From: Actinomycetota bacterium | GTDB lineage: Bacteria; Actinomycetota; Thermoleophilia; Solirubrobacterales; Solirubrobacteraceae | Assembly (NCBI GenBank): GCA_018268595.1 | Contig: JAFDWH010000013.1 | Location: 1-64,000 of the forward strand | Reading direction: 5' to 3' | DNA: 64,000 nucleotides | Shown here: in pieces, positions 1 to 64,000 of the stretch | How the letters are laid out: each line of letters opens with the position of its first letter | Numbering within the stretch: position 1 is the stretch's first letter | Made by a program: the position numbers and the translations under genes | Notes under the pieces: generated by a model | What the model was told of the DNA's origin: nothing | Seen by the model: only the letters and a program-made list of their open reading frames with translations | The model's database searches: none

Positions 1-355
1 CCGAGGCGGCGGGCGGCGGCGCCGCGGCGGCGGGCGCCGGCTTGTGCACGACGACGACCCGTCGCACGACGCGGTGGACGACGACGACCCGCTGCGGGCG
101 CGGCGGCGGCGCCGCCCTCGTGCCGGCGCCGAGCGCGGGGTCGCCGCCGCCGCGCATCTGCCACGCGAGCAGCGCCAGCAGCGTGAGGAACAGCCCGAGC
201 GCGCTCGCCAGCACGGCGGCCGGGTGCGGCCGGCGCGAACGCGGCCGGAAGCGGCCGGAACCATGGTCGGCGGCGAGCGAGCGCCCGCCGGCGCCGCCGC
301 GCCGCACCGCGAGCGAGCGCGCCGCGCGCGCCTGGGCGTCAGTCGTCCTGCTCAT
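1..355 (-). CDS. Membrane-anchored Ala/Arg/Pro-rich protein, 3' end outside window
   Basis: The frame opens with ATG at 355 and is still open at base 1, giving at least 118 residues. An Arg-rich cytoplasmic start (about residues 1-45) precedes one hydrophobic helix at about 46-65 (VLASALGLFLTLLALLAW). After it comes a Pro/Ala/Val-rich stretch with repeated RVVVVHR-type segments. The layout suggests a single-pass protein with an outside tail. The start overlaps the end of the upstream gene by 17 bp, so the two are probably co-transcribed. I do not recognise a family. Support comes from the membrane helix and the coupled start; the function is unknown. Confidence 0.6.
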   Translation of the reverse strand, partial: MSRTTDAQARAARSLAVRRGGAGGRSLAADHGSGRFRPRSRRPHPAAVLASALGLFLTLLALLAWQMRGGGDPALGAGTRAAPPPRPQRVVVVHRVVRRVVVVHKPAPAAAAPPPAAS

Positions 356-737
356 GTCCCCGCCGCTCGCGGCCGTCGTGCTCGGCTCCGTCGCCGCCGC
401 GACGCGCGCCCGGCGCGCCGCTCGCGCGCGTGCGCAGCGGTCGCGAGACGGGCGTCTCGCGCACGACCGGCGCGGGCGCCGCCGCGACCGGCGCAGGCAC
501 GCTCGGCGCCGCCGGCGACGCCGCGACTGCGGGGCGCGGACGCGCCGGCGGCAGGTCGTGCAGGACGCGCGTGATCGTGTGCACCTCGACCGCGCGCAGC
601 GTGCGCGTGCGCGGTGGCACGGTCGCCGCGGCGGTCGCCGCGCCGTCGCTCCCCGGCTGCGAGGAGAGCGCGGCGGCCGCCAGGCCGCCGAGGCCGGCGA
701 GCACCGCCGCGGTGGGGATCGCGCTGCGGGGACGCAT
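339..737 (-). CDS. Small exported or anchored Ala/Pro-rich protein
   Basis: This 132-residue protein starts with MRPRSAIPTAAVLAG, a short basic N-terminus followed by a hydrophobic Ala/Leu helix (about residues 7-24) that can act as a signal anchor. The rest is low-complexity Ala/Pro/Arg sequence (for example PAVAASPAAPSVPAPVAAAP) and ends in a charged Gly/Arg/Asp tail. Its stop lies inside the next gene on the same strand (start 355), so the pair is translationally linked. The pair diverges from the two-component system at 863. No enzymatic motif is visible and the function is unknown. Confidence 0.5.
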   Translation of the reverse strand: MRPRSAIPTAAVLAGLGGLAAAALSSQPGSDGAATAAATVPPRTRTLRAVEVHTITRVLHDLPPARPRPAVAASPAAPSVPAPVAAAPAPVVRETPVSRPLRTRASGAPGARRGGDGAEHDGRERRGHEQDD

Positions 738-862
738 CGCCGGCAGGGTGGCGAAGGCGCCTTCAAGTCACCGTCAACGACCGGTCAAGAGCTGGCAAAA
801 CCGCAACCGGCACCGGGGAAACCCCCGTCGCGACCGGGTGCGCGAGCGGTAGCCTCCGCTGC

Positions 863-1594
863 ATGACGGACGCCGCCGCCCCCCGCATCCTGTTCGTGGA
901 GGACGAGCCGTCGATCGCCGAGCCGTTCACGCGCGCGCTGACGCGCGCCGGCTTCGACACGACCACCGTCGGGACCGCCTCCGGCGCGCTCGAGACGGCC
1001 GACCGCATCGCCCCCGACCTCGTGCTGCTCGACCTCACGCTGCCGGACGGCGACGGGCGCGAGGTGTGTCGCGAGCTGCGCCGCCGCGGCGACGTGCCGA
1101 TCGTGATGCTGACCGCGCGCGGCACCGAGACCGACCGGATCGTGGGGCTGGAGCTGGGCGCCGACGACTACGTCGTCAAGCCGTTCAGCGGCGCCGAGGT
1201 GATCGCGCGCATCAGAGCGGTCCTGCGGCGAACCGGCGGCGGCAGCGGCGGCGCGTCGCCCGGCAACGGTCAGCCCGAAGTGCTGCAGGCCGGGCCGCTC
1301 GAGCTCGACGCGGCCGCGCGCCGCGCCTGGCTCGACGGCGAGGAGCTGCAGCTCTCGCGCAAGGAGATGGACCTGCTCGTGCGGCTGATGCGCGACGCCG
1401 GCCGCGTCGTCTCGCGCGAGGACCTGATGGCGGACGTGTGGGACGTCAACTGGTTCGGCTCGACGAAGACGCTCGACGTGCACGTCGGCTGGCTGCGCCG
1501 CAAGCTCGGCGACGACCCCGCCAGACCGCGCTTCATCCACACCGTGCGCGGCGTCGGCTTCCGCTTCGCCTCCGACGAGGAGCTGTCCTCATAG
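863..1594 (+). CDS. OmpR/PhoB-family response regulator
   Basis: The 243-residue protein has an N-terminal receiver domain (residues about 8-120). It contains the acidic pocket E13-D14, the phospho-acceptor D57 in LVLLDLTLPDGDG, T84 and K107 in VVKPFSG. A C-terminal OmpR winged helix follows (about 140-238), with the recognition-helix and wing signature LDVHVGWLRRKLG and TVRGVGFRF. I chose ATG 863 because the receiver fold begins right after it and the longer open frame upstream looks non-coding. The stop codon overlaps the start region of the kinase gene, a standard regulator-kinase operon. The signal and regulon are not evident. Confidence 0.95.
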   Translation: MTDAAAPRILFVEDEPSIAEPFTRALTRAGFDTTTVGTASGALETADRIAPDLVLLDLTLPDGDGREVCRELRRRGDVPIVMLTARGTETDRIVGLELGADDYVVKPFSGAEVIARIRAVLRRTGGGSGGASPGNGQPEVLQAGPLELDAAARRAWLDGEELQLSRKEMDLLVRLMRDAGRVVSREDLMADVWDVNWFGSTKTLDVHVGWLRRKLGDDPARPRFIHTVRGVGFRFASDEELSS

Positions 1595-2991
1595 GTCTGC
1601 GGTCCCGCCTGCTGGCGGCGCTCGCGTACGTGCTGCTGCTCGCGGTGGTCGCGCTGGAGGTGCCGCTGATCTTCAGCCTCAACGACCGCGTGCAGGCGGA
1701 GGTGCGCACGCAGGCGCGCGGACAGACCGACGTCGTCGCCGCCTCGGTCGCCGATCTCGTCGCGCCGCCGCGCGAGCGCGCGCTGCGCCAGCTCGTCGCG
1801 TCCGCGGCCAGCTCGGTGCGCGGTCGCGTGATCGTGCTCGACCTGCACGGCCGGCTGCTGGCCGACTCGGCCGGCGGCCCGCTCGGAACCAGCTACGCCG
1901 ACCGTCCGGAGGTGCGCGCGGCGCTGCGCGGGCGCTCCTTCCAGAGCCAGCGCGGCAGTCAGACGCTCGGCCAGAACATCCTCGCGACGGCGGCGCCGGT
2001 GCTGCGCGGCACGCGCGGGACGGTCGTCGGCGCGGTGCGGATCACGCAGAGCGTCGCGGCGGTGCGGCGCGCGGTGCGGCGCTCGACCGCCGGGCTGCTG
2101 CTCGTCGGCGCGATCGTGCTGGCGCTCGGCCTGCTCGCCGGCAGCTTCATCGCGGGCCAGTTCGTGCGGCCGATCCGCCACATGCGCGCGGCGGCGGCGC
2201 GCGTCGCCGCGGGCGACCTCGACACCCGCGTCGCGCTGGAGGGCTCGACCGAGGAGCGCTCGCTCGCACGCTCGTTCAACGACATGACCGATCGCATCCG
2301 CGACATGCTCACCCGCCAGCAGGCGTTCGTCGCGGACGCCTCGCACCAGCTGCGCACGCCGCTGGCGGGCCTGCGCCTGCGGCTCGAGGAGGCGGAGGCG
2401 GCCGGCGTCTCGCCGGAGGCGGCGGCAGAGCTGGCGGCCGGCGAGCGCGAGGTCGACCGCATCGCGGAGCTGGTCGAGGAGCTGCTCGTGCTGTCGAGCG
2501 CCGGTGAGCCGGACGCGTCCGCCGAGCCGATCGACCTCGCCGGCGCCGCCGCGGCGGCGCACCATCGCTGGGAGCCGCTCGCGCGCGAGCAGGGCCGGCA
2601 GGTCGTGCTGCTCGAGCCGCGCGAGCCGGCGCTCGTCTCGGCGGCGCGCGCGGACGTCGACCGCGTGCTCGACGCACTCGTCGAGAACGCGCTGCGCTAC
2701 GCGCCCGCCGGCTCGATCGTCTCGCTGCGCGCGAGCGGGGAGACCGTCGAGGTGCTCGACGGCGGGCCCGGGATCGCGGCCGACGAGGAGGAGGCGGTGT
2801 TCGAGCGCTTCCACCGCGGCGCGGCCGGACGGCGCACGCCGGGAGGGACCGGGCTGGGGCTCACGATCGCGCGCACGCTCGCGCGCCGCTGGGCGGGCGA
2901 CGTGACGATCGCCAACCGCGCCGACGGCGCCGGCGCGCGGGCGCTGCTGCGGCTCCCCCGCTTGTCCGTCGCTTTGCCGGAGCGCCGTTAG
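1591..2991 (+). CDS. Two-component sensor histidine kinase with HAMP domain
   Basis: An N-terminal membrane helix (about residues 8-29) is followed by an extracytoplasmic sensor of about 130 residues and a second helix (about 170-190, LLLVGAIVLALGLLAGSFIAG). Then come a HAMP linker, the HisKA box FVADASHQLRTPLAGL with H252, and a HATPase domain with N (VENALRY), G1 (DGGPGIA) and G2 (GGTGLGL) boxes. Coupling to the regulator gene is clear. The start is odd: no ATG, GTG or TTG precedes the first helix in frame. A strong GAGGAG (1577-1582) sits 8 nt before an ATA that overlaps the upstream stop (ATAG), so I place the start there. A GTG at 1630 would cut into the helix. Confidence 0.93.
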   Translation: MGLRSRLLAALAYVLLLAVVALEVPLIFSLNDRVQAEVRTQARGQTDVVAASVADLVAPPRERALRQLVASAASSVRGRVIVLDLHGRLLADSAGGPLGTSYADRPEVRAALRGRSFQSQRGSQTLGQNILATAAPVLRGTRGTVVGAVRITQSVAAVRRAVRRSTAGLLLVGAIVLALGLLAGSFIAGQFVRPIRHMRAAAARVAAGDLDTRVALEGSTEERSLARSFNDMTDRIRDMLTRQQAFVADASHQLRTPLAGLRLRLEEAEAAGVSPEAAAELAAGEREVDRIAELVEELLVLSSAGEPDASAEPIDLAGAAAAAHHRWEPLAREQGRQVVLLEPREPALVSAARADVDRVLDALVENALRYAPAGSIVSLRASGETVEVLDGGPGIAADEEEAVFERFHRGAAGRRTPGGTGLGLTIARTLARRWAGDVTIANRADGAGARALLRLPRLSVALPERR

Positions 2992-2996
2992 CGTCG

Positions 2997-3296
2997 ATGT
3001 CGATGCGCGCCCGCAGCCTGCTCGCCTGGATCGCCGTCGGCCTGCTCGGCCTCGCGCTGGCGGCCGGCGTGACGTACGCGGCCACACAGCTGTCGAGCCA
3101 GCGGATCGGGCTCTCCGCCGAGCCGCCCTCGGCCGGCGAGGAGCTGGCCCCCGCCGCGCACCGGCACGCGCGCACGCGCACGACGACCACGACGCCGTCG
3201 CAGCCGGCGCGCACCACCCGCGACGAGCGCCCGACCGGCTCCACGGAGGAGCACGGCGAAGCGGCCCGTCACGGGTCCGGCGACCTCGACGACTGA
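2997..3296 (+). CDS. Small single-pass membrane protein downstream of kinase
   Basis: This 99-residue protein has an N-terminal hydrophobic helix (LLAWIAVGLLGLALAAGVTYAA, residues about 8-29) and a polar outside tail rich in Thr, Arg, His and Glu. It begins 5 bp after the kinase stop, so it is probably the third gene of the regulator-kinase operon. Small membrane proteins in such positions sometimes modulate the kinase, but nothing here shows that directly. There are no cysteines in the mature part and no known motif. Confidence 0.7.
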   Translation: MSMRARSLLAWIAVGLLGLALAAGVTYAATQLSSQRIGLSAEPPSAGEELAPAAHRHARTRTTTTTPSQPARTTRDERPTGSTEEHGEAARHGSGDLDD

Positions 3297-3304
3297 CGCG
3301 GCCG

Positions 3305-3724
3305 CTACGCCGCCCACGGGTCGAACAGGTCGATCCCGGTGGCGTCGAAGTCACGGAGGTTGCGCGTCGCGAGCGTCGCGCCGTGGTGGCGGCAGATCGC
3401 GGCGATCTGATCGTCGGCGACGGTGGCCGGCCGCCCGTCGCGCTCGCGCGCGGCGACGAGCTGCGCGTAGTGCACGGCGGCGGAGCCGTCGAACGGCAGG
3501 ATGCGGCCGCCGAAGTCCTCCACGAGCAGCGCGTCGACGGCGGTGGTGAGCTTGCGCCTGCGCGCGCCGTTCGGCATCCGCGCCACGCCGTGCAGCAGCT
3601 CCGCGGCCGTCACGGCGGTGATCGCCAGCATGCGCGGGTCCTCGCCGTCGGCCCACTCGAGGACCGCCCGGTCCGGTCGTCTCCGCATCAGCTCGAAGAC
3701 GACGTTCGTGTCCAGGACGATCAT
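3305..3724 (-). CDS. vapC: VapC-family PIN-domain toxin (ribonuclease)
   Basis: This 139-residue PIN-domain protein shows the expected acidic metal-binding set: D5 in MIVLDTN, E42 in TAAELLHG, D104 in VADDQIAAI and D125 in RNLRDFD. These residues coordinate divalent metal in VapC/FitB nucleases that cleave tRNA or rRNA. The start ATG overlaps the stop of the preceding antitoxin gene by 4 bp (ATGA), the usual coupled antitoxin-toxin order. The length is normal for the family and no active-site residue is missing, so it is probably functional. The RNA target cannot be read from sequence. Confidence 0.93.
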   Translation of the reverse strand: MIVLDTNVVFELMRRRPDRAVLEWADGEDPRMLAITAVTAAELLHGVARMPNGARRRKLTTAVDALLVEDFGGRILPFDGSAAVHYAQLVAARERDGRPATVADDQIAAICRHHGATLATRNLRDFDATGIDLFDPWAA

Positions 3725-3981
3725 GCGCCGAGGTCGGCGGCGCGCGGCAGCTCGCTGCGCGCCGGCAGCTCGAGCCGGTCGGCGCCGAGCCCGGCGAAGC
3801 GGTCGTGGATGCGGCTTCCGAGCCGCGCCGGCGGTGCGCCGAGCAGCGCGTCGCGCAGGATCGCCCGCGCCTCCGCCTCCATCGAGCGGCCGTTCTCCGC
3901 GGCGCGCAGCCGCAGCTGCGCCTTGACCGTGTCGTCGAGGTTGCGGACCGTGAGCGTTGAGAGTGCATGCATTGCTGTCAT
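3721..3981 (-). CDS. vapB: VapB/FitA-like ribbon-helix-helix antitoxin
   Basis: The 86-residue protein carries an N-terminal Arc/FitA-type ribbon-helix-helix (LSTLTVRNLDDTVKAQLRLR, then AAENGRSMEAEARAILRDAL). Its C-terminal extension would wrap the toxin. The three possible ATGs are 3999, 3981 and 3972; 3981 or 3972 fits the RHH start best. It forms an operon with vapC through a 4-bp ATGA overlap. The start region lies inside an inverted repeat (CATTGC ... GCAATG), a plausible autoregulatory operator. Family knowledge: the antitoxin binds its own promoter and neutralises the toxin. Confidence 0.9.
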   Translation of the reverse strand: MTAMHALSTLTVRNLDDTVKAQLRLRAAENGRSMEAEARAILRDALLGAPPARLGSRIHDRFAGLGADRLELPARSELPRAADLGA

Positions 3982-3994
3982 AGATCGCAATGCT
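3972..3994. promoter_or_regulatory. Inverted repeat at vapBC start, putative operator
   Basis: The 6-bp arms CATTGC and GCAATG are separated by 11 nt and cover the antitoxin start codons. RHH antitoxins of this class bind short inverted repeats in their own promoter, so this is the obvious candidate site. The arms are short, so the call is tentative. Confidence 0.4.
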
Positions 3995-4005
3995 AGCACC
4001 GAGGG

Positions 4006-5190
4006 TCATGCCGGCTCGCGCAGGAGCCGCTCGGCGAGGTACGGGGCGAGGCGCTGCGCGTGGATCTTCGCGGGCGGCCACCACAGCGGCTCGTCGGCGA
4101 CCTGCTCGTCTTCGTGCTCCTCGCCGTTACGCGCGACGTGCGCGCGCAGGAAGCGCGACGGGCCGCCGGTCAGCAGCACCGTGCGCAGCACGGGGTCGAA
4201 CGGCGACGGGCGCGGACCGCCGAGCAGCCGGTGCACGACGTCCTGCGCGACGACGTCCGCGAGCTGCGCGGCGAGCCCGCCCTGCTTGAGCGGCTGGGCC
4301 GTCGCGTCGCCGGCGGCGTGGACGCCTTCCTCCCCCGCGACGCGGCCGAAGCCGTCGACCGGCACGAAGCCGTCGGCGTCGGCCGGCAGGCCGGCGATCG
4401 CCGGACCGCGCAAGCGCGGCAGCGCGATCAGCGCGTCGACCTCCGCCGCGCCCTCCAGCTCGATCCACAGCAGGCCATCCTCGTAGATCTCGACCATGCT
4501 GGCCGTGCGCAACGCCACGCCGTGCTCGCCCAGCAGCTCGCGCGCGGTGGCCGAGACCTCGGGACCGAACGCCTCCAGCGGCGCCTGCTCGGGCGTCACG
4601 AGCAGCAGCTCCGGCGCGCGCCCCTGCGGGTCGCGCTCGGTGCCGAGCCGCAGCGCCAGCTCGTACAGCGGCAGCGTCCAGGCGACGCCGTCGGGGACCG
4701 CGAACGCGACGCGACGCAGCGTCCCCGCGCGCACGCCGCGGACGACCTCGGCGATCGCGCCGGCGTCCTGCGGCGCGCCGAACGTGAGCGCGCCGGCGAC
4801 CGCCCGCTCAGGGCGCGCGCCGACCGCCACGACGAGGTCGCCGTAGAAGATCCGCTCGCCCGCACGCGTCACCGCCATGCCCGCGTCGACGTCGACCGCC
4901 GCCAGCGCGCCGGACAGCAGCGTCGCGCCCTGCTCGGCGACGACGTCGGCGAGCGGCAGCGACGGGGTCGGGGTCCCGCCGGAGGCGTCGGTGGCGAACG
5001 GCTCCAGCACGCTCAGCGGGCGGTAGACGAACTCGCGCGCGGGCGCGAGCACGCACAGCTCGAGTCGCTCGGCGGCCAGCTCGCGCAGCGCCAGCAGCGT
5101 CTCGAGCGCCGCGACGCCGCCGCCTGCGATCAGGACGCGCGGACGGCGGGCGCCGACGTCGGCTCCGGCACCGGCAACGTGATCTCGCAT
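4006..5190 (-). CDS. FAD/NAD(P)-dependent oxidoreductase, third of three tandem paralogues
   Basis: The 394-residue protein has a Rossmann FAD-binding start (RVLIAGGGVAALETLLALR, about residues 18-37). A second dinucleotide region and the FAD-contacting VHAAGDATAQPLKQGGLAAQ segment lie near the C-terminus. Its overall order matches the sulfide:quinone reductase / type II NADH dehydrogenase / pyridine nucleotide-disulfide family. The C-terminus carries the block LWWPPAKI..RLAPYL that is shared with both neighbours. No redox-active CxxC is visible, so a simple flavin hydride-transfer enzyme is more likely than a disulfide reductase. It overlaps the preceding gene by 61 bp and ends the three-gene operon. 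The substrate is unknown. Confidence 0.85.
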   Translation of the reverse strand: MRDHVAGAGADVGARRPRVLIAGGGVAALETLLALRELAAERLELCVLAPAREFVYRPLSVLEPFATDASGGTPTPSLPLADVVAEQGATLLSGALAAVDVDAGMAVTRAGERIFYGDLVVAVGARPERAVAGALTFGAPQDAGAIAEVVRGVRAGTLRRVAFAVPDGVAWTLPLYELALRLGTERDPQGRAPELLLVTPEQAPLEAFGPEVSATARELLGEHGVALRTASMVEIYEDGLLWIELEGAAEVDALIALPRLRGPAIAGLPADADGFVPVDGFGRVAGEEGVHAAGDATAQPLKQGGLAAQLADVVAQDVVHRLLGGPRPSPFDPVLRTVLLTGGPSRFLRAHVARNGEEHEDEQVADEPLWWPPAKIHAQRLAPYLAERLLREPA

Positions 5191-6374
5191 GGGATCGCCC
5201 CCTCCAACCAGCGTTCGTCGGGTTCCATCGTCGGCAGGCGCGCGCCGAAGCGCTCCGTCAGGAACGGCGCCAGGTGGCGACCGGCCACCTTCAGCGGCGG
5301 CCACCACAGCGGCACGTCGGCGGTGCGCGACCCGCTCCCGCCGGCCACGTCGGCCTCGAGGTACTGCGGCTGCTCGCTCGTCACGAGCATCCCGCGCAGC
5401 ACCGGGCGGAACGGCGCGGGCGTCAGCGGCGCGCCCGCGCGCGCGGCGATCGCCTCGGCGATCGCGTCCGCCTGCTGCGTCGCGAGGCCGCCCTGCTTGA
5501 TCGGGTAGTCGGTCGCGTCGCCGGCCGCGTACAGGTCGGCCACGCCGCGCACGGCGCCGTGCGCGTCGACCGGGACGAACCCGTCGGCGTCGCGCGGGAC
5601 GCCCACGATCGCGGGGCCGCGCAGCAGCGGAAGGGTCACGACGCGGTCGGCGCGCACGACGCGGCTGCCCGGCTCCAGCAGCGCCTCGCCGGGGCGCGCG
5701 CGGACGAGCCGCGCGGCCGGCAGGAAGGCGATCCCGAGCCGCTCGAGGTACTCCAGCAGGCGCCCGCTCGCGCGACCGCCGAACAGCTCGAGCGGCGCGC
5801 GCTCCGTCGTCGCGAGCGACACGCGCGCACGACCCTGGAGCCGCCGTGCCGTCATCACCGCCAGCTCGTAGAGCGGCAGCGGCCAGCGCACGCCGGCGGG
5901 GACCGCGAACAGCAGGCGCTCGACGCGGCCGACCTCGGCCCCGGCGAGCAGCCGCGCGAACTCCTCGCGCGAGCGCGGGTCGCCGAAGACGAGCGCGCCC
6001 GCCAGCGGGCGCACCGGCCGCGCGCCGACGGCCAGCACGAGCGCCTCGTAGCGCAGCACGGCGCCCTCGGCGGTGCGGACCCAGTGGCCGAGCGCGTCGA
6101 CGTCCGCGACCGCGTCGAGCCGGTGACGCACCCCGAGCGGAGCGAGCGCGTCCGCCAGCGCGAGTCGCGGCGGCGCGAGCCCGAACGGCTCGACGACGTC
6201 GAGCGGCGGATAGCGCAGCTCGCGGTGGGGCGCGATCAGCTCGACCTCGACGCGCATGCCGGCGTTGGCGCGCAGCGCCAGCACCGTCTCCAGCGCGGCG
6301 ACGCCGCCGCCGACCACGAGCACGCGCGGCGGCGCGGACTCCGGTCCGTCGAGCCGGCGCAGGCGGTCGGGCAT
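5130..6374 (-). CDS. FAD/NAD(P)-dependent oxidoreductase, second of three tandem paralogues
   Basis: This 414-residue paralogue shares its architecture with both neighbours. The FAD Rossmann motif VLVVGGGVAALETVLALR is at about residues 18-35. LYAAGDATDYPIKQGGLATQ carries the C-terminal flavin contact, followed by PLWWPPLKVAGRHLAPFL. It begins 2 bp after the stop of the upstream paralogue and its 3' end overlaps the start of the downstream one. All three are therefore made from one transcript. The C-terminal tail after the LWWPP block is longer than in the others. There are no catalytic cysteines of the sulfide:quinone reductase type. A respiratory or quinone-linked role is inferred from the family only. 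Confidence 0.85.
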   Translation of the reverse strand: MPDRLRRLDGPESAPPRVLVVGGGVAALETVLALRANAGMRVEVELIAPHRELRYPPLDVVEPFGLAPPRLALADALAPLGVRHRLDAVADVDALGHWVRTAEGAVLRYEALVLAVGARPVRPLAGALVFGDPRSREEFARLLAGAEVGRVERLLFAVPAGVRWPLPLYELAVMTARRLQGRARVSLATTERAPLELFGGRASGRLLEYLERLGIAFLPAARLVRARPGEALLEPGSRVVRADRVVTLPLLRGPAIVGVPRDADGFVPVDAHGAVRGVADLYAAGDATDYPIKQGGLATQQADAIAEAIAARAGAPLTPAPFRPVLRGMLVTSEQPQYLEADVAGGSGSRTADVPLWWPPLKVAGRHLAPFLTERFGARLPTMEPDERWLEGAIPCEITLPVPEPTSAPAVRAS

Positions 6375-6376
6375 CG

Positions 6377-7639
6377 CTACCGCCGATCGTGCCCGAGCAG
6401 CTCGACGCCGCCGGGATCGCCGTCGTGGTGCACGACCGCCGTGGGCTGACCGGGACTCGGCACCGCGCGCAGGTGCCGGCGCGCCGTCGCGCGGCCGCTC
6501 TCGTCGCGGTCCGCGAGGTACGGCGCGAGGTAGCGCGCCGCGACCTTGTGCGGCGGCCACCACGGGCAGTGGCGCGAGGCGCTCGAGACGACGCTCTCCC
6601 CGCCCGTGATCGTGGCGCGCAGGTACAGCGGGCCGTCGCCGGTGAAGAGGACCGCGCGCAGCAGTGGTCGCGTCGAGGGCGCCGCCAGGCTCGCGCCCGC
6701 GCCGCGTGCGATCAACGTGGCGACCGCGTCGGCCTGCTGGGCCGCGATCCCGCCCTGCTTGATCGCGAACGTCGTCGCGTCGCCGACCGCGTAGACGTCG
6801 GGCAGCCCGGGCACGCGGCCGTGCGCGTCGACGTGCACGAAGCCGTCGCCGTCGATCGGCACGCCGCCGAGCGACGGGCCGGTCAGGACCGGCAGCGCGA
6901 CGACGCGGTCGGCCTCCAGCGTCCGCTCGCCGGGCGTCAGCGCGAGCGTGCGGCCGTCGTAGTCGTGCGCGTAGGAGTTGCCGACGAAGCGGATGCCGGT
7001 GCGCTCGAGCCGCTCGCCGACCGCGGCGCTGCCGGCGCCCTGGAAGATGCCGAGCGGCGCGTCCTCGGGCGTGACGAGCGTCAGCTCGGCGTCGCGCACG
7101 CCCGCCTCGCGCACGCGTGCGGCGCTCATCAGCGCCAGCTCGTAGAGCGGCAGCGGCCACGTGCGGCCGGGCGGGACGGCGAACGCGACGCGCTTCACGG
7201 CGCCGCGCTCCAGCTCCTGCACGATCCAGTGGAGGCTGTCCGGGTTGGCGTCGGCGAAGAACGTGTGCGCGCGCTCGAGGCCGACGCCGGCGCGCGCGCC
7301 GGGCGCCAGGATCAGCGCGTCGTAGGCGATCCGCTCGCCGCCCTCGGTGACGACCGTGCGCTCCTCGGCGTCGACCCCGGCGACCGCGTCGCGGTGGCGG
7401 CGCACGCCGACGTCCGCGCAGATCTCGGCGAGGTCGTAGTGGCGGGTGGCGCGCGCGCTGAACGGCTCCAGCACGGCGAAGGGGCGGTAGTGGAGCTGCT
7501 CGGCGGGGCTGACGAGCGTGAGCGTGAAGGCGTCGCCCGTGAGCGTGCGCAGCGCGAGCAGCGCCTCGACGCCGGCGATGCCGCCGCCGGCCACGACGAC
7601 GTGGAGCGGCCGCATCTGGGAGCGCGAGGTCTGGGTCAT
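6377..7639 (-). CDS. FAD/NAD(P)-dependent oxidoreductase, first of three tandem paralogues
   Basis: The 420-residue protein opens with MTQTSRSQMRPLHVVVAGGG, so the FAD Rossmann motif lies at about residues 13-32. VYAVGDATTFAIKQGGIAAQ binds flavin near the C-terminus, and CPWWPPHKVAARYLAPYL is the shared C-terminal block. It is the first gene of a three-gene operon of paralogues and diverges from the NarL-type regulator at 7815. Other ATGs lie up to 36 bp upstream; 7639 was chosen because it is closest to the conserved start. Triplication with divergence suggests a hetero-oligomer or distinct electron acceptors, which is inference. Confidence 0.85.
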   Translation of the reverse strand: MTQTSRSQMRPLHVVVAGGGIAGVEALLALRTLTGDAFTLTLVSPAEQLHYRPFAVLEPFSARATRHYDLAEICADVGVRRHRDAVAGVDAEERTVVTEGGERIAYDALILAPGARAGVGLERAHTFFADANPDSLHWIVQELERGAVKRVAFAVPPGRTWPLPLYELALMSAARVREAGVRDAELTLVTPEDAPLGIFQGAGSAAVGERLERTGIRFVGNSYAHDYDGRTLALTPGERTLEADRVVALPVLTGPSLGGVPIDGDGFVHVDAHGRVPGLPDVYAVGDATTFAIKQGGIAAQQADAVATLIARGAGASLAAPSTRPLLRAVLFTGDGPLYLRATITGGESVVSSASRHCPWWPPHKVAARYLAPYLADRDESGRATARRHLRAVPSPGQPTAVVHHDGDPGGVELLGHDRR

Positions 7640-7814
7640 GGGAGCCAGGCTATGACCGGGCACGGGGGGCGCCATCGGGAGTGTGCCCGCCCGTGCGCGT
7701 GGCCGACTACGGACGCGTGCGCGCGTCGGCGCGCGCATCCGTACAAACGACGGATCATGCGGCGTGCGGGCTGCGGTGGCGTCGCGTCGCCGTCGGCCGC
7801 TATCGTCGGCCGCC

Positions 7815-8489
7815 ATGAGCGCAGCCGAGGAGCAGTCCGCCGTGCCCGCGCCCGAGCCGCTGACGAAGGTCGTGATCGCCGACGACCACGCCGTCGTCCG
7901 CACGGGCCTGAAGATGGTGCTCGACGCCGAGGAGGGCATCGAGGTCGTGGCCGAGGCCGGGGACGTCGAAGCGGCGCTGCGCGCCGTGCGGGCGTACCAC
8001 CCACACGTGCTCGTGCTCGACCTCAACATGCCGGGCGAGCCGAGCCTGCAAGCGATCCCGCGCTTCGTCGAGCAGGCGCCGGAGACCGCGATCGTCGTGC
8101 TGACGATGCAGCAGGACCCGGCCTTCGCGCGCGAGGCGCTGCGCTCCGGCGCGCGCGGCTACGTGCTGAAGGAGGCCGCCGACGCCGAGCTCGTGCAGGC
8201 GGTGCGGATGGCGAGAGACGGCCGCACGTACCTCAACCCCGAGCTGGGCGCGCGGATGGCGGCCGAGCCGCCGCCGAGCGGGCCGCCCGACGACCTGACC
8301 GAGCGCGAGCTGGAGGTGCTGCGGCTGATCGCGCTCGGCCACACGAACAGCGAGATCGCCTCGCAGCTCTACCTCAGCGTCCGCACGGTCGAGTCGCACC
8401 GCGCGCACATCCAACAGAAGGTGCGCCGCTCCTCGCGCGCGGAGCTGGTGCGCTACGCGCTCGACCACGGGCTGATCGAGGCGTCGTAA
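7815..8489 (+). CDS. NarL/FixJ-family response regulator
   Basis: The 224-residue protein has a receiver domain (about 18-135) with D23-D24, phospho-acceptor D69 in VLVLDLNMPG, and a conserved Lys in YVLKEAADAE. Its C-terminal LuxR-type HTH (about 155-220) shows LTERELEVLRLIALGHTNSEIASQLYLS. It is convergent with a HisKA_3-type kinase gene whose end is 7 bp away. That kinase class normally phosphorylates NarL-type regulators, so the two probably work together. It diverges from the FAD oxidoreductase operon, which makes that operon a plausible target. Confidence 0.93.
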   Translation: MSAAEEQSAVPAPEPLTKVVIADDHAVVRTGLKMVLDAEEGIEVVAEAGDVEAALRAVRAYHPHVLVLDLNMPGEPSLQAIPRFVEQAPETAIVVLTMQQDPAFAREALRSGARGYVLKEAADAELVQAVRMARDGRTYLNPELGARMAAEPPPSGPPDDLTERELEVLRLIALGHTNSEIASQLYLSVRTVESHRAHIQQKVRRSSRAELVRYALDHGLIEAS

Positions 8490-8496
8490 GGCAGGT

Positions 8497-10206
8497 TCAC
8501 GCGACGGCGCGACCGCCCGTCGCGCTCGCGCGCTGCAGTCTGGCGCGGACGGTCGTGCCCTCCCCGGGGCCGCTGTCGATCGCGAGCGTGCCGGCGACCA
8601 GGCCGACGCGCTCGCGCATGCCGGTGATGCCGAAGCCCTCGCGCGGGAGCGACGGGTCGAAGCCGGCGCCGTCGTCGCGCACCGCGACGTCGACATGGGC
8701 GTCGCTGGCGACGATCTCGATCGCGACGCGGCTCGCGCGCGCGTGCTTGACGACGTTCGTGAGCGCCTCCTGCACGAGCCGGTAGACGGCCGTCTCCAGG
8801 TCCGCCGAGAGTCGCTCGTCGTCCGCGCCGAGCGTCACCTCGGTCTCCACCTCGAGCCCCTCGACGGCGGAGACGCGGCTTGCGAGCGACTCGATCGCCG
8901 GCTGCAGGCCGAGCTCGTCGAGCGCCGCCGGGCGCAGCTCGGTGATCAGCATGCGCAGCTTCTCGATCTCGGTGCCGATCTGCTCGACCGCCGTGCGGAC
9001 CGCCTGCTCGAGCGAGCCGGCGTCGCTGCGGCGCAGCGCCGAGCTGAGCAGCACCTGGAAGCCGGCGAGCCCCTGCAGCGTCTCGTCGTGCAGCTCGCGC
9101 GCCCAGCGGCGGCGCTCCTGCTCGGCCGAGGCCATCGACTCGCGCAGCCGCTCGTGCTCGACCGTCTGTGCGGTCGCGACGGCCGTCGCGGCGCTGGCCG
9201 CGAACGACTGCAGCAGCGCCTCCTGCTCGGCGTCGAACTCCTGCTCGGTGCCGATGCGGTCGAACGCGACGAGCACGCCGAGCCCTCTCGAGCGGAACTC
9301 GAGCGGCACGAGCAGCGCGGTGTGCGCGTCGTGCACGCCGAGCCGGTCGGACGAGATGCGCAGGCGGCTCGCGACGTCGCGGATCCGCTCCGCTCTCGCG
9401 CCGCGCAGGATGTCCCCCGAGGTCGAGCCCTCGACCGGGACGCGGCGCCCGACGACGTCCGGCTCGGCCTCGCCGGCGCAGGCGGCCACCTCCAGCTCGT
9501 CGCCCTCGCGCAGCAGGATCACCATCGCGCGCGCGTCGACGAGCGCGCGGCCGCGCTTGACGATCAGCTCGAGCACGCGCTCGAGCTGCGTCTCGGCGCC
9601 GACCGCGCGCGCGATCGCGGTCGTCGCCTCGAGCCCCTGCACGACCTGCTCGAGCTCGTCGCGGCGCTGCTCCAGGCGGCGGTAGAGGCTCGCGTTCTCG
9701 ATCGCGACGGCCGCCCAGTCGGCGAGGATCACGGCCGTCTGCTCGTCGGCGGCGTCGAAGTCGCCGCCCTCCTTGTCGGTCAGGTAGAGGTTGCCCCAGG
9801 CGTTGTCGCGGATCTGGATCGGGACGCCGAGGAAGCTGTGCATCGGCGGGTGGTTGGCGGGGAAGCCGTACGAGCGCGGATGCGTGCGCAGGTCGTGCAG
9901 GCGCAGCGGCCGCGGCTCTCTGATCAGCAGGCCGAGGATCCCGCGGCCGTGCGGCAGGTCGCCGATCGCGCGGTGCGTCTGCGCGTCGATCCCGCGCGTG
10001 ACGAAGCGGGCGAGCGACTCGCGCGACTCGTCGAGCACGCCGAGCGCGGCGTAGCGCGCGCCGGTCAGCTCGCGGGCCACGTCGAGCACCTGCGCGAGCA
10101 GCGTCTCCAGGTCGCGCTGGGAGACGAGCGAGCGGCCGACCTCGATCAGCCGGCTCAGCCGCTGCTCGTCGAGTCGCTCGTTCGCGGTCGCGATGTCCGT
10201 GCCCAC
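8497..10206 (-). CDS. DevS/DosT-like GAF sensor histidine kinase
   Basis: The soluble kinase has about 569 residues: two GAF domains (about 20-165 and 185-330), a HisKA_3 dimerisation domain with the phospho-accepting H373 in WARELHDETLQGL, and a HATPase domain (LVQEALTNVVKHA; DDGAGFD; GFGITGMRERV). The first GAF has the block YGFPANHPPMHSFLGVP, typical of the mycobacterial DevS/DosT family, where this region carries the haem-ligating His in redox- and gas-sensing members. Haem binding here is inferred. The start is uncertain: GTG 10206 has a weak GGTGGG upstream, while ATGs at 10257 and 10266 add a non-conserved tail. Confidence 0.9.
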   Translation of the reverse strand: MGTDIATANERLDEQRLSRLIEVGRSLVSQRDLETLLAQVLDVARELTGARYAALGVLDESRESLARFVTRGIDAQTHRAIGDLPHGRGILGLLIREPRPLRLHDLRTHPRSYGFPANHPPMHSFLGVPIQIRDNAWGNLYLTDKEGGDFDAADEQTAVILADWAAVAIENASLYRRLEQRRDELEQVVQGLEATTAIARAVGAETQLERVLELIVKRGRALVDARAMVILLREGDELEVAACAGEAEPDVVGRRVPVEGSTSGDILRGARAERIRDVASRLRISSDRLGVHDAHTALLVPLEFRSRGLGVLVAFDRIGTEQEFDAEQEALLQSFAASAATAVATAQTVEHERLRESMASAEQERRRWARELHDETLQGLAGFQVLLSSALRRSDAGSLEQAVRTAVEQIGTEIEKLRMLITELRPAALDELGLQPAIESLASRVSAVEGLEVETEVTLGADDERLSADLETAVYRLVQEALTNVVKHARASRVAIEIVASDAHVDVAVRDDGAGFDPSLPREGFGITGMRERVGLVAGTLAIDSGPGEGTTVRARLQRASATGGRAVA

Positions 10207-10325
10207 GTGTGTGGTCCCACCCCGGCGGCACAGGCTATGCCGCCGTACGTGGCTCATTAGTAGCACAGCTTCGCGGCAAACCCCCTACGTAGTTCCCACG
10301 GAGACGACGAGGCGGCCGCCCTCGC

Positions 10326-10589
10326 TCACGGCCGGCTCGGGTAGACGCCCGCGAGCGCGATGATGAAGGTGATCGGCAGCAGCGCGGCCCGCGCGGGCGG
10401 CGCCGGCTCGGCGCGCAGGTCGGGCAGCGCAAAGGTGTCGACGCCGTCGCCGCCGTATGTCGTGCCGATCAGGCTGTAGAGCGGAGCGTGCTCGGCGATC
10501 GGCAGCAGCTGCCCGTGGCAGTGCGCCCAGCCGCGCGGGGCGAAGTCCCCTCCGAACATGCGTATCTCTCCCAGGAAGGGCTCTGCCAT
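10326..10589 (-). CDS. Compact tail-collar (microcystin-dependent-protein-like) protein
   Basis: The 87-residue protein starts MAEPFLGEIRMFGGDFAPRGW and continues through LIGTTYGGDGVDTFALPDLR. This is the diagnostic N-terminal half of phage tail-collar / MdpB-like proteins. It then jumps straight to ITFIIALAGVYPSRP, which resembles their extreme C-terminus. The usual middle of about 80 residues is missing, so this is a compact version or an internally deleted copy. No other phage structural gene is nearby, so it is not evidence of a prophage. The function in bacteria is unclear. Confidence 0.75.
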   Translation of the reverse strand: MAEPFLGEIRMFGGDFAPRGWAHCHGQLLPIAEHAPLYSLIGTTYGGDGVDTFALPDLRAEPAPPARAALLPITFIIALAGVYPSRP

Positions 10590-10620
10590 GCCTCTGCGCT
10601 CCCGCTCGCTCCCAGACCTG

Positions 10621-10654
10621 CTACCGCAAATTCTGCCAAATGGTGCACAGAAGT
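10621..10654. promoter_or_regulatory. AT-rich imperfect inverted repeat between tail-collar and reductase genes
   Basis: In an otherwise GC-rich gap, GCAAATTCTG and CAGAAGTTTGC form an imperfect inverted repeat with one bulged base and about 12 nt between the arms. It lies upstream of the tail-collar gene and downstream of the reductase gene. It could be an operator for the tail-collar gene. There is no T tract on the expected side, so a terminator is less likely. Confidence 0.3.
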
Positions 10655-10689
10655 TTGCGCAATAGAGCGGACGTATGCCGCCTCCGGCG

Positions 10690-11133
10690 TCAGCGTGGCG
10701 ACAGCACGACGAGCGGGATCGTGCGCCCGGCGCGCGCCTGGTAGCCGGCGAAACCGCGATACGTCGCGACGCACTTCGGCCACAGCCGCGCGCGCTCCTC
10801 GTCGTCCGCGACATGCGCGCGCACGTCGAGCATGCGCGACCCGACCTGGATCGTCGCGTCCGGATTCGCCTTCAGGTTGTGGAACCAGGCCGGGTGTCTC
10901 GGATAGCCGCCCTTCGACGCGACCAGCACGTAGTCGTCGCCGTCGCGCGTGTAGACGAGCGGGCTCGTGCGTCTCACGCCGCTGCGCGCGCCGACGTGGT
11001 CGAGCAGCAGCATCGGCGGCAGCCCGGGCGGCGTGTGCCCGAGCCGGCCGCCGCTGCGGCGGTAGAGCGCGACGTGCGCCCCCATCAGCCGCGTCAGCAG
11101 CGGCCACGAGCGGTCGACGAGCGCGTTCGGCAT
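10690..11133 (-). CDS. Deazaflavin (F420)-dependent nitroreductase-family protein
   Basis: The 147-residue protein matches the DUF385/Ddn-like split-barrel family. Visible blocks are LLLDHVGARSGVRRTSPLVY, a strand with YVLVASKGGYPRHPAWFHNLKANPD, and the C-terminal block FAGYQARAGRTIPLVVLSPR. In actinobacteria these proteins use reduced F420 to reduce quinones or nitro compounds. The K-G-G ... P-x-W-x-x-N-L motif is intact and the length is normal. Its presence supports an F420-making actinobacterial host. It stands alone on the minus strand between the tail-collar and cytochrome c genes. Confidence 0.88.
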   Translation of the reverse strand: MPNALVDRSWPLLTRLMGAHVALYRRSGGRLGHTPPGLPPMLLLDHVGARSGVRRTSPLVYTRDGDDYVLVASKGGYPRHPAWFHNLKANPDATIQVGSRMLDVRAHVADDEERARLWPKCVATYRGFAGYQARAGRTIPLVVLSPR

Positions 11134-11183
11134 GCGAACGCCACTCTACGTGCCGGTCGATCGCCGGGCGCCGCTTCGCGCGC

Positions 11184-11711
11184 TTACCTCTGCCCGAGCT
11201 TTCTGGCGTACGCTTCGAGCCGTCTCGTGTCCGCCGGCGACCACTTCGGGAATTCGCTGCGCAGCGTGATCTGCCTGTGCCAGTAGTCGTCGCCTTCCGT
11301 GCGGCGCGCGACCGTGCTGACGTAGGCGACGAGTTCTTCGAATTCGCGACTGGCGAGGACCCCGCCCCACGCCGGCATGCCCGGTTCGCCCTGTTCGATC
11401 GTGTAGCGCGCGTGCTGCTCGTCGACGCCGGTCGAGTGGTCGAGGTTGAAGCGCCTGCCCGTCGCGCCCGCGTCGGCGAGCGTGTGACAGCCGGCGCACA
11501 TTTCGCGGAAGCGCGCGCGGGCGTAGGTCCAGCGGTCCAGCGGCTCGTGTCTGACCTGCACGACCCTCCTCGGCGCTGTGGCCGTCCTGTCGCCGCCGCT
11601 CGCGCCGCCGCAGCCGGTCGCCAACGCGACCGCGCCGAGTGCCGCCAGCAGACATGCGAGCGTCAGCAGCGCGCCGCGCCGCAGTCGCCGGCCAACGATC
11701 CACCTCGCCAT
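11184..11711 (-). CDS. Cytochrome c-type lipoprotein
   Basis: The 175-residue protein has an N-terminal basic/hydrophobic signal and a lipobox ending at C34 (ALATGC), so it should be lipid-anchored outside the membrane. One class-I haem motif CAGCH occupies residues 72-76. M112 in PGMPAWGG is the likely distal ligand, and the helix FEELVAYVSTVA is typical of cytochrome c. It probably passes electrons between membrane dehydrogenases and a terminal acceptor. Neighbouring flavoenzymes and a redox-sensor kinase make an electron-transfer role plausible, but no direct partner is coded beside it. Confidence 0.88.
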   Translation of the reverse strand: MARWIVGRRLRRGALLTLACLLAALGAVALATGCGGASGGDRTATAPRRVVQVRHEPLDRWTYARARFREMCAGCHTLADAGATGRRFNLDHSTGVDEQHARYTIEQGEPGMPAWGGVLASREFEELVAYVSTVARRTEGDDYWHRQITLRSEFPKWSPADTRRLEAYARKLGQR

Positions 11712-11825
11712 CCGTCCCCCTCGCTTCCGATCGATCCCCCGTCGTCGGGCTGGAGCGGCGCGGAAGGCGTCGGCCGTCGCGCAGCTCGACGCTCAGGATC
11801 TCAGCTTTTCCCGGGCGCTGCAGCG

Positions 11826-12728
11826 TCAACCGTCGCGGGCGGGCTCGTCGCCCGCCGGCTCGGCCGGCCGCGGCACGAGCAGCAGCGAGCACGGCGCCTC
11901 GCGCACCAGCTCCTCGCCGGTGCTGCCGACGACGAGCCGCGAGAACGGGCCCCAACGGCGCGAGCCGACCACGAGCAGGTCGGCGCCGGCGGCGACGGCC
12001 GTCAGCTCCTCCGCCGGGTCGCCGATGCGCAGCTCGCACGCAAGTCCGGGAACGCGTTCGCGCAGCTCGCCGAGCAACCGCTCGGCGTCCGTTCTGTGCA
12101 CGCCGACGAGCTCGTCCCACTGCACCAGCTCGACGGCCATCCCGGCAGGGGCGACGGTCGTCGGCAGCCGGTCGTCGACGACCGCGACGGCCGTCAGGCG
12201 CGCGCCGCTCGCCTGCGCGAGTGCGTGCGCCTGCGCGAGCGCCGTCTCCGCCTCGAGCGAGCGGTCGACGCCGACGACGACGTGCCGCAGCGCGAACGGC
12301 TCCGCGGCCGCGGCCACGCCATGGGCGGCGAGCGCGACGGCGCACTCGGCGCCGTGCACGACCTGGCGGCCGGTGCGGCCCGCGCCCGCGCGGGCGTCGG
12401 CGACGCGGCGCGACGAGCCGAGCACGAGCAGGTCGGGGCGCTCGTGCGCGATCACGTGGCAGAGCGCGCGGCCGGGCGAGAGGTCGGCCTTCACGTGCGT
12501 GCGCGCCGACGGCGCGAGCGCTTCGCGCACGTCGAGCAGCAGACGCTCGACGTCCTTGCGGAGGTGCACGTCGCGCCGCAGCCCCGGGGGGAACGGCAGC
12601 AGCGGGTCCGTGTAGGCGCCGACGAGCAGCACGTCGGGGTCGTCGGCCGTCGCGAGCGCCCGCGCCAGCACGACGGCGTCGCGCGCGCTCGGGGTGCCGT
12701 CGACTCCCACCAGGACCTTGCGCAGCAT
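11826..12728 (-). CDS. Tandem-domain universal stress protein (UspA family)
   Basis: The 300-residue protein has two Usp domains (about 1-140 and 148-290). Each starts with the family signature: MLRKVLVGVDGTPSARDAV and LRHVVVGVDRSLEAETAL. The second ends with LLVVGSRRWGPFSRLVVGST, which matches the ATP-binding G-2x-G-9x-G(S/T) loop. In the first domain the equivalent LLVLGSSRRVADARAGAGRTG is less canonical. ATG 12728 has a good AAGGAG 7 nt upstream. Such tandem Usp proteins are common stress and dormancy proteins in actinobacteria. The gene is monocistronic. Confidence 0.9.
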   Translation of the reverse strand: MLRKVLVGVDGTPSARDAVVLARALATADDPDVLLVGAYTDPLLPFPPGLRRDVHLRKDVERLLLDVREALAPSARTHVKADLSPGRALCHVIAHERPDLLVLGSSRRVADARAGAGRTGRQVVHGAECAVALAAHGVAAAAEPFALRHVVVGVDRSLEAETALAQAHALAQASGARLTAVAVVDDRLPTTVAPAGMAVELVQWDELVGVHRTDAERLLGELRERVPGLACELRIGDPAEELTAVAAGADLLVVGSRRWGPFSRLVVGSTGEELVREAPCSLLLVPRPAEPAGDEPARDG

Positions 12729-13030
12729 CCGCTTCTCCTTCGATCGCCGCGGCACGCCCTCCGCGGACGCGCTTCCGCCGCGGAATCTACGTGCCCGCGC
12801 GGCGCCGCGGTGCCCCCCTCGGCCCCTCGCGTCGTCGTCGGCGGCGCCGTCACGCCCACCGACGCCGCCGCGCACGGCTTGCGGCCCCGGCGGCCGAGGG
12901 GGGACGGCTGCGCCGGGGCGCGCAAGCGGCGTTCGCCGCCGGCCCCGCAGTGGTGCCGGCAAGCGCACGTGCAGGCGATGCGCCGTACAGCGTCTCATGC
13001 GCGTCCGACCGCGATCTAGTCTTACAGTGA
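12729..13030. other. Intergenic region without convincing gene
   Basis: About 300 bp lie between the universal stress gene and the small reading frame at 13031. The stretch is extremely GC-rich with short CGGCG-type repeats. I see no reading frame with a family signature on either strand. The last 30 bases are AT-richer (GATCTAGTCTTACAGTGAATG) and look like a promoter for the plus-strand genes. Confidence 0.4.
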
Positions 13031-13168
13031 ATGTTCAACCGGTTGAACAACGCTCCGGGCGCCGTTAGGCTGGCCGCAGACGGCGACGTTGCGGGGAGAG
13101 ACGTGGGAGCTGGCGCGAAGCACGCGGTGCCGGGTCTGCTGCAGGCGCGCGAGGTCGCCGCCGCGTGA
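13031..13168 (+). CDS. Possible 45-residue ORF coupled to degenerate ABC gene
   Basis: An ATG directly after an in-frame TGA opens a 45-codon frame (MFNRLNNAPGAVRLAADGD...) that ends in a TGA overlapping the GTG start of the next gene (GTGA). In the two related loci (45272 and 51485) a PadR-like gene sits in exactly this coupled position. This frame could therefore be a decayed or replaced regulator, or a leader peptide. No family is recognisable, and the ATG itself lies in an 18-bp palindrome. Low confidence. Confidence 0.3.
   Translation: MFNRLNNAPGAVRLAADGDVAGRDVGAGAKHAVPGLLQAREVAAA
13032..13049. promoter_or_regulatory. Perfect 18-bp palindrome, putative operator
   Basis: TGTTCAACCGGTTGAACA is a perfect dyad with no spacer. 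It sits about 120 bp upstream of the degenerate ABC ATPase gene and immediately downstream of an AT-rich promoter-like stretch. A dimeric HTH repressor (for example of PadR or TetR type) would bind such a site. No second copy is seen in the window. Confidence 0.6.
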
Positions 13169-13872
13169 CGCTGCTCGCGCTCGAGCACGTCTCGAAGACC
13201 TACCGGCGCGGCGGACGCGAGCTGCACGCGCTGCGCGACGTCTCGCTCGAGCTGGCCGCCGGCGAGCTCGTCGGCGTGTGGGGTCCGCGCTCCTCCGGCC
13301 GCACGACGCTGCTGCGCGTGGCCGCCGGCCTGGAGGCGCCCGACAGGGGGCGCGTGCTGCTCGACGGCGTCGAGCTGTCCGCACACGCGGAAGGCGCGCT
13401 GCGCCGCAGGGTCGCCTACTGCCACACCAGCTTCGCACCGGCGCACGGCGAGCTGGTCGTCGAGCACGTGGCGGTGCCGCTGCTGGCGGTCGGCGCGCGG
13501 CTCGACCGCGCCTGCACGCGCGCGCAGGCGATGCTCGACCGCGTCGGCGCCGGCGCGTGCGCCGAGCTGCGCCCGCACGAACTGGCGCAGGGCGAGCTGA
13601 TGCGCGTGGTGCTCGCGCGCGCGCTGCTGCAGCGGCCGCAGCTGCTGCTGATCGACGAGCCGGCCAGCGGCGTCGACGTGCTGGAGCGCGAGGACCTGCT
13701 GACGACGCTGCGCGTGGTCGCCAAGGACGACCGCGTCGCCGTGCTGCTGACGGCCTCTGAGACGGCCGGCGTCGCCGGCGCCGACCGCGTGCTCGCGCTC
13801 AACGACGGCGCGCTCTACGGCGACGGCGTGCGGGCGACAGGTGACGTGCTGCCGCTGAAGCGCCCGCTTTGA
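13165..13872 (+). CDS. Degenerate ABC-transporter ATPase-like protein (chromosomal copy)
   Basis: The 235-residue ABC-fold protein starts MTLLALEHVSKTYRRGGREL. It belongs to the same family as the genes at 45877 and 52027. The Walker A motif is altered (GPRSSGRTT, with R46 instead of the ATP-binding Lys). The signature is LAQGELMR instead of LSGGQ, and the H-loop position reads LLTASE with no His. Walker B LLLIDEP keeps its Glu. The protein may bind nucleotide weakly and not hydrolyse it, which would suit a regulatory or structural role. No permease gene is adjacent. The GTG start is coupled (GTGA) to the small frame before it. Confidence 0.8.
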   Translation: MTLLALEHVSKTYRRGGRELHALRDVSLELAAGELVGVWGPRSSGRTTLLRVAAGLEAPDRGRVLLDGVELSAHAEGALRRRVAYCHTSFAPAHGELVVEHVAVPLLAVGARLDRACTRAQAMLDRVGAGACAELRPHELAQGELMRVVLARALLQRPQLLLIDEPASGVDVLEREDLLTTLRVVAKDDRVAVLLTASETAGVAGADRVLALNDGALYGDGVRATGDVLPLKRPL

Positions 13873-13916
13873 GCTGGGCGACCCCAGTATTTAACCAAAT
13901 CCATTGAATTCCCTAA

Positions 13917-13937
13917 CTGTCACCAGTACGGTGACAG
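13917..13937. promoter_or_regulatory. 8-bp inverted repeat upstream of secreted protein gene
   Basis: CTGTCACC and GGTGACAG flank a 5-nt centre (AGTAC) about 35 bp before the ATG at 13972. It follows an AT-rich stretch (GTATTTAACCAAATCCATTG) that looks like a promoter. It may be an operator or a 5'-UTR hairpin. It has no T tract, so it is not a convincing terminator for the ABC gene. Confidence 0.45.
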
Positions 13938-13971
13938 GGTACGGGGGAACACCAAAGGGGGAGGACACACG

Positions 13972-14961
13972 ATGCGAGCCCGCATGCCGTGGGCGACGCT
14001 GCTCGCCGCGATCACGCTCGCCGCAGCCGTCGCCGGCGCCGACGCCACCAGCTTCGCAGTGGCGGAACGCCCGCTCTACACGACGATGAATCCAATCGTC
14101 TTCGAAGCCGCCGGGGCGCAGGTGAGATGCCCCATCACGCTGTCCGGCAGCTTCACCGAATCGACCTTCGCGAAGACCACCGGTCTGAGAGTCGGCTCGA
14201 TCACGAGCGGAACGCTCGGAGAATGCAGCGGCGGCACCGCCACGCTCGTCAGAGAAGCCCTACCGTGGTCGGTGCAGTACACGAGCTTCGCCGGGACGCT
14301 ACCGAACATAACGAGCACGGCCCTGAGGCTGATCGGGGCCACCCTGACGATAACGCCGACCGGCGGGCCGACGTGCACTGCCAGGACAGAAGCCGGCGAA
14401 CCGCTGCCGAGCACCGCCACGCGCAACAACATAGGCGAAATCACCACGCTGAGAATGGACGAAACCGCGGGGATAAGGATGACGCCGTTCCTCTGTGAAA
14501 TAACCAGAGGCCACGTGGGCGGGACCGGCACCGTCTCGCGCGAAGGGAGAACCGCCGGGGTGATCCTGCTCCTAAGGGCAGGCAGCACGACGTCGGGCAC
14601 GGCGCTGGAGGGCAACACTGAAGGAGAACGCGAAGCGGAAAACCCGATCGCGAAGCTCGTGATACCGGCCGCGAGAACCGAAAGCACGCGCGCGGTCAGG
14701 AACCGCAGCTCGCTGCCGATCGTGATCTCGGGCATATCGCTCGCGGGCGAAAACTCGGAATCCTTCTCGCTCCCGAGCGCGAGGGAATCGCCGTGCAGGG
14801 TCGGCACGATCCTGCAGCCGAACTCCGAATCGTGCAACGTCGCCGTCTCCGTCACCGGTTCGCCGCGGCCGTTCAGATCGACCGTGAACGTCACCTACAC
14901 GTGGGACAGGGGGACGGTCAGCTCGACGCAGTCGTTCTCTGTGGTCGCCGAATCGAGATGA
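13972..14961 (+). CDS. Secreted protein with C-terminal immunoglobulin-like (ASH-type) domain
   Basis: The 329-residue protein has a classical signal peptide (MRARMPWATLLAAITLAAAVAGADA, cleaved near residue 25). A Ser/Thr/Gly-rich beta-type region with paired cysteines follows. The C-terminal domain of about 90 residues (VRNRSSLPIVISGISLAGENSESFSL ... CNVAVSVTGSP) resembles ASH/choice-of-anchor repeats found on cell surfaces. Codon use is unlike its neighbours: AGA, AGG, ATA and GAA are frequent, and GC is visibly lower. This suggests recent transfer or special expression. GGGGGAGGA precedes the ATG. The function is unknown; a surface role is likely. Confidence 0.8.
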   Translation: MRARMPWATLLAAITLAAAVAGADATSFAVAERPLYTTMNPIVFEAAGAQVRCPITLSGSFTESTFAKTTGLRVGSITSGTLGECSGGTATLVREALPWSVQYTSFAGTLPNITSTALRLIGATLTITPTGGPTCTARTEAGEPLPSTATRNNIGEITTLRMDETAGIRMTPFLCEITRGHVGGTGTVSREGRTAGVILLLRAGSTTSGTALEGNTEGEREAENPIAKLVIPAARTESTRAVRNRSSLPIVISGISLAGENSESFSLPSARESPCRVGTILQPNSESCNVAVSVTGSPRPFRSTVNVTYTWDRGTVSSTQSFSVVAESR

Positions 14962-15072
14962 GCTGAGCGCAGACGGGGCCGGCCCGCGTCCGGCTCCGTC
15001 TGCGGCGAACTACGGCCGCGACGGCGGCGCGCGGCGGATGGCGTGGCGCGGCGGCGGTCATACGGTGGCGCC

Positions 15073-15753
15073 ATGTCCACGTTCGATCCGCCGACCCCCG
15101 CCGGCGAGCCGCCGGCCGGAGCGCCCGGCGACTACCCCGTCAGCTTTGCCGTCGGCTATCCCGACCGCAAGCTGAACCGCCTCACGACCGCGTTCCGCAT
15201 CTTCACCGCAATCCCGATCGCGATCGTGCTCGGCGCGGTCGGCGGCGGGTCGTTCCACGTCGGCACCGCCGAGAACGGCGCGACCGTCGTCGCCGCCGGC
15301 GGCCTGCTGTTCGCGGGGCCGCTGCTGATGATCCTGTTCCGGCAGAAGTACCCGCTGTGGTGGCAGGACTGGAACCGCGAGCTGCTGCGCTTCATCAACC
15401 GCGTCGGCGTCTACCTCGCACTGCTCGACGACGCGTATCCGTCGACCGACGAGCAGCAGGCGGTGCGCCTCGAGCTGCCGCGCGTGGGCGTGCGGACCGA
15501 GGGCCAGCTCAACCGCTGGCTGCCGCTCGTCAAGTGGCTGCTCGCGATCCCCCACTACGTGGTGCTGTTCTTCCTCACGATCGGCGCCGTCGTCGCGGTG
15601 ATCCTCGCGTGGTTCGCGATCCTCTTCACCGGCCGCTACCCGCGCGGGCTGTTCGACTACGTCGTCGGCGTGATCCGCTGGCACAACCGCGTGACGGCGT
15701 ACGCGCTGATCCTCCTCACCGACCGCTACCCGCCGTTTCGGCTGGCGCCGTGA
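15073..15753 (+). CDS. DUF4389 membrane protein
   Basis: The 226-residue protein has a Pro-rich cytoplasmic N-terminus, then YPVSFAVGYPDRKLNRLTTAFRI. Four hydrophobic helices follow, including about 48-70, 77-92 and 165-192. The blocks WLPLVKWLLAIPHYVVLFFL and GRYPRGLFDYVVGVIRWHNRV..YALILLTDRYPPF are characteristic of DUF4389. These proteins are common in actinobacteria and have no assigned activity. ATG 15073 was chosen over 15043 because the MSTFDPP start is typical of the family. A strong hairpin terminator follows the gene. Confidence 0.88.
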   Translation: MSTFDPPTPAGEPPAGAPGDYPVSFAVGYPDRKLNRLTTAFRIFTAIPIAIVLGAVGGGSFHVGTAENGATVVAAGGLLFAGPLLMILFRQKYPLWWQDWNRELLRFINRVGVYLALLDDAYPSTDEQQAVRLELPRVGVRTEGQLNRWLPLVKWLLAIPHYVVLFFLTIGAVVAVILAWFAILFTGRYPRGLFDYVVGVIRWHNRVTAYALILLTDRYPPFRLAP

Positions 15754-15759
15754 CGCGGC

Positions 15760-15791
15760 GGGCGCCGGCGCCTTCAGCGGCGCCGGCGCCC
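15760..15791. terminator. Strong intergenic hairpin between convergent genes
   Basis: A perfect 13-bp stem (GGGCGCCGGCGCC paired with its complement) with loop TTCAGC lies between the convergent genes ending at 15753 and 15804. There is no long T tract, as is usual in high-GC actinobacteria. It probably ends transcription from both sides. Confidence 0.75.
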
Positions 15792-15803
15792 GTCAGCCGC
15801 TGA

Positions 15804-16493
15804 CTACGCGCCGGCGGGGCGGAAGCCGTGGAACTCCGGCGTGTGCTCCCACTGCTCGTCCGTCTCGCGCAGGACGAACAGGCCGGTCGTCCCGAGCCCG
15901 ACGAGCAGCACGGCCGCAGCGACGATCAGCAGCGTCACGCTGGAGATCGCGTACGCGACCGGGATGCCGATCGCGCCGAGCCCGATCAGCGTCGCGACGA
16001 TCGGGTTGGCGGCGCGCGAGGCGGCGAGGCCGACGGCCAGCACCGCCATGCCGAGCGCGAAGGCGAACGGCAGGATGATGAACGGGATCTCGATCCCGGC
16101 CGTGTTCTTGAGGTCGTGGATCACCGCCGCGGCGACGGGGATCGGCACGCCGAAGCGCATCATCTCCCACTGCACGAGGCTGAGGGCGACTGTGCCGGCC
16201 GAGACGACGACGCCGAGCAGCGCGAGCGCGCCGCCGACGGTGCCGGTGATCCACTGGCGCTCGCGCAGCATGTGCATGAGGCCGAGGACCGCGGGAACGG
16301 CGAGGACCAGCGCGGCGAGCGCGAACACCTGGCTCGTGTACCAGCTGTCGAGGTTGCCGCTGATGACGACGAGCTGGTTCAGCTCGCCGGACTTCAGGCT
16401 CGGCTGGACGACCGCCGAGATCAACAGGAGGAGCGGGGCGAGCAGCATCCCCACTCCGGCGATCCACCGGCGAGTGCGCTGTGCGGTGGTCAT
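15804..16493 (-). CDS. Multi-spanning membrane protein of unknown function
   Basis: The 229-residue protein has about six hydrophobic helices (for example VGMLLAPLLLLISAVV, VFALAALVLAVPAVLGLMHML, GTVGGALALLGVVVSAGTVAL, IIPFAFALGMAVLAVGL-type and LLIVAAAVLLVGLGTTGLFV). The first extracytoplasmic loop is polar and reads LKSGELNQLVVISGNLDSWY. It resembles small DUF4386-like integral membrane proteins, but I cannot assign a family with certainty. The start ATG 16493 has a good GGAGG upstream. The gene is divergent from the YbaK-dehydrogenase fusion. Confidence 0.75.
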   Translation of the reverse strand: MTTAQRTRRWIAGVGMLLAPLLLLISAVVQPSLKSGELNQLVVISGNLDSWYTSQVFALAALVLAVPAVLGLMHMLRERQWITGTVGGALALLGVVVSAGTVALSLVQWEMMRFGVPIPVAAAVIHDLKNTAGIEIPFIILPFAFALGMAVLAVGLAASRAANPIVATLIGLGAIGIPVAYAISSVTLLIVAAAVLLVGLGTTGLFVLRETDEQWEHTPEFHGFRPAGA

Positions 16494-16664
16494 GGCAAGC
16501 ACCTCCAAGAGGGATAGGGAGAGGGCGGACCTTGCCGCCACCGTACGGGCGCGCCGTGCCGGCGCCATCCGTGCCGGCGCGCACGCGGAGGCCGTAGTCC
16601 CCACGGTGCGCGACCGCACTCGCGGCGGATGACGGGCGCGCCGCGCGGGCGTACGTTTGAGCAC

Positions 16665-18254
16665 ATGGAGCCGCAACCGAGCACGTCGCACGCGGGCCTC
16701 GACCGCGTCCGCCGCTACCTGGAGGAGCACGGGGTCGCCTACGAGCTGACCGAGCATCCCGTCGCCTACACCGCGGCGGGCGAGGCGCGCGCGGCCGGCA
16801 GCGTCCCGGCCGACGCCGCCAAGACCGTGATGCTGCGCGCGGACGGCGCCTACCGGATGGCGGTCGTGCCGGCGTCCGAGCACGTCGACCTGCACAAGCT
16901 GCGCGAGCAGACGGGCGAGCCGTCGCTGCGGCTCGCGAGCGAGCAGGAGCTGGCGCACGACTTCGGCGACTTCGAGGTCGGCGCCCTGCCGCCGTTCGGG
17001 CCGCTGCTCGGCGTGCGCGAGCTGGTCGACCGGCGCACGCTCGCGCGCGGGCGCGTGCTGTGCAACGGCGGCGACCACCGCCACTCCGTCGCGATCGACG
17101 CGCACGACCTGCTCGAGCTGACGCACCCCGAGGTCGTCGACATCGTCGAGCAGGCCGCTCACCCGATCCACGGCGACCGCATCTCGCTGGCCACGGCGCC
17201 GCCGCGCACGATGCAGGCGTACCAGCTCGTCGGCTGGCAGCAGCCGCCCGAGCTGCGCGAGGTGCCGGTGCCGGCGCCCGGCCCCGGCGAGGTGCTGCTG
17301 AAGGTCGCAGGGGCTGGCGCGTGCCACTCCGACCTCCACCTCACGGAGTGGCCCGCCGGCCAGCTGCCGTTCGACCCGCCGTTCACGCTCGGCCACGAGA
17401 ACGCCGGCTGGGTCGAGCGGCTCGGCGCGGGCGTGACCGGCCTGCGCGAGGGCGACGCGGTGCTCGTGTACGGGCCGTGGGGCTGCGGCCGCTGCGCGGC
17501 GTGCCGGCGCTCGAGCGAGAACTACTGCGAGCGCGCGGCGGAGATCGGCGCGATGGGCGGCGGGCTGGGCCGCGACGGCGGCATGGCCGAGTACCTGCTC
17601 GTGCCGGCCGCGCGGCTGCTGCTCGCGCTCGGCGAGCTCGACCCGCGCGAGGCAGCGCCGCTGACCGACGCGGCGCTGACGCCCTACCACGCGATCAAGC
17701 GCTCGCTGCACAAGCTGGGCCCGGGCTCGCACGCCGTCGTGATCGGCGCCGGCGGGCTCGGCCACATGGCGATCGAGCTGCTCGACGCGCTCTGTCCCGC
17801 GCGCGTCGTCGCGGTCGACCTCGCCGACGACAAGCTGGCGCTCGCACGCGAGGTCGGCGCCGCCGAGACGGTGCGCGCCGACGCCGAGGACGCGGTGGAG
17901 CAGGTGCGCGCGGCGACGCGCGGGCGCGGCGCGGAGCTGGTGCTCGACCTCGTCGGCAGCGACGCGACGCTGAGACTTGCCGCCGCCTGCGGCCGCTCCG
18001 AGGGCGACCTCGCGCTCGTCGGGCTCGCCGGCGGCACGTACCCGCTGTCGTTCTTCGCGCAGGCGTACGAGCTGTCGGTCGCGACGACCTACTGGGGTAG
18101 CGCGATCGAGCTGATGGAGGTGATCGAGCTGGCGCACGCCGGCAAGATCCGCGCGCACGTCGAGCGCTTCCCGCTCGAGCGCGTCGGCGAGGCCTATGCG
18201 AAGCTGAGGGCCGGCGAGGTCGAGGGCCGCGCGGTCGTCTGCCCGCACGGCTGA
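16665..18254 (+). CDS. YbaK/ProX-type deacylase fused to zinc alcohol dehydrogenase
   Basis: One uninterrupted frame of 529 residues contains two unrelated enzymes. Residues about 10-165 are a YbaK/ProX aminoacyl-tRNA-deacylase-like domain (VAYELTEHPVAYTAAGEA, K53 in AAKTVML, and LLGVRELVDRRTLARGRVLCNGG). Residues about 183-529 are a medium-chain zinc alcohol dehydrogenase. This has catalytic C220-H221, the H244-E245 pair in GHENAG, structural cysteines C274, C277, C280 and C288, and a GAGGLGHMAIELL nucleotide fold. Each half is about full length for its family. The linker reads HPIHGDRISLATAPP. I know of no standard family with this fusion. The dehydrogenase substrate is unknown. Confidence 0.9.
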   Translation: MEPQPSTSHAGLDRVRRYLEEHGVAYELTEHPVAYTAAGEARAAGSVPADAAKTVMLRADGAYRMAVVPASEHVDLHKLREQTGEPSLRLASEQELAHDFGDFEVGALPPFGPLLGVRELVDRRTLARGRVLCNGGDHRHSVAIDAHDLLELTHPEVVDIVEQAAHPIHGDRISLATAPPRTMQAYQLVGWQQPPELREVPVPAPGPGEVLLKVAGAGACHSDLHLTEWPAGQLPFDPPFTLGHENAGWVERLGAGVTGLREGDAVLVYGPWGCGRCAACRRSSENYCERAAEIGAMGGGLGRDGGMAEYLLVPAARLLLALGELDPREAAPLTDAALTPYHAIKRSLHKLGPGSHAVVIGAGGLGHMAIELLDALCPARVVAVDLADDKLALAREVGAAETVRADAEDAVEQVRAATRGRGAELVLDLVGSDATLRLAAACGRSEGDLALVGLAGGTYPLSFFAQAYELSVATTYWGSAIELMEVIELAHAGKIRAHVERFPLERVGEAYAKLRAGEVEGRAVVCPHG

Positions 18255-18382
18255 GCGCCGCTCAGCGCGCCGCCAGCCACGTTCACAGCCTTGCGACACC
18301 TCCGCAACGCGATCGCCACACGCGCGCGCAGTCGAGCCCGCAGCCTTCGGCCGTCACCCTCGAACGACCGAAGGAGATCCCC

Positions 18383-19411
18383 TTGCGCCGTCCCCTCACC
18401 GTCGCGCTCGGCCTCGCCGCCGCGCTCGCGCTGGCCCCGGCCGCGGCCACCGCCGCCAACCCGGCCACGCTCGCCGTGATCGGCGACATCCCGTACGGCA
18501 CCACGCTGATCAACGAGTTCCCGAGCGACGTCGCCGAGATCAACGCCGATCCGAGCGTCGGCCGCGTGATCCACCTCGGCGACATCAAGAACGGCTCGAC
18601 GCGCTGCGACACGAGCTACTTCGAGCAGATCCGCAGCGACTTCGACGGCTTCGTCGACCCGCTCGTCTACACGCCCGGCGACAACGAGTGGACCGACTGC
18701 CACCGCGCGAGCAACGGCGGCTACGTCCCGGCCGGCCCGACGCCCGCCGGTCAGGAGCCCTCGCGCCTCGACACGATCCGCCGCATCTTCTTCGGCAGAC
18801 CCGGCTTCACGCTCGGCCAGAACTTCGCGCCGGTGCGCTCGCAGGGCCCCTCCACGCCGGAGAACGTGATGTGGAAGCAGGCCGACACGATCTTCGCGAC
18901 GCTCAACGTGCCCGGCTCGAACAACGACTTCCTGCCGTGGTTCGACGCAGCCGAGACGCCCGCGCAGAGAGCCGCGCAGCAGGACGAGGTCGCCGGCCGC
19001 ACCGCCGCCGACGTCGACTGGATCGACGAGGCGTTCGACGCGGCCACGCGCGAGCAGGCGGCCGCAGTCGTGATCGGCATCCAGGCCGACATGTGGGATC
19101 CGGCGATCATCGCCGCCGGCCCGAGCCAGTACTCGGCGTTCACGCCGGTCGTGCAGGAGCTGGCGCGCAAGGCGGCCAAGTTCGGCAAGCCGGTGCTGCT
19201 GCTCAACGGCGACTCGCACCTGTACGAGAGTGACCGCCCGCTGACCGACCCGCACGCGACGCAGTCGCTCATGTACGGGGTCGTGCAGCCGGTCCCGAAC
19301 CTCGTGCGCGTGACGGTGCAGGGCTCGACGAACGTGCCGCACGAGTGGCTGCGGCTGTACGTCGACCCGAGATCGCCGGACGTCTTCTCCTGGGAGAACG
19401 TCGTCTTCTAG
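18383..19411 (+). CDS. Secreted calcineurin-like metallophosphoesterase
   Basis: The 342-residue exported protein has the signal peptide MRRPLTVALGLAAALALAPAAATAA. Phosphoesterase-type metal motifs follow: GDIPYG (residues about 34-39), HLGDIKNG (about 64-71), GDNEW (about 100-104) and NGDSHLYE near residue 273, the equivalent of the GHxH block. The internal helix-rich insert differs from common families. The TTG start is preceded by GAAGGAG at good spacing. It is convergent with the oxidase gene, whose stop overlaps by 4 bp. The likely role is extracellular phosphate or nucleotide hydrolysis. Confidence 0.8.
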   Translation: MRRPLTVALGLAAALALAPAAATAANPATLAVIGDIPYGTTLINEFPSDVAEINADPSVGRVIHLGDIKNGSTRCDTSYFEQIRSDFDGFVDPLVYTPGDNEWTDCHRASNGGYVPAGPTPAGQEPSRLDTIRRIFFGRPGFTLGQNFAPVRSQGPSTPENVMWKQADTIFATLNVPGSNNDFLPWFDAAETPAQRAAQQDEVAGRTAADVDWIDEAFDAATREQAAAVVIGIQADMWDPAIIAAGPSQYSAFTPVVQELARKAAKFGKPVLLLNGDSHLYESDRPLTDPHATQSLMYGVVQPVPNLVRVTVQGSTNVPHEWLRLYVDPRSPDVFSWENVVF

Positions 19412-20931
19412 CGGAGCGCGTCCGCGCGGCCGGCATCGTCCGCGGTGCCGGCCGCGAAGCGCGCGGTCGCGATCCCGACGCGCTTGGCGAACGGCGCGTC
19501 GAACACGCCGCTGGCGTTGAAGCGCGCGTGGGCGGCCAGCCAGTCGGCCCAGCGCGGGTACATCGAGGCGACCAGCTCGTGGCTGCCCGTGAGCGTGTTG
19601 ACCTGCCCCCAGTGCGGGCGCCCACCGAGCGCGTACAGCGCCTCCTCGTGCGCGGCCAGCAGCTCCATGCCGCCCTCGGTGTGCGTCAGCAGGATCAGCT
19701 CGATCATCATCGTGTCGCGCCCGTGCATCATCGACGCGAACGCGGGCGAGCCCTTCACGAAGCGCAGCGAGAAGGCGGAGCTGTGGAACGCCGCGCCGAG
19801 CCGGCGGCGCTGTGCGGCGACCTCGAACACGCGCTCGACGGCGTGCACGTGGGTGTCGCCCTCGAACGGCACGCCGATCTCCGACGAGTAGGCGCGCAGA
19901 AGGTTCGCGTGCCCAATGTTGAGCACCTTGTAGCTCACGTTCTCGTAGTCCTTGCGCGCGATCGCCTTCATCTGCGCGTCGATCAGGCGCGGCGCGATGC
20001 GCGGCCAGACGCCGAGGATCAGGTTGAGGATCGAGGACGTCAGCGGGAAGGCCGACGTCAGCTCGACGAGCCGGCTGCGCGTGCGGATCGCGCCGCGCCG
20101 GCGGCATCTGACCGGGTCGCGCGTGGTGACGAGGCAGGTGTGCTGGCCGTCCTTGTCCGGATACGGGCTGACGAGCACCTCGTAGTGGCGGTGCGCACCG
20201 AGGACGGTGCGCTGCGGGTCGAGCAGGTCGCGCTTGACCGCAGCCCATGTCGTGAGCGTGCGCACCTCTCTGAGGCAGTAGGCCGGCTCGACCGCGAGCA
20301 TCACGCCGTAGACGATCCCCATGCAGCCCATCGAGACGACGACCGCGTGGAAGGCGTCGTCGTCCTGGACCAGCTCGCGCTCGGGGTGCGCGGCGGCGAA
20401 CGCGGCCGGGTCGGTCGGGCCGTCCGCCGGCTCGATCCGGTAGACGGCACCGCCGACGGCGACCAGATCGAGCGAGCGCACGGCGTCGGCGATCGGGCCG
20501 AACGCGATGCCGGAGCCGTGCGTCGAGGTCGCCAGCACGCCCGCGACCGTCTGCGCGTCGTAGCCGCCCATGTTCGAGAGCGCGAGGCCGCGCTCGTGCA
20601 GCAGCGGGTTGAGCTTGTGCAGCGGGATCCCCGCCTCGGTCCACACGAGCCGCTCCCCGTCGACGCCCTCGCGCAGGTGCGGCGGCGGGCCGGGCGGGCA
20701 GCGGTCGAGCCCGTGCGTCTCGACGAGGAAGCCGGTCGTGAGCGCGACGTCCGACCACGAGTGGCCGGAGCCGACGGCGCGCACGGTGACGCCGTCGCGC
20801 TCGGCTCGTTGGACCAGCTCGACCAGCTCGGCGAGCGTCGTCGGGCGGACGATCTCGAGCGGGTCGACGCCCTGGTTGCCGGTGTGGTTCTGCCAGCGGG
20901 TGCGGCGACGGACGCGAGCGCGCAGGGGCAT
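19408..20931 (-). CDS. VAO-type FAD-dependent oxidase (D-arabinono-lactone oxidase-like)
   Basis: The 507-residue protein has an N-terminal PCMH-type FAD domain. IVRPTTLAELVELVQRAERDGVTVRAVGSGHSW includes the RAVGSGHSWS flavin-binding loop, followed by VAGVLATSTHGSG. Its C-terminal cap ends with PHWGQVNTLTGSHELVASMYPRWADWLA. This is the sugar-lactone/aldonolactone oxidase branch (ALO, alditol oxidase, gulonolactone oxidase). The W-G(K/Q) and Y-PRW blocks are intact. The enzyme oxidises a carbohydrate alcohol or lactone using oxygen; the exact substrate is not readable. It is convergent with and overlaps the phosphoesterase gene by 4 bp. Confidence 0.88.
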   Translation of the reverse strand: MPLRARVRRRTRWQNHTGNQGVDPLEIVRPTTLAELVELVQRAERDGVTVRAVGSGHSWSDVALTTGFLVETHGLDRCPPGPPPHLREGVDGERLVWTEAGIPLHKLNPLLHERGLALSNMGGYDAQTVAGVLATSTHGSGIAFGPIADAVRSLDLVAVGGAVYRIEPADGPTDPAAFAAAHPERELVQDDDAFHAVVVSMGCMGIVYGVMLAVEPAYCLREVRTLTTWAAVKRDLLDPQRTVLGAHRHYEVLVSPYPDKDGQHTCLVTTRDPVRCRRRGAIRTRSRLVELTSAFPLTSSILNLILGVWPRIAPRLIDAQMKAIARKDYENVSYKVLNIGHANLLRAYSSEIGVPFEGDTHVHAVERVFEVAAQRRRLGAAFHSSAFSLRFVKGSPAFASMMHGRDTMMIELILLTHTEGGMELLAAHEEALYALGGRPHWGQVNTLTGSHELVASMYPRWADWLAAHARFNASGVFDAPFAKRVGIATARFAAGTADDAGRADALR

Positions 20932-20975
20932 GGCGGCACGCTACCAGTGAAACTAGTTTGCGGTAAAGCGCGAGG

Positions 20976-22499
20976 CTACGCCGCCGCGACGTGGACCGCC
21001 GGCAGCGGCGGCCGCCTGCTCGCCCACCGCTCGGCGCGCTCGAGCTGCGCGGCGAGCTGGAGCAGACGTCCCTCGCTGCTCGCCGGGCCGAGCAGTTGCG
21101 CGCCGACCGGCAGCCCGTCCGGCGTGAGCCCGGCCGGCACGTTGACGCCCGGCCAGCCGAGCACGTTCCACGGCCACGTGTAGGGGCAGTAGCCGACCAT
21201 CGTCTTGTCCGTCGGCCACGCCTCCAGCCCGTCGATCGCGCCGATCGGCGCCGGCGGCCGCGCCGTCGTCGGCATCAGCACGACGTCGAAGCGGCGGAAG
21301 ATCCGCCCCACGTGCGCGCGCAGCGGGCGCTCGATCGCGTGCGCGAGCCGCAGCAGCGGATGCAGCGCGCGGCCGAGCCGCATCGTGCCGCGCGTGCGCG
21401 GGTCGAGCTGCGCGTGATCGGCCACGTGCAGCTCGACCCACTCGCGGACCCCGCCCGTCGAGCGCGGCATGAAGGACAGCCCGACGAGCCCGTAGCGCGG
21501 GTCGGCCTCCTCGACGCGGTGGCCGAGCCCCTCCAGCGTGCGCGCGAGCCGCTCGACCGGCGCGCGCACCTGCGCGTCGAGCGGGGCCGGCGCGATCGAC
21601 CACGGCACCTTCGTCGAGAGCGCGATCCGCAGCGGGCGCGTCGGCTCGCCGCGCGCCTCGTCGGCGAACGGCTGCGGCGGGGGCGGCGGCTGGTAGCGGT
21701 CCTCCGGCCGGTTGCCGGCGAGCATGTCGAGCAGCAGCGCCGCGTCCTCGACCGTGCGCGCGAGCGGGCCGATGCACGTGAGCCCGTTGAAGGCGGATGC
21801 GAGCGGCCAGGTCGAGACGCGCCCGCGCTGCGGCTTGACGCCGACGAGGTGCGTCCAGGCGGCGGGGATGCGCACGGAGCCGGCGCCGTCCGAGCCGGCG
21901 GCGGCGGGCACGAGCCCGGCCGCAACGGCCGCGGCCGAGCCGCCGGAGGAGCCGCCGGGGCTGTGGCGCAGCGACCACGGGTTGCGCGTGGCGCCGAACG
22001 CCGGCCCCTCGGTGAACGGCCACTGGCCGACCTCGGGCGTGTTCGTCTTGCCGACGATCACCGCGCCGGCGGCGCGCAGCTTGCGCGCGACCTCGCCGTC
22101 GCCGGCGCGCGGCCGAAACGTTCCGGCGCAGCCGAAGTTGGTCGACTCGCCGGCGAGGTCCATGTCGTCCTTGATCGCGACCGGCACGCCGAGCAGCGGG
22201 AGCCGCTCGCCGGCCGCGCGGCGGCGGTCGGCCGCGTCCGCCTCGGCGCGAGCGGCCTCGGCGCGCACGCAGCGGAAGGCGTTCAGCGTCGGCTGGCTCG
22301 CCTCGATCCGCGCGAGCGCCGCGTCGACCAGCTCGCGCGCGGAGACCTCCCCTTCGGCGACGAGCGCCGCCTGCGCGCGCAGCCCGACGAACGCGAGCTC
22401 GTCCGCGGGCGGGGCGGCCGACTCCCGCGTGCTGTCGCCGCCGCCCCGCCCGGACTGCCCGCGATCTCCCGCGTGAGCTGCTGCCGCGTCCGGGTCCAT
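20976..22499 (-). CDS. Amidase-signature family amidohydrolase
   Basis: The 507-residue protein has the Ser-cisSer-Lys triad of the amidase signature family: the Lys in LLGVPVAIKDDMDLAG and the paired serines in SPGGSSGGSAAAVAAG. TNFGCAGTF and PQRGRVSTWP also fit. The C-terminal block LGWPGVNVPAGLTPDGLPVGAQLLGP is typical. Start choice: ATG 22499 has GGGAG about 9 nt upstream; ATG 22520 is an alternative. It diverges from a TetR regulator gene with a palindrome between them, so it is probably repressed by that regulator. The substrate is unknown; aliphatic or aryl amides are possible. Confidence 0.92.
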   Translation of the reverse strand: MDPDAAAAHAGDRGQSGRGGGDSTRESAAPPADELAFVGLRAQAALVAEGEVSARELVDAALARIEASQPTLNAFRCVRAEAARAEADAADRRRAAGERLPLLGVPVAIKDDMDLAGESTNFGCAGTFRPRAGDGEVARKLRAAGAVIVGKTNTPEVGQWPFTEGPAFGATRNPWSLRHSPGGSSGGSAAAVAAGLVPAAAGSDGAGSVRIPAAWTHLVGVKPQRGRVSTWPLASAFNGLTCIGPLARTVEDAALLLDMLAGNRPEDRYQPPPPPQPFADEARGEPTRPLRIALSTKVPWSIAPAPLDAQVRAPVERLARTLEGLGHRVEEADPRYGLVGLSFMPRSTGGVREWVELHVADHAQLDPRTRGTMRLGRALHPLLRLAHAIERPLRAHVGRIFRRFDVVLMPTTARPPAPIGAIDGLEAWPTDKTMVGYCPYTWPWNVLGWPGVNVPAGLTPDGLPVGAQLLGPASSEGRLLQLAAQLERAERWASRRPPLPAVHVAAA

Positions 22500-22528
22500 C
22501 GCCTTCGGCTCCCTGCCCATCCCGTCGG

Positions 22529-22540
22529 TCGTTCGAACGA
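22529..22540. promoter_or_regulatory. Palindrome in amidase/TetR divergent promoter
   Basis: TCGTTCGAACGA is a perfect 12-bp dyad, followed by a partial repeat (ACGAACGATACG). It lies between the divergent amidase and TetR-family genes, 24 bp before the regulator ATG. TetR proteins usually bind such sites and control both genes. Confidence 0.55.
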
Positions 22541-22563
22541 ACGATACGTGATCGACGGTTAGA

Positions 22564-23178
22564 ATGCACCACATCTCTGGTCCGCCGACATCGACGGCGC
22601 CCGCCGCCGACACGCGCGCGCGGATCCTCCACGCGACCCTGCGCGTGATCGCCGCCGGCGGGATCGGCGCCGTCAGCAACCGCCGCGTCGCGGCCGAGGC
22701 CGGCGTCGCGCTCGGCTCGCTCACCTACCACTTCCCCAGCCAGACCGACCTGCTGCGCGAGTCGCTGCTGCTGTACGCCGAGGAAGAGGTCGCGCGGCTG
22801 CAGGGACTCGCGCTCGAGCTGCGGAGCGCGACCGAGGCCGCCGGCGGGCCGAGCACCGAGCAGGCCGCCGCGGTCGTCGAGCAGGTCGCCGCGCGCGACG
22901 CCGGCCGCCCGGAGGAGATCGCGGAGCTGGAGCTGCACCTGCACGCCTCGCGCGACCCCGCGCTGCACGACGCCTCGCGCCGCTGCTTCGGCGCCTACGA
23001 GGAGTTCGCCGCCGCCGTGCTGCACGCGCTCGGCGTGCCGGAGCCCGAGCGCCACGCGCGGACCGTCGTCGCGCTGCTGTGCGGCCTCGGCGTGCGCCGC
23101 CTCGGCACCGGCGAGCATGCCGCCGCCGGCACGGCCGACGCGCTGCTGACGGTCATCCGCGGCGCGCACGGCGGCTGA
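22564..23178 (+). CDS. TetR-family transcriptional regulator
   Basis: The 204-residue protein has an N-terminal TetR HTH (about residues 18-64): RARILHATLRVIAAGG, SNRRVAAEAGVALGSLTYHF and PSQTDLLRESLLLYAEEE. An alpha-helical ligand domain follows. It is encoded divergently from the amidase, with a palindromic operator candidate in the 64-bp gap. The simplest model is local repression relieved by an amide or similar ligand. Confidence 0.92.
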   Translation: MHHISGPPTSTAPAADTRARILHATLRVIAAGGIGAVSNRRVAAEAGVALGSLTYHFPSQTDLLRESLLLYAEEEVARLQGLALELRSATEAAGGPSTEQAAAVVEQVAARDAGRPEEIAELELHLHASRDPALHDASRRCFGAYEEFAAAVLHALGVPEPERHARTVVALLCGLGVRRLGTGEHAAAGTADALLTVIRGAHGG

Positions 23179-23249
23179 GCGCGCGCAAGCTGCGCACGCG
23201 CACGGCCGCATCGTGAAGGATTCCGCACGATGCCGCGCGGGGTTCGGCT

Positions 23250-25073
23250 GTGAGAAGCAAGTTCCGCTGGTACACGGGCGTCGGCGCGGTCCTGGTCGGC
23301 GTGATCGGGCTGCTGCCGCAGGTGCTGCCGTCGTTCGACCTGCGGCCGCTCGTGATCGCGGGCATCACGACGTTCGGGGCGCTGGTCGTGATCGTCGTCG
23401 GCCTGTGGCGCTCGCACGTCGCCGACCTCGCCGCCGACGACGTGCTGCGCGCGACGCTCGACGGCGCGCTCGCCTGCTGGCCGCCGCGCACCGCCGCGCA
23501 GCTCACGCCGTACGACCTCGGCGCCCATCCGACCGGCGACGACGAGCCGGCGCGCGGCGCGGAGCCGCCGGTGCTGCCGGACTACGTCGGACGGACCGCC
23601 GACCCGGCGCTGCGGGCGGCCGTCGCCGCCGGCGAGGTGGTGGTCGCCTACGGCCCCCCGCGCGCCGGCAAGACGCGCAGCCTCTACCAGGCGCTGCTCG
23701 ACGTCAGACCGGCGCCGCTGCTGCTCGCGCCCGAGGACGCCGACGGGCTGCGCACCGCGCTCGCGAACGTGGAGGACGTCCCGCGGCTGATCGGCGTCAA
23801 GGGCGCGCCGCCGCTCGTCCTCTGGCTCGACGAGCTGGCCCGCTTCCTGCCCGGCCTCGACCTCGACGCGCTCGACCGGCTCGCCGCCGAGGGCACGCCC
23901 GTGCGGATCGTCGCGACGATCGGCGAGCAGGAGCTGTCGGCGCTGCTCGACGAGCGCGACGCCGGCGACGGGCATCCCGACCGCCATCGCGCCCGCCGGC
24001 TGCTCGCGCGGGCGCGCGCGATCCACCTCGAGCCGCCGAGCGCAGCCGAGCCGACGGCCGCGACGGCCGCCGCGCGCACCGGCTCGCTGCGCGGGCACGG
24101 CGACGGCGGCTGGTGGCCGGCGCCGGTCCGCCCGGTCGCGCTCCCGGCCCGCCCCGCGCGGCTCACGCCGGCGATGTGGGGCGTCGGCGCGCTGGCGGTC
24201 GCAGCGCTCGCCGCGACGGCGGCCTACGCGTTGGCACACGGGCTGAAGACCCCGCCGGACATCGCGCAACAGCTCACCGACCTGCGCACCGGCGGCGCCG
24301 AGTGCGAGCAGGCGACCGTCTCGCCGAGAGACGCGAGCGCGGTCACGAGACGGACCGTCGTCGTGGCCGCCGTCGACCGCTCGCTCTGCCCTGGTCCCGA
24401 CGAGCTGCGGCTCTACCGCAAGGACGTCGACCGCCTGGAGCGCGTCACGACGCTGCGGCTGCCGGCCGACGCGGCGCGGCGCTCGCTCGCGTGCATCGGC
24501 GTCCAGCGAGGAGACGACTGCGCGGTGACGGTCGAGGGCCACGCGCGCGTGATCGTCGGCGCGTTCGCCGATCCGCAGACGCGCCAAGCCGTCCCGGTCG
24601 CGGCCTCGTTCGTGGACGGGGCGCTGCACCTCGCCTCGCTCGCGCCGCGCCCGCCGTCCGGCGACCCGAGCCTCGACGCCGGCACCGTGCGGGTCGACCG
24701 CCGGCGCGTCGTGCTGCCGCTCGACGGCGCCCCCGCGCACGGCGGCTGCGGCCGCGCGCGCGAGCGCTGCGTCGCCGGCTACGGCGCGCAGACGTGGGAC
24801 GCGTTCCCGGCGGTGGCCGGCAGCCGGCCGGCGGTCGTCGTCGCCGGCTACCTCGCGCGCGGCTCCGAGCCGGAGGCGCCGAGCGAGCTGCGCATGCGCG
24901 CGTGGCGGCTGACGCTGCAGGCGGGCGCGCCCGCGCTGCGGCAGCGCTGCTGGATCTTCGCCGGCGGCGCGCGTCTCCCGCTCGTCGCGCCGATCTCCTC
25001 CGGCGGCGACGCGGGCGCGCAAATGGCGGTGGCGTGGCGCAGACTGCTGAAGGGCGGCGCCGTCGTCTGCTGA
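23250..25073 (+). CDS. Membrane-anchored P-loop protein of unknown function
   Basis: The 607-residue protein starts at GTG. Two N-terminal membrane helices (about 9-27 and 33-52) precede a cytoplasmic P-loop domain with Walker A AYGPPRAGKTRSLY (K141) and a Walker B-like LVLWLDELARFL (D194-E195). A third helix at about 305-330 is followed by an extracytoplasmic domain of about 270 residues with several cysteines. The P-loop block resembles STAND-like ATPase cores seen in many actinobacterial proteins, but no sensor repeats are visible. The P-loop should lie inside the cell, so the protein could couple an internal ATPase to an external domain. Confidence 0.75.
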   Translation: MRSKFRWYTGVGAVLVGVIGLLPQVLPSFDLRPLVIAGITTFGALVVIVVGLWRSHVADLAADDVLRATLDGALACWPPRTAAQLTPYDLGAHPTGDDEPARGAEPPVLPDYVGRTADPALRAAVAAGEVVVAYGPPRAGKTRSLYQALLDVRPAPLLLAPEDADGLRTALANVEDVPRLIGVKGAPPLVLWLDELARFLPGLDLDALDRLAAEGTPVRIVATIGEQELSALLDERDAGDGHPDRHRARRLLARARAIHLEPPSAAEPTAATAAARTGSLRGHGDGGWWPAPVRPVALPARPARLTPAMWGVGALAVAALAATAAYALAHGLKTPPDIAQQLTDLRTGGAECEQATVSPRDASAVTRRTVVVAAVDRSLCPGPDELRLYRKDVDRLERVTTLRLPADAARRSLACIGVQRGDDCAVTVEGHARVIVGAFADPQTRQAVPVAASFVDGALHLASLAPRPPSGDPSLDAGTVRVDRRRVVLPLDGAPAHGGCGRARERCVAGYGAQTWDAFPAVAGSRPAVVVAGYLARGSEPEAPSELRMRAWRLTLQAGAPALRQRCWIFAGGARLPLVAPISSGGDAGAQMAVAWRRLLKGGAVVC

Positions 25074-25092
25074 GCGGGCGGGGACGCGCGCG

Positions 25093-25644
25093 TCAGCTCG
25101 TGAACGTCGCGAGGCAGGGCGCGTGCAGCGCGGCCGCGAGCGCGTCGCGCGTGGCGCGGTTCGCGAGGTTCTGATGCTCGCCGGCGTCGACCCCGAGCGC
25201 GTCGTCGCCCGACAGCAGGCCGCGCACGACGATCGCGTCGAGCACGAGCTGGTTCGCGACGGCGCGCCGGTAGTCGCTCCAGCGCAGCCGGTCCGCGCGC
25301 GCGACGGGCATGCGCCCGAGCTGCGCGCGCAGCCCCGTCAGCCACGCGATCTCGCGCCGCAGCTGGGCGGCGCGCAGCGCCGCGTGGCCGGGCCCGTGGG
25401 ACCCGAGCGGCGGCATCGCCACGCTGCGGCAGACGCGCTCGACGGCCGCCGCGATCCGCCGGCGCGCCGGCGGCGGCGGCGCGCCGGCCCCTCCGCCGCG
25501 CAGCAGCCGGTGCACGTGCGCGGGGGGCGGCGGCGAGGAGGCCGCGCCGCCGCTCGATCCCGCTCCCCCGCCGCAGGCGGACAGCGCCGGCGCGGCGGCG
25601 AGCAGCGGGAGCGCGAGCAGCAGGACGCGACGCGAGCCGGTCAC
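25093..25644 (-). CDS. Lipoprotein of unknown function
   Basis: The 183-residue protein has a lipoprotein signal (VTGSRRVLLLALPLLAAAPALSAC, lipobox LSAC) and a GTG start at 25644. A Gly/Ser/Pro-rich linker is followed by a helical domain (AALRAAQLRREIAWLTGLRAQLG, then SDYRRAVANQLVLDAIVVRGLL) with one Cys near each end. It is convergent with the membrane P-loop gene. No family is recognised. Confidence 0.65.
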   Translation of the reverse strand: MTGSRRVLLLALPLLAAAPALSACGGGAGSSGGAASSPPPPAHVHRLLRGGGAGAPPPPARRRIAAAVERVCRSVAMPPLGSHGPGHAALRAAQLRREIAWLTGLRAQLGRMPVARADRLRWSDYRRAVANQLVLDAIVVRGLLSGDDALGVDAGEHQNLANRATRDALAAALHAPCLATFTS

Positions 25645-25731
25645 CGCGCGCACGCTAGCCGAGCGCTCGCGGCGCGCGTCGCAGTCGGCGGAGCTGCCGC
25701 GCGCCGCGCAGCGACCGACTAGGTTGCGCGC

Positions 25732-26733
25732 ATGCGCGCCATCCAGATCGCCGAGCTGAGCGGGCCCGACAGCGCGCTGCGCTACGTCGAGCTGCCCGAG
25801 CCCGAGCCGGCCCATCCGCTCGCGCCGAACGGCGAGGCGGCCGTCGTCGTCGACGTGCACGCCGCCGGCGTCTCGTTCCCCGAGGTGCTGCAGACGCGCG
25901 GCGAGTACCAGTTCAGACCGCCGCTGCCGTTCGTCCCCGGCAGCGAGGTCGGCGGCGTCGTGCGCTCGGCGCCCGCCGGCTCCGGCCTGCGGCCGGGCGA
26001 CCGCGTCGCCGCCTTCACCGCGCTCGGCGCGTTCGCCGAGACGGCCGTCGCGCCCGCCTTCTTCACCTTCAAGCTGCCCGACGCGCTCGACTTCGACCAG
26101 GGCGCCGGGCTCGTCCTCAACTACCACACGGCCTACTTCGCGCTGAAGACGCGCGGCCGGCTCGCCGAGGGCGAGTGGGTGCTCGTGCACGGCGCGGCCG
26201 GCGGCGTCGGCACCGCCGCGCTGCAGGTCGCGCGCGGCCTCGGCGCGCGCACGATCGGCGTCGTCTCGACGGAGGCGAAGGAGCGCGTCGCGCGCGAGGC
26301 CGGCGCCGACCACGTCGTGCGCTCGGACGGGCCGTGGAAGGACGAGGCGAAGGAGCTGACCGGCGGCGGCGTCGACCTCGTGCTCGACCCGGTCGGCGGC
26401 GAGCGCTTCACCGACAGCCTGCGCGCGCTGCGCGAGACCGGCCGCGTCGTCGTGGTCGGCTTCACCGGCGGCGCGATCCCGGAGGTGCGCGTCAACCGGC
26501 TGCTGCTCGGCAACACCGAGGTGATCGGCGCCGGCTGGGGCGCGTACGCGATGCCGAAGCCGGACTTCAACCGCGAGGTCGGCGCCGCGCTCGACCGGCT
26601 GATCGAGCGCGGCTTCGTGAGCCCGCTGGTCGGCGCGCGCTTCGACTTCGACGACGCAGCGAGCGCGCTGCGCTGCATCGACGCGCGGCAGGCGACCGGC
26701 AAGGTCGTGCTGGACGTGCGCGACGCGGGGTAG
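25732..26733 (+). CDS. NADPH:quinone oxidoreductase-type MDR enzyme
   Basis: The 333-residue protein is a zinc-free medium-chain dehydrogenase. It has an N-terminal GroES-like domain (MRAIQIAELSGPDSALRYVE; PFVPGSEVGGVV) and a Rossmann domain with VLVHGAAGGVGTAALQVARGLG (the AAGGVG nucleotide motif). VVVVGFTGGAIPEVRVNRLLLGN is the typical C-terminal block. It precedes two acyl-CoA dehydrogenase genes by 12 bp, so it may reduce a product of acyl-CoA oxidation. No zinc-binding Cys set is present, in line with quinone or enoyl reductases. Confidence 0.9.
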   Translation: MRAIQIAELSGPDSALRYVELPEPEPAHPLAPNGEAAVVVDVHAAGVSFPEVLQTRGEYQFRPPLPFVPGSEVGGVVRSAPAGSGLRPGDRVAAFTALGAFAETAVAPAFFTFKLPDALDFDQGAGLVLNYHTAYFALKTRGRLAEGEWVLVHGAAGGVGTAALQVARGLGARTIGVVSTEAKERVAREAGADHVVRSDGPWKDEAKELTGGGVDLVLDPVGGERFTDSLRALRETGRVVVVGFTGGAIPEVRVNRLLLGNTEVIGAGWGAYAMPKPDFNREVGAALDRLIERGFVSPLVGARFDFDDAASALRCIDARQATGKVVLDVRDAG

Positions 26734-26745
26734 GAGCGGCCGGCC

Positions 26746-27888
26746 ATGGACCTCACGTTCGACGCCCGCGAGACCGCCTTCCGCGACGAGCTGCGCGCGT
26801 GGCTGGCGGCCAACCCGCCCGGCACGCCGCCGCACGGCGACGAGGACGCGCACTACGCCTGGCGGCGCGACTGGCAGCGCCGGCTCGCGGAGGGCGGCTG
26901 GGCCGCGGTGCACTGGCCGGCCGAGCACGGCGGGCGCGGCGCGACGCTGACGCAGTCGGCGATCTTCTACGAGGAGCTGGCGGCAGCCGGCGCGCCGCTG
27001 CCGGCGAACGTGCTGGGCCTGCTGCTGGCCGGGCCGACGATCATGACGTGGGGCACGCAGGAGCAGAAGGAGCGCCACCTCGTCCCGATCCTCACGGCCG
27101 AGGAGATCTGGTGCCAGGGCTTCTCCGAGCCGGACGCGGGCTCCGACCTCGCGGCGGTCAAGACGCGCGCGGTGAAGGACGGCGACGAGTGGGTCATCAC
27201 GGGCCAGAAGGTGTGGACCTCGATGGCGCAGTACGCGAAGTGGTGCATGCTCGTCGCGCGCACCGACCCCGACGCGCCAAAGAAGCACCAGGGCCTCACC
27301 TACTTCCTGATGGACATGGAGCAGGACGGCGTCGAGGTCGTGCCGCTCAAGCAGATCACCGGCGAGTCGGAGTTCAACGAGCTGTTCCTCGACGGCGCGC
27401 GCGTGCCGGACGCGAACGTGCTGGGCGGCGTCGGCAACGGCTGGAAGGTCGCGTTGACGACGTTGATGAACGAGCGCTCAGGGCTGGCGTTCTTCCTGCA
27501 GGTGCGGATGCGGCAACTGCTCGACCAGCTCGTCGGGGAGGCGTCCGCGCGCGGGTTGCTGGACGACCCGGTCGTGGCGGACAAGCTCGGTGAGCTGCAC
27601 CTGCGCTGCGAGGTGCTGCGGTTGACCGCCTATCGCGGCCTGACGGCGATCGAGACGTACGGTCAGCCCGGCCCGGAGGGCTCGCTGACGAAGTGGATGT
27701 GGTCGGACACGAACCAGGCGCTGACGCAGCTCGCCGCCGACCTGCTCGGCCCGGAGGCGCTGACGGACGGCGCGCCGTGGGCGTTCGAGCTGCTGCGGGC
27801 GCGCGGCAACTCGATCGAGGGCGGCACGACCGAGGTGCTGAAGAACATCGTCGCCGAGCGGGTGCTGGGGCTCCCGCGGCTGAAGTGA
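26746..27888 (+). CDS. Acyl-CoA dehydrogenase, first of a pair
   Basis: The 380-residue protein is a full-length acyl-CoA dehydrogenase. WAAVHWPAEHGGRGATLTQ, WCQGFSEPDAGSDLAAVKTRAV (substrate/FAD loop) and WVITGQKVWTSMAQYAKWCMLVART are visible. The C-terminal end LLRARGNSIEGGTTEVLKNIVAERVLGLPR marks the FadE17/FadE-type branch. It is followed after 2 bp by a second, divergent acyl-CoA dehydrogenase gene. In actinobacteria such adjacent pairs often form heterotetramers acting on steroid or branched acyl-CoA; that is inferred here. Confidence 0.93.
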   Translation: MDLTFDARETAFRDELRAWLAANPPGTPPHGDEDAHYAWRRDWQRRLAEGGWAAVHWPAEHGGRGATLTQSAIFYEELAAAGAPLPANVLGLLLAGPTIMTWGTQEQKERHLVPILTAEEIWCQGFSEPDAGSDLAAVKTRAVKDGDEWVITGQKVWTSMAQYAKWCMLVARTDPDAPKKHQGLTYFLMDMEQDGVEVVPLKQITGESEFNELFLDGARVPDANVLGGVGNGWKVALTTLMNERSGLAFFLQVRMRQLLDQLVGEASARGLLDDPVVADKLGELHLRCEVLRLTAYRGLTAIETYGQPGPEGSLTKWMWSDTNQALTQLAADLLGPEALTDGAPWAFELLRARGNSIEGGTTEVLKNIVAERVLGLPRLK

Positions 27889-27890
27889 CC

Positions 27891-28904
27891 ATGCACTTCG
27901 ATCTCACAGACGATCAGAAGGAGATCAAGCGCGTCGCGCGCGAGCTGCTCGCCGCCCGCTCCTCGTGGGCGCGCGTGCGCGAGGCGGCCGAGGGCGGCGC
28001 GCGGTATGACGACGCGCTGTGGCGGGAGCTGTGCGAGCTCGGCTGGCCCGGGATCGCGGTCGGCGAGGAGCACGGCGGCCAAGGGCTCGGCGCGGTCGAG
28101 CTGGCGGTGCTGCTGGAGGAGCTGGGCTACGCGTGCGCGGCCTCGCCGTTCCTGTCGACCGCGGCGGCGGCCGCTGCGATCGAGGCGTGCGGGTCCGGCG
28201 CGCAGCGCGCCCGCTGGCTGCCGGCGCTCGCGTCGGGCGAGACGACGGCGGGGATCGGCACGCGCGCGCTGTGCGCCGACGGCGTCGGCGCGGCCGTGCT
28301 GGTGCTGCTCGAGCGGCCGTCGGGCGAGGCGATGCTGGTGAGCGGCGCCGAGTGCGCGCCGCTGGCGACGATCGACCCGACGCGCCGCTACGCGACCGTC
28401 AGCGGCGGCGACGCCGAGCCGCTCGGCGACGGCGGCGGTGCGGGGGCACGCGCGGCCGCGGACCGCGTGCGGGCGGCGGTGGCGGCCGAGGTCGTCGGGG
28501 TCGCGCAGCGCGCGCTCGAGATGACGCTCGCGTACGTGAAGGAGCGCAGACAGTTCGGCGTGCCGGTCGGCGCCTTCCAGGCGGTGCAGAACCGCTGCGC
28601 GCAGATGCTGCTCGACACCGAGTCGGCGCGCTCGACCGCGCTGTTCGCCGCGTGGGCGGCCGACGCCGCGCCGGAGCGGCTGCCCGAGGCGGCGGCGTTG
28701 GCGGCAGCCGCCGCAGCCGACGGCGGCCGCGCGGTCACGGCGAGCGCGATCCAGGCGCACGGCGGGATCGGCTTCACGTGGGAGGCCGACGTCCACTGGC
28801 TCTACAAGCGCGCCCAGCTCGACGCCGCCCTGCTCGGCGGCGCCCGCCAGCACCGCGCGCGGCTCGCGGCGCTCGCCGCGGGGCGCGTCGCGGCGTCCGC
28901 GTAG
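27891..28904 (+). CDS. Acyl-CoA dehydrogenase, second of a pair
   Basis: The 337-residue protein starts MHFDLTDDQKEIKRVARELL. It has the family core LCELGWPGIAVGEEHGGQGLG and the C-terminal helical block AQRALEMTLAYVKERRQFGVPVGAFQAVQNR, and ends with AIQAHGGIGFTWEADVHWLYKRAQ. It is shorter than the partner gene, mainly because the middle beta domain is reduced. This is typical of the second subunit of heteromeric acyl-CoA dehydrogenases. The ATG lies 2 bp after the stop of the first subunit, so the pair is co-expressed. Confidence 0.92.
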   Translation: MHFDLTDDQKEIKRVARELLAARSSWARVREAAEGGARYDDALWRELCELGWPGIAVGEEHGGQGLGAVELAVLLEELGYACAASPFLSTAAAAAAIEACGSGAQRARWLPALASGETTAGIGTRALCADGVGAAVLVLLERPSGEAMLVSGAECAPLATIDPTRRYATVSGGDAEPLGDGGGAGARAAADRVRAAVAAEVVGVAQRALEMTLAYVKERRQFGVPVGAFQAVQNRCAQMLLDTESARSTALFAAWAADAAPERLPEAAALAAAAAADGGRAVTASAIQAHGGIGFTWEADVHWLYKRAQLDAALLGGARQHRARLAALAAGRVAASA

Positions 28905-28997
28905 CGCGCGGCCACGCCGAGCGGACGCACTGCCCGGGAAGGAACCGGCCGGAGCGGGCATCTGAAGGTCCGAACCCATCGGCCTCGAGGAGTGCTC

Positions 28998-29261
28998 ATG
29001 TCCACACGCCTTCCCGTCCTTCCGCTCTCGCTCCGACGCCTCGTCCTCGTCGGCCTCGCGCTCGCCGCGCTCGCCTTCGTCGGCTGCGGCGGCGGCTCGA
29101 ACTCGTCGAGCGGCTCGTCCACGCCGCCGGCCAGCAAGGCCCCGGCGCAGACGCAGTCCGGATCGACGTCGCAGTCGTCGTCCGGCATCCCGCAGAACAA
29201 CGGCGGCGACCAGGACGCCGACAACAACGGCGGGCCGAACGACGGCGACGGCAATCTCTGA
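28998..29261 (+). CDS. Small Asn/Ser/Gly-rich lipoprotein
   Basis: The 87-residue protein has a lipoprotein signal with lipobox LAFVGC followed by GGGSNSSSGSS. It continues as a low-complexity, Asn/Asp/Gly/Gln-rich tail. GAGGAG lies 5 nt before ATG 28998, which favours this start over the in-frame GTG at 28992. No folded domain is likely; it may be a surface-exposed spacer. It follows the acyl-CoA dehydrogenase pair after about 90 bp and may have its own promoter. Confidence 0.65.
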   Translation: MSTRLPVLPLSLRRLVLVGLALAALAFVGCGGGSNSSSGSSTPPASKAPAQTQSGSTSQSSSGIPQNNGGDQDADNNGGPNDGDGNL

Positions 29262-29280
29262 GACCAAGCCCGGCCGGAGG

Positions 29281-29943
29281 GTGTGGCGGCTCCCTCCGAG
29301 GGGGACAGCCGGACGGCGGCGCGGGCGCACGGCACGCGCGCTCGGCGCGATCGCGACGGCCCGGTGTGGGGCGGCCGTCGCGCTTGCGCTCGCCGCCGCC
29401 GGCTGCGGGGCGGGGGCGGCGCACGCGCCGTCGCCGCCGCCGGCAGGCGCGGGCGCAGCCGGTCCCTTCCCCGTGCTGCGACCCGCGCCGCCGCCCGCGG
29501 GGTGGCGCAGCGCGGCGCTTCCCACCGGCGCCGCGCTCGCCTACCCCGCGAGCTGGCGGCCGCTCGCGGGCGACCGCGGGACCGCCAGCGCCGCGCTCAG
29601 AGACGCGCACGGCCGCTTCCTCGGCTACCTCAACCTGACGCCGCGCCAGGCGCCGGAGCGGCTCGCGACGTGGCCGGCCTTCCGCGTCGCGCACAACCGC
29701 GAGGAGGGCGACCGCACCGTCACCGCGCTCGGCGCGGCGCACGGCGTGCGCTTCCGCGACGGCGCCCGCGGCACGTGCGTGCGCGACGCGTACACGACCG
29801 CGACCGGCCTGCGCTTCGTCGAGGTCGCCTGCCTGGTCCACGGCACGCGCGCCGACTCGGTGATCGTCGCCGCCGCCCCGCCGCAGCGCTGGGCGCGCGC
29901 GTGGCCGACGCTCGCGCGCGCGATCGGCGCAGTGCGCACATGA
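29281..29943 (+). CDS. Lipoprotein with PsbP/DUF1795-like core
   Basis: The 220-residue protein begins with an Arg-rich N-terminus and a hydrophobic stretch ending in a lipobox (LALAAAGC, about residue 42). After a Pro/Ala linker comes a compact domain (GAALAYPASWRPLAGD ... GYLNLTPRQ ... FVEVACLVHG). This recalls small lipid-anchored PsbP-like folds in actinobacteria, where a YP..W motif is common. The function is unknown. The start is uncertain because of the long Arg-rich leader. Confidence 0.6.
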   Translation: MWRLPPRGTAGRRRGRTARALGAIATARCGAAVALALAAAGCGAGAAHAPSPPPAGAGAAGPFPVLRPAPPPAGWRSAALPTGAALAYPASWRPLAGDRGTASAALRDAHGRFLGYLNLTPRQAPERLATWPAFRVAHNREEGDRTVTALGAAHGVRFRDGARGTCVRDAYTTATGLRFVEVACLVHGTRADSVIVAAAPPQRWARAWPTLARAIGAVRT

Positions 29944-29962
29944 GCGGCTCTACAGTCCGCGC

Positions 29963-31795
29963 GTGCAGATCGAGTCGCCGCTGACCGGCGTGGTCGCCGA
30001 GGTGCTCGCCGCCGAGGGGACGGGCGTGCGGGCGGGCGCCGCGGTGCTCGTCGTGGAGGCGATGAAGATGCACCACGAGGTGGTCGCGCCGGCGGCCGGC
30101 GTCGTGCGCGAGCTGGCCGTCGCGGTCGGCGAGCAGGTCGCGGAGGGGCAGCGGCTGTTCCGCGTCGAGGCGGGCGCAGCGGCCGAGGCCGGCGCGGCCG
30201 CGCGCGAAGCGGACCCCGCCGCCGACGCCGACGACGACGCGCACGCGATCCGCCCCGACCTCGCCGAGCTGCTCGAGCGCCGCCGCCGCGCGCAGGACGA
30301 CGCCGCCCGCCCGCAGGCGGTCGCGAAGCGCCACGCCACCGGATTGCGGACCGCGCGCGAGAACGTCGCGGACCTGTGCGACCCCGGCTCGTTCAACGAG
30401 TACGGCGCGCTCACGCTCGCCGCCCAGCGCGCGCGCCGCAGCCTCGACGAGCTGATCGAGAAGACGCCGGGCGACGGGATCGTGACCGGCGTCGGGACGG
30501 TCGGCGGCCGGCGCACGGCGGTCCTCGCCTACGACTACACGGTCCTCGCCGGCACGCAGGGGATCCGCAACCACCGCAAGACCGACCGGCTGCTGGAGCT
30601 GGCCGAGCGCCACCGCCTGCCGGTCGTGCTGTTCGCCGAGGGCGGCGGCGGGCGCCCCGGTGACACCGACTCCTCTGAGCTGTTCCACCTCGTCGTGCCG
30701 AGCTTCCACACGTTCGCGCGGCTGTCGGGGCTCGTCCCGCGCGTGGGGATCGCGTCGGGCCGCTGCTTCGCCGGCAACGCCGCGCTGCTCGGCTGCTGCG
30801 ACGTCGTGATCGCCACGCCCGAGGCGAGCGTCGGGATGGGCGGGCCGGCGATGATCGAGGGCGGCGGGCTCGGCTCGTTCGCGCCGGAGGAGGTCGGGCC
30901 GGTGAGCGTGCAGGAGCCCAACGGCACGCTCGACGTCGTCGCGGCCGACGAGGCGGAGGCGGTCGCGCTCGCCAAGCGCGTCCTCTCCTACCTGCGCGCG
31001 GACGCGCTGCCCGACTGGACCTGCGCCGACCAGATGCTGCTGCGCGACGCGATCCCCGCCGACCCCAAGCGCGTCCACGACGCGCGCGCCCTGCTCGCGA
31101 CGCTCGCCGACGACGACTCGGTGCTGGAGCTGCGGCCCGCCTTCGGTCGCACCGTCATCACTGCGTTCGCACGGATCGAGGGCCGCCCGCTCGGCGTGAT
31201 CGCGAACGACCCGAGACACCTCGCCGGCGCGCTCGACGCCGACGGCTCCGACAAGGCCGCGCGCTTCATGCAGCTCTGCGACGCGTTCGGGCTGCCGCTG
31301 CTGAGCCTCGTCGATACGCCCGGCTTCATGGTCGGGCCCGACTCCGAGCGGACCGCCGCGGTCCGCCACACCTCGCGCATGTTCCTGACGGCCGCGACGC
31401 TCACCGTGCCGTTCCTGTGCGTGATCGTGCGGCGCGCGTTCGGGCTCGGCGCGCAGGCGATGGCGGGCGGCTCGCTGCACGCGCCGGCGATCACGCTCGC
31501 GTGGCCGAGCGGCGAGCTGGGCGCGATGGGCGTCGAGGGCGCGGTGCGGCTCGCGCTGCGCGGCGAGCTGGCCGCGATCGCGGACGAGACCGAGCGCGAG
31601 CAGCGCGTGCAGGACCTCGTCGCCGCCGTGCGCGCGCAGAGCAGCGCGCTCAACGCCGCCACCTACTTCGAGCTGGACGACGTGATCGACCCGGCCGACA
31701 CGCGCATGCGGCTCGTGCAGACGCTCGACGCGACGCCGGTGCCGCCGCCCGACCCGGCCAGCGGCCGGCGGCGCACGCTGGTCGACGCCTGGTGA
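29963..31795 (+). CDS. Biotinyl domain fused to acyl-CoA carboxylase carboxyltransferase
   Basis: The 610-residue protein joins an N-terminal biotin-carrier domain (residues about 1-75; K35 in VEAMKMHHEVVAP is the biotinylation site) to a carboxyltransferase beta-like domain (about 110-600). Carboxyltransferase marks are DPGSFNEYGAL, DYTVLAGTQGIRNHRK, VGIASGRCFAGNAALLGCCD, LVDTPGFMVGP and VRRAFGLGAQAMAGGS. Biotinyl domains usually sit on the biotin carboxylase subunit or are separate, so this order is uncommon. No biotin carboxylase gene is nearby, so that subunit must come from elsewhere. The GTG start is at 29963. The acyl-CoA substrate is unknown. Confidence 0.9.
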   Translation: MQIESPLTGVVAEVLAAEGTGVRAGAAVLVVEAMKMHHEVVAPAAGVVRELAVAVGEQVAEGQRLFRVEAGAAAEAGAAAREADPAADADDDAHAIRPDLAELLERRRRAQDDAARPQAVAKRHATGLRTARENVADLCDPGSFNEYGALTLAAQRARRSLDELIEKTPGDGIVTGVGTVGGRRTAVLAYDYTVLAGTQGIRNHRKTDRLLELAERHRLPVVLFAEGGGGRPGDTDSSELFHLVVPSFHTFARLSGLVPRVGIASGRCFAGNAALLGCCDVVIATPEASVGMGGPAMIEGGGLGSFAPEEVGPVSVQEPNGTLDVVAADEAEAVALAKRVLSYLRADALPDWTCADQMLLRDAIPADPKRVHDARALLATLADDDSVLELRPAFGRTVITAFARIEGRPLGVIANDPRHLAGALDADGSDKAARFMQLCDAFGLPLLSLVDTPGFMVGPDSERTAAVRHTSRMFLTAATLTVPFLCVIVRRAFGLGAQAMAGGSLHAPAITLAWPSGELGAMGVEGAVRLALRGELAAIADETEREQRVQDLVAAVRAQSSALNAATYFELDDVIDPADTRMRLVQTLDATPVPPPDPASGRRRTLVDAW

Positions 31796-31798
31796 GCC

Positions 31799-32845
31799 TC
31801 AGCCGCCGCGCGCCCGCTCGGCCGCGGCGCGGAAGGCCGCCTGCCAGCGCGCGCCGCCCGCTCTGATCGTCTCCCCGGAAGCCCACGCGCGCGCTCTGCC
31901 GGCGAGGACGCCGCGGCGGTCGGGGTCGCGCAGCAGCGCTTCGAGCGTCGGCAGCCACGCGTCCTCGCCCACCAGCAGGCCGCCCTGCTCCTCCCCCATG
32001 CCGGCGTACGGGCCGACCGGCGAGGCGAGCCACATCGCGCCGGCGGCCGCGTACTCCTTCAGCTTGACGTTCGAGCGCGCGCGGTTGAAGGCGGTGTCGA
32101 GCAGCGGCGCGAGGCCGATGTCGAACTCGCACTCGGTCGCGATCAGGTCTTCGATCTCGACGTCGCGCACGTGCACGTAGCGGTGCTCGCTGCGCAGTCT
32201 GAGGTCGGCGCCGAGCGCGACGACGCGCACGCCGTCGTGACGCTCGAGCAGCCGTTCGAGCATCGCGCCGAAGCGCATCCTGCGCAGGTCGGGCTCGTGC
32301 TCGCCGGCGGCGGTGATGCCGATCACGACGCCGCGGTGGCGTCTGCGCGGCCGGCCGAGGTCCTGCGGTCCGAGGTAGTTCTCGATCGCGACGACGTGCT
32401 CGCAGCCGCGTTCGCGGTACACCTGCGCGAGGTGCTCGTTCGTCGTCGTGACGACGTGCGCGGTGCGCGCCGCCGCGGTCGCCTGCTTGACGTGGCGCCT
32501 GATGCCGCGCCGTCCGCCGAGCCGGTGCCACGCTTCGCTGCCGCGCTCGACGGCGCCGAGGTCGTCGTCGGTGTCCCACAGCAGCCCGATCCCGGCGCGC
32601 CGCACGCGCGCCATCACCTCGAGCGCCTCCTCGTCGTGCATCTGCTGCACGAGGAAGGCGTCCCACGGCGGGGCGCCGCCGTTGCGCAGCTGCTGGAAGG
32701 TCGCGTCGCCCGGCCAGTGCACCGCGTGGCCGCGCCGCGCCAGCTCCTGCAGCGGCAGGATTCCGCGGTAGTACCCGTTCGCGGTGTGCCGCGGTGCGAC
32801 CGCAAGCCGCAGCGTCCGTCCGTTGCCCGTTCCCCCACGCGCCAT
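31799..32845 (-). CDS. Glycosyltransferase (GT4/GT-B-like)
   Basis: The 348-residue protein has a GT-B-like layout. The N-terminal half begins LRLAVAPRHTANGYYRGILPLQELARRGH. HVVTTTNEHLAQVYRERG and VIGITAAGEHEPDLRRM lie around the domain junction. The C-terminal half ends with FDIGLAPLLDTAFNRARSNVKLKEYAAAGA, a typical family-4 donor-binding block. The conserved acidic residue of EX7E-type enzymes is degenerate, so the donor cannot be deduced. The gene ends 3 bp from the carboxyltransferase stop (convergent). Confidence 0.85.
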   Translation of the reverse strand: MARGGTGNGRTLRLAVAPRHTANGYYRGILPLQELARRGHAVHWPGDATFQQLRNGGAPPWDAFLVQQMHDEEALEVMARVRRAGIGLLWDTDDDLGAVERGSEAWHRLGGRRGIRRHVKQATAAARTAHVVTTTNEHLAQVYRERGCEHVVAIENYLGPQDLGRPRRRHRGVVIGITAAGEHEPDLRRMRFGAMLERLLERHDGVRVVALGADLRLRSEHRYVHVRDVEIEDLIATECEFDIGLAPLLDTAFNRARSNVKLKEYAAAGAMWLASPVGPYAGMGEEQGGLLVGEDAWLPTLEALLRDPDRRGVLAGRARAWASGETIRAGGARWQAAFRAAAERARGG

Positions 32846-32977
32846 TCAGTCCCCCGGCGGCGATCTTCTCACAGACGGCACGCCCCGACGGCCGCTACGA
32901 ACCCTGCCGACGCGGGTTGACCCCGTCCGGCGCGCCTGGTTTTGTCGCGCCACCACGACCGAGAGGAACCGCACCGC

Positions 32978-34006
32978 ATGAAGTCACGTCGCATCGCAGC
33001 CCTCGCGGGCACCGGAGGCGTCGCCGCGCTCGTGTCGGCGCTGGCGCTCGCGCCGGGCGCGCCCGCCGACCCGGTCGCGCTCGCGGCCGCGAGCTGCACG
33101 CCGGTGTCGAACATCGAGGCGATCATCGACGACTCCGGCTCGATGAGCATCACCGACCCGGACAAGCTGCGCGTCGCCGCCCTCAACCTGCTGATCGACA
33201 CGCCCGGCAACGAGAAGATCCTGCTCGGTGCGGTCGAGTTCGGCGGCTCCTACGGCTTCCCCGGCGAGCCGCCGGCAGCCGACACCGTCTTCCCGCCGGA
33301 GGCGATCGGCGCGAACGCGGCAGCGATGAAGGCCGCGCTGAAGGCGAGAGTCAACGCCGACAACGGCGTGACCGACTACAACGCCGCGTTCGACCGCGCG
33401 AGAGCGGACGACCCGAACGCGAAGGCGCGCATCTTCCTCACGGACGGCGGCCACAACGTCGGCACGTACAACAACGGCCACCAGGGCGGGCCGCCGACGT
33501 ACGTGATCGGCTTCAGCTCGGCGACGAGCGGCGAGGACGGCCAGCGGCTCCAGCAGATCGCCGACGACACGCACGGCAGATACTTCCCGCAGACCGACTC
33601 GAGCAGCCTGCAGGCGGTCATGAACGAGATCGGCACGACGCTCACGTGCCAGTCGCCGCCGAAGCAGTTCAGAGACGCGTTCGCGAGAGCCGGCCAGAGC
33701 AAGCAGCACGCCGTCGCGATCGCGAGCAAGGCGAAGTCGGCGCAGCTGACGCTGTCGTGGTCGAGCCCGCTCGACCGCTTCACGATCGCCGGCGTGCGGA
33801 TCGTCAAGCGAGGCAGAGTCGTCGCGGTCGCCGCGCGCAAGCGTCACCTGAAGCTCACCACGCGCAAGGGCGACACCTTCCTCGTGGTGAAGGTCGGCAA
33901 CCTCACGCGCGGCAAGCTCCAGTTCAAGGTGCGCGCGACGAGAATCGGCTCGGGCGCGCCGAGAGTGAACCTGACGACGCAGGTCACGCAGAGCCGGAGG
34001 AGATAG
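32978..34006 (+). CDS. Secreted von Willebrand factor A-domain protein
   Basis: The 342-residue exported protein has a signal peptide (MKSRRIAALAGTGGVAALVSALALA...) and then a VWA domain (about 45-225). Its MIDAS motif is IIDDSGSMSITD, with DxSGS intact, and LTDGGHNVGTY and YVIGFSS follow. The C-terminal domain of about 120 residues (LTLSWSSPLDRFTIAG) resembles a beta-sandwich. It likely binds metal-dependent ligands at the cell surface. GAGAGG lies before the ATG. It may be anchored by an unknown mechanism, since no LPxTG or C-terminal helix is visible. Confidence 0.85.
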   Translation: MKSRRIAALAGTGGVAALVSALALAPGAPADPVALAAASCTPVSNIEAIIDDSGSMSITDPDKLRVAALNLLIDTPGNEKILLGAVEFGGSYGFPGEPPAADTVFPPEAIGANAAAMKAALKARVNADNGVTDYNAAFDRARADDPNAKARIFLTDGGHNVGTYNNGHQGGPPTYVIGFSSATSGEDGQRLQQIADDTHGRYFPQTDSSSLQAVMNEIGTTLTCQSPPKQFRDAFARAGQSKQHAVAIASKAKSAQLTLSWSSPLDRFTIAGVRIVKRGRVVAVAARKRHLKLTTRKGDTFLVVKVGNLTRGKLQFKVRATRIGSGAPRVNLTTQVTQSRRR

Positions 34007-34021
34007 CGAGCTGCGCGGCGT

Positions 34022-34051
34022 GCGGTGCCGCCTCCGTCGAGGCGGCACCGC
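34022..34051. terminator. Hairpin terminator after VWA gene
   Basis: A perfect 12-bp stem (GCGGTGCCGCCT with AGGCGGCACCGC) and loop CCGTCG lie 16 bp downstream of the VWA gene stop. There is no T tract. The following 230 bp to 34279 hold no convincing gene on either strand. Confidence 0.7.
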
Positions 34052-34279
34052 GCGCCCGCACCCGCCCCATCGCGGCGCTCGCGACCGCGGTCGCGAGCGC
34101 CAGCCCGCCGCACAGGCCCACACCGCGGACCTCCGGCGCAGGACGGGCGCGGCGACGAACATCGCACTGCGGCGAGCCGATCGAGCCGTCTGAGGTGGAG
34201 ACCCACCCCGGGCCGGGCGTGACGCCCGAGATCGGCGCGGGCGAGCGTGCTGCCGCGTCGTCGGTAGCGGGACGCGGCG

Positions 34280-34669
34280 CTACGTGCGGGGCGCGTAGCG
34301 GTGGTGCAGGATCAGCGCGTTGCCGTCGGGGTCGGAGAAGAAGGCCATGTGGCAGACGCCGCTGTCGAGCGTGTCGGCGGAGAAGGTCACGCCGCGCCCC
34401 TCCAGCTCGGCGCGCGCGGCGGCGACGTCGTCGACGTGCAGCGCGATCGCGCCGCCGAGCGGGGCGAACTCGCGCCCGATCGCGGCCGACTCGATGATCT
34501 GCAGCGTGAGGCTGCCGGTCTCGAACTCGCCGCCCGGGACTCTGCCGTAGCGGGCGCTGCACGCGAGCCCGAGCGTGTCGCCGTAGAAGGCAGCGGCCCG
34601 CTCGAAGTCCTGCGTGGGGACGAAGACGAAGTCGACGCCGGTGACGGGGGTCGTGGCGGAGGCGCTCAT
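34280..34669 (-). CDS. Glyoxalase/VOC superfamily protein
   Basis: The 129-residue protein is a single VOC fold: VDFVFVPTQDFERAAAFYGDTLGL, then IALHVDDVAAARAELEGRGVTF and CHMAFFSDPDGNALILHHRYAP. The paired betaalphabetabetabeta modules and the DPDGN turn are typical. Metal-ligand positions are only partly visible, so the activity (glyoxalase, dioxygenase or antibiotic binding) stays open. ATG 34669 was chosen because upstream sequence is not VOC-like. It is divergent from the tRNA-Thr gene. Confidence 0.88.
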   Translation of the reverse strand: MSASATTPVTGVDFVFVPTQDFERAAAFYGDTLGLACSARYGRVPGGEFETGSLTLQIIESAAIGREFAPLGGAIALHVDDVAAARAELEGRGVTFSADTLDSGVCHMAFFSDPDGNALILHHRYAPRT

Positions 34670-34760
34670 CGCAGGCGGGCTCCTCGGATCGGGGGCGAAG
34701 GGCACGCGCGGCCGGAGGCCGGGCACGGCCCGGGACGAGCGCCTACAATACGGCCGGCCG

Positions 34761-34836
<76 letters not shown>

Positions 34837-34840
34837 CGGC

Positions 34841-34867
34841 GAAGGCCCTGCACATCGCGGGGTCTTC
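34841..34867 (+). terminator. Hairpin after tRNA-Thr
   Basis: GAAGGCCC pairs with GGGGTCTTC (one G-T pair) around a loop of about 11 nt, followed by TTGTTTTC. It probably terminates the tRNA transcript. Equivalent hairpins follow the other two tRNA 3' ends (56362 and 57453). Confidence 0.6.
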
Positions 34868-34910
34868 TTGTTTTCGGGGCCGCTTCGTGCGGGCTCGGCG
34901 GCGTGCGCGT

Positions 34911-34929
34911 GGGTCCCGTGTGGGGTCCC
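34911..34929 (+). repeat. Paired GGGTCCC repeats inside left element end (arm-site candidates)
   Basis: GGGTCCC occurs at 34911-34917 and 34923-34929, 12 bp apart, about 80 bp inside attL. The same heptamer pair occurs at 56164 and 56175 near the inner right end. Tyrosine integrases bind such arm-type repeats with an N-terminal domain. Confidence 0.5.
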
Positions 34930-34949
34930 GCAGGCGCTGGAAGTGGGGT

Positions 34950-35219
34950 ATGGACGGCGCTCTGATCCGTCAACCGATCAGAGCCGCCTTGTCCGTCGAC
35001 CCGACATCCATCGCCGAACTGTTCCCCGAGCAGGTGCTGCTCGTGGAGGAGGTCGCCGAGCGGCTGCGGATCTCGACTCGGACGGTGACGCGAGCGATTG
35101 AGGCCGGCCGACTCGTGAGCCTCAAGGACTCGCTCGGCTGCCATCGCATCCTGCGCAGCGCCGTCGTGGACTGGCTGGCTGGCGCGAGACAGAGCGAAGA
35201 CCGCGAGCTGGCGGCGTGA
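34950..35219 (+). CDS. Excisionase-family HTH DNA-binding protein
   Basis: The 89-residue protein has a central MerR/excisionase-type winged HTH: LLVEEVAERLRISTRTVTRAIEAGRLVSLKD, then GCHRILRSAVVDWLAGA (residues about 28-78). Family: HTH_17 / excisionase-type DNA-binding domain (Xis, BldC-like). Its stop overlaps the GTG start of the integrase gene (GTGA), so the two are co-translated, as expected for a recombination directionality factor. It probably favours excision by bending DNA at the att arms. A role as a simple transcription regulator of the integrase is the alternative. Confidence 0.85.
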   Translation: MDGALIRQPIRAALSVDPTSIAELFPEQVLLVEEVAERLRISTRTVTRAIEAGRLVSLKDSLGCHRILRSAVVDWLAGARQSEDRELAA

Positions 35220-36373
35220 CCGGCGGCCGCGACCTTACGCCCGTGCGCCCCCGCGAGTCGAAGCGCCGCGACGGCTCCGTCACCACGTCGTACACGTTCC
35301 GGTACCGGGACGTGCTCGGCCGCAAGCGCCGCGTGACGAGAGGCAGCTACGAGGCGGCGCTGGAGTCGTGGCTGCGCGTGAAGGGCCTGCGGGATCGCGG
35401 GCGGCTGGGCGAGCTGGAGCGCGGGACGACGACGCTGCAGCGCTTCCACGACGAGGTCTGGGTGCCCGAGCACGCGCCCACGCTCAGGCCGAAGACGGTC
35501 GAGCACTACGAGATCCTCTGGCGCCGCCACGTCGTCGGCCGGATCGACGAGCTGCCGATGCGCGACATCACGCCGCGCGTCGTGAGCGGGCTGAAGCAGC
35601 GGATGCTCGCCGACGGCGTCGGCGTGGAGACGACGCGCCGGACGCTGACGATGCTCCAGGGCGTCTTCCGGCTGGCGATGGAGTGGGAGGAGGCGAGCTC
35701 GAATCCGTTCGCGGTGGTGCGCAAGCCGCCGGTGAAGCCGCCGGCGCCGGTGCAACCGCTGTCGGTCGAGGCGGTCGAGCGGCTGCGTGCGTACTTCCTC
35801 GAAGCCGAAGAGTGGGAGAGCGTGCTCGTCGTCGTGCTGATGGCGTACGCCGGCCTGCGGCCGAGCGAGGTCGCGGGACTGCGCGTCGGCGACGCGCGCG
35901 AGCGGACGCTGCTCGTACACCGCACGGTGCGACTGGGCGACCACGAGGGGTTGAAGAACGGCAGCCCGTACCGGACCGTTGAGCTGCTGCGGCCGGTGAA
36001 GGACGACATCGGGCTCGCGCTCGGCGCACTCGGCTCGGGCGGTGACGCCGATGCGCCGCTCGTCCCGGACGGGGCTGGCGAGGTGCGTGACGCCGACGAC
36101 TACAAGAACTGGCGCCGCCGCCACTTCCGCCCCGCCGTCAGAGACCTCGGCCTCTCGATCCGCCGCCCGTACGACCTCCGCCACACCTGCGCGTCCCTGC
36201 TCATCGCCGCCCAGCGCAACATCCTCGAGATCGCCACCCAGCTCGGCCACCGTCCCGAGATGACGCTGCGAACCTACGGCCACCTGATCGACGAGTACCG
36301 CGGGCAGCCGCCGATTGACATCGAGGGGCGGATCCGAGCTGCTCGCTCAATGGATGTTTCCCTGGCCGCCTAA
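35216..36373 (+). CDS. Tyrosine recombinase (phage-type integrase)
   Basis: The 385-residue protein has an N-terminal arm-binding region (about 1-70, YRDVLGRKRRVTRGSYEAAL), a SAM-like core-binding domain (about 73-165) and a catalytic domain (about 180-365). The catalytic residues are R215 (AGLRPSE), R322 (RRPYDLRHT), H345 (LGH) and nucleophile Y354 (RTYGHL); a Tyr replaces the first His of the HxxR box. GTG 35216 overlaps the excisionase gene stop by 4 bp. It lies 380 bp inside attL and should catalyse integration at the tRNA-Thr 3' end. All key residues are intact. Confidence 0.95.
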   Translation: MTGGRDLTPVRPRESKRRDGSVTTSYTFRYRDVLGRKRRVTRGSYEAALESWLRVKGLRDRGRLGELERGTTTLQRFHDEVWVPEHAPTLRPKTVEHYEILWRRHVVGRIDELPMRDITPRVVSGLKQRMLADGVGVETTRRTLTMLQGVFRLAMEWEEASSNPFAVVRKPPVKPPAPVQPLSVEAVERLRAYFLEAEEWESVLVVVLMAYAGLRPSEVAGLRVGDARERTLLVHRTVRLGDHEGLKNGSPYRTVELLRPVKDDIGLALGALGSGGDADAPLVPDGAGEVRDADDYKNWRRRHFRPAVRDLGLSIRRPYDLRHTCASLLIAAQRNILEIATQLGHRPEMTLRTYGHLIDEYRGQPPIDIEGRIRAARSMDVSLAA

Positions 36374-36376
36374 CTG

Positions 36377-37984
36377 CTAGCCGGGACGGGCCTCATTGAC
36401 CTTGCCGACGGAAACGGACATCCCGATGTTCTCGAGGCGCAGCGCCGCGGCTCGCAAGCTGACAAGGCTGAAGAAGGGGAGCGTGAGCGGGCTGTCGCGA
36501 TTGCTCCGCGTCATGACGACGTAGGCAACCTCATACTCGCCACGAGCCGGCCGCCCGTCAGGGATCAATCCCTCGAACGCTGGATCGACACCACGAATGA
36601 TCTCTCGTGCCTCATCGCGGAATCTCGGGTTCTGCAAGAGGAGCTCCGCGGATACAAGACCCTGCGCGAAGAGATGGCTGAGGGTCGAGGACTTCCCACG
36701 TTTCTTGAGATGGACAAACGTGCCGTCGCTCGTCAGCAGGTCGCAGATCTCGATCGGATCAGGAACGGATCTGCGCACCAGGCGCTGGTCAAGAGGCAGC
36801 GTTCCGGTGGCCGCCGCAGCATCTTGGATGTAGACCTCCTCCCTGACGCCGAATGATGCGAGCGGCAGCTCAAGGTCAAGGATCGGCAACCTCTCGACGA
36901 AGTCATAGACCTCGTCCTTGAAGGTCAGAGCGACGCGGTACCACTCACCTCCACTCAGTGTGTAGAGATGTTCGCCGTCCTGCGTCTCGAAGACGAGGCA
37001 CCGATATACCGACCAACTCTGAAGCTTCTGAAGGTCGTCGCTCGCGCTCATTGCTTCGACGTAGTCCCTTCTCAGCCGCTCGACTGAGAGTTCCGCGGCA
37101 TCCCGCGTTCTGAGGTAGACGCTGATTCGAGGGTCGGTATCGAGTGCATCCCCCCGGCGCTGGGACGAGAAGCGAATGCCTGCCACATCGAGCCAGTTCA
37201 GCGGCTCGGGAATCGCAAGATGGACGTCGTCGAGAGCGCCCGCCCGTAGCGCCGCGAGGAGCTGTCCCTGGAGACGCTCGATCACGTCCGGGCGACGCTC
37301 GATACGCAGGTAGTCGATGAAGTCAAAATGCTGCTGATACGCCGTGTCCTCGTAGGCGGCGAGGAGCCGCTCCGCGAGGGCAGGGAGTTCCGGGACACGC
37401 GCATGCGTGTGCAAAGCCAGGGCGTCCGACCCTGTGAGCTTTCCGTTGAGATCATCGGCCGTGGATGTGCCCGTGACGGCGCGGACGAGATCCCGCGTGA
37501 CGTCAAGGCCGAAGGCTTCGAAGGACGAGTCGCGGCTGACGTCCCGGCGGGTATGGAGTGTGTTGTCGTCGATGGTTCGCGCGTCGACGCTCTTGATCTG
37601 GTCGAACGCAACGGTGTTGAGCACGACTTTCAGTCCGAAGTCCTGCTCGTACGCATCAGCAGCAAGCAGGCTTCTTCCGTATCCAAAGATCAGCGCGAAA
37701 GTTCGTCCGCCAGCGCCGACGAGCATCACAGCCGAACTGGATGCGCTCCACACGCCGCCGAGCTCGTCGTGCAGATGCGGCTTGACGTATGCCGTCCATC
37801 CTGGCTCCGTCGGAGGCCGAGACGCCACGAACAGAACGGCGCCTGTATCGAGCTTCAGTTCTCGCAGTCCGCTTCGATCTCGAAGGATGTCGTCGACATC
37901 CATCCCGTCCTTCAGGAGGAACCAGGTGAGCCGCTGCTTTCTGCGTCGTCTCCTCGGCGGCGGAGGGTTCATAGCGCTGGGCAT
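36377..37984 (-). CDS. DUF6119 / TIGR04141 sporadically distributed protein
   Basis: The 535-residue protein matches the family annotated as TIGR04141 (DUF6119). Visible marks are an RLTWFLLKDGMDVDDILRD start, SSSAVMLVGAGGRTFALIFGYGRSLL, DFGLKVVLNTV, SVDARTIDDNTLHTRRDVSRDSS, VTGTSTADDLNGKLTGSDAL, and a C-terminal VHLKKRGKSSTLSHLFAQG block. Family knowledge: patchy distribution, often on mobile DNA, with no proven biochemistry. GC is much lower than in neighbours, so it was acquired separately. The start is ATG 37984 (ATG 37972 also possible). The frame stays open upstream into the repeat array, which I treat as non-coding. It is convergent with the integrase gene, 3 bp apart. Confidence 0.85.
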   Translation of the reverse strand: MPSAMNPPPPRRRRRKQRLTWFLLKDGMDVDDILRDRSGLRELKLDTGAVLFVASRPPTEPGWTAYVKPHLHDELGGVWSASSSAVMLVGAGGRTFALIFGYGRSLLAADAYEQDFGLKVVLNTVAFDQIKSVDARTIDDNTLHTRRDVSRDSSFEAFGLDVTRDLVRAVTGTSTADDLNGKLTGSDALALHTHARVPELPALAERLLAAYEDTAYQQHFDFIDYLRIERRPDVIERLQGQLLAALRAGALDDVHLAIPEPLNWLDVAGIRFSSQRRGDALDTDPRISVYLRTRDAAELSVERLRRDYVEAMSASDDLQKLQSWSVYRCLVFETQDGEHLYTLSGGEWYRVALTFKDEVYDFVERLPILDLELPLASFGVREEVYIQDAAAATGTLPLDQRLVRRSVPDPIEICDLLTSDGTFVHLKKRGKSSTLSHLFAQGLVSAELLLQNPRFRDEAREIIRGVDPAFEGLIPDGRPARGEYEVAYVVMTRSNRDSPLTLPFFSLVSLRAAALRLENIGMSVSVGKVNEARPG

Positions 37985-38534
37985 TGAAGATCCAAGATCC
38001 GGTGCAGAGCGGCGCAGAATATGGGTGCTCACGGCGGAAGTCGGCGATGCCGCTCGGCGCGTATTCGCGCGGCTTAGGCGTCGCGCATGGCGAATACAGG
38101 CATGCAGGTCAGCCCCCAAATCGTGCAGGTCGGCCCCCGAAAAATGCAGGTCGGCCCCCTTTTCGTGCAGGTCGGGCCTGGTTTTACGGGACACCAACCT
38201 GCACTCTTTGCGCCCCTGAACCATCCGCTTATCTCAAGGAAATACCTGCATAAGGGTGAAATCCCCGTGACCTGACCTGCACGATCCGGACCCCCTTCCA
38301 CCCGGTGACTGTAAGGAGGTATCGGGGGATGGCAGTTGGCCTTGCGGCCGGCGCGGCGGAACGTGCGTGATCCCCCAGCACCCGCCCGCTCCCGTCGCTT
38401 CCGGTCAGGTGCGCGCACCCGGATGGGTCAGCCTGACTCACCGCGCTGGGGCGCCGCGCGGTTGTCACGCTCCTGGGCCGTCCTACCCGGAAAGTCGGGT
38501 TGGGGCATGACCCCGCCGTCCATAGGCTCGCCCG
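37985..38534. promoter_or_regulatory. 550-bp regulatory gap with iteron-like repeats
   Basis: This divergent gap separates the DUF6119 gene (minus) from the P450 gene (plus). It holds four 21-bp direct repeats and three inverted copies of their TGCAGGT core, in a low-GC context. The part nearest the P450 gene (38290-38534) is GC-richer and shows no clear motif. No convincing gene is present. Confidence 0.7.
38103..38186 (+). repeat. Four tandem 21-bp direct repeats (iteron-like)
   Basis: The units start at 38103, 38124, 38145 and 38166. Each begins TGCAGGTC and continues with A/GGCCCCC-like sequence (the fourth is GGGCCTGG), then a variable A/T-rich end. The exact 21-bp period equals two helical turns, so all copies face the same side of the helix. 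Inverted cores ACCTGCA follow at 38197, 38244 and 38275. This resembles iterons or a multimeric regulator-binding array. Confidence 0.85.
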
Positions 38535-39866
38535 GTGCGAAGTGCCGAAGCGCGTGCGGGCCTGCCGCCGAGCCCGCCGCTTCCGGGTGCGCTGCAAACG
38601 TGGCTGTTGTGGCGCTGGCCGTTCTCGTTCCTGAGCGCGATGCGCCGGCGCTGCGGGCCGCGCTTCACAATCCATGCACTCGCGCGTCCACCGCTCGTCT
38701 TCCTGTCGGACCTCTCGGAGGCGAAGGAGGTCTTCGCCGCGCCGCCGGAGCTGCTGCTGCCGGGCGAGGGCGGCGCGACGATCATGCCGATCGTCGGCGA
38801 GCGGTCGTTCATGCTCGCCGACGGCGAGGCGCACTGGCGGGGCCGCACGATGCTCTCCCCCGCCTTCTCACAGCGCGCGATCGACGAGCACGCCGAGACG
38901 GTGCGCGAGTTGGCCGAGCGTGAGATCGCCACCTGGCCCCGTGACGTCCCGCTCCCGCTGCACGACCGGCTCCGCGCCCTGACGCTGCGCGTGATCCTGC
39001 ACGCGCTCTTCGGCCACGACGTCGAGCAGGTGCCCGAGCTGCACGGGCGACTCCTCTCGATGCTCGCGCTGACGGCCGGCACCGGGCTCACGTTGCCGGC
39101 ATCGCGCTCGCTGCCCGGTGGCCGTGCCTCGTGGCGACGGTTCCTCGCCGACCGCGCCGCCGTCGACGCGATGCTCCTGCAGCTCGTGGAGGCCCGACGC
39201 GTGCGGCCCGGCGAGCAGAGCGATGTCCTCGCAACGCTCATCGCCGCGCGAGACGCCGACGAGCGTCCGTTGTCCGCCGGCTACGTTCGCGACAGCGTGA
39301 TGTCGTTGATCCTCGCCGGTCACGAGACGACGGCGGCGGAGCTGTGCTGGGCCTTCCAGCTGCTCGCCCACCTCCCCCGCGTTCAGGAGCGGCTCGCCGG
39401 CGAGCTGGCAGCCGGCGACCGCGACTACCTGACCGCGACGGTGCTCGAGGTGCTGCGTCATCGCCCCGTGTTCCTCTTCGCGATCCCTCGGGCGGTCGCC
39501 GCGCCGATCGCGATCGGCGGCTGGACCTACGAGCCGCCGGCGCAACTGCTCGTCTGCATCTATCTGCTGCACCACGACCCCGTCGCATTCCCGTCGCCAG
39601 ACGAGTTCCGGCCAGAACGGTTCCTCGACGAGCATCCCGGGGCGTCGTGGCTGCCCTGGGGCGGCGGACGCAAGCGCTGCCCAGGCCGCCGGCTCGCGCT
39701 GCTCGAGCTGGAGACCGTACTCGCCGCCGCGCTCTCGACCGTGAGCGTCCACCCCGCCGCCGCCAAACCCGAGCGACCGCGCTGGCGCAGCGTCATCGTC
39801 ACACCGCACGCCGGCTCGCGGGTCATCCTGCGTGATCGGCGCGGCTCGCGGCGTGCGACCGGCTGA
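38535..39866 (+). CDS. Cytochrome P450
   Basis: The 443-residue protein is a complete P450. It has an oxygen-activating I-helix AGHETTA (residues 261-267), a K-helix EVLR (305-308) and a haem loop WGGGRKRCPG with Cys382 as the proximal ligand. The usual FxxGxRxCxG is altered to Trp at the Phe position and Lys at the first Arg. The N-terminus starts at GTG and has a short hydrophobic stretch (TWLLWRWPFSFLSA). No ferredoxin or reductase gene is nearby, so electrons must come from host partners. It shares the element with a terpene synthase, so it might oxidise that product; that is an inference. Confidence 0.93.
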   Translation: MRSAEARAGLPPSPPLPGALQTWLLWRWPFSFLSAMRRRCGPRFTIHALARPPLVFLSDLSEAKEVFAAPPELLLPGEGGATIMPIVGERSFMLADGEAHWRGRTMLSPAFSQRAIDEHAETVRELAEREIATWPRDVPLPLHDRLRALTLRVILHALFGHDVEQVPELHGRLLSMLALTAGTGLTLPASRSLPGGRASWRRFLADRAAVDAMLLQLVEARRVRPGEQSDVLATLIAARDADERPLSAGYVRDSVMSLILAGHETTAAELCWAFQLLAHLPRVQERLAGELAAGDRDYLTATVLEVLRHRPVFLFAIPRAVAAPIAIGGWTYEPPAQLLVCIYLLHHDPVAFPSPDEFRPERFLDEHPGASWLPWGGGRKRCPGRRLALLELETVLAAALSTVSVHPAAAKPERPRWRSVIVTPHAGSRVILRDRRGSRRATG

Positions 39867-40084
39867 CCAGCGTCACGACCGACCGCGCACCCGTAAGCCG
39901 CACAGAGGAGCCACCAGACCGGGATCGCCAGCCGAGAGCGATGGTGCTGGCGAAGGCGGCGTAGATGGCAACGATCTCACCGGCGTTCACGAGGCGCGAG
40001 CCTCGCACCGGGCGTGGCGGCTCACCTCTTAGCGTGCAGAACTAAGGCGCATCGCGCAAGTACCCCGGTAGCCTCCGGCCCGCC
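39867..40084. other. Intergenic gap without recognised gene
   Basis: About 220 bp lie between the P450 gene and the next membrane-protein gene. A 61-codon frame exists on the minus strand (39823-40008) with a short hydrophobic run, but it has no family match and overlaps the P450 end. I see no repeat or RNA feature. Confidence 0.4.
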
Positions 40085-40804
40085 GTGAGCCGTCTCGGAC
40101 GTGCAGTCGAACAGATGCTGAACACGACCGGGTCGATCGTGACGATCGGCCTCGCGGTCGCAACCCTGGGCGTCTCGGCAATCTTGGATGCGCTGTGGCC
40201 GACGGGCATCGTCGTCGCGATGGCCCTCGTCATCGTCGTGCTGGGAGGGTCGCTCTGGCGCCAGCACCGCACCGTGAAGCGGTTGCCAGCCAATCAGGCG
40301 CGCCTGGACGACCTGCTCGCGCTGCTGACGCGACCGGCGGTGAAGAACATCGAGGTCGAGGACTTCACGGCGGCGTGGCCGCTGCGGATCACCTATCCGG
40401 TCGCCGTGCTGGTCGAGGAGTTCGGCGACGTAGAGCACCGGTTTCAGGACCGCGTACTCGAGAAGCGCCGAGCCGTGCTGTTCGCCGCTGCCGATCTCCT
40501 CGCCGAAGCGTGGGCCGCGAACGCGTGGATCCACCCGAGAGACCCCAGCAGACTCTATGTCGGCGTGTTCGGTGGCGAGGCCGAAGGCGTCCCTGAGCTG
40601 TACGAGCGTCTGTACGAGCGCGCGAATGCGATCCGCGAACCCAAGTGGGCGTTCATCGACGCACACAGAGCTCTCTTGGAAGCCGCGATCGATCGCGGCT
40701 ACGACGTGACAGCCCTGAAAGGCGACCGCCCCCTGCACCCATCGGTGGCAAGCAGTGAGTCGATGGACATCGAGCTGCGACAGCGATTCGGCTCGGAGGC
40801 GTAG
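40085..40804 (+). CDS. Two-helix membrane protein with cytoplasmic C-terminal domain
   Basis: The 239-residue protein starts at GTG with two closely spaced membrane helices (about 17-38 and 42-60, forming a hairpin), then R-rich WRQHRTVKRL. A soluble domain of about 175 residues follows, with DLLALLTRPAVKNIEVEDFTAAW, FQDRVLEKRRAVLFAAADLLAEAW and VFGGEAEGVPELYERLYERANAI. No catalytic motif is recognisable. The next membrane gene begins 5 bp after its stop, so the pair forms an operon. The pair is carried on the integrative element. Function unknown. Confidence 0.7.
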   Translation: MSRLGRAVEQMLNTTGSIVTIGLAVATLGVSAILDALWPTGIVVAMALVIVVLGGSLWRQHRTVKRLPANQARLDDLLALLTRPAVKNIEVEDFTAAWPLRITYPVAVLVEEFGDVEHRFQDRVLEKRRAVLFAAADLLAEAWAANAWIHPRDPSRLYVGVFGGEAEGVPELYERLYERANAIREPKWAFIDAHRALLEAAIDRGYDVTALKGDRPLHPSVASSESMDIELRQRFGSEA

Positions 40805-40809
40805 GCGCC

Positions 40810-41370
40810 GTGTCCACCGTCCCGATCCTGACCGGAACCGCCTTCGAGATCGTGGGACTCGGCTTCGTGTTCGGCGAGCTGGCCGACATTCGCAGCCGCG
40901 AGTTGGGCATCCCGACGCCTTGGACACGGATCGCGTCTCGATTCCCCCGCAAGCAGCGCGATACCCCAAAGCCGGCTACGACCCCTGCCAATCTCGGCGA
41001 GATGCGCGCGACCGCCACATCCAGCGCGTCGATGAAGCTGACCACCGGCCGGAGGCTCGCACCCCGCGATGCGCCGATCCAAACGCGAGTCGATGCAATC
41101 GAGGACTACGTGCAATGGAAGGTCGGCGAGATGGAGGCGGCCAACGAAGCGCTGCGCAGAGGCCATCAGGACGTGCTCGACGGCGCACACCGACGGGCGG
41201 CTCAGACGGACGCCGTCGTCAAACGTTTCGCCGATGCAATCGAAGCCGAGCTCGCCGACCGAGAGGCCAAACGCAAGGAACAGATCAGAGCGTCGCTGCG
41301 CCCACAGGCGTTCGGAGCGAGCTGCGTGCTAATCGGTCTCGTGCTCGGGACGATCGGCAACCTGTTCTAA
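40810..41370 (+). CDS. Membrane protein with terminal helices and central coiled coil
   Basis: The 186-residue protein starts at GTG. It has a weak N-terminal hydrophobic stretch (ILTGTAFEIVGLGFVFGEL), a Lys/Arg-rich linker and a long charged helical region (about 95-165, IEDYVQWKVGEMEAANEALRRGHQ then KRFADAIEAELADREAKRKEQIR) likely to form a coiled coil. A C-terminal helix follows (FGASCVLIGLVLGTIGNLF). It is coded 5 bp after the previous membrane gene. No family is known to me. The pair could be a membrane-linked accessory or effector system, but the evidence is only context. Confidence 0.65.
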   Translation: MSTVPILTGTAFEIVGLGFVFGELADIRSRELGIPTPWTRIASRFPRKQRDTPKPATTPANLGEMRATATSSASMKLTTGRRLAPRDAPIQTRVDAIEDYVQWKVGEMEAANEALRRGHQDVLDGAHRRAAQTDAVVKRFADAIEAELADREAKRKEQIRASLRPQAFGASCVLIGLVLGTIGNLF

Positions 41371-41468
41371 CCATCCTTCGCGAGGCGACGCCTCTTCGCG
41401 CGCAACAGGTGCATCAGCGTCAGTGCCGCTGGGTTCTTGCGGCGATGTGGACCCTGAAATGGGGCTGG

Positions 41469-43979
41469 TCACTCCAGCAGCGCCTCCCGCGTCGGGACCT
41501 GAGCGGCCAAGTAGCTGGCGGCGGCGGCGATCGCGAAGGCCGTGAGCGCGAGGACCGCGTAGGCGGTCCCCGCGACGGGAAGCGCAAGCGAGGATTGGAC
41601 GGGGAAGCCGGTGACGGTCGTCAGCGTGCGGTTGAGCAGCTGAGCGCCGCAGATGCCGAACAGCGCGCCGATCGTGCAGCCAACGATTAGCAGCACCGCC
41701 GTCTCGATCAGCAGCGCGTGCCACACGCGGCGGGTACTGATCCCGAGCAGCTTGACAGCGGCGATGCGCTGCCGACGCTGCCAGACCATCGCACCCATCG
41801 CGGCCGCCATCGCCAAGGCGGCGGCACCCAGCATCAGCCCGGCGATCTGCGTCAAGCGCGCCAAGCCCTGACGGGCCGCCTCGCGCTGGCGCTGCTCGCG
41901 CTCGGCGGCCGTCTCGACCGTCAACCCCGATCCTGGGCGGAGCGCGCGCTGCACGAGCGCTCTGCCCTTTGCCGGCGAGACGCCTGCGGCGAGCGTGACC
42001 CGCAGCGCGCTCGCGTCCGTGCTGCCCCACGCGCGTGCGTAGTCGGTGGCGTTGAGCACGATCGTGCCGGGCGTCCAGCCGAGGTTGGAGATGATCGCGG
42101 CGACCCGCACGCGGACCGCCTTGGGGGCTCTGAGCGTGAACGCCTCGCCGACCGACAGGTGCCGCTCCTGGGCGAGTGCCTCGGAGAGCGCGACCCACCC
42201 GCGTCCACGCAATCGAGCCGTCGCCTGGGCTGGATCGCCGTCGAGCACCTGCCCGGGCGGGACCGGCTCCGCTGCGCTCCTCGGCGGGGCCATCACCCAC
42301 ACCCGCCGATCGCCGAGATCCAAGAACGCGCCGCGCTGGACCTCCACCCGTCGGACTGCAGAAACCCTTCGCAACCGCGCTTCCGCGTCCACGTCGAACG
42401 GCGTCGTCGCCAGTGCGTTCGCCGTGCCCGCCGCGGTCACCCACACGTCCGTGACGGCGCTCAGCTCGTGCACGTCTTGATCCAAGCCGCGCTGCAGGTC
42501 TCGATGCGACCCCTCCAGCGCGACGGCTCCCAGCAGCGCGATCCCCGCGATTGCCGCCACGGCCACCGACCGAGCCCCGCTGGCGCGCAACTCACCGACA
42601 GCGAGCAGCGGCGCGGAGCTGTGCATCCATGCGCGCGTGCGGTCCACCCCCGTGAGCGCCGCGCCGAGGATCCAGGGCAGGCTCAGCAGCAAGGCAGCGA
42701 TCAGCGTCACGATGCCGAGAGCGGCCGCTTCGGGCGCCGTCATGCGGACGAGCATCGAAACGCCGAGACAGACGACCCCAGCCGCGAACGCCCACCGCTT
42801 GGGCGCTCGTGCGGAGCCGCCGCGGACGTAGGCGGTCCTGCTCGCCGGTCGCGGCCACAGGGTCGGCAGCAGCGGCACGAACGTCGCGAGCAACGATGCG
42901 AGCAGGCCTCCAGCGACGGCGACAGCGATCGTGCGCAGGTCGACGAGGCGACCGATGCCTACCGGGAAGGCGAGCGCGAGATAGCCGGGACTCGGCGGGA
43001 AGACCGTCCGCGAGAGCAGCTCGCCGAGAGCCAGCCCGAGCGCCGACGCGACGATCCCCAGCACGAGCGCGTCCACGGCGAGCACTCTCGCAATCGTCCG
43101 CCGGCTCAAGCCGAGCCCGCGCAACTCGGCGATCAGCTCGCGTCGTTGGCCGGCGACGAGCAGCAGCGCGTTGAACGCGAACAGGAACCCCACGAACGCG
43201 CTGATCGCCGCGAACAGTCCGGTCGACTGATCGTTCGGTGCCGCCGCCTGCGCGAACACCCGCGCGTCGAAGTCGACCGGCCGCACGTCCAACCGACCTG
43301 CAGCGACACGCCGCAACAATGCTTCGACCGCCTCCTCGCGACCCGGACGCGCCGCCACGTACGCACGCGAGACGCGGCCCTCGAGACCCGTCAGCTCCTG
43401 CGCATAGGCGAAGGGCAGCAGCACACCCGTGATCTCGCTCAAGTCGCCGACGTCGGCCTGATTGACGATCGCGCCGATCGATACCTGCTTCGCGCGGCCC
43501 TTCACATCGAGCGTCGCACTACCGCCGAAGCGCGCCCCGACCGCGTCGGCGACCGCGCGCGGCAGCATCGCCGTGCGCACACCTCGGTAGACCGTCTCGA
43601 AGCGGGCGACGTCGCCGCCCAGGCTTCGAAGTCCGCCCCCGGCCGCGAAGATCGTGACCGAGGCGCTGCCGCCTGGACCCGTGACGCTCGCCGGCACCTC
43701 GACCACCGGCACCGCCGCGCGCACGTCCCGGTTGCGGGCGAGGATGCGGACCGTACGCTGGTCGAAACCGTCCGGGCTGCGCGCGACGAGTTGCCACTGC
43801 GCTCGGCCGAACAACCCCTCTGTCAGCTGCTCGACCGATCCGGAGAGGCTCGTGCTGGAGACCTGCACCGAGTAGAGCAGCGCCACGCCGACGGCGATCC
43901 CGACGAGCGCGAGCAGCTCCTGCACCCGCCGCGCACGCAGCCGTCGCCGGTAGAAGAAGACGAGGTTCGACAGGCTCAC
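41469..43979 (-). CDS. FtsX/MacB-type ABC permease, minus-strand copy
   Basis: The 836-residue permease starts at GTG (VSLSNLVFFYRRRLRARRVQELLALVGIAVGVALLY). It has the double FtsX layout: an N-terminal helix, a large extracytoplasmic domain, three helices around residues 255-370 (GLFAAISAFVGFLFAFNALLLVAG), a second outside domain, and a final three-helix set. It is a close paralogue of the permease at 47294, with long stretches almost identical in DNA. Its start overlaps the upstream small gene (GTGA). No ABC ATPase gene lies in this operon, so it may use the ATPases coded in the divergent operon. Confidence 0.9.
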   Translation of the reverse strand: MSLSNLVFFYRRRLRARRVQELLALVGIAVGVALLYSVQVSSTSLSGSVEQLTEGLFGRAQWQLVARSPDGFDQRTVRILARNRDVRAAVPVVEVPASVTGPGGSASVTIFAAGGGLRSLGGDVARFETVYRGVRTAMLPRAVADAVGARFGGSATLDVKGRAKQVSIGAIVNQADVGDLSEITGVLLPFAYAQELTGLEGRVSRAYVAARPGREEAVEALLRRVAAGRLDVRPVDFDARVFAQAAAPNDQSTGLFAAISAFVGFLFAFNALLLVAGQRRELIAELRGLGLSRRTIARVLAVDALVLGIVASALGLALGELLSRTVFPPSPGYLALAFPVGIGRLVDLRTIAVAVAGGLLASLLATFVPLLPTLWPRPASRTAYVRGGSARAPKRWAFAAGVVCLGVSMLVRMTAPEAAALGIVTLIAALLLSLPWILGAALTGVDRTRAWMHSSAPLLAVGELRASGARSVAVAAIAGIALLGAVALEGSHRDLQRGLDQDVHELSAVTDVWVTAAGTANALATTPFDVDAEARLRRVSAVRRVEVQRGAFLDLGDRRVWVMAPPRSAAEPVPPGQVLDGDPAQATARLRGRGWVALSEALAQERHLSVGEAFTLRAPKAVRVRVAAIISNLGWTPGTIVLNATDYARAWGSTDASALRVTLAAGVSPAKGRALVQRALRPGSGLTVETAAEREQRQREAARQGLARLTQIAGLMLGAAALAMAAAMGAMVWQRRQRIAAVKLLGISTRRVWHALLIETAVLLIVGCTIGALFGICGAQLLNRTLTTVTGFPVQSSLALPVAGTAYAVLALTAFAIAAAASYLAAQVPTREALLE

Positions 43980-44326
43980 GAGGAGGAGGCCGACACGGCT
44001 TGAGCCGCCTCCCGAGCACGGGACTGGACATGCTCCGCCAGCGCCACCGCCAACGCCATCCGCTCGCGAGCACCCGAAACGAGCTGCGGCTGCACCGCCT
44101 CGAGAAACGCGACGACCGCCTGCGTCAACTCGTCGGAGGCGTGTCGGAGTCGTGTCAGCTGCTCAGGGGACGCATCCTCGAAGCAGAGCAACTCCGGTGC
44201 CGCGTGCGCGAGCGCAATCTGGCCGCTGAGTCGGTCCGTCGCGGCGCTCGCGACCGCGAGGCTGGTGCCGGCCGCCAGCAGCTCCCCGGCGTCGGTTGCT
44301 CGCACCGGGGGTCGTTGGTCGATCAC
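43976..44326 (-). CDS. Uncharacterised protein coupled to permease gene
   Basis: The 116-residue protein starts at GTG 44326, which overlaps the previous stop (GTGA). It ends in a TGA overlapping the permease start. The sequence is helix-rich and mildly acidic: DAGELLAAGTSLAVASAATDRLSGQIALAHAAPEL, then LTRLRHASDELTQAVVAFLEAVQPQLVSGARERMALAVALAEHVQ. No membrane helix, Cys or catalytic motif is visible. It is translationally coupled on both sides, so it is probably a cytoplasmic partner of the permease or its neighbour. Function unknown. Confidence 0.65.
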   Translation of the reverse strand: MIDQRPPVRATDAGELLAAGTSLAVASAATDRLSGQIALAHAAPELLCFEDASPEQLTRLRHASDELTQAVVAFLEAVQPQLVSGARERMALAVALAEHVQSRAREAAQAVSASSS

Positions 44327-44928
44327 GATGGTCCCCCGTCGACCCGCAGCTGCTCGGCCCCGTTGCGCAACGCGACGATCAGCAGCCCGACCGCACCGGG
44401 CTCGATCTCGTCGAGGGGGATGTCGACATCGATCGCCGCTTCGTCGCCGATGCGATCCACGAGCTGCGCCGGGAACTGCCGGAGTCCTCCGAGGAGGTCG
44501 CGCAGCGTCGCCTCCGAGATCCATGGCTCGCCGACCGATTCGAGCGCGTCGGCGAGCGCCAGCAGCCCTTCACGGGCAGGCAGCAGACGCACGGCAAGTC
44601 GAAGCTGACGCGCGTCGGCGATCCCTGATCGCAGCCAGTCGGCTGCTGCACGCTCGACCGCATCGACGCCGACGTCGAGCGACCGGAAGTCGCGTTGCGC
44701 CAGCGCTTCGCGCAGCATGTGCGCGAGCTCGGCCACCTCCAGCAGCTCCTCGAGCTCGCTGACGATCCGGCGCTGCCGCTCGATCGAAGCTTCGACCTCG
44801 TCGCCCACGTAGATGGTGCTGGCGGCGTAGTCCTCGAGATCCCGTGCCAGCCGCTCCACGACCTCGCGCTCGAGCCCAACCAGCTCGTGCAAGCGGATCA
44901 GCGCCAACGCGCCCGCTGCGTCGTCCAC
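44323..44928 (-). CDS. Uncharacterised helical protein, first gene of permease operon
   Basis: The 201-residue protein starts at GTG 44928 behind a GGGAG. It is almost wholly helical, with charged stretches ELVGLEREVVERLARDLEDYAAST and VEASIERQRRIVSELEELLEVAELAHMLREAL suggesting coiled coils. The C-terminal half ends with IPLDEIEPGAVGLLIVALRNGAEQLRV. No membrane segment is seen. Its stop overlaps the next start (GTGA), so three genes are co-translated with the minus-strand permease. It lies divergent from the PadR-ABC-permease operon, with a regulatory gap between. Function unknown. Confidence 0.7.
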   Translation of the reverse strand: MDDAAGALALIRLHELVGLEREVVERLARDLEDYAASTIYVGDEVEASIERQRRIVSELEELLEVAELAHMLREALAQRDFRSLDVGVDAVERAAADWLRSGIADARQLRLAVRLLPAREGLLALADALESVGEPWISEATLRDLLGGLRQFPAQLVDRIGDEAAIDVDIPLDEIEPGAVGLLIVALRNGAEQLRVDGGPS

Positions 44929-44975
44929 CGCCCCGTCTCCCTCACTCCCCCGTGGTTCCGTCTGAACACGATTGT

Positions 44976-45007
44976 GGGAGGCGGGCTTGGGGGACAGCCC
45001 GCCTCCC
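44976..45007. terminator. 12-bp perfect stem-loop in divergent promoter gap
   Basis: GGGAGGCGGGCT pairs perfectly with AGCCCGCCTCCC around the 8-nt loop TGGGGGAC. It lies 48 bp upstream of the minus-strand operon start, so it is not at a gene end. An attenuator or an operator is as likely as a terminator. Confidence 0.5.
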
Positions 45008-45106
45008 GCACCGGCGTCGGGAGGGCGCCGGCGTTCGCGGGGACGCTGCTTCTGGGGGATCGCGCCCCTGCCGAGCGCACGGTATGGCCGGGTTCGGAAT
45101 CGGGTC

Positions 45107-45125
45107 AACCCCAAAACACGGAATA
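45107..45125 (+). repeat. Shared 19-bp element, copy 1
   Basis: AACCCCAAAACACGGAATA; copy 2 at 50943-50961 differs by one base (T for C at position 11). It lies about 150 bp upstream of the PadR-like gene. It could be a promoter or operator shared by two transcription units on the element. Confidence 0.55.
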
Positions 45126-45271
45126 TCCGGCGGACGCGGACTTTGGACTCAGCTCGCGCTCGGACTCGTATACGCCGGGCGCCAGACCACCAGCGCGCGG
45201 GTTCGCACACACCAGTACGTTTCGCCCAGCAGGTCTTGGAGGCGGGTCTGCGAGCGATCGGGGACGACCGG

Positions 45272-45880
45272 ATGGGCATGAAGGAGGCGATGCTCGGCGA
45301 GGTGGCGGACCAGCCGCTGCGTCGAACTGCGCTCGTGCGCCGGCTGCGGCGCAGACATCCGCTCGCTCGCTGGCAGGGGGTCGACACGATGGTCGACAAG
45401 CTTCGGCGAGAGGGTCTGCTGAGCGCGGTCGTCCTCGCCGCAGACGCCGATCCGGACGGCGATCACGCTGCGTTCGATCCCGCGGGCCACGATGACGAGG
45501 CCCGCGATCCGCGTGAAGATCCGACGCCTGTAGGGCTGTCGCCCGCAGGGCGCGAGCAACTGCGCGCGTGGCTCAGCGGAGAGGCGCCGCCCGGGACGTT
45601 CCGCGATGACCTCCTGCTCCAGATCGCCGCGTCGGAGATGGACGACCTTCCGGCGCTCGAGACGATCGTGCGCGAGCGTTGGACGACGGTCACAGACCTC
45701 GCCGCGGAGGACAACGAATCGTCCGCAACGGTTCCGGTCAAACCGGATGATTGGCACCGGAAGCGACTGCTGGTGGCACGAGAGCTCGACCGGAGCATCC
45801 TCGACGGGCTCGCACGAGGTCTGCGGCGCGCGCATGCGCAGATCGTCGATGCTCTCGAACAGCCTCCGCAAGACCGATGA
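45272..45880 (+). CDS. PadR-like winged-helix regulator coupled to degenerate ABC gene
   Basis: The 202-residue protein starts MGMKEAMLGEVADQPLRRTALVRRLRRRH, which corresponds to the PadR first helices. GVDTMVDKLRREGLLSAVVLAAD follows as the recognition helix and wing. The C-terminal half (PPGTFRDDLLLQIAASEMDDLPALETIVRER) is helical like the PadR dimerisation region. It is clearly related to the protein at 51485. ATGA overlap couples it to the degenerate ABC gene. PadR proteins repress their own operons, often in response to a toxic ligand that the transporter handles. Its HTH is more diverged than the 51485 copy. Confidence 0.75.
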   Translation: MGMKEAMLGEVADQPLRRTALVRRLRRRHPLARWQGVDTMVDKLRREGLLSAVVLAADADPDGDHAAFDPAGHDDEARDPREDPTPVGLSPAGREQLRAWLSGEAPPGTFRDDLLLQIAASEMDDLPALETIVRERWTTVTDLAAEDNESSATVPVKPDDWHRKRLLVARELDRSILDGLARGLRRAHAQIVDALEQPPQDR

Positions 45881-46586
45881 CCCTCCTCGCGCTCGAGCAC
45901 GTCGACAAGACCTACTACCGCGGAGGGCGCCACCGTCTCCGAGTCCTGCGCGACGTCGCACTTGATGTCGATGCCGGAGAGCTCGTCGCGGTCGTCGCCG
46001 ATCCCACCGCCGGCAAGACCACCCTGTTGCGCATCGCCGCCGGGCTGGAGCCACCCGACGGCGGCACCGTCCGCCTCGTCGGTGAGCCGCTTCCGGCCAC
46101 GAACGATCCCGACCCGCGGATCGCGCTCGTCACGCGCGCCCCGCCGCCACGCGAGACGATGACGATGCGGATGCTCGACCTGGTCGCGATCCCGCTCTTG
46201 GAGCAGATGTCGCTGGCCAAGGCGCATCGGCGTGTCACTCCGATGCTCGAAGCGCTCGGCGTCGGCGACCTGTCGAGCGCGACGTGGGTGGAGCTGTCCG
46301 ACGCGGAGCGCGTCGCGATTCGGATTGCGCAGGCCGTGGTGCGCAAGCCGCTGCTGCTGCTCGTCGACGACGTGATGGCCGGACTTGGCATCGCTCATGT
46401 CGACGCCGTGCTGGGATGTCTGCGCCATGCAGCCGATGCCGACCGCACGGCGGTCCTGATGACGGCCGGCAGCCTCGAGGAGACGGCCCGCGTCGACACG
46501 CTCTACTCGCTGAGCGCCGGCTCGCTCGTCGCGATGTCGACGCACGAGCGCGGCCAAGTGTTCGATTTCCCGGCGGAGCGCCGTTG

Positions 46587-46587
<1 letters not shown>
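45877..46587 (+). CDS. Degenerate ABC ATPase-like protein, operon copy
   Basis: The 236-residue ABC-fold protein starts MTLLALEHVDKTYYRGGRHR. Walker A reads ADPTAGKTT (first Gly lost, K47 kept). The signature is LSDAERVA instead of LSGGQ. Walker B ends in VDD, so the catalytic Glu is Asp, and the H-loop His is absent (LMTAGS). ATP binding is possible, but normal hydrolysis is unlikely. It is translationally coupled to PadR before it (ATGA) and to a canonical ABC ATPase after it (TGATG). It could pair with the canonical subunit as a heterodimer or act as a sensor. A family of such proteins appears three times in this window. Confidence 0.85.
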
Positions 46588-47293
<706 letters not shown>

Positions 47294-47297
<4 letters not shown>

Positions 47298-49816
47298 GCC
47301 TGTCGAACCTCGTCTTCTTCTACCGGCGACGGCTGCGTGCGCGCCGCGTGCAGGAGCTGCTGGCGCTGGTCGGGATCGCCGTCGGCGTGGCGCTGCTCTA
47401 CTCGGTGCAGGTCTCCAGCACGAGCCTCTCCGGATCGGTCGAGCAGCTGACCCAGGGGCTGTTCGGGAAGTCGCAATGGCAGTTGGTCGCGCGCGGCCCG
47501 CGCGGCCTCGACGAACACCTGGTGTCGCAGCTCGAGGCGTCCCGCGACGTGCGGGCAGCCGTGCCCGTCCTCGAACTGCCGGCGAGCGTCAACGGCCGTA
47601 CGGGCACTCGTACGGTGTCGTTGATCGGCGTCGATCCGCGCATCGGCCAGGTCGGTGAGGGAAGCCTGCCGACGGGCTACGGCACGGTCCTCGCAGCGCT
47701 GCGGGCGCTCGCGCTTCCCTCAGCCGTCGCGGGCGCCATCGGCGCGAGATTCGGCGACGCCGTGACACTCGACGTCGGCGGCCGCGCACAACCGGCCCGC
47801 GCCGGGGTGGTCCTGAGCCGCGACCAGTTCGGCGCGCTCGCCGACGCGCCGATCGTGGCGGCCCCGCTCACATACGCCCAGGAGCTTGCGGGGATGCCAG
47901 GCCGCGTCTCGCGTGTCTACGTGGCGGCGCGCCAGGGGCGCGAGCAGGCGGTCGAGGCGCTGTTGCACCGGGTGGCAGCGGGTCGGTTGGACGTGCGGCC
48001 GGTCGACTTCGACGCACGGGTGTTCGCGCAGGCCGCGGCACCGAACGACCAGTCGACCGGACTGTTCGCCGCGATCAGTGCGTTCGTGGGGTTCCTGTTC
48101 GCGTTCAACGCGCTGCTGCTTGTCGCCGGCCAACGACGCGAGCTGATCGAGGCGCTGCGACTGTGGGGCTTTCGCACCGGCAGCATCGTGCGGATCCTCG
48201 TCTTCGACGCCGTCGTCCTCGGCCTGATCGCCTCGGCGCTCGGACTTGCGCTCGGCGAGCTGCTCTCGCGGACTGTGTTCCCCCCAACCCCCGGCTACCT
48301 CGGGCTTGCGTTCCCCGTTGGCGCCGGTCGGGTCGTGCGATGGGAGACCGTCGCGATCTCACTTGGCTGCGGCGTGCTCGCCGCCGTGCTTGCGACGCTC
48401 GTGCCGCTCGTGTTGGACATCTCCGGGCGCTCGGATCCGGAGGCCGCAGGAACGGACGCCGGCAGCCTCGCCCGCGCGCTCCGTTCGCGGTGGACGCTCG
48501 TCGCGAGCATCGCCCTGCTTGCGATCACCGTCGTCGTGCTGATCGCGGCCCCGGGCGCCGCCGTCGTCGGCATGCTGGCGCTGATCGCGGCCATGCTCCT
48601 GCTCTTGCCACGGCTGCTCTCCGCCATCTTGAGCGTCGGCGCACGCATGCAGCACCGGGTCCGCGGCTCCGTCGTAATGCTGGCGGTCGGCGAGCTGCGC
48701 GCAGCGGGGTTCCGCTCGGTGGCGATCACTGCCATCGCAGGCATCGCATTGCTGGGCAGCGTCGCCGTCGAGGGATCGCACCGCGACCTCCTGCGCGGGC
48801 TGGATCGGGACGTGCACCAGCTGACCGCGGTCACCGACGTGTGGGTGACCGCCCCCGGACCCGCCAACGCGTTGGCGACGACGCCGTTCGGCATCGACGC
48901 CGCTCGGCGGCTGGAGCGGAGCGCCGGCGTCGCGGCGGTCGGCGTGCAGCGCGGCGGCTTCTTCGACGTGGGCGACCGACGCGTGTGGGTGCTGGCGCCG
49001 CCGGCGACCTCCGCGGAGCTGGTGCCGGGGGAGCAGGTGCTCGAGGGCGATCCGGCCCAGGCTACGACCCGGCTGCGTGGGCACGGATGGGTCGCGCTCT
49101 CCGAGGCGCTTGCACACGAGCAGGGCGTCTCCGTGGGGGACACGTTCTTGCTCAGAGCGCCGCAGCCCACCCGCATGCGGGTCGCGGCGATCATCTCCAA
49201 CCTCGGCTGGACACCGGGCGCGATCGTGCTCAACGCCGACGACTACGCCCGCGCCTGGCAGACCACGGACGCCAGCGCACTCCGGGTCACGCTCGATCCC
49301 GGCATCTCTCCGGCCGCCGGCAGAGCCTTGGTCGAGCGGGCGCTCGGCGCCGGCTCCGGGCTCACGGTCGAGACCGTTCCAGAGCGAGAGCGCAGCCAAC
49401 GCCAGGTCTCTCACGACGGGCTCGTGCGCCTCACGCAGATCGCCGTGCTCATGCTGGGCGCCGCCGCGCTTGCGATGGCCGCCGCCATGGGCGCGATGGT
49501 CTGGCAGCGCCGCCAGCGCCTCGCCGCCGTCAAGCTGCTCGGCGTCCCCACCCGCCGCCTCTGGCACGCCATGCTGCTCGAGGCCGCTGTGCTGCTTGCG
49601 GTCGGATGCACGATCGGAACCCTGGCCGGCATCTACGGCGCCCAACTGCTCAACCGCACCCTCACCACCGTCACCGGATTCCCCGTCACGCCCTCACTTC
49701 CGATCCCGGTCGCCCTCGCTGCCTACGGCAGCCTCGCGCTGATCGCCTTCACCATCGCCGCCGCCACCAGCTACATCGCCGCCCAAGTCCCGACCCGAAC
49801 CGCACTCCAAGACTGA
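47294..49816 (+). CDS. FtsX/MacB-type ABC permease, plus-strand copy
   Basis: The 840-residue permease starts at GTG with the same VSLSNLVFFYRRRLRARRVQELLALVGIAVGVALLY as the copy at 43979. It has a double FtsX layout with eight helices in all and two large outside domains. Family members extract or export lipids and peptides without transporting through a pore, using mechanotransmission. The operon partners are a PadR regulator, a degenerate ABC and a canonical ABC ATPase; a terpene synthase follows 33 bp downstream. The substrate might be a terpenoid or lipid, which is inference. Confidence 0.93.
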
Positions 49817-49849
49817 ACGGACGAGGACGCCCAGGCATGGTCCTCGCCG

Positions 49850-50962
49850 ATGAACGATCGCCGACGCACGCCGACAGAGGCGCTCGCGCTGCTCGGCGTC
49901 GCTTGGCGCGGCGTCACCTGGACGATCCCGAGCGTCAAGCGAGAGCTGCGCGGCTGGCGCGAGCGAGCGCTCTGCATCCCTGATCCGGCACTGCGCGCCG
50001 ACGCCTTGGAGACGCTGCGTCGCGAGCACATGAACGCGCACGGTGCCGCGCTGTTCGCCGTGCTGCCGCGCACACGCAGCCGACCGCTGTTGCGCCTGCT
50101 CGTCGCCTTCCAGGTCGCCCTCGACTACCTCGACACGGTCACCGAGCGACCTGCTCTAGACGAGCGCGCGCACGGCGACCGGCTTCATCGCGCGCTCGTC
50201 GACGCGCTCGATCCCAACGCCACTCCAACGGACTACTACGACGAGCGGCCATGGGAGGACGACGGCGGCTACCTGCGCGGGCTCGTCGAGACGTGCCGGC
50301 GCGAATGCGCCGCGCTGCCCGGCTACTCGACGGTGCGTCCATACGCCCTGAGCGCGGCCTCCGATCTCTCCGTTCAGGTTCTCAACCACCTCACTCACCC
50401 GGCTGAGCGCGACGCAGCGATCCGCGCCTGGGCCGATGGCGAGGGACGCCGCGACAGCGAGCTGCAGTGGTTCGAGCGCGCCGGTGCCGCCAGCTCGACG
50501 CTCGGCATCTACGCACTGCTCGCCATCGCCGCCGCTTCGCAGCTGCGCGCAAACCAGATTCGCGCGGTCGACGCCGCGTACCGCCCCACGGTCTGCCTCC
50601 TGTGCACGTTGATGGATAGCCTCGCCGACTACGAGGAGGACCGTGCCACTGGGGTGCACAGCTACGTCGCTCGCTACGGCGACGCTGTGGTCGCGATCGA
50701 GCGAATCTCTGCCCTCGTTCCACGAGCGCTCGCCGAGGTGCGTCGGCTGCCGAGCGGACCACGACACGCTGTGATCGTGAACGGGATGGTCGCGATGTAC
50801 CTCTCGAAGCAAGGTCCCCGCAGTGCGCTGCTCCGCGAGAGCTCGCGACAGATCCGTATGCGCGTCGACTGGATGGCGGCCGTGGCGATGCCCGTGACTC
50901 GCATCATGGAACGGAGGCGCGCCCGCTCAACTCGTGGGCGAGAACCCCAAAATACGGAATAA
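49850..50962 (+). CDS. DUF2600-family terpene synthase-like protein
   Basis: The 370-residue protein matches DUF2600. Blocks include REVRAW-like VKRELRGWRERALCIPDP, a first acidic motif DYLDTVTE (D92, D95, E99), ELQWFERAGAASSTLG, and a second acidic motif DSLADYEED (D256, D260, D264), then HSYVARY and HAVIVNGMVAMYLSK. The family includes Bacillus tetraprenyl-beta-curcumene synthase (YtpB), a large-terpene cyclase. The acidic motifs would bind Mg-diphosphate. It lies 33 bp after the permease gene and is probably the last gene of the same operon. No prenyl-diphosphate synthase is coded nearby, so host isoprenoids must supply substrate. Confidence 0.88.
   Translation: MNDRRRTPTEALALLGVAWRGVTWTIPSVKRELRGWRERALCIPDPALRADALETLRREHMNAHGAALFAVLPRTRSRPLLRLLVAFQVALDYLDTVTERPALDERAHGDRLHRALVDALDPNATPTDYYDERPWEDDGGYLRGLVETCRRECAALPGYSTVRPYALSAASDLSVQVLNHLTHPAERDAAIRAWADGEGRRDSELQWFERAGAASSTLGIYALLAIAAASQLRANQIRAVDAAYRPTVCLLCTLMDSLADYEEDRATGVHSYVARYGDAVVAIERISALVPRALAEVRRLPSGPRHAVIVNGMVAMYLSKQGPRSALLRESSRQIRMRVDWMAAVAMPVTRIMERRRARSTRGREPQNTE
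50943..50961 (+). repeat. Shared 19-bp element, copy 2
   Basis: AACCCCAAAATACGGAATA overlaps the last codons of the terpene synthase gene and lies about 130 bp before the XRE gene. It matches copy 1 (45107) at 18 of 19 positions. Confidence 0.55.
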
Positions 50963-51089
50963 ATGGGTTCCTCTCAGAGCAGGCAGATCGTATGTTGGCC
51001 GCGCCAAGAGCCGGTAACGGTCCTGCGGATCGCTACGAGTGCGGGTCCGCGACCGGCAAACGAGCGGGTCGCGGGCCCGCGAGCACGAG

Positions 51090-51419
51090 ATGACCCTTCA
51101 ACAGTCCACTCCCCGCATCGCGCTCCGCTCGGCCGAGAGAGACGACGATGTGCTCTTCCGCCGCGCGCTCGCCAAGACGATTCGTCGACTGCGGCGCGAT
51201 CGAGAGCTGTCCCAGGCCGAACTCGGCGAGCGCACCGGGCTCGCGCGGAACCACATCGGCGAGATCGAGCGCGTGCCACGCAACCTGACGCTGCAAACGA
51301 TCGTCTCCCTTGCAAGAGCGTTCGACATGCACGTCTCGGAGCTGCTTGCGCGGGCGGAGGAGTTCGCTCGCGAGCAAGCTTCCAACCAGCGCAGTCCCGA
51401 CGGCTCCGCCGCCCCCTGA
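51090..51419 (+). CDS. XRE-family HTH regulator
   Basis: The 109-residue protein has one central XRE HTH (about 28-85): FRRALAKTIRRLRRDRELSQAELGERTGLARNHIGEIERVPRNLTLQTIVSLARAFDMHVSELL. This is a close match to the Cro/C1 family. The N-terminal and C-terminal tails are short and polar. It precedes a PadR-like gene and a degenerate ABC gene (module B), separated by 65 bp. It could be an element-encoded repressor or the immunity-type regulator of the island. Confidence 0.9.
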   Translation: MTLQQSTPRIALRSAERDDDVLFRRALAKTIRRLRRDRELSQAELGERTGLARNHIGEIERVPRNLTLQTIVSLARAFDMHVSELLARAEEFAREQASNQRSPDGSAAP

Positions 51420-51484
51420 GGTTCCTGTACGTTTGAGTTCATTAGGCGGCCCTCGACCGTCGTGATGCGGAGGCGAACGCGCAA

Positions 51485-52030
51485 GTGGGGATGACGCATG
51501 CCGTGCTGGGGGCCGCGAAGGAGGGACCTGCCTCCCGCTACGAGCTGCTCATGCGGCTGCGGCGCGACTTCCCGCTGTGGAACTTCAGCAGCGGCGGCGT
51601 CTATCACGCCGTCGACAAGCTGACGCCCCACTTGCTGCGTCCCTGCGACGGCGACAAGACCACAGGCGACTATGAGCTGACGGCCACGGGAGACATCCGC
51701 CTGCGCGCGTGGGTGCGCAGACCGTCGCGGCCTGGGCCGTTCCGCGACGACCTGCGGCTGCAGATCGCCTACTCAGAGCCCGAGGACCTTCCCTGGATCG
51801 AGCAGCAGATCCGCGAGCGCCTCAGATGGATCGGCGAGCAGCAGGCGGCGCTCCGCGACGTCAGCCACCTTCGCGAGCTGCGGCGCCTCCAGAAGCCATG
51901 GAGCATCACGCGCCTGCTGGTCGCTCGCGCCATCCAGCTCGCGGTCCTCGACGGGCTCGCGCGCGGCCTGCGACGAGCCCAGGCCGAGATCATCACTGCG
52001 ATCGAGCAGAGCGCGCAGCAGGACCGATGA
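51485..52030 (+). CDS. PadR-like transcriptional regulator, module B
   Basis: The 181-residue protein starts at GTG with GMTHAVLGAAKEGPASRYELLMRLRRDFPLWNFSSGGVYHAVDKL, a canonical PadR winged helix (THAVLG and S/G-YELL motifs). The C-terminal half (RPGPFRDDLRLQIAYSEPEDLPWIEQQIRERLRWIGEQQAAL) matches the PadR-like protein at 45272. GGAGG precedes the GTG at about 11 nt. Its stop overlaps the following ABC gene (ATGA). It is better conserved as a PadR protein than the module A copy. Confidence 0.88.
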   Translation: MGMTHAVLGAAKEGPASRYELLMRLRRDFPLWNFSSGGVYHAVDKLTPHLLRPCDGDKTTGDYELTATGDIRLRAWVRRPSRPGPFRDDLRLQIAYSEPEDLPWIEQQIRERLRWIGEQQAALRDVSHLRELRRLQKPWSITRLLVARAIQLAVLDGLARGLRRAQAEIITAIEQSAQQDR

Positions 52031-52743
52031 CGCTCCTGGCTCTGGAGAACGTCAGCAAGACGTACTACCGGGGAGGCCGTCACCGTCTCCCGATCCTGCG
52101 CGACGTCAGCCTGCACGTCAATGCCGGCGACGTCGCTGCGATCGTCGCTGACCCGACCGCCGGCAAGACCACCCTGCTGCGCATCGCTGCCGGCCTCGAG
52201 CCGCCCGACACCGGCACCGTCAGCCTCGCGGGCGAGCCGCTCCCGGCCACGAACGACCTCGACCCACGGATCGCGCTCGTCACCCGCACCCCACCACCGC
52301 GCGAGACCACGAGCTTGCCGGTGACCGACTTCGTGGGGCTGGCGCTCATGGACCGTATGCCGACTCGCGAGGCGCGTCAACGCACGGACGCGATCCTCGA
52401 CGCCTTCGATCTCCACACGCTCGCGGGCTCCACATGGCCCGAGCTGTCGGACGTGGAGCGAACACTGATCCGGATCGCGCAGGCAGTCGTTCGCCGACCG
52501 ACGCTGCTGCTGCTCGACGATCCCGTCCTCGGCCTCGGCATCTCAACTACGGAGACGGTCCTCTCGCAGATCCGCGACGCGGCCCGAACACACGCGACGG
52601 CCGCACTGATGACCGTCGCGCACCCGTCCGAGGCGGTGCATGCGGACACGATGCTCACGTTGAACGCCGGCACGCTGATGCAGACATCGAGGCACCAGAA
52701 TCGTGGCCAGCTGCTGGACTTTCCGACGGGCCGGGTGTCCTGA
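52027..52743 (+). CDS. Degenerate ABC ATPase-like protein, orphan module B copy
   Basis: The 238-residue protein starts MTLLALENVSKTYYRGGRHR. It is a close relative of the gene at 45877. Walker A is ADPTAGKTT, the signature LSDVERTL, Walker B ends in LDDP (no catalytic Glu), and the H-loop is shifted (LMTVAHP). No canonical ABC gene or permease follows, unlike module A: the next gene on this strand is unrelated. This looks like a truncated duplicate of the module, or a subunit that acts with a distant transporter. Confidence 0.85.
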   Translation: MTLLALENVSKTYYRGGRHRLPILRDVSLHVNAGDVAAIVADPTAGKTTLLRIAAGLEPPDTGTVSLAGEPLPATNDLDPRIALVTRTPPPRETTSLPVTDFVGLALMDRMPTREARQRTDAILDAFDLHTLAGSTWPELSDVERTLIRIAQAVVRRPTLLLLDDPVLGLGISTTETVLSQIRDAARTHATAALMTVAHPSEAVHADTMLTLNAGTLMQTSRHQNRGQLLDFPTGRVS

Positions 52744-52788
52744 GCAAGCCGCTGCTGACGGACCGCCAATGTCGGCCGTGTCTCAGCA

Positions 52789-53079
52789 TCAGCGCGCGGA
52801 ACGAGCCCGCATCGCATCCCGCGTGCGCGTCTCAGCTCGGGCGACGATCTCGGTCGGCGTGATGTGGAGCACACCGCACACGAGGAAGAGGCGATCCCAT
52901 CGGAGGACGTGGCGGCCGTTCTCCCACTCCCAGATACGGCTGGGGCGGATGTCGAGACTCTCAGCCACGGCGCTCTGCGACATGCCGACCTCTTCGCGGC
53001 GCTCTCGGAGCACAGCGCCGAGGGCGATTCGGAACTCGCCGGGATCGAGGCGGAAGAAATCGATGTCGGCGTCGGGCAT
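52789..53079 (-). CDS. XRE-family HTH regulator divergent from unknown operon
   Basis: The 96-residue protein has an XRE HTH (about 12-70): LGAVLRERREEVGMSQSAVAESLDIRPSRIWEWENGRHVLRWDRLFLVCGVLHITPTEIV. ATG 53079 (MPDADIDFF) is the best start; upstream sequence is not HTH-like. It is divergent from the three-gene operon at 53231, with about 150 bp between, so it is the likely regulator of that operon. The HTH has a Trp-containing recognition helix (SRIWEWENG). Confidence 0.85.
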   Translation of the reverse strand: MPDADIDFFRLDPGEFRIALGAVLRERREEVGMSQSAVAESLDIRPSRIWEWENGRHVLRWDRLFLVCGVLHITPTEIVARAETRTRDAMRARSAR

Positions 53080-53230
53080 CTGAGCGCCGGGGACCGGCCC
53101 TGCCTGGGCGCCCGGACCGGCTGAGCGTATCCCGTGTGACGGCCTCCGATGGTCACCTGCAGCAGGGCATGTCTGAGAAGCCATCAGCCGTACTGCACCC
53201 CCGCCTGTTTCACCGGGCTATGGTGCATCG

Positions 53231-53923
53231 ATGGGGATCGTCGATGAGGGGTACCGGCGCAAGGTCCTTCAGCCGCGCCCGGACATGCGCCCAGAGGACT
53301 GGATGGCCGTTCCCACCCTGAACTGGGTTTGGCGCCAGCCGGTCGTCGAGCTGGAGCAGCAGGTGCGGCTCTTCATGCACTCGCTGATGTTCGCCGTCGA
53401 CGCCACGAGCGACGGCGGCGCCGTCCAATTCGTGATCCTGCTCGGCGTCGAGCCGAAGCCCGATGAGACGGAGCTGTCGGTCGTCTGCCCGTTGGGCGCT
53501 CCGCTGGCCCAGCTACGAACCGCCCTCGCCACGCAGGATCTGGCGCCGGCCGGGGAGGTGGACATCGAGATGAGGTTCGGCGCCCGCAGCGACGTGCACG
53601 TGCCGGTCGTGGTCGACTGCGACCGCGCCACGGGCCGCTACGCGTTCAACAACCACAACCAGCTCGCCGACCCGAAGCAGTTCATGAACCCGTACGCGTG
53701 CCGGAGCACGTCCGGCTTCCTCAACTTCATCGGCGCGCGCGAGATCATGGGTCCGGGGATGGTGGTCATGACCGACCTGGACACGCTGCACGACAAGGGT
53801 CTCGACGAGTGGTTCCGCTGGCTCTGCTGCACCACCGAGACCGGCGTCAGCTTCGACGCGGAGCGGCTGCTCGTGCGGCGCGACGACCCGGAGATCTGGA
53901 TCTACGACTACGACGGGAGTTGA
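53231..53923 (+). CDS. Uncharacterised protein, gene 1 of unknown three-gene operon
   Basis: The 230-residue protein shows mixed alpha/beta character and no signal peptide. Marks: DWMAVPTLNWVWRQPVVELEQQVRLFMHSLMF, VEPKPDETELSVVCPLGAPLAQL, VPVVVDCDRATGRYAFNNHNQL, and ALREIMGPGMVVMTDLDTLHDKG-like HDKGLDEWFRWLCCTTETGVS. It has a Cys pair in CCTTETG and a NNHN motif. I recognise no family. It is followed 5 bp later by the next gene in the operon, so all three genes are co-transcribed. It is probably a cytoplasmic enzyme or adaptor. Confidence 0.75.
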   Translation: MGIVDEGYRRKVLQPRPDMRPEDWMAVPTLNWVWRQPVVELEQQVRLFMHSLMFAVDATSDGGAVQFVILLGVEPKPDETELSVVCPLGAPLAQLRTALATQDLAPAGEVDIEMRFGARSDVHVPVVVDCDRATGRYAFNNHNQLADPKQFMNPYACRSTSGFLNFIGAREIMGPGMVVMTDLDTLHDKGLDEWFRWLCCTTETGVSFDAERLLVRRDDPEIWIYDYDGS

Positions 53924-53928
53924 CCGCG

Positions 53929-54312
53929 ATGCCTGGCACGCCCCAGCTCAAGATCGAGGACCTCGGCAAGATCGACATGCTCGACATCGAGGCGCGCGCG
54001 GGAAGGCAGAACGTCCGGCGCACGGAGACAGCGGTGGCGGACGGCTCCTACGGCGAGCCGATCCTGTTCGCGCTGACGCTGCTCACCGCGGCGGCGCTGC
54101 GCGCGTACGTCGCCCACACCGTCGCGAATGTCGAGATGGCGCCCACCAGGGAGCTCACGCAGAAGGTCACGGTATTGCGGGACGGCGAGGTCGTGGAGGT
54201 GCGCGAGATCACGTTCAAGGAGCGCAGGGGCGAGCCGCTCGCCGACACCGTCGTGCGCGAGCTCTCGGCGATCCCCGGCCTCGACACCGCGCTGGGCGAG
54301 CTGGCGACATGA
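53929..54312 (+). CDS. Uncharacterised small protein, gene 2 of unknown operon
   Basis: The 127-residue protein starts MPGTPQLKIEDLGKIDMLDIEARAG. It has one hydrophobic stretch (about 43-65, PILFALTLLTAAALRAYVAHTVA) that could be a membrane helix or a buried core helix. The C-terminal part reads TQKVTVLRDGEVVEVREITFKERRGEP and looks like a small beta domain. Its stop overlaps the start of the HEGTHH gene (ATGA), so the two are translationally coupled. No family is known. The coupling suggests a partner or substrate of the large protein. Confidence 0.7.
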   Translation: MPGTPQLKIEDLGKIDMLDIEARAGRQNVRRTETAVADGSYGEPILFALTLLTAAALRAYVAHTVANVEMAPTRELTQKVTVLRDGEVVEVREITFKERRGEPLADTVVRELSAIPGLDTALGELAT

Positions 54313-56087
54313 CCGGGGCCGACCCGCTCGTCACGCCGCTCGGCGGGCGCAGCGCGATCGACCCGACCACGAACCTCGCACACCTCGCGCAGGTGCGCCT
54401 CGAACAGGACGCCGGCGCGCTGGTCGCGGGCGAGCTCACGAGCGCGGCCCTGCCGGCCTTCCTGCACGAGGGCACGCACCACCTGTGCTTCTTCTCGCCG
54501 GTCGGCCTCACGCTCGCACTGCTGAACATGCGCGCACGCCGCCGAGCGCTCCTGATCGCGTTCCAGACCAGGCCGGTGCCGCTGGAAGCCTCGCCCCGGC
54601 CGGACAGCATCGACGTGCTCGACGACTACGTGCGACAGGACGCGGTCACCCGCGCGCTGAGACCGCTCGCCGAGGGCCTCGCGACCTTCGCGGAGTTCGA
54701 CGCGCTGCCGGGCACGTCGCCCATCTCCACAGAGCTGATGACGATGCTCCTCGGTCACTTCATCCGCCATGCGGATCCGTCGGCGAATCCGTGGGACACG
54801 TTGGCTTCCACCCTCCGCCACGAGCGGTCGGCCCTCCCCTACGCGCATCGCAAGGCGAGCCTGCTCGCGCAGTCGATGGACCCGCTGCAGGGCGGCTACC
54901 TCGCCGGCTACCTGTTCGTCAAGCGGCTGTGGCACCACGCCGCCTCGATCGACTCGCGGCTGGACGACACCGACCTCTTCCTCAGCCTGCTCGTGACCTA
55001 TGTCTACAACGACTTCGGCCTGGTCGCCCACCTGCTCGACTCCGGGACCAGCGACGCGGGCGCGGCGACGGCGATCCTGCGCCACCTCCATGATCGCGTG
55101 GTCAAGCTCATCGGCTCGATGACCGCCGACTGGGTCGACGAGGTCGAGGCCGGGCACGATCAGCCGTTCCTCGACCAGCGGCCCCACGGCGACCTCATGA
55201 GCACGATGCAGCAGATCCCCTCGCTGGGCACCGATCCCGCCCTGGCGGAGGCCGGCCGGGAACGGCTGGCGGCGCTCTATGCCGAGCTGGAGCGCGAGGC
55301 GGGCGACGACGCCGGGCCGCTCGGCGGCCTGCCCTCCCGGCAGCTGTGGGCCGTCGCGCAGCGCCAGCTGCTGCTGCTCGGCGCGCTCGCCGTCGAGGTC
55401 GACGTGAACGAGCGCGGGCACGTGCGCGTCTGGCGAGGGAGCGAGCTGCTCACGTCCGGGCCCGGCATCGACGGCGTGCAGCAGTGCGCCCGCACGCCCG
55501 GGTCGCTCGCGATCTTCGTCAACCCGTGGCGGTGGGGCCGCTTCATGGCGTTCACCGCCAGCGTCGACGGGCACCCGCTGCTCGTCTGGTTCAGTCGCGA
55601 CGTCAGTGCCGTGCTCAAGGAGCAGTTCCTCCAGTTCCTGACCGACCCTGTGCTCGCAGCGACCGCAGACCGGGCTCAAGCCGTGGTCGTGGAAGCCCAC
55701 CTGCGCCAGGACGAGACCGCCCAGATCGTGCTCGCCGCGGTGCGCGACCAGCTCGAGCACTGGAGCAGGCAGCTCTACTCGATGACCGCGCTGGCGTTCG
55801 TGGAGCCCGGCGCGCTGGACGCGACGGTCGATCGCATGACCCCGGACGGGCTGCTCCCCATCCTCGGAAGCCTGCCCCACCTCCGCGCGCTGGCCTGGTT
55901 GAGCCTCAACTGGATGCTCCATGACGACCCGCAGGAGCTGGCCGGCGCGTTCCGGGAGGCCGAGGTCTTCCACGGCGCCGGGCCCGAGCTCTGGCCGGTC
56001 GTGGAGGAGATCGTCGTCCGCGCACAGGCAGCACTCGGCGAGCCGCTCCTGATCAGAGGCGCCCGCTTCGTGAGCTGCACCGTCTGA
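54309..56087 (+). CDS. Putative zinc metallopeptidase-like protein (HEGTHH), gene 3 of unknown operon
   Basis: The 592-residue protein has the motif FLHEGTHHLCFFSP (H53, E54, H57, H58), an HExxH-type zinc site. About 65 residues on lies LAEGLATFAEFD (E122), a fitting third ligand for a gluzincin-type peptidase. The rest is mostly helical and has no membrane segment or signal, so it should act in the cytoplasm. Later blocks include SLLAQSMDPLQGGYLAGYLFVKRLWHH and LPHLRALAWLSLNWMLHDDPQELAGAF. I recognise no family. Coupled to gene 2 by ATGA. A protease that cuts gene 1 or 2 products, or a target outside, is a testable guess. Confidence 0.8.
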   Translation: MTGADPLVTPLGGRSAIDPTTNLAHLAQVRLEQDAGALVAGELTSAALPAFLHEGTHHLCFFSPVGLTLALLNMRARRRALLIAFQTRPVPLEASPRPDSIDVLDDYVRQDAVTRALRPLAEGLATFAEFDALPGTSPISTELMTMLLGHFIRHADPSANPWDTLASTLRHERSALPYAHRKASLLAQSMDPLQGGYLAGYLFVKRLWHHAASIDSRLDDTDLFLSLLVTYVYNDFGLVAHLLDSGTSDAGAATAILRHLHDRVVKLIGSMTADWVDEVEAGHDQPFLDQRPHGDLMSTMQQIPSLGTDPALAEAGRERLAALYAELEREAGDDAGPLGGLPSRQLWAVAQRQLLLLGALAVEVDVNERGHVRVWRGSELLTSGPGIDGVQQCARTPGSLAIFVNPWRWGRFMAFTASVDGHPLLVWFSRDVSAVLKEQFLQFLTDPVLAATADRAQAVVVEAHLRQDETAQIVLAAVRDQLEHWSRQLYSMTALAFVEPGALDATVDRMTPDGLLPILGSLPHLRALAWLSLNWMLHDDPQELAGAFREAEVFHGAGPELWPVVEEIVVRAQAALGEPLLIRGARFVSCTV

Positions 56088-56163
56088 GGACAGCCGCCGC
56101 GAACCGCCGATCGGACGGGTCGGACTCGCCGACGCTGACCTTGCGATTGGCTCCCCGTAGCGC

Positions 56164-56181
56164 GGGTCCCACCTGGGTCCC
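56164..56181 (+). repeat. Paired GGGTCCC repeats near inner right end (arm-site candidates)
   Basis: GGGTCCC at 56164-56170 and 56175-56181, 11 bp apart and about 130-150 bp inside the tRNA remnant. They mirror the pair at 34911 and 34923, so both ends of the main element carry the same heptamer. Confidence 0.5.
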
Positions 56182-56311
56182 AACCCGCTTGTCAGCTCCA
56201 GTCCACGCCAGTACCCTCCAGTCATGCCGTGTCATCGAAACACGGCGATGTGCAGGGACTTCAGCGGACTCCGCACGACCCAGCCAGACCCATCGGACCG
56301 CCCGGGTCTCG

Positions 56312-56355
56312 ATGGTAAGGAAGGGGTCATCGGTTCGAGTCCGATGGAGGGCTCT
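56312..56355 (+). repeat. tRNA 3'-end remnant with compensatory T-arm (inner attachment site)
   Basis: The block ATGGTAAGGAAGGGGTC is identical to the tRNA-Thr copy. The T-arm then reads ATCGG-TTCGAGT-CCGAT instead of GCGGG-TTCGAGT-CCCGC, with both stem strands changed together. It ends in GGAGGGCTCT. It is thus the 3' half of a different functional tRNA, carried as attR of the main element. Its own hairpin terminator follows. Confidence 0.85.
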
Positions 56356-56361
56356 GCGAGG

Positions 56362-56384
56362 AAGCCCCGCTCATGGCGGGGTTT
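56362..56384 (+). terminator. Hairpin after tRNA remnant
   Basis: AAGCCCCGC pairs with GCGGGGTTT around the loop TCATG; T residues follow. It matches the position of the terminators after the other two tRNA 3' ends. Confidence 0.65.
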
Positions 56385-56428
56385 CGTCGTTTCGGAGGGT
56401 CGGCGCTGCTTGGGCGTCAGATGGCGGC

Positions 56429-56445
56429 GGGTACGAAACGGGTAC
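56429..56445 (+). repeat. Paired GGGTAC repeats at left of 1.1-kb remnant
   Basis: GGGTAC at 56429 and 56440, 11 bp apart, about 75 bp inside the tRNA remnant. Three more copies with the same spacing lie at the other end (57292, 57303, 57314). Confidence 0.5.
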
Positions 56446-56558
56446 CGCGGCAGGGCCACCAACGATTAGCCATGCGGGCGGTGCTCGCCGCGGTCGCGCG
56501 AGCGTCTGTGCCGGCCGCACCGGGTTTCGCCGAATTCCCCTCGGCGCGCTCGCGCGCG

Positions 56559-56921
56559 TCAGGCCGCGTGCGCCAGCTCGCGCATGCGGCCGAGCGGGTG
56601 GCGGCCGACGTGCGTGGCGACCGCGTACGGCTCCCGGTCGCGGCCGTGCGCGCGCCACTGCACGAGCACCGGCGTCAGGCCGCGCACACCGTCGAGCCAA
56701 TGCAGCACCGGGTTGTGCCGGCGCGGGATCAACAGGATCTCGTGCTCGGCGGTCACGACCACGACGGCCTTGCCCTCGTCGTGCAGCAGTTCCCACGCAG
56801 CTCTGTCTGCCCACGGCTGATCGCCCGGCAGGAACGAGACGTGATCCGGGTAGCCGAGATCGTCGTCCGCCAGCGCGGCCCGCGTGAACAGCTCGTGCAT
56901 CTTGTCCTGGACGTCGGTCAT
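56559..56921 (-). CDS. Uncharacterised protein in element remnant
   Basis: The 120-residue protein starts MTDVQDKMHELFTRAALADDD and is soluble and acidic at the start. Blocks include DHVSFLPGDQPWADRAAWELLHDEGKAVVVV, EHEILLIPRRHNPVLHWLDGVRGLTPVLVQWRAHGRDREPYAVATH. It looks like a small alpha/beta fold. Its ATG overlaps the stop of the upstream gene (ATGA), so the two are made as a pair. The two small genes are all that remains between the attachment sites. A toxin-antitoxin-like pair is possible but nothing proves it. Confidence 0.6.
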   Translation of the reverse strand: MTDVQDKMHELFTRAALADDDLGYPDHVSFLPGDQPWADRAAWELLHDEGKAVVVVTAEHEILLIPRRHNPVLHWLDGVRGLTPVLVQWRAHGRDREPYAVATHVGRHPLGRMRELAHAA

Positions 56922-57265
56922 CGCGTGGACTCCCACTCGCGAACGATAGCGGCCCACGAATCCCGGCACGCGAGTATCGCGGCCTGCATCGCGTCGTTCA
57001 CCGGCCCGCGCGTCACGGTCGGCGGCTGCTTCTCATCGCCGACGTAGCGGTGCTCGTGATGCTCGTCCGGGTCGTGCGCGTTGTCAAACACGCGCACCGT
57101 GTGCCAGCGTCCCTCGCGGCGCGCCATCAGCACGACGGCGTACTCGACTGGATGCGTGCTCGACCGCGTGATCTCGATGCGCACATCGTCGTCCGGTCGC
57201 TCCTCGCGGCTTCGATCCTTGGGACTCACGACCAGCCATGAAAGCCGCCCGGCCGGACTGACCAC
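56918..57265 (-). CDS. Uncharacterised partner protein in element remnant
   Basis: The frame gives about 115 residues from GTG 57265, or 122 from TTG 57286. VSPAGRLSWLVVSPKDRSREERPDDDVRIEITRSS begins the core, then HPVEYAVVLMARREGRWHTVRVFDNAHDPDEHHEHRYVGDEKQPPTV. This short beta-type core with a histidine-rich middle resembles small DUF7718-like proteins that pair with a second small gene on actinobacterial mobile DNA; the match is from memory and uncertain. The stop overlaps the next gene (ATGA). The start is unresolved because no clear ribosome-binding site is visible. Confidence 0.55.
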   Translation of the reverse strand: MVSPAGRLSWLVVSPKDRSREERPDDDVRIEITRSSTHPVEYAVVLMARREGRWHTVRVFDNAHDPDEHHEHRYVGDEKQPPTVTRGPVNDAMQAAILACRDSWAAIVREWESTR

Positions 57266-57291
57266 ATCTATCTGTGCAATGACCAACCGGC

Positions 57292-57319
57292 GGGTACCGC
57301 GCGGGTACACGACGGGTAC
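57292..57319 (+). repeat. Triple GGGTAC repeats at right end of remnant
   Basis: GGGTAC at 57292, 57303 and 57314, each 11 bp apart, about 90-115 bp inside attR. With the pair at 56429 they bracket the remnant and look like integrase arm sites of a second, now lost, recombinase. Confidence 0.5.
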
Positions 57320-57406
57320 CCAGCACGTGCCTCGATGGTCCGGGGAGCTGGCCGAAATCCGCGTCCTGCCTGGACAGCGGAACACCATCGGGAACCCCCG
57401 GCGACG

Positions 57407-57451
57407 ATGGTAAGGAAGGGGTCGCGGGTTCGAGTCCCGCGGAGGGCTCTC
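57407..57451 (+). repeat. Right attachment site (attR)
   Basis: A 45-bp exact direct copy of 34792-34836 (ATGGTAAGG... to ...GGGCTCTC). A hairpin terminator follows at once. This is where the chromosomal tRNA 3' end stood before integration. Confidence 0.9.
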
Positions 57452-57452
57452 A

Positions 57453-57475
57453 AAAGCGCCTGCATCGGGCGCTTT
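57453..57475 (+). terminator. Hairpin after attR
   Basis: AAAGCGCC pairs perfectly with GGCGCTTT around loop TGCATCG, followed by CTTGTT. It is probably the original terminator of the tRNA-Thr gene. Confidence 0.75.
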
Positions 57476-57496
57476 CTTGTTATCGCGACCGCCCCT

Positions 57497-57522
57497 TGTA
57501 TCGTGTATCGATACGCGATACA
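57497..57522. promoter_or_regulatory. 26-bp near-perfect palindrome before HTH/toxin operon
   Basis: A dyad of TGTATCG and CGATACA arms around GTATCGATAC; 24 of 26 positions match. It lies 11 bp before the ATG of the HTH gene, so that protein probably autoregulates here. Confidence 0.65.
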
Positions 57523-57533
57523 GTTCCTCGGGA

Positions 57534-58052
57534 ATGCAGGCGGCAGACCTTCTCTCGCTCCTGGCACTCCTTCGACAGGGCCGCGACGAAACGTGGACCG
57601 TGCGGTCGCTCGCAGCTGAGCTGCACCTGCCTCCCGCGGCGGTCCAGCGCTCCCTTGCACGCTTGGGCGAGACGCCCGTCTACGACGCCGCGCGTCGTCG
57701 GATCGACCGCTCGGCTGCGATGGAGCTGCTGACGCATGCCCTGCCGTTCGTCGCCCCGGCACGCCTCGGCGGCCCCACACGCGGGGTCCGCACCGCCTGG
57801 GCGGCGCCGGTCCTCGCCGACCGCTTCGCGCCGACCGACGAGCTGCCCCCGCTCTGGCCCGCCCCGGAGGGCGACGCCCGCGGGTTGACCGTCGAGCCGG
57901 TGCACCCCGCAGTCGTCGAGCTTGCGGCGAACGACTCCTGGATGTACGACATGCTTGCGCTCATCGACGGCATCCGCATCGGCGACGCCCGCGTGCGCGG
58001 CGTCGCGCGAGAGCTGCTGAACGAGCGCCTCGCGCAGGCGGCCGCCGCGTGA
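57534..58052 (+). CDS. Winged-HTH protein, partner of AbiEii-like toxin
   Basis: The 172-residue protein starts MQAADLLSLLALLRQGRDETWTVRSLAAELHLPPAAVQRSLARLGETPVYDAARRRIDRSAAMELL, an N-terminal winged HTH (about 8-65). The C-terminal half ends with VHPAVVELAANDSWMYDMLALIDGIRIGDARVRGVARELLNERL. It is coupled by a 4-bp overlap to a nucleotidyltransferase gene. Such HTH/nucleotidyltransferase pairs act as antitoxin and toxin (AbiEi/AbiEii type). The 26-bp palindrome directly upstream fits autoregulation. Confidence 0.8.
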   Translation: MQAADLLSLLALLRQGRDETWTVRSLAAELHLPPAAVQRSLARLGETPVYDAARRRIDRSAAMELLTHALPFVAPARLGGPTRGVRTAWAAPVLADRFAPTDELPPLWPAPEGDARGLTVEPVHPAVVELAANDSWMYDMLALIDGIRIGDARVRGVARELLNERLAQAAAA

Positions 58053-58682
58053 GCATCGCGTTGCTCGAGCTTGCAGCCGCCGCCCTGGGCGAGCTTGTGG
58101 ACGAGGTGGTCTTCACAGGGGGAGCGACGGTCGGGCTGTGGATCACCGATCCCGCCGCGCCCGAGCCGCGCCCGACCGAGGATGTCGACGTCATCGTCGA
58201 GATCACCACGCGTGGCGCGTTCGCCGACTTCGAACAACGCATGCGCGATCGTGGCTTCCACCACGATCAGCTCGGCGGCGTCATCTGCCGCTGGCGACAT
58301 GCCGACAGCGGCCTGGCGCTCGACGCGATGCCGACGAACCCGGCCATCCTCGGCTTCGAGAGCCGCTGGCAACGCCCCGCCGTTCCCCGCGCGATCGTCC
58401 GCCGGCTTCCTTCGGGCGCGTCGATCGCGGCCGTGTCGCCGCCCGACCTCATCGCCACCAAGCATCGTCAGCCTGCTCGACGGCCGCACGGAACTCGTCC
58501 GTGAGATCGCCGACGCGCCTGCCGATCTGCGCGCGTACATCACGACCGAACTGACGCGCCACCAGGCCGACTGGATCTTCATGGATGGCGTCTACGCCGC
58601 CCTACTCCCTGACGACGCCAGCCAAGCCCGCGTCGAGCGCATCGTCATGCCGCGAATGAGAGCGATCATCGGCGTCGGCTGA
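58049..58682 (+). pseudogene. Broken AbiEii-like nucleotidyltransferase toxin
   Basis: Frame one (58049-58504) reads ELVDEVVFTGGATVGLWITDP ... TEDVDVIVEI, the GG(S/T)...DxD nucleotidyltransferase core, and reaches VSPPDLIATK. Family members then continue with a region of about 20 residues ending in a LEDIVSLLDGR-like block. Here the frame goes instead into QPARRPHGTRP and stops. The missing C-terminal part (IVSLLDGRTELVREIADAPADLRAYI...) is found in another frame up to 58682. A deletion with frameshift has joined ATK to the middle of the next block, so the toxin is probably inactive. Confidence 0.8.
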
Positions 58683-58720
58683 TCGACGACCCTCGGAGCT
58701 GCTCGGGCTGCTGTAGGGAG

Positions 58721-59155
58721 CTACTCCCCCTCCCCACCCACCAACTCCGCCAGCCGGTCGCCGGCGACCTGGACGAGGCGGCCGACGAGCGGGTTGATGA
58801 CGAGGGCGGTGACCGAGCCGGCGAGGGCGGGGAGGTTGCGGCGGAACCAGCGAGTGACGTACTGGATCGTGGTGAGGTCCGGCTGCTGCGCGAAGACCGC
58901 TTGCTGCAGCTCCTCGACGCGCTCGACCGCGGCGGCGCGCTGTTCGGGCGGCGCCTGCGCGGCGACCTGCTCGCGCAGGTGCGCGAACGCGAGCCGGACC
59001 TGCTCGCGCTCGGCCTCGGTCACCGCCGCGACCGCGGCGTCGCCGAGCGCCTGACGCTGCTCGATCTCGTTGCCGATCGCGATCTGGCCGGCGTTCGACC
59101 CGGTCACGTTGACGTTCGCGCTGATCGCGTCGCCTGCTCGCTCGTCGTCGCGCAT
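58721..59155 (-). CDS. Small partner protein of STAND ATPase with GQIAIGN motif
   Basis: The 144-residue protein begins with a Gly/Asn/Val segment NVNVTGSNAGQIAIGNEIEQRQA. This is nearly the same as the segment GGQIAVGSHNLQIHAD in the STAND gene 8 bp upstream. A helical middle (VTEAEREQVRLAFAHLREQVAAQAPPEQRAAAVERVEELQQAV) looks like a coiled coil. A C-terminal hydrophobic part (LPALAGSVTALVINPLVG) may insert in the membrane. Motifs like this occur in bacterial STAND/effector-associated systems. It is the second gene of the operon. Confidence 0.75.
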   Translation of the reverse strand: MRDDERAGDAISANVNVTGSNAGQIAIGNEIEQRQALGDAAVAAVTEAEREQVRLAFAHLREQVAAQAPPEQRAAAVERVEELQQAVFAQQPDLTTIQYVTRWFRRNLPALAGSVTALVINPLVGRLVQVAGDRLAELVGGEGE

Positions 59156-59163
59156 CGCCCCTC

Positions 59164-61311
59164 CTATCTCGGTTGTCTGAACGGGGGTGGCGCGGTCGTG
59201 GTCGACAGGGTCGTGGCGTGCTCCCGCAGCAGGACGCTCGGATTGTGCGTCGGACGCGAGCTGACGACCTTCGCGCCGCCTTCGAGCGTCGCGGTGCTCG
59301 GGCTCCCGGCGAACGACAGCAGCGCGCTCACGCGCTCCGCGCCGGCGGTGTACTCGATCGACAGCGTGCAGCCGCCCTGCCCCACCTGCAGCGGCTGCGG
59401 GCATCTCGCCACCGAGACCCTGAACGCGTCGCTGTTGACGCTCGGCTGGACGGCGATCGGCCCGGGGCCGAGGTCGGCGACCGTCACCGTCCCGGTGTCG
59501 GGCCCGTCGACGTCGGTCCACGCGTAGGCGAGCTTGCCGGTTATCGACAGCTGCGGCGGGCCGCTCGGCCCCGGTCTCGGCCCCGGCGCCGGCCCGCGTC
59601 CGGGCGCCGGTCTCGCCGGCGTGGAGGTCGGCGGGACGGTCGTCGTCGGCGGGACGGTCGTCGTCGGAAGCGTGGTGGTGACCGAGCGCGCGCCCGAGTC
59701 GCCGGCGAGCTTCGCCGATCCCGGCGACGACCCGTTCGACCCGAGCAGCAGCGCCGCCGCGACGCCGAGCGCCAGCCCGGCACCGCCGAGCGCGATCCAG
59801 CCCTTCCCCGGCGCGCGTCCGCCCTGCTGCCCGCCGCCGGTCGGCAACACGCCGAACAGCAGCGACAGGTTGTGTGCGGTCACGGCGGTGCCCGCCTCGT
59901 CGCCCAGCTCCCGCCGCAGCGCCAGCGCGCGCTGCAGCCGCGCGACGCCGCCGCGGTCCCCCAGGCAGCCGGCGCGCGTGCCGAGCTGATGCAGCGCCCA
60001 CGCCGCCGCGGCGCGGTCGCCGCCGCGCTCCGCCGCCGCCAGCGCGCGCTCCAGCGCGACCGCCCATGCGCCCCAGCGCCCGCTGCGCGCCAGCAGCCCG
60101 TCGGCCGCGCGTGCGAGCGCGAGCAGGTCGCGCCGCTCGGCGGCACCGCCGTCGCCGGCGCCGAGCAGCGCGGCGAGGATCGCCGGCACGTCCTCCACCG
60201 GCCGCTCCTCCATGTCGGTCGCGAGCCGCTCGCGCGTGCGGCGCAGCAGCAGCGTGACGTCCGCCCCGTCCACCCCGCCCGCCCGGACCTCGAGCGTCGC
60301 GCTCCAGCGCGGGCTGTGCGCCTGCGCCGCGCCGCGCGCCCGCAGCCGCTCCAGCAGCGCCGCCGCGTCGGGCACGCCGGCGATCGCCGCGACGTCGTCG
60401 ACGTGCACCGCGGCCGGCGCCAGCAGCTCGAGGACGGCCAGCACGCGTCGCTCCTCCTCGTCGAGCCCGTCGCGCACCGCCGCCTCCAGCTCGGCCGGGA
60501 CCCCGAGCGGCAGCGTGCCACCGCGCGCGAGCGCGGCCGCCTGCACGACGCTCAGCGGGCGCCCGCCGGCGCGGCGGCACAGCGCCGCGGCCGGTCCGCG
60601 CTCGTCGTCGCGCAGCGGCCGGCCCAGCTCCCGCTCGAACAGCGCGAGCGCGGCCTCGTCGGCGAGGCCGCCCAGCTCGAACGTGCGCTCCTCCCCCCAC
60701 AGCCCGCGCCGCTCGGACGCCAGCAGGAAGCGGCACGCGGGCGCGCAGTCGAGCAGCTCGCAGACGTCGTCGCGCTCCTGTTGCACGTCGTCGAGCACGA
60801 CGAGCGCGCGGCGGTCGGCGAGCAGCCGGCGCAGCTCGAACGGCGTCGGCTGGCACGGCGCGTCGCTCTCGTAGAAGGCGTCGAACAGGAAGCGCTCGAC
60901 GTCCTCGCGCGGCTGGCCGGCCACGCGCACGTACACGACGCCGTGCTCGAGCGTCGCCGCCGCCAGGTGCGCGAGGCGCCGCAGCAGGCTCGTCTTGCCG
61001 CCGCCCGCCGGCGCCGTCAGCCCGACGCTGTGACCGGCGGCGAGCAGGCCCGCGACCTCCTCCAGCTCGCGCTCGCGCCCGAGCAGCTGCGGGAAGTCGC
61101 GCGGCTGCAGCACGACCGGCACGGCCCGCGCCCGCACCGCCGGCGCCTGCCCCGCGACGTGGACGATCGCGCCGTGGTCGGCGTGGATCTGCAGGTTGTG
61201 CGAGCCGACCGCGATCTGGCCGCCGATCTCCTGCGCGGAGATCTCGGCGACGATCGCCTCCGCCCGCTCCCCGGCCGCTGTCCCGCTCGCGGCGCGCGCG
61301 CGACGCCACAC
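59164..61311 (-). CDS. Membrane-anchored STAND (NB-ARC) ATPase
   Basis: The 715-residue protein starts at GTG behind AAGGAG (6-nt spacing). An N-terminal GGQIAVGSHNLQIHADHG segment (30-47) precedes an NB-ARC domain with Walker A APAGGGKTS (K106) and Walker B ALVVLDDV (D174, D175). Winged-helix and TPR-like helical repeats continue to about residue 490 (WGAWAVALERALAAAERGGDRAAAAWALHQLG). A membrane helix at about 504-524 is followed by a Thr/Pro-rich stalk and an ASH-like beta domain (LSITGKLAYAWTDVDGPDTGTVTV) that should lie outside. This joins an internal STAND switch to an external domain, an uncommon arrangement. Confidence 0.88.
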   Translation of the reverse strand: MWRRARAASGTAAGERAEAIVAEISAQEIGGQIAVGSHNLQIHADHGAIVHVAGQAPAVRARAVPVVLQPRDFPQLLGRERELEEVAGLLAAGHSVGLTAPAGGGKTSLLRRLAHLAAATLEHGVVYVRVAGQPREDVERFLFDAFYESDAPCQPTPFELRRLLADRRALVVLDDVQQERDDVCELLDCAPACRFLLASERRGLWGEERTFELGGLADEAALALFERELGRPLRDDERGPAAALCRRAGGRPLSVVQAAALARGGTLPLGVPAELEAAVRDGLDEEERRVLAVLELLAPAAVHVDDVAAIAGVPDAAALLERLRARGAAQAHSPRWSATLEVRAGGVDGADVTLLLRRTRERLATDMEERPVEDVPAILAALLGAGDGGAAERRDLLALARAADGLLARSGRWGAWAVALERALAAAERGGDRAAAAWALHQLGTRAGCLGDRGGVARLQRALALRRELGDEAGTAVTAHNLSLLFGVLPTGGGQQGGRAPGKGWIALGGAGLALGVAAALLLGSNGSSPGSAKLAGDSGARSVTTTLPTTTVPPTTTVPPTSTPARPAPGRGPAPGPRPGPSGPPQLSITGKLAYAWTDVDGPDTGTVTVADLGPGPIAVQPSVNSDAFRVSVARCPQPLQVGQGGCTLSIEYTAGAERVSALLSFAGSPSTATLEGGAKVVSSRPTHNPSVLLREHATTLSTTTAPPPFRQPR

Positions 61312-61406
61312 GATGGACTCCTTTACAGCACGTTGCCCCTGCGCGCAGGCTAGAGCAACCGCACCCGACCGATCAAGGACTTTGGTGCATTGGGCGCGCA
61401 ACGTCT

Positions 61407-61422
61407 GTTAGGCTTCCCTAAC
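61407..61422. promoter_or_regulatory. IdeR/DtxR-like iron box
   Basis: GTTAGG and CCTAAC arms around CTTC form a 16-bp dyad matching the core of IdeR/DtxR iron boxes. It ends 2 bp before the permease ATG, so iron-loaded repressor would block transcription or translation directly. Confidence 0.75.
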
Positions 61423-61424
61423 CC

Positions 61425-62156
61425 ATGGGTGCGTTCGTGATCGTCCTGCGTGAGGGATTCGAGGCCAGCCTGATCCTCGGCCTCGTGTTCGCGTTCCTCA
61501 AGAAGACCGGCCAGTCCGAGCGGCACGCCGCCGCCGTCTGGTCAGGCACCGCGCTCGCCGCGGGCCTCAGCGTTGCGATGGGCGCGCTGCTGTTCGCGAC
61601 CGTCGGCGAGCTGCACGGCACCGCCGAGAAGGTCTACGAGGGCTCCGCGATGCTCGTCGCGGCGACCGTCCTCACCTGGATGGTCTTCTGGATGCGCAAG
61701 CAGGCCAGCACGATCGGCGGCGCGCTGCGCGCGCAGGTCGGCGAGGCGGTCGCCTCCGGCGGCGGGCCCGCGCTCGCGCTCGTGGCGTTCGTCGCGGTCG
61801 CGCGCGAGGGGCTCGAGAGCGCGCTGTTCCTGTTCGTGTCGGTCGGCGACGCCGGGCTCCTGCCGACGGTCGCCGGCGGCGCGCTCGGCCTGCTCGCGGC
61901 GATCGCGCTCGGGATCGCCTTCTACCGCGGCTCGGTCAAGCTCGACCTGCGCCGCTTCTTCCTCGTCACCGGCCTGCTGGTGATCGCCTTCGCCGCCTAC
62001 CTGATCGTCGGCGGCCTGCACGAGCTGGCCGAGGTCGGCGGCGGCGAGGCGCTCGAGCTCGCCGGTCCGCTCGCGGCGCTCGCGTTCGCGAGCGCCTGCG
62101 GCTGGCTGTTCGTGCGCGGCACGCGCCTGCCGGCGCCACAGCGGCAAGCGGCTTGA
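61425..62156 (+). CDS. FTR1/EfeU-family high-affinity iron permease
   Basis: The 243-residue protein has about seven membrane helices and the two diagnostic REGxE motifs: REGFE at residues 9-13 and REGLE at about 127-131. These Glu residues handle ferric iron in the FTR1/EfeU family. A His/Glu-containing loop (GGLHELAEVGGGEALEL) follows late. No EfeO or EfeB gene is beside it, so this is a stand-alone permease. The start codon lies 2 bp after an IdeR-like box, so expression should rise in low iron. The leader is very short; a leaderless message is possible. Confidence 0.93.
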   Translation: MGAFVIVLREGFEASLILGLVFAFLKKTGQSERHAAAVWSGTALAAGLSVAMGALLFATVGELHGTAEKVYEGSAMLVAATVLTWMVFWMRKQASTIGGALRAQVGEAVASGGGPALALVAFVAVAREGLESALFLFVSVGDAGLLPTVAGGALGLLAAIALGIAFYRGSVKLDLRRFFLVTGLLVIAFAAYLIVGGLHELAEVGGGEALELAGPLAALAFASACGWLFVRGTRLPAPQRQAA

Positions 62157-62230
62157 CGCGCCCGCGCGGTTGACGCGCACCCGCCCGCGCGAGACGATCG
62201 CACGCGTCGGTTCCCGACGAGAGGAGCGCA

Positions 62231-62455
62231 ATGGCCCGCAAGATGGCGGACTGCCGTCGCTGGCCGAGCGAGTCGAACTGCTCGCTCGTGATCATCGGTG
62301 AGGAGGACGAGGTCGTCCGCGCCGCTTCGGAGCATGCCGCGTCCGTGCACGACCACGAGGACACGCCTGAGATGCGCGAGCAGATCAGGCAGTTCCTCGA
62401 GCCGGCCGAGTCCTACCAGCCCGGCCCGCGCGAGCAGGAGCCGCTGCCCGGATAG
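62231..62455 (+). CDS. DUF1059-family small protein
   Basis: The 74-residue protein starts MARKMADCRRWPSESNCSLVIIGEEDEVVRAASEHAASVHDHEDTPEMREQI. This matches the DUF1059 layout: a CxxxxxxxC core, a helical segment with the pattern AxxHAxxxH, and a short charged tail. GAGAGGAG precedes the ATG. The two Cys and two His could bind a metal, which is an inference. It follows the iron permease gene by 75 bp and may or may not share its regulation. Confidence 0.8.
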   Translation: MARKMADCRRWPSESNCSLVIIGEEDEVVRAASEHAASVHDHEDTPEMREQIRQFLEPAESYQPGPREQEPLPG

Positions 62456-62495
62456 CCGCGGCCGTCCGCGACGGTGGGGCGGCGTCGCGGTCGCC

Positions 62496-64000
62496 CTACC
62501 GTCGCGCCGCGGCGAGCGCGCGCAGACGCTCGGTCGCCGCCTCCGCCTCGAGCGGGCGGGCGAAGTGGAAGCCCTGCGCGAGCGCGCAGCCGTGTTGCAC
62601 GAGGAACAGCCGCTGCGCCTCGCTCGTGACGCCCTCGGCGACCGTCAGCATGCCGAGCGCCGCGCCCAGCTCGATGATCGCTCTCGTCATCGCCGCCGCC
62701 TGCGCGTCGTCGGGCACGCCGCGCAGGAACGACTGGTCGATCTTCAGCACCTCGACCGGCACGTCGCGCAGGCGCGCCAGCGACGAGTGGCCCGAGCCGA
62801 AGTCGTCGATCGCGAGCCGCACGCCCAGCTCGTGCAGCGCGCGCACGACCGGGTTCGCGCGCTCGGCGTCGAGCATCGCGGCCGACTCGGTGATCTCCAG
62901 CGTCAGGCAGCCGGGCGCGACCCCCTCGGCGTCGAGCGACTCGCGCACCGTCGTGGGGAAGTCGGGGCGGCGCAGCTGGCGCGGCGAGACGTTCACGTGC
63001 ACGTGCGTGTCGAGCCCGTCGGCGGACCACTCGCGCAGCTGCGCGCAGACCGCGTGCAGCACCCAGCCGCCGATCGCCTCGATCAGGCCGGCGTCCTCCG
63101 CCAACGGGATGAACTCGTTCGGGCCGACGATCCCACGCTCGGCGTCCTGCCAGCGGACCAGCGCCTCGAACGCGACGAGGTCGCCCGTCGCCGGCACGAC
63201 GATCGGCTGGTAGTGCACGACGAAGTCGTCGCGCTGCAGCGCGCGGCGCAGCTTGCTCGTGAGCGACAGGCGCGCGAGCGTGTGCCGCGAGTCGCCGCCG
63301 TAGGAGGCGATCCCGCCGCGGCCGGCCTGCTTGACCTCGTACATCGCGGCGTCGGCGTGGCGCATCAGCTGGTCGGCGTCGTTGGCGTCGTGCGGGTAGA
63401 TCGAGATGCCGATCGAGGAGCCGATCTCGAACTCGGCGTCGGCGATCGAGAACGGCTCCAGCAGCGCCTGCTCGACCTGCTTGGCGACCGCCTCGGCGGC
63501 CATCCGCGGGTCCGTCTCGAGGTCGGTCAGCAGGATCAGGAACTCGTCGCCGCCCTGGCGCGCGAGCAGGTCGGTCGAGCGCACGACGCCGCGCAGGCGC
63601 ACGGCGATCCGCCGCAGCAGCTCGTCGCCGGCGGCGTGGCCGAGCGAGTCGTTGACGGCCTTGAAGTCGTCGAGGTCGACGTACAGCAGCGCGACCGCGT
63701 GCCCGCTGCGGCGCGCGCGCGCCAGCCCGAGCGCGAGGTGCTCGTCGAGCAGCGCGCGGTTCGGCAGCTTCGTGAGCGGGTCGTGGTAGGCAAGGAAGGC
63801 GATCTGCTCCTGCGCGCGGCGGCGCTCGGTGATGTCGCTGAAGGCCGTCACGGCGCCGTACGGGCGCAACTCGCCCTCGCGCACGAGCGGGTGGCTGGAG
63901 ACCGACGTCCACACCTCGCTGCCGTCGGGGCGCTCGATCTTCAGCACGGCGTCGCGCTGCACGACGCGGTTCTGCAGCGCGCGCTGCGAGGGCATCGCGT
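62496..64000 (-). CDS. PAS-GGDEF-EAL cyclic-di-GMP protein, 5' end outside window
   Basis: At least 500 residues are visible. A PAS/PAC end (VLKIERPDGSEVWTSVSSHPLV, FSDITERRRAQEQI) is followed by a GGDEF diguanylate cyclase domain (YHDPLTKLPNR, then RQGGDEFLIL). An EAL phosphodiesterase domain comes next (VVHYQPIV, FEALVRWQ, NVSPRQLRRPDF, LTLEITES, IDDFGSGHSSL, KIDQSFL and VAEGVTSEAQ). All catalytic motifs of both domains are intact, so the protein could make and break cyclic di-GMP. Open at base 64000; the true start lies beyond. Confidence 0.95.
   Translation of the reverse strand, partial: AMPSQRALQNRVVQRDAVLKIERPDGSEVWTSVSSHPLVREGELRPYGAVTAFSDITERRRAQEQIAFLAYHDPLTKLPNRALLDEHLALGLARARRSGHAVALLYVDLDDFKAVNDSLGHAAGDELLRRIAVRLRGVVRSTDLLARQGGDEFLILLTDLETDPRMAAEAVAKQVEQALLEPFSIADAEFEIGSSIGISIYPHDANDADQLMRHADAAMYEVKQAGRGGIASYGGDSRHTLARLSLTSKLRRALQRDDFVVHYQPIVVPATGDLVAFEALVRWQDAERGIVGPNEFIPLAEDAGLIEAIGGWVLHAVCAQLREWSADGLDTHVHVNVSPRQLRRPDFPTTVRESLDAEGVAPGCLTLEITESAAMLDAERANPVVRALHELGVRLAIDDFGSGHSSLARLRDVPVEVLKIDQSFLRGVPDDAQAAAMTRAIIELGAALGMLTVAEGVTSEAQRLFLVQHGCALAQGFHFARPLEAEAATERLRALAAARR

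What the first reader, a model, noticed from the sequence alone, without database searches (positions are those of the whole stretch)
56312..56355. Divergent third tRNA 3' end with compensatory T-stem changes
The T-arm stem differs on both strands at once (ATCGG/CCGAT against GCGGG/CCCGC) while the rest is identical. This piece must come from a different functional tRNA-Thr, so the main element probably came from another host. The 1.1 kb between it and attR is a second, older or smaller insertion.
Basis: partly seen in the sequence, partly recalled or inferred. Interest (0 to 1): 0.65.

Follow-up and report, generated by a model that had tools for sequence, protein, structure and literature searches.

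The report
Foreign tRNA end marking a mini-element
A leftover tRNA-threonine 3' end in a soil actinobacterium carries a different, still matching stem because it came in with a tiny 1.1-kb integrated DNA element lying beside a 21-kb one; the mechanism is known, but it shows how such elements can swap half of a host tRNA gene.

Summary
Block 56312-56355 matches the 3' 44 nt of the intact tRNA-Thr(GGT) gene (34761-34834) except at six positions, which are exactly three T-stem base pairs, all still paired. A third copy, 57407-57450, is identical to the tRNA. The ATCGG/CCGAT T-stem occurs in complete tRNA-Thr genes of many Solirubrobacterales, including the same genus, so a functional foreign source is well supported.

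The assignment to the main element is probably wrong. Identity starts in the anticodon loop, and in three other genomes (G024, G109, G152) the displaced distal copy, not the intact tRNA, carries the stem seen in congeners. The crossover is therefore in the anticodon loop, and each element replaces the whole tRNA 3' half. Under that rule the ATCGG half came with the 1.05-kb segment 56312-57406, whichever element inserted first.

That segment has its own matched 11-bp-spaced arm repeats (CGGGTAC) at both ends, distinct from the main element's (GGGTCCC). It has two small genes and no integrase. The main element's 3' half (GCGGG) equals the distal copy and was found in no other genome searched, so nothing points to a foreign host for it.

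Verdict: a tandem tRNA-integrated island plus a CIME-like mini-element.

The parts
34761..34834 (+). intact tRNA-Thr(GGT), attL of the main element; 5' half host, 3' half (from anticodon loop) inferred to be from the main element (T-stem GCGGG/CCCGC)
   Evidence: ARAGORN; RF00005; copies aligned
34911..34929 (+). left arm-type repeat pair GGGTCCC..GGGTCCC of the main element
   Evidence: +78/+90 from core; two such pairs in the window, shuffles mean 0.01
34950..35219 (+). excisionase-like HTH_17 protein
   Evidence: Pfam PF12728 7e-9; PHROG excisionase
35216..36373 (+). tyrosine integrase of the main element (385 aa)
   Evidence: PF00589 2e-8, phrog_1 9e-48
34792..56311 (.). main integrative element, about 21.5 kb, including P450, ABC transporter, FtsX-like, DUF6119/TIGR04141 and DUF2600 genes
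56164..56181 (+). right arm-type repeat pair GGGTCCC..GGGTCCC of the main element
   Evidence: -148/-137 from next core
56312..56355 (+). displaced tRNA-Thr 3' half with ATCGG/CCGAT T-stem: attR of main element and attL of the 1.05-kb element
56356..56394 (+). hairpin followed by T-rich sequence after the displaced 3' half (terminator-like, read by eye)
   Evidence: sequence
56312..57406 (.). integrase-less mini integrative element (about 1.05 kb between the cores)
   Evidence: own arms at both ends; no integrase
56428..56445 (+). left arm-type repeats CGGGTAC..CGGGTAC of the mini-element
   Evidence: +75/+86; shuffles mean 0.03
56559..56969 (-). orfA, 136 aa, unknown; homologues 42-53% identical in four genomes of genus g15
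56918..57388 (-). orfB, DUF7718 (borderline); homology to relatives starts at residue ~56, so the true start is probably near 57223
   Evidence: PF24839 1.6e-5
57291..57319 (+). right arm-type repeats, three CGGGTAC, of the mini-element
   Evidence: -116/-105/-94
57407..57450 (+). distal tRNA-Thr 3' half identical to the tRNA: attR of the array, inferred to be the older resident 3' end

Best explanation
Two elements stand in tandem in tRNA-Thr(GGT) of a Solirubrobacteraceae genome. Their integrases cross over in the anticodon loop, so each incoming element replaces the tRNA 3' half with the one carried on its attP and displaces the previous half to its far end. The block at 56312-56355 is the 3' half that arrived with the 1.05-kb mini-element 56312-57406, from a Solirubrobacterales lineage whose tRNA-Thr has the ATCGG/CCGAT T-stem. 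It is now the shared boundary of the two elements. The T-stem can differ because both its strands lie within the transferred half. The anticodon-stem and acceptor 3' strands cannot differ, because they must pair with the 5' strands that stay with the host. Shown: copies, T-stem identity with foreign tRNA genes, arm repeats at both ends of each element, absence of an integrase in the mini-element. Inferred: crossover point, trans-acting integrase, order of insertion.
For: Identity begins inside the anticodon loop in both remnants. In G024, G109 and G152 the intact tRNA and the displaced copy differ only in T-stem, and the displaced copy carries a stem seen in congeners (TGGGG/ATCGG in g19, ATCGG/GCCGG in g12, GCCGG/TCCGG in g15). 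In every one of these copies both stem strands match, so no crossover fell within the T-arm. In 15 of 16 genomes with several copies on one contig the acceptor 3' strand is identical between copies, although T-stems differ in four. Arm repeats: GGGTCCC at +78/+90 and -148/-137 of the main element, CGGGTAC at +75/+86 and -116/-105/-94 of the 1.05-kb segment, the same layout as in G005, G041 and G109; own-end pairs share a 7-mer in 4 of 10 elements against 1 of 90 mismatched pairs. Elements with GGTACC-aaac-GGGTAC arms in g19 genomes also carry ATCGG 3' halves. ATCGG complete genes in many relatives.
Against: No empty site or excised circle was seen. The closest relatives have other T-stems, so which 3' half is ancestral in this species rests on analogy. 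The identity of the intact-tRNA and distal halves needs the main element to share the resident stem. Half of the ten elements tested show no shared 6-mer arm pair by my criterion. The donor genus cannot be fixed: the base pattern after the mini-element's core (TCTGC) resembles a g12 genome, its arms resemble g19 elements.
Confidence: 0.83

Rival explanations
1. One reading: the ATCGG block is the main element's own attP core and the main element came from a host with an ATCGG tRNA-Thr.
For: The block does abut the right end of the main element, and ATCGG genes exist in relatives.
Against: It needs a crossover 3' of the T-stem, whereas identity runs back to the anticodon loop and G024, G109 and G152 show 3'-half replacement. 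It leaves the ATCGG half outside the main element's arm repeats, next to those of the 1.05-kb segment.
Confidence: 0.1
2. The 1.05-kb segment is not an element but the right end of one 22.5-kb element or of a larger one truncated by deletion.
For: No integrase in it; its orfB-orfA pair sits just after an integrase gene in G156 and after an integrase fragment in G151, so an integrase could have been deleted.
Against: It has its own matched arm repeats at both ends at the canonical distances, different from those of the main element, and its own tRNA 3' half. Origin as a deletion derivative of a larger element is however compatible with the best explanation.
Confidence: 0.15
3. The T-stem changes arose by mutation in a pseudogene copy after integration.
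For: The copy has no 5' half and should be free to drift.
Against: All six changes fall in three pairs and keep pairing, nothing else changed, and the result is letter for letter a stem in use in many relatives.
Confidence: 0.01

Closest known systems
tRNA-integrated genomic islands with anticodon-loop attP (Islander class A; PMC4383910)
   Same: intact tRNA at one end, displaced 3' fragment in the same orientation at the other, integrase near the tRNA end, tandem arrays known
   Different: the displaced fragment here differs from the intact gene by a coordinated T-stem change; the second unit is under the 2-kb limit and has no integrase, so Islander's filters would reject it
cis-mobilizable elements (CIMEs) and accretion (discussed for tandem ssrA islands in PMC3146451)
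   Same: attL and attR flanks, no integrase or transfer genes, in tandem with an integrase-bearing element
   Different: mobility was not tested; the arm repeats differ from those of the neighbouring element, so the neighbour's integrase may not serve it; only about 1 kb long
Dehalococcoides tandem ssrA islands (PMC3146451)
   Same: several islands in tandem behind one RNA gene, each marked by a 3'-end repeat
   Different: serine recombinase and a T-loop site there; tyrosine integrase and anticodon-loop site here

Membership tests
tRNA-integrated genomic island (main element) | intact tRNA plus displaced 3' fragment in the same orientation | tested here: met
tRNA-integrated genomic island (main element) | tyrosine integrase inside | tested here: met
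   35216-36373
tRNA-integrated genomic island (main element) | crossover in the anticodon loop | tested here: inconclusive
   identity boundary and three analogous replacements point there; strand exchange not mapped
tRNA-integrated genomic island (1.05-kb segment, Islander criteria) | integrase inside and length of at least 2 kb | tested here: not met
   no integrase by Pfam or PHROGs; the genome's PF00589 hits lie elsewhere; 1.05 kb
CIME (1.05-kb segment) | att sites at both ends | tested here: met
   tRNA 3' halves at 56312 and 57407 with matched arm repeats
CIME (1.05-kb segment) | lacks integration and transfer genes | tested here: met
   only orfA and orfB found
CIME (1.05-kb segment) | mobilised by an integrase acting from outside | not testable with these tools
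   needs excision assays; the closest GGTAC-arm integrase relative in the genome is the main element's, 40% identical

The most novel reading that the evidence does not exclude
The 1.05-kb unit is a naturally mobile, integrase-less mini-element (a tyrosine-integrase counterpart of a MITE) that spreads among Solirubrobacterales using other elements' integrases. Together with its kin it repeatedly replaces the 3' half of tRNA-Thr(GGT), making the T-stem of this tRNA evolve by transfer rather than by descent.
Probability: 0.25. Interest if true: 0.55.

Novelty: new member of a known kind. Interest (0 to 1): 0.36.

Why it matters
It gives a clean natural marker of which 3' half was carried by which element in a tandem array. 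It shows how elements reshape a host tRNA while keeping it functional: the T-arm, self-contained in the transferred half, may vary, while strands that pair with the host's 5' half may not. It also shows that very small integrase-less elements can be recognised by their arm repeats although standard island finders reject them.

Tried and rejected
Searches of IMG/VR for both 3' halves and for orfB, of plasmids for orfA and of phages for orfB found nothing. PADLOC, NCBIfam and PHROGs gave no family for orfA or orfB. The flanking repeat of the G151 copy (L102) is not a tRNA but a repeat with similar sequence around it, so that copy is not evidence for att sites. A test whether tRNA-Thr(GGT) T-stems turn over faster than a control tRNA: 13 stem types in 104 genomes against 5 in 117 for tRNA-Ile(GAT), within-genus disagreement 0.66 against 0.42 pooled, but only 0.51 against 0.43 as a mean per genus. 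That is suggestive at most, since the control tRNA may be an integration site too; tRNA-Thr(TGT) was matched in too few genomes to use. Synteny could not tell which stem is native: the tRNA block is inverted in this genome.

Full report
Observation. The window holds one complete tRNA, tRNA-Thr(GGT) at 34761-34834 on the plus strand. Its last 44 nt (34792-34835) recur at 56312-56355 and 57407-57450. The distal copy is identical. The middle copy differs at six positions, exactly three T-stem pairs, with pairing kept. In both remnants identity stops upstream of A34792, inside the anticodon loop. These are the only exact copies in the whole genome.

Source of the variant stem. The ATCGG/CCGAT half occurs in complete tRNA-Thr genes of many family members, including one of the same genus (G003). 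Among about 85,000 species genomes its exact 41-mer is found in 17 stretches: 15 labelled Solirubrobacterales or other Thermoleophilia (one a Conexibacter), one labelled only Actinomycetota, and one labelled Bifidobacterium breve (a MAG, probably mislabelled or contaminated). The GCGGG stem of the window's tRNA was seen in no other genome: 1 of 399 class genomes, which is its own, and 0 in the collection for the longer form (records of this genome may be left out there).

Which element carried it. In G024, G109 and G152 the intact tRNA and its displaced copy differ only in the T-stem, and the displaced copy has a stem found in congeners. This is expected if the crossover lies in the anticodon loop and the incoming attP supplies the tRNA 3' half. 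Islander assigns 2083 of 3919 islands to such anticodon-centred sites (PMC4383910). By that rule the tRNA's present 3' half is the main element's, the half at 56312 belongs to the next unit to the right, and the half at 57407 is the older resident one. This holds whether the small unit inserted first into the tRNA or later into the main element's attR.

Why only the T-stem differs. Both strands of the T-stem lie in the transferred half and can vary together. The 3' strands of the anticodon and acceptor stems must pair with the host's 5' strands. Consistently, acceptor 3' strands are the same within a genome in 15 of 16 genomes with several copies on one contig, while T-stems differ in four; the sixteenth, G101, has one degenerate remnant.

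The 1.05-kb unit. It has CGGGTAC repeats at +75/+86 from its left core and -116/-105/-94 from its right core. The main element has GGGTCCC at +78/+90 and -148/-137. Elements in G005, G041 and G109 have the same layout with other sequences. Such element-specific pairs with 11-12 bp spacing are what arm-type integrase sites would look like; binding is inferred. The unit has two overlapping genes, orfB (DUF7718, borderline) and orfA (no family), and no integrase. In G156 the same pair follows an integrase gene inside a 4.2-kb element at tRNA-Val. In G151 it lies beside an integrase fragment at tRNA-Arg. The unit is therefore best read as an integrase-less derivative of a small integrative element, CIME-like. 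The only integrase in the genome clearly related to the GGTAC-arm type is the main element's own, at 40% identity.

Elements with GGTACC-aaac-GGGTAC arms in genus g19 also carry ATCGG halves, so the mini-element's arm type and T-stem are consistent with that group. The donor genus is not proved.

Main element. 34792-56311 has an excisionase-like gene and a tyrosine integrase next to the tRNA, then P450, DUF6119/TIGR04141, ABC transporter, FtsX-like and DUF2600 genes. Nothing here indicates a foreign host for it: its 3' half has the same otherwise unseen stem as the distal copy.

Limits. No empty site, excised circle or mapped crossover is available. The order of insertion is open. A possible faster turnover of this tRNA's T-stem in the family is only suggestive.

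Noticed in passing
window 20994-23154, 34761, 62496-64000; G000:C4 to about 65800: A GGDEF/EAL gene lies directly upstream of tRNA-Thr in G004, G005 and G006, and in G004 two further genes lie downstream; in this genome the same genes flank the block in the opposite orientation relative to the tRNA, so the tRNA with its elements appears inverted.
   Followed up: partly
window 57477-58504: Directly after the distal tRNA remnant lies a pair matching PADLOC candidate defence PDC-M21A/B (AbiEii-like second gene), perhaps cargo of an older insertion.
   Followed up: no
L099 5379-9624: A 4.2-kb element at tRNA-Val(GAC) in G156 with integrase, orfB (DUF7718) and orfA in a row and a 22-bp attR repeat.
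   Followed up: partly
L079-L082 (G041): Three successive integrase genes behind one tRNA-Thr, each after a tRNA or 3'-half copy with the same ATCGG stem.
   Followed up: partly
L100 6981-7510 and L104 9843-10292: orfA homologues lie directly upstream of tRNA-Val(CAC) in two genomes of genus g15, on the side opposite to the usual integration side.
   Followed up: no
L086 5617 (G101): The displaced tRNA-Thr copy in G101 has a shifted, unpaired T-stem 3' strand (CCCATC), a decayed or rearranged remnant.
   Followed up: no
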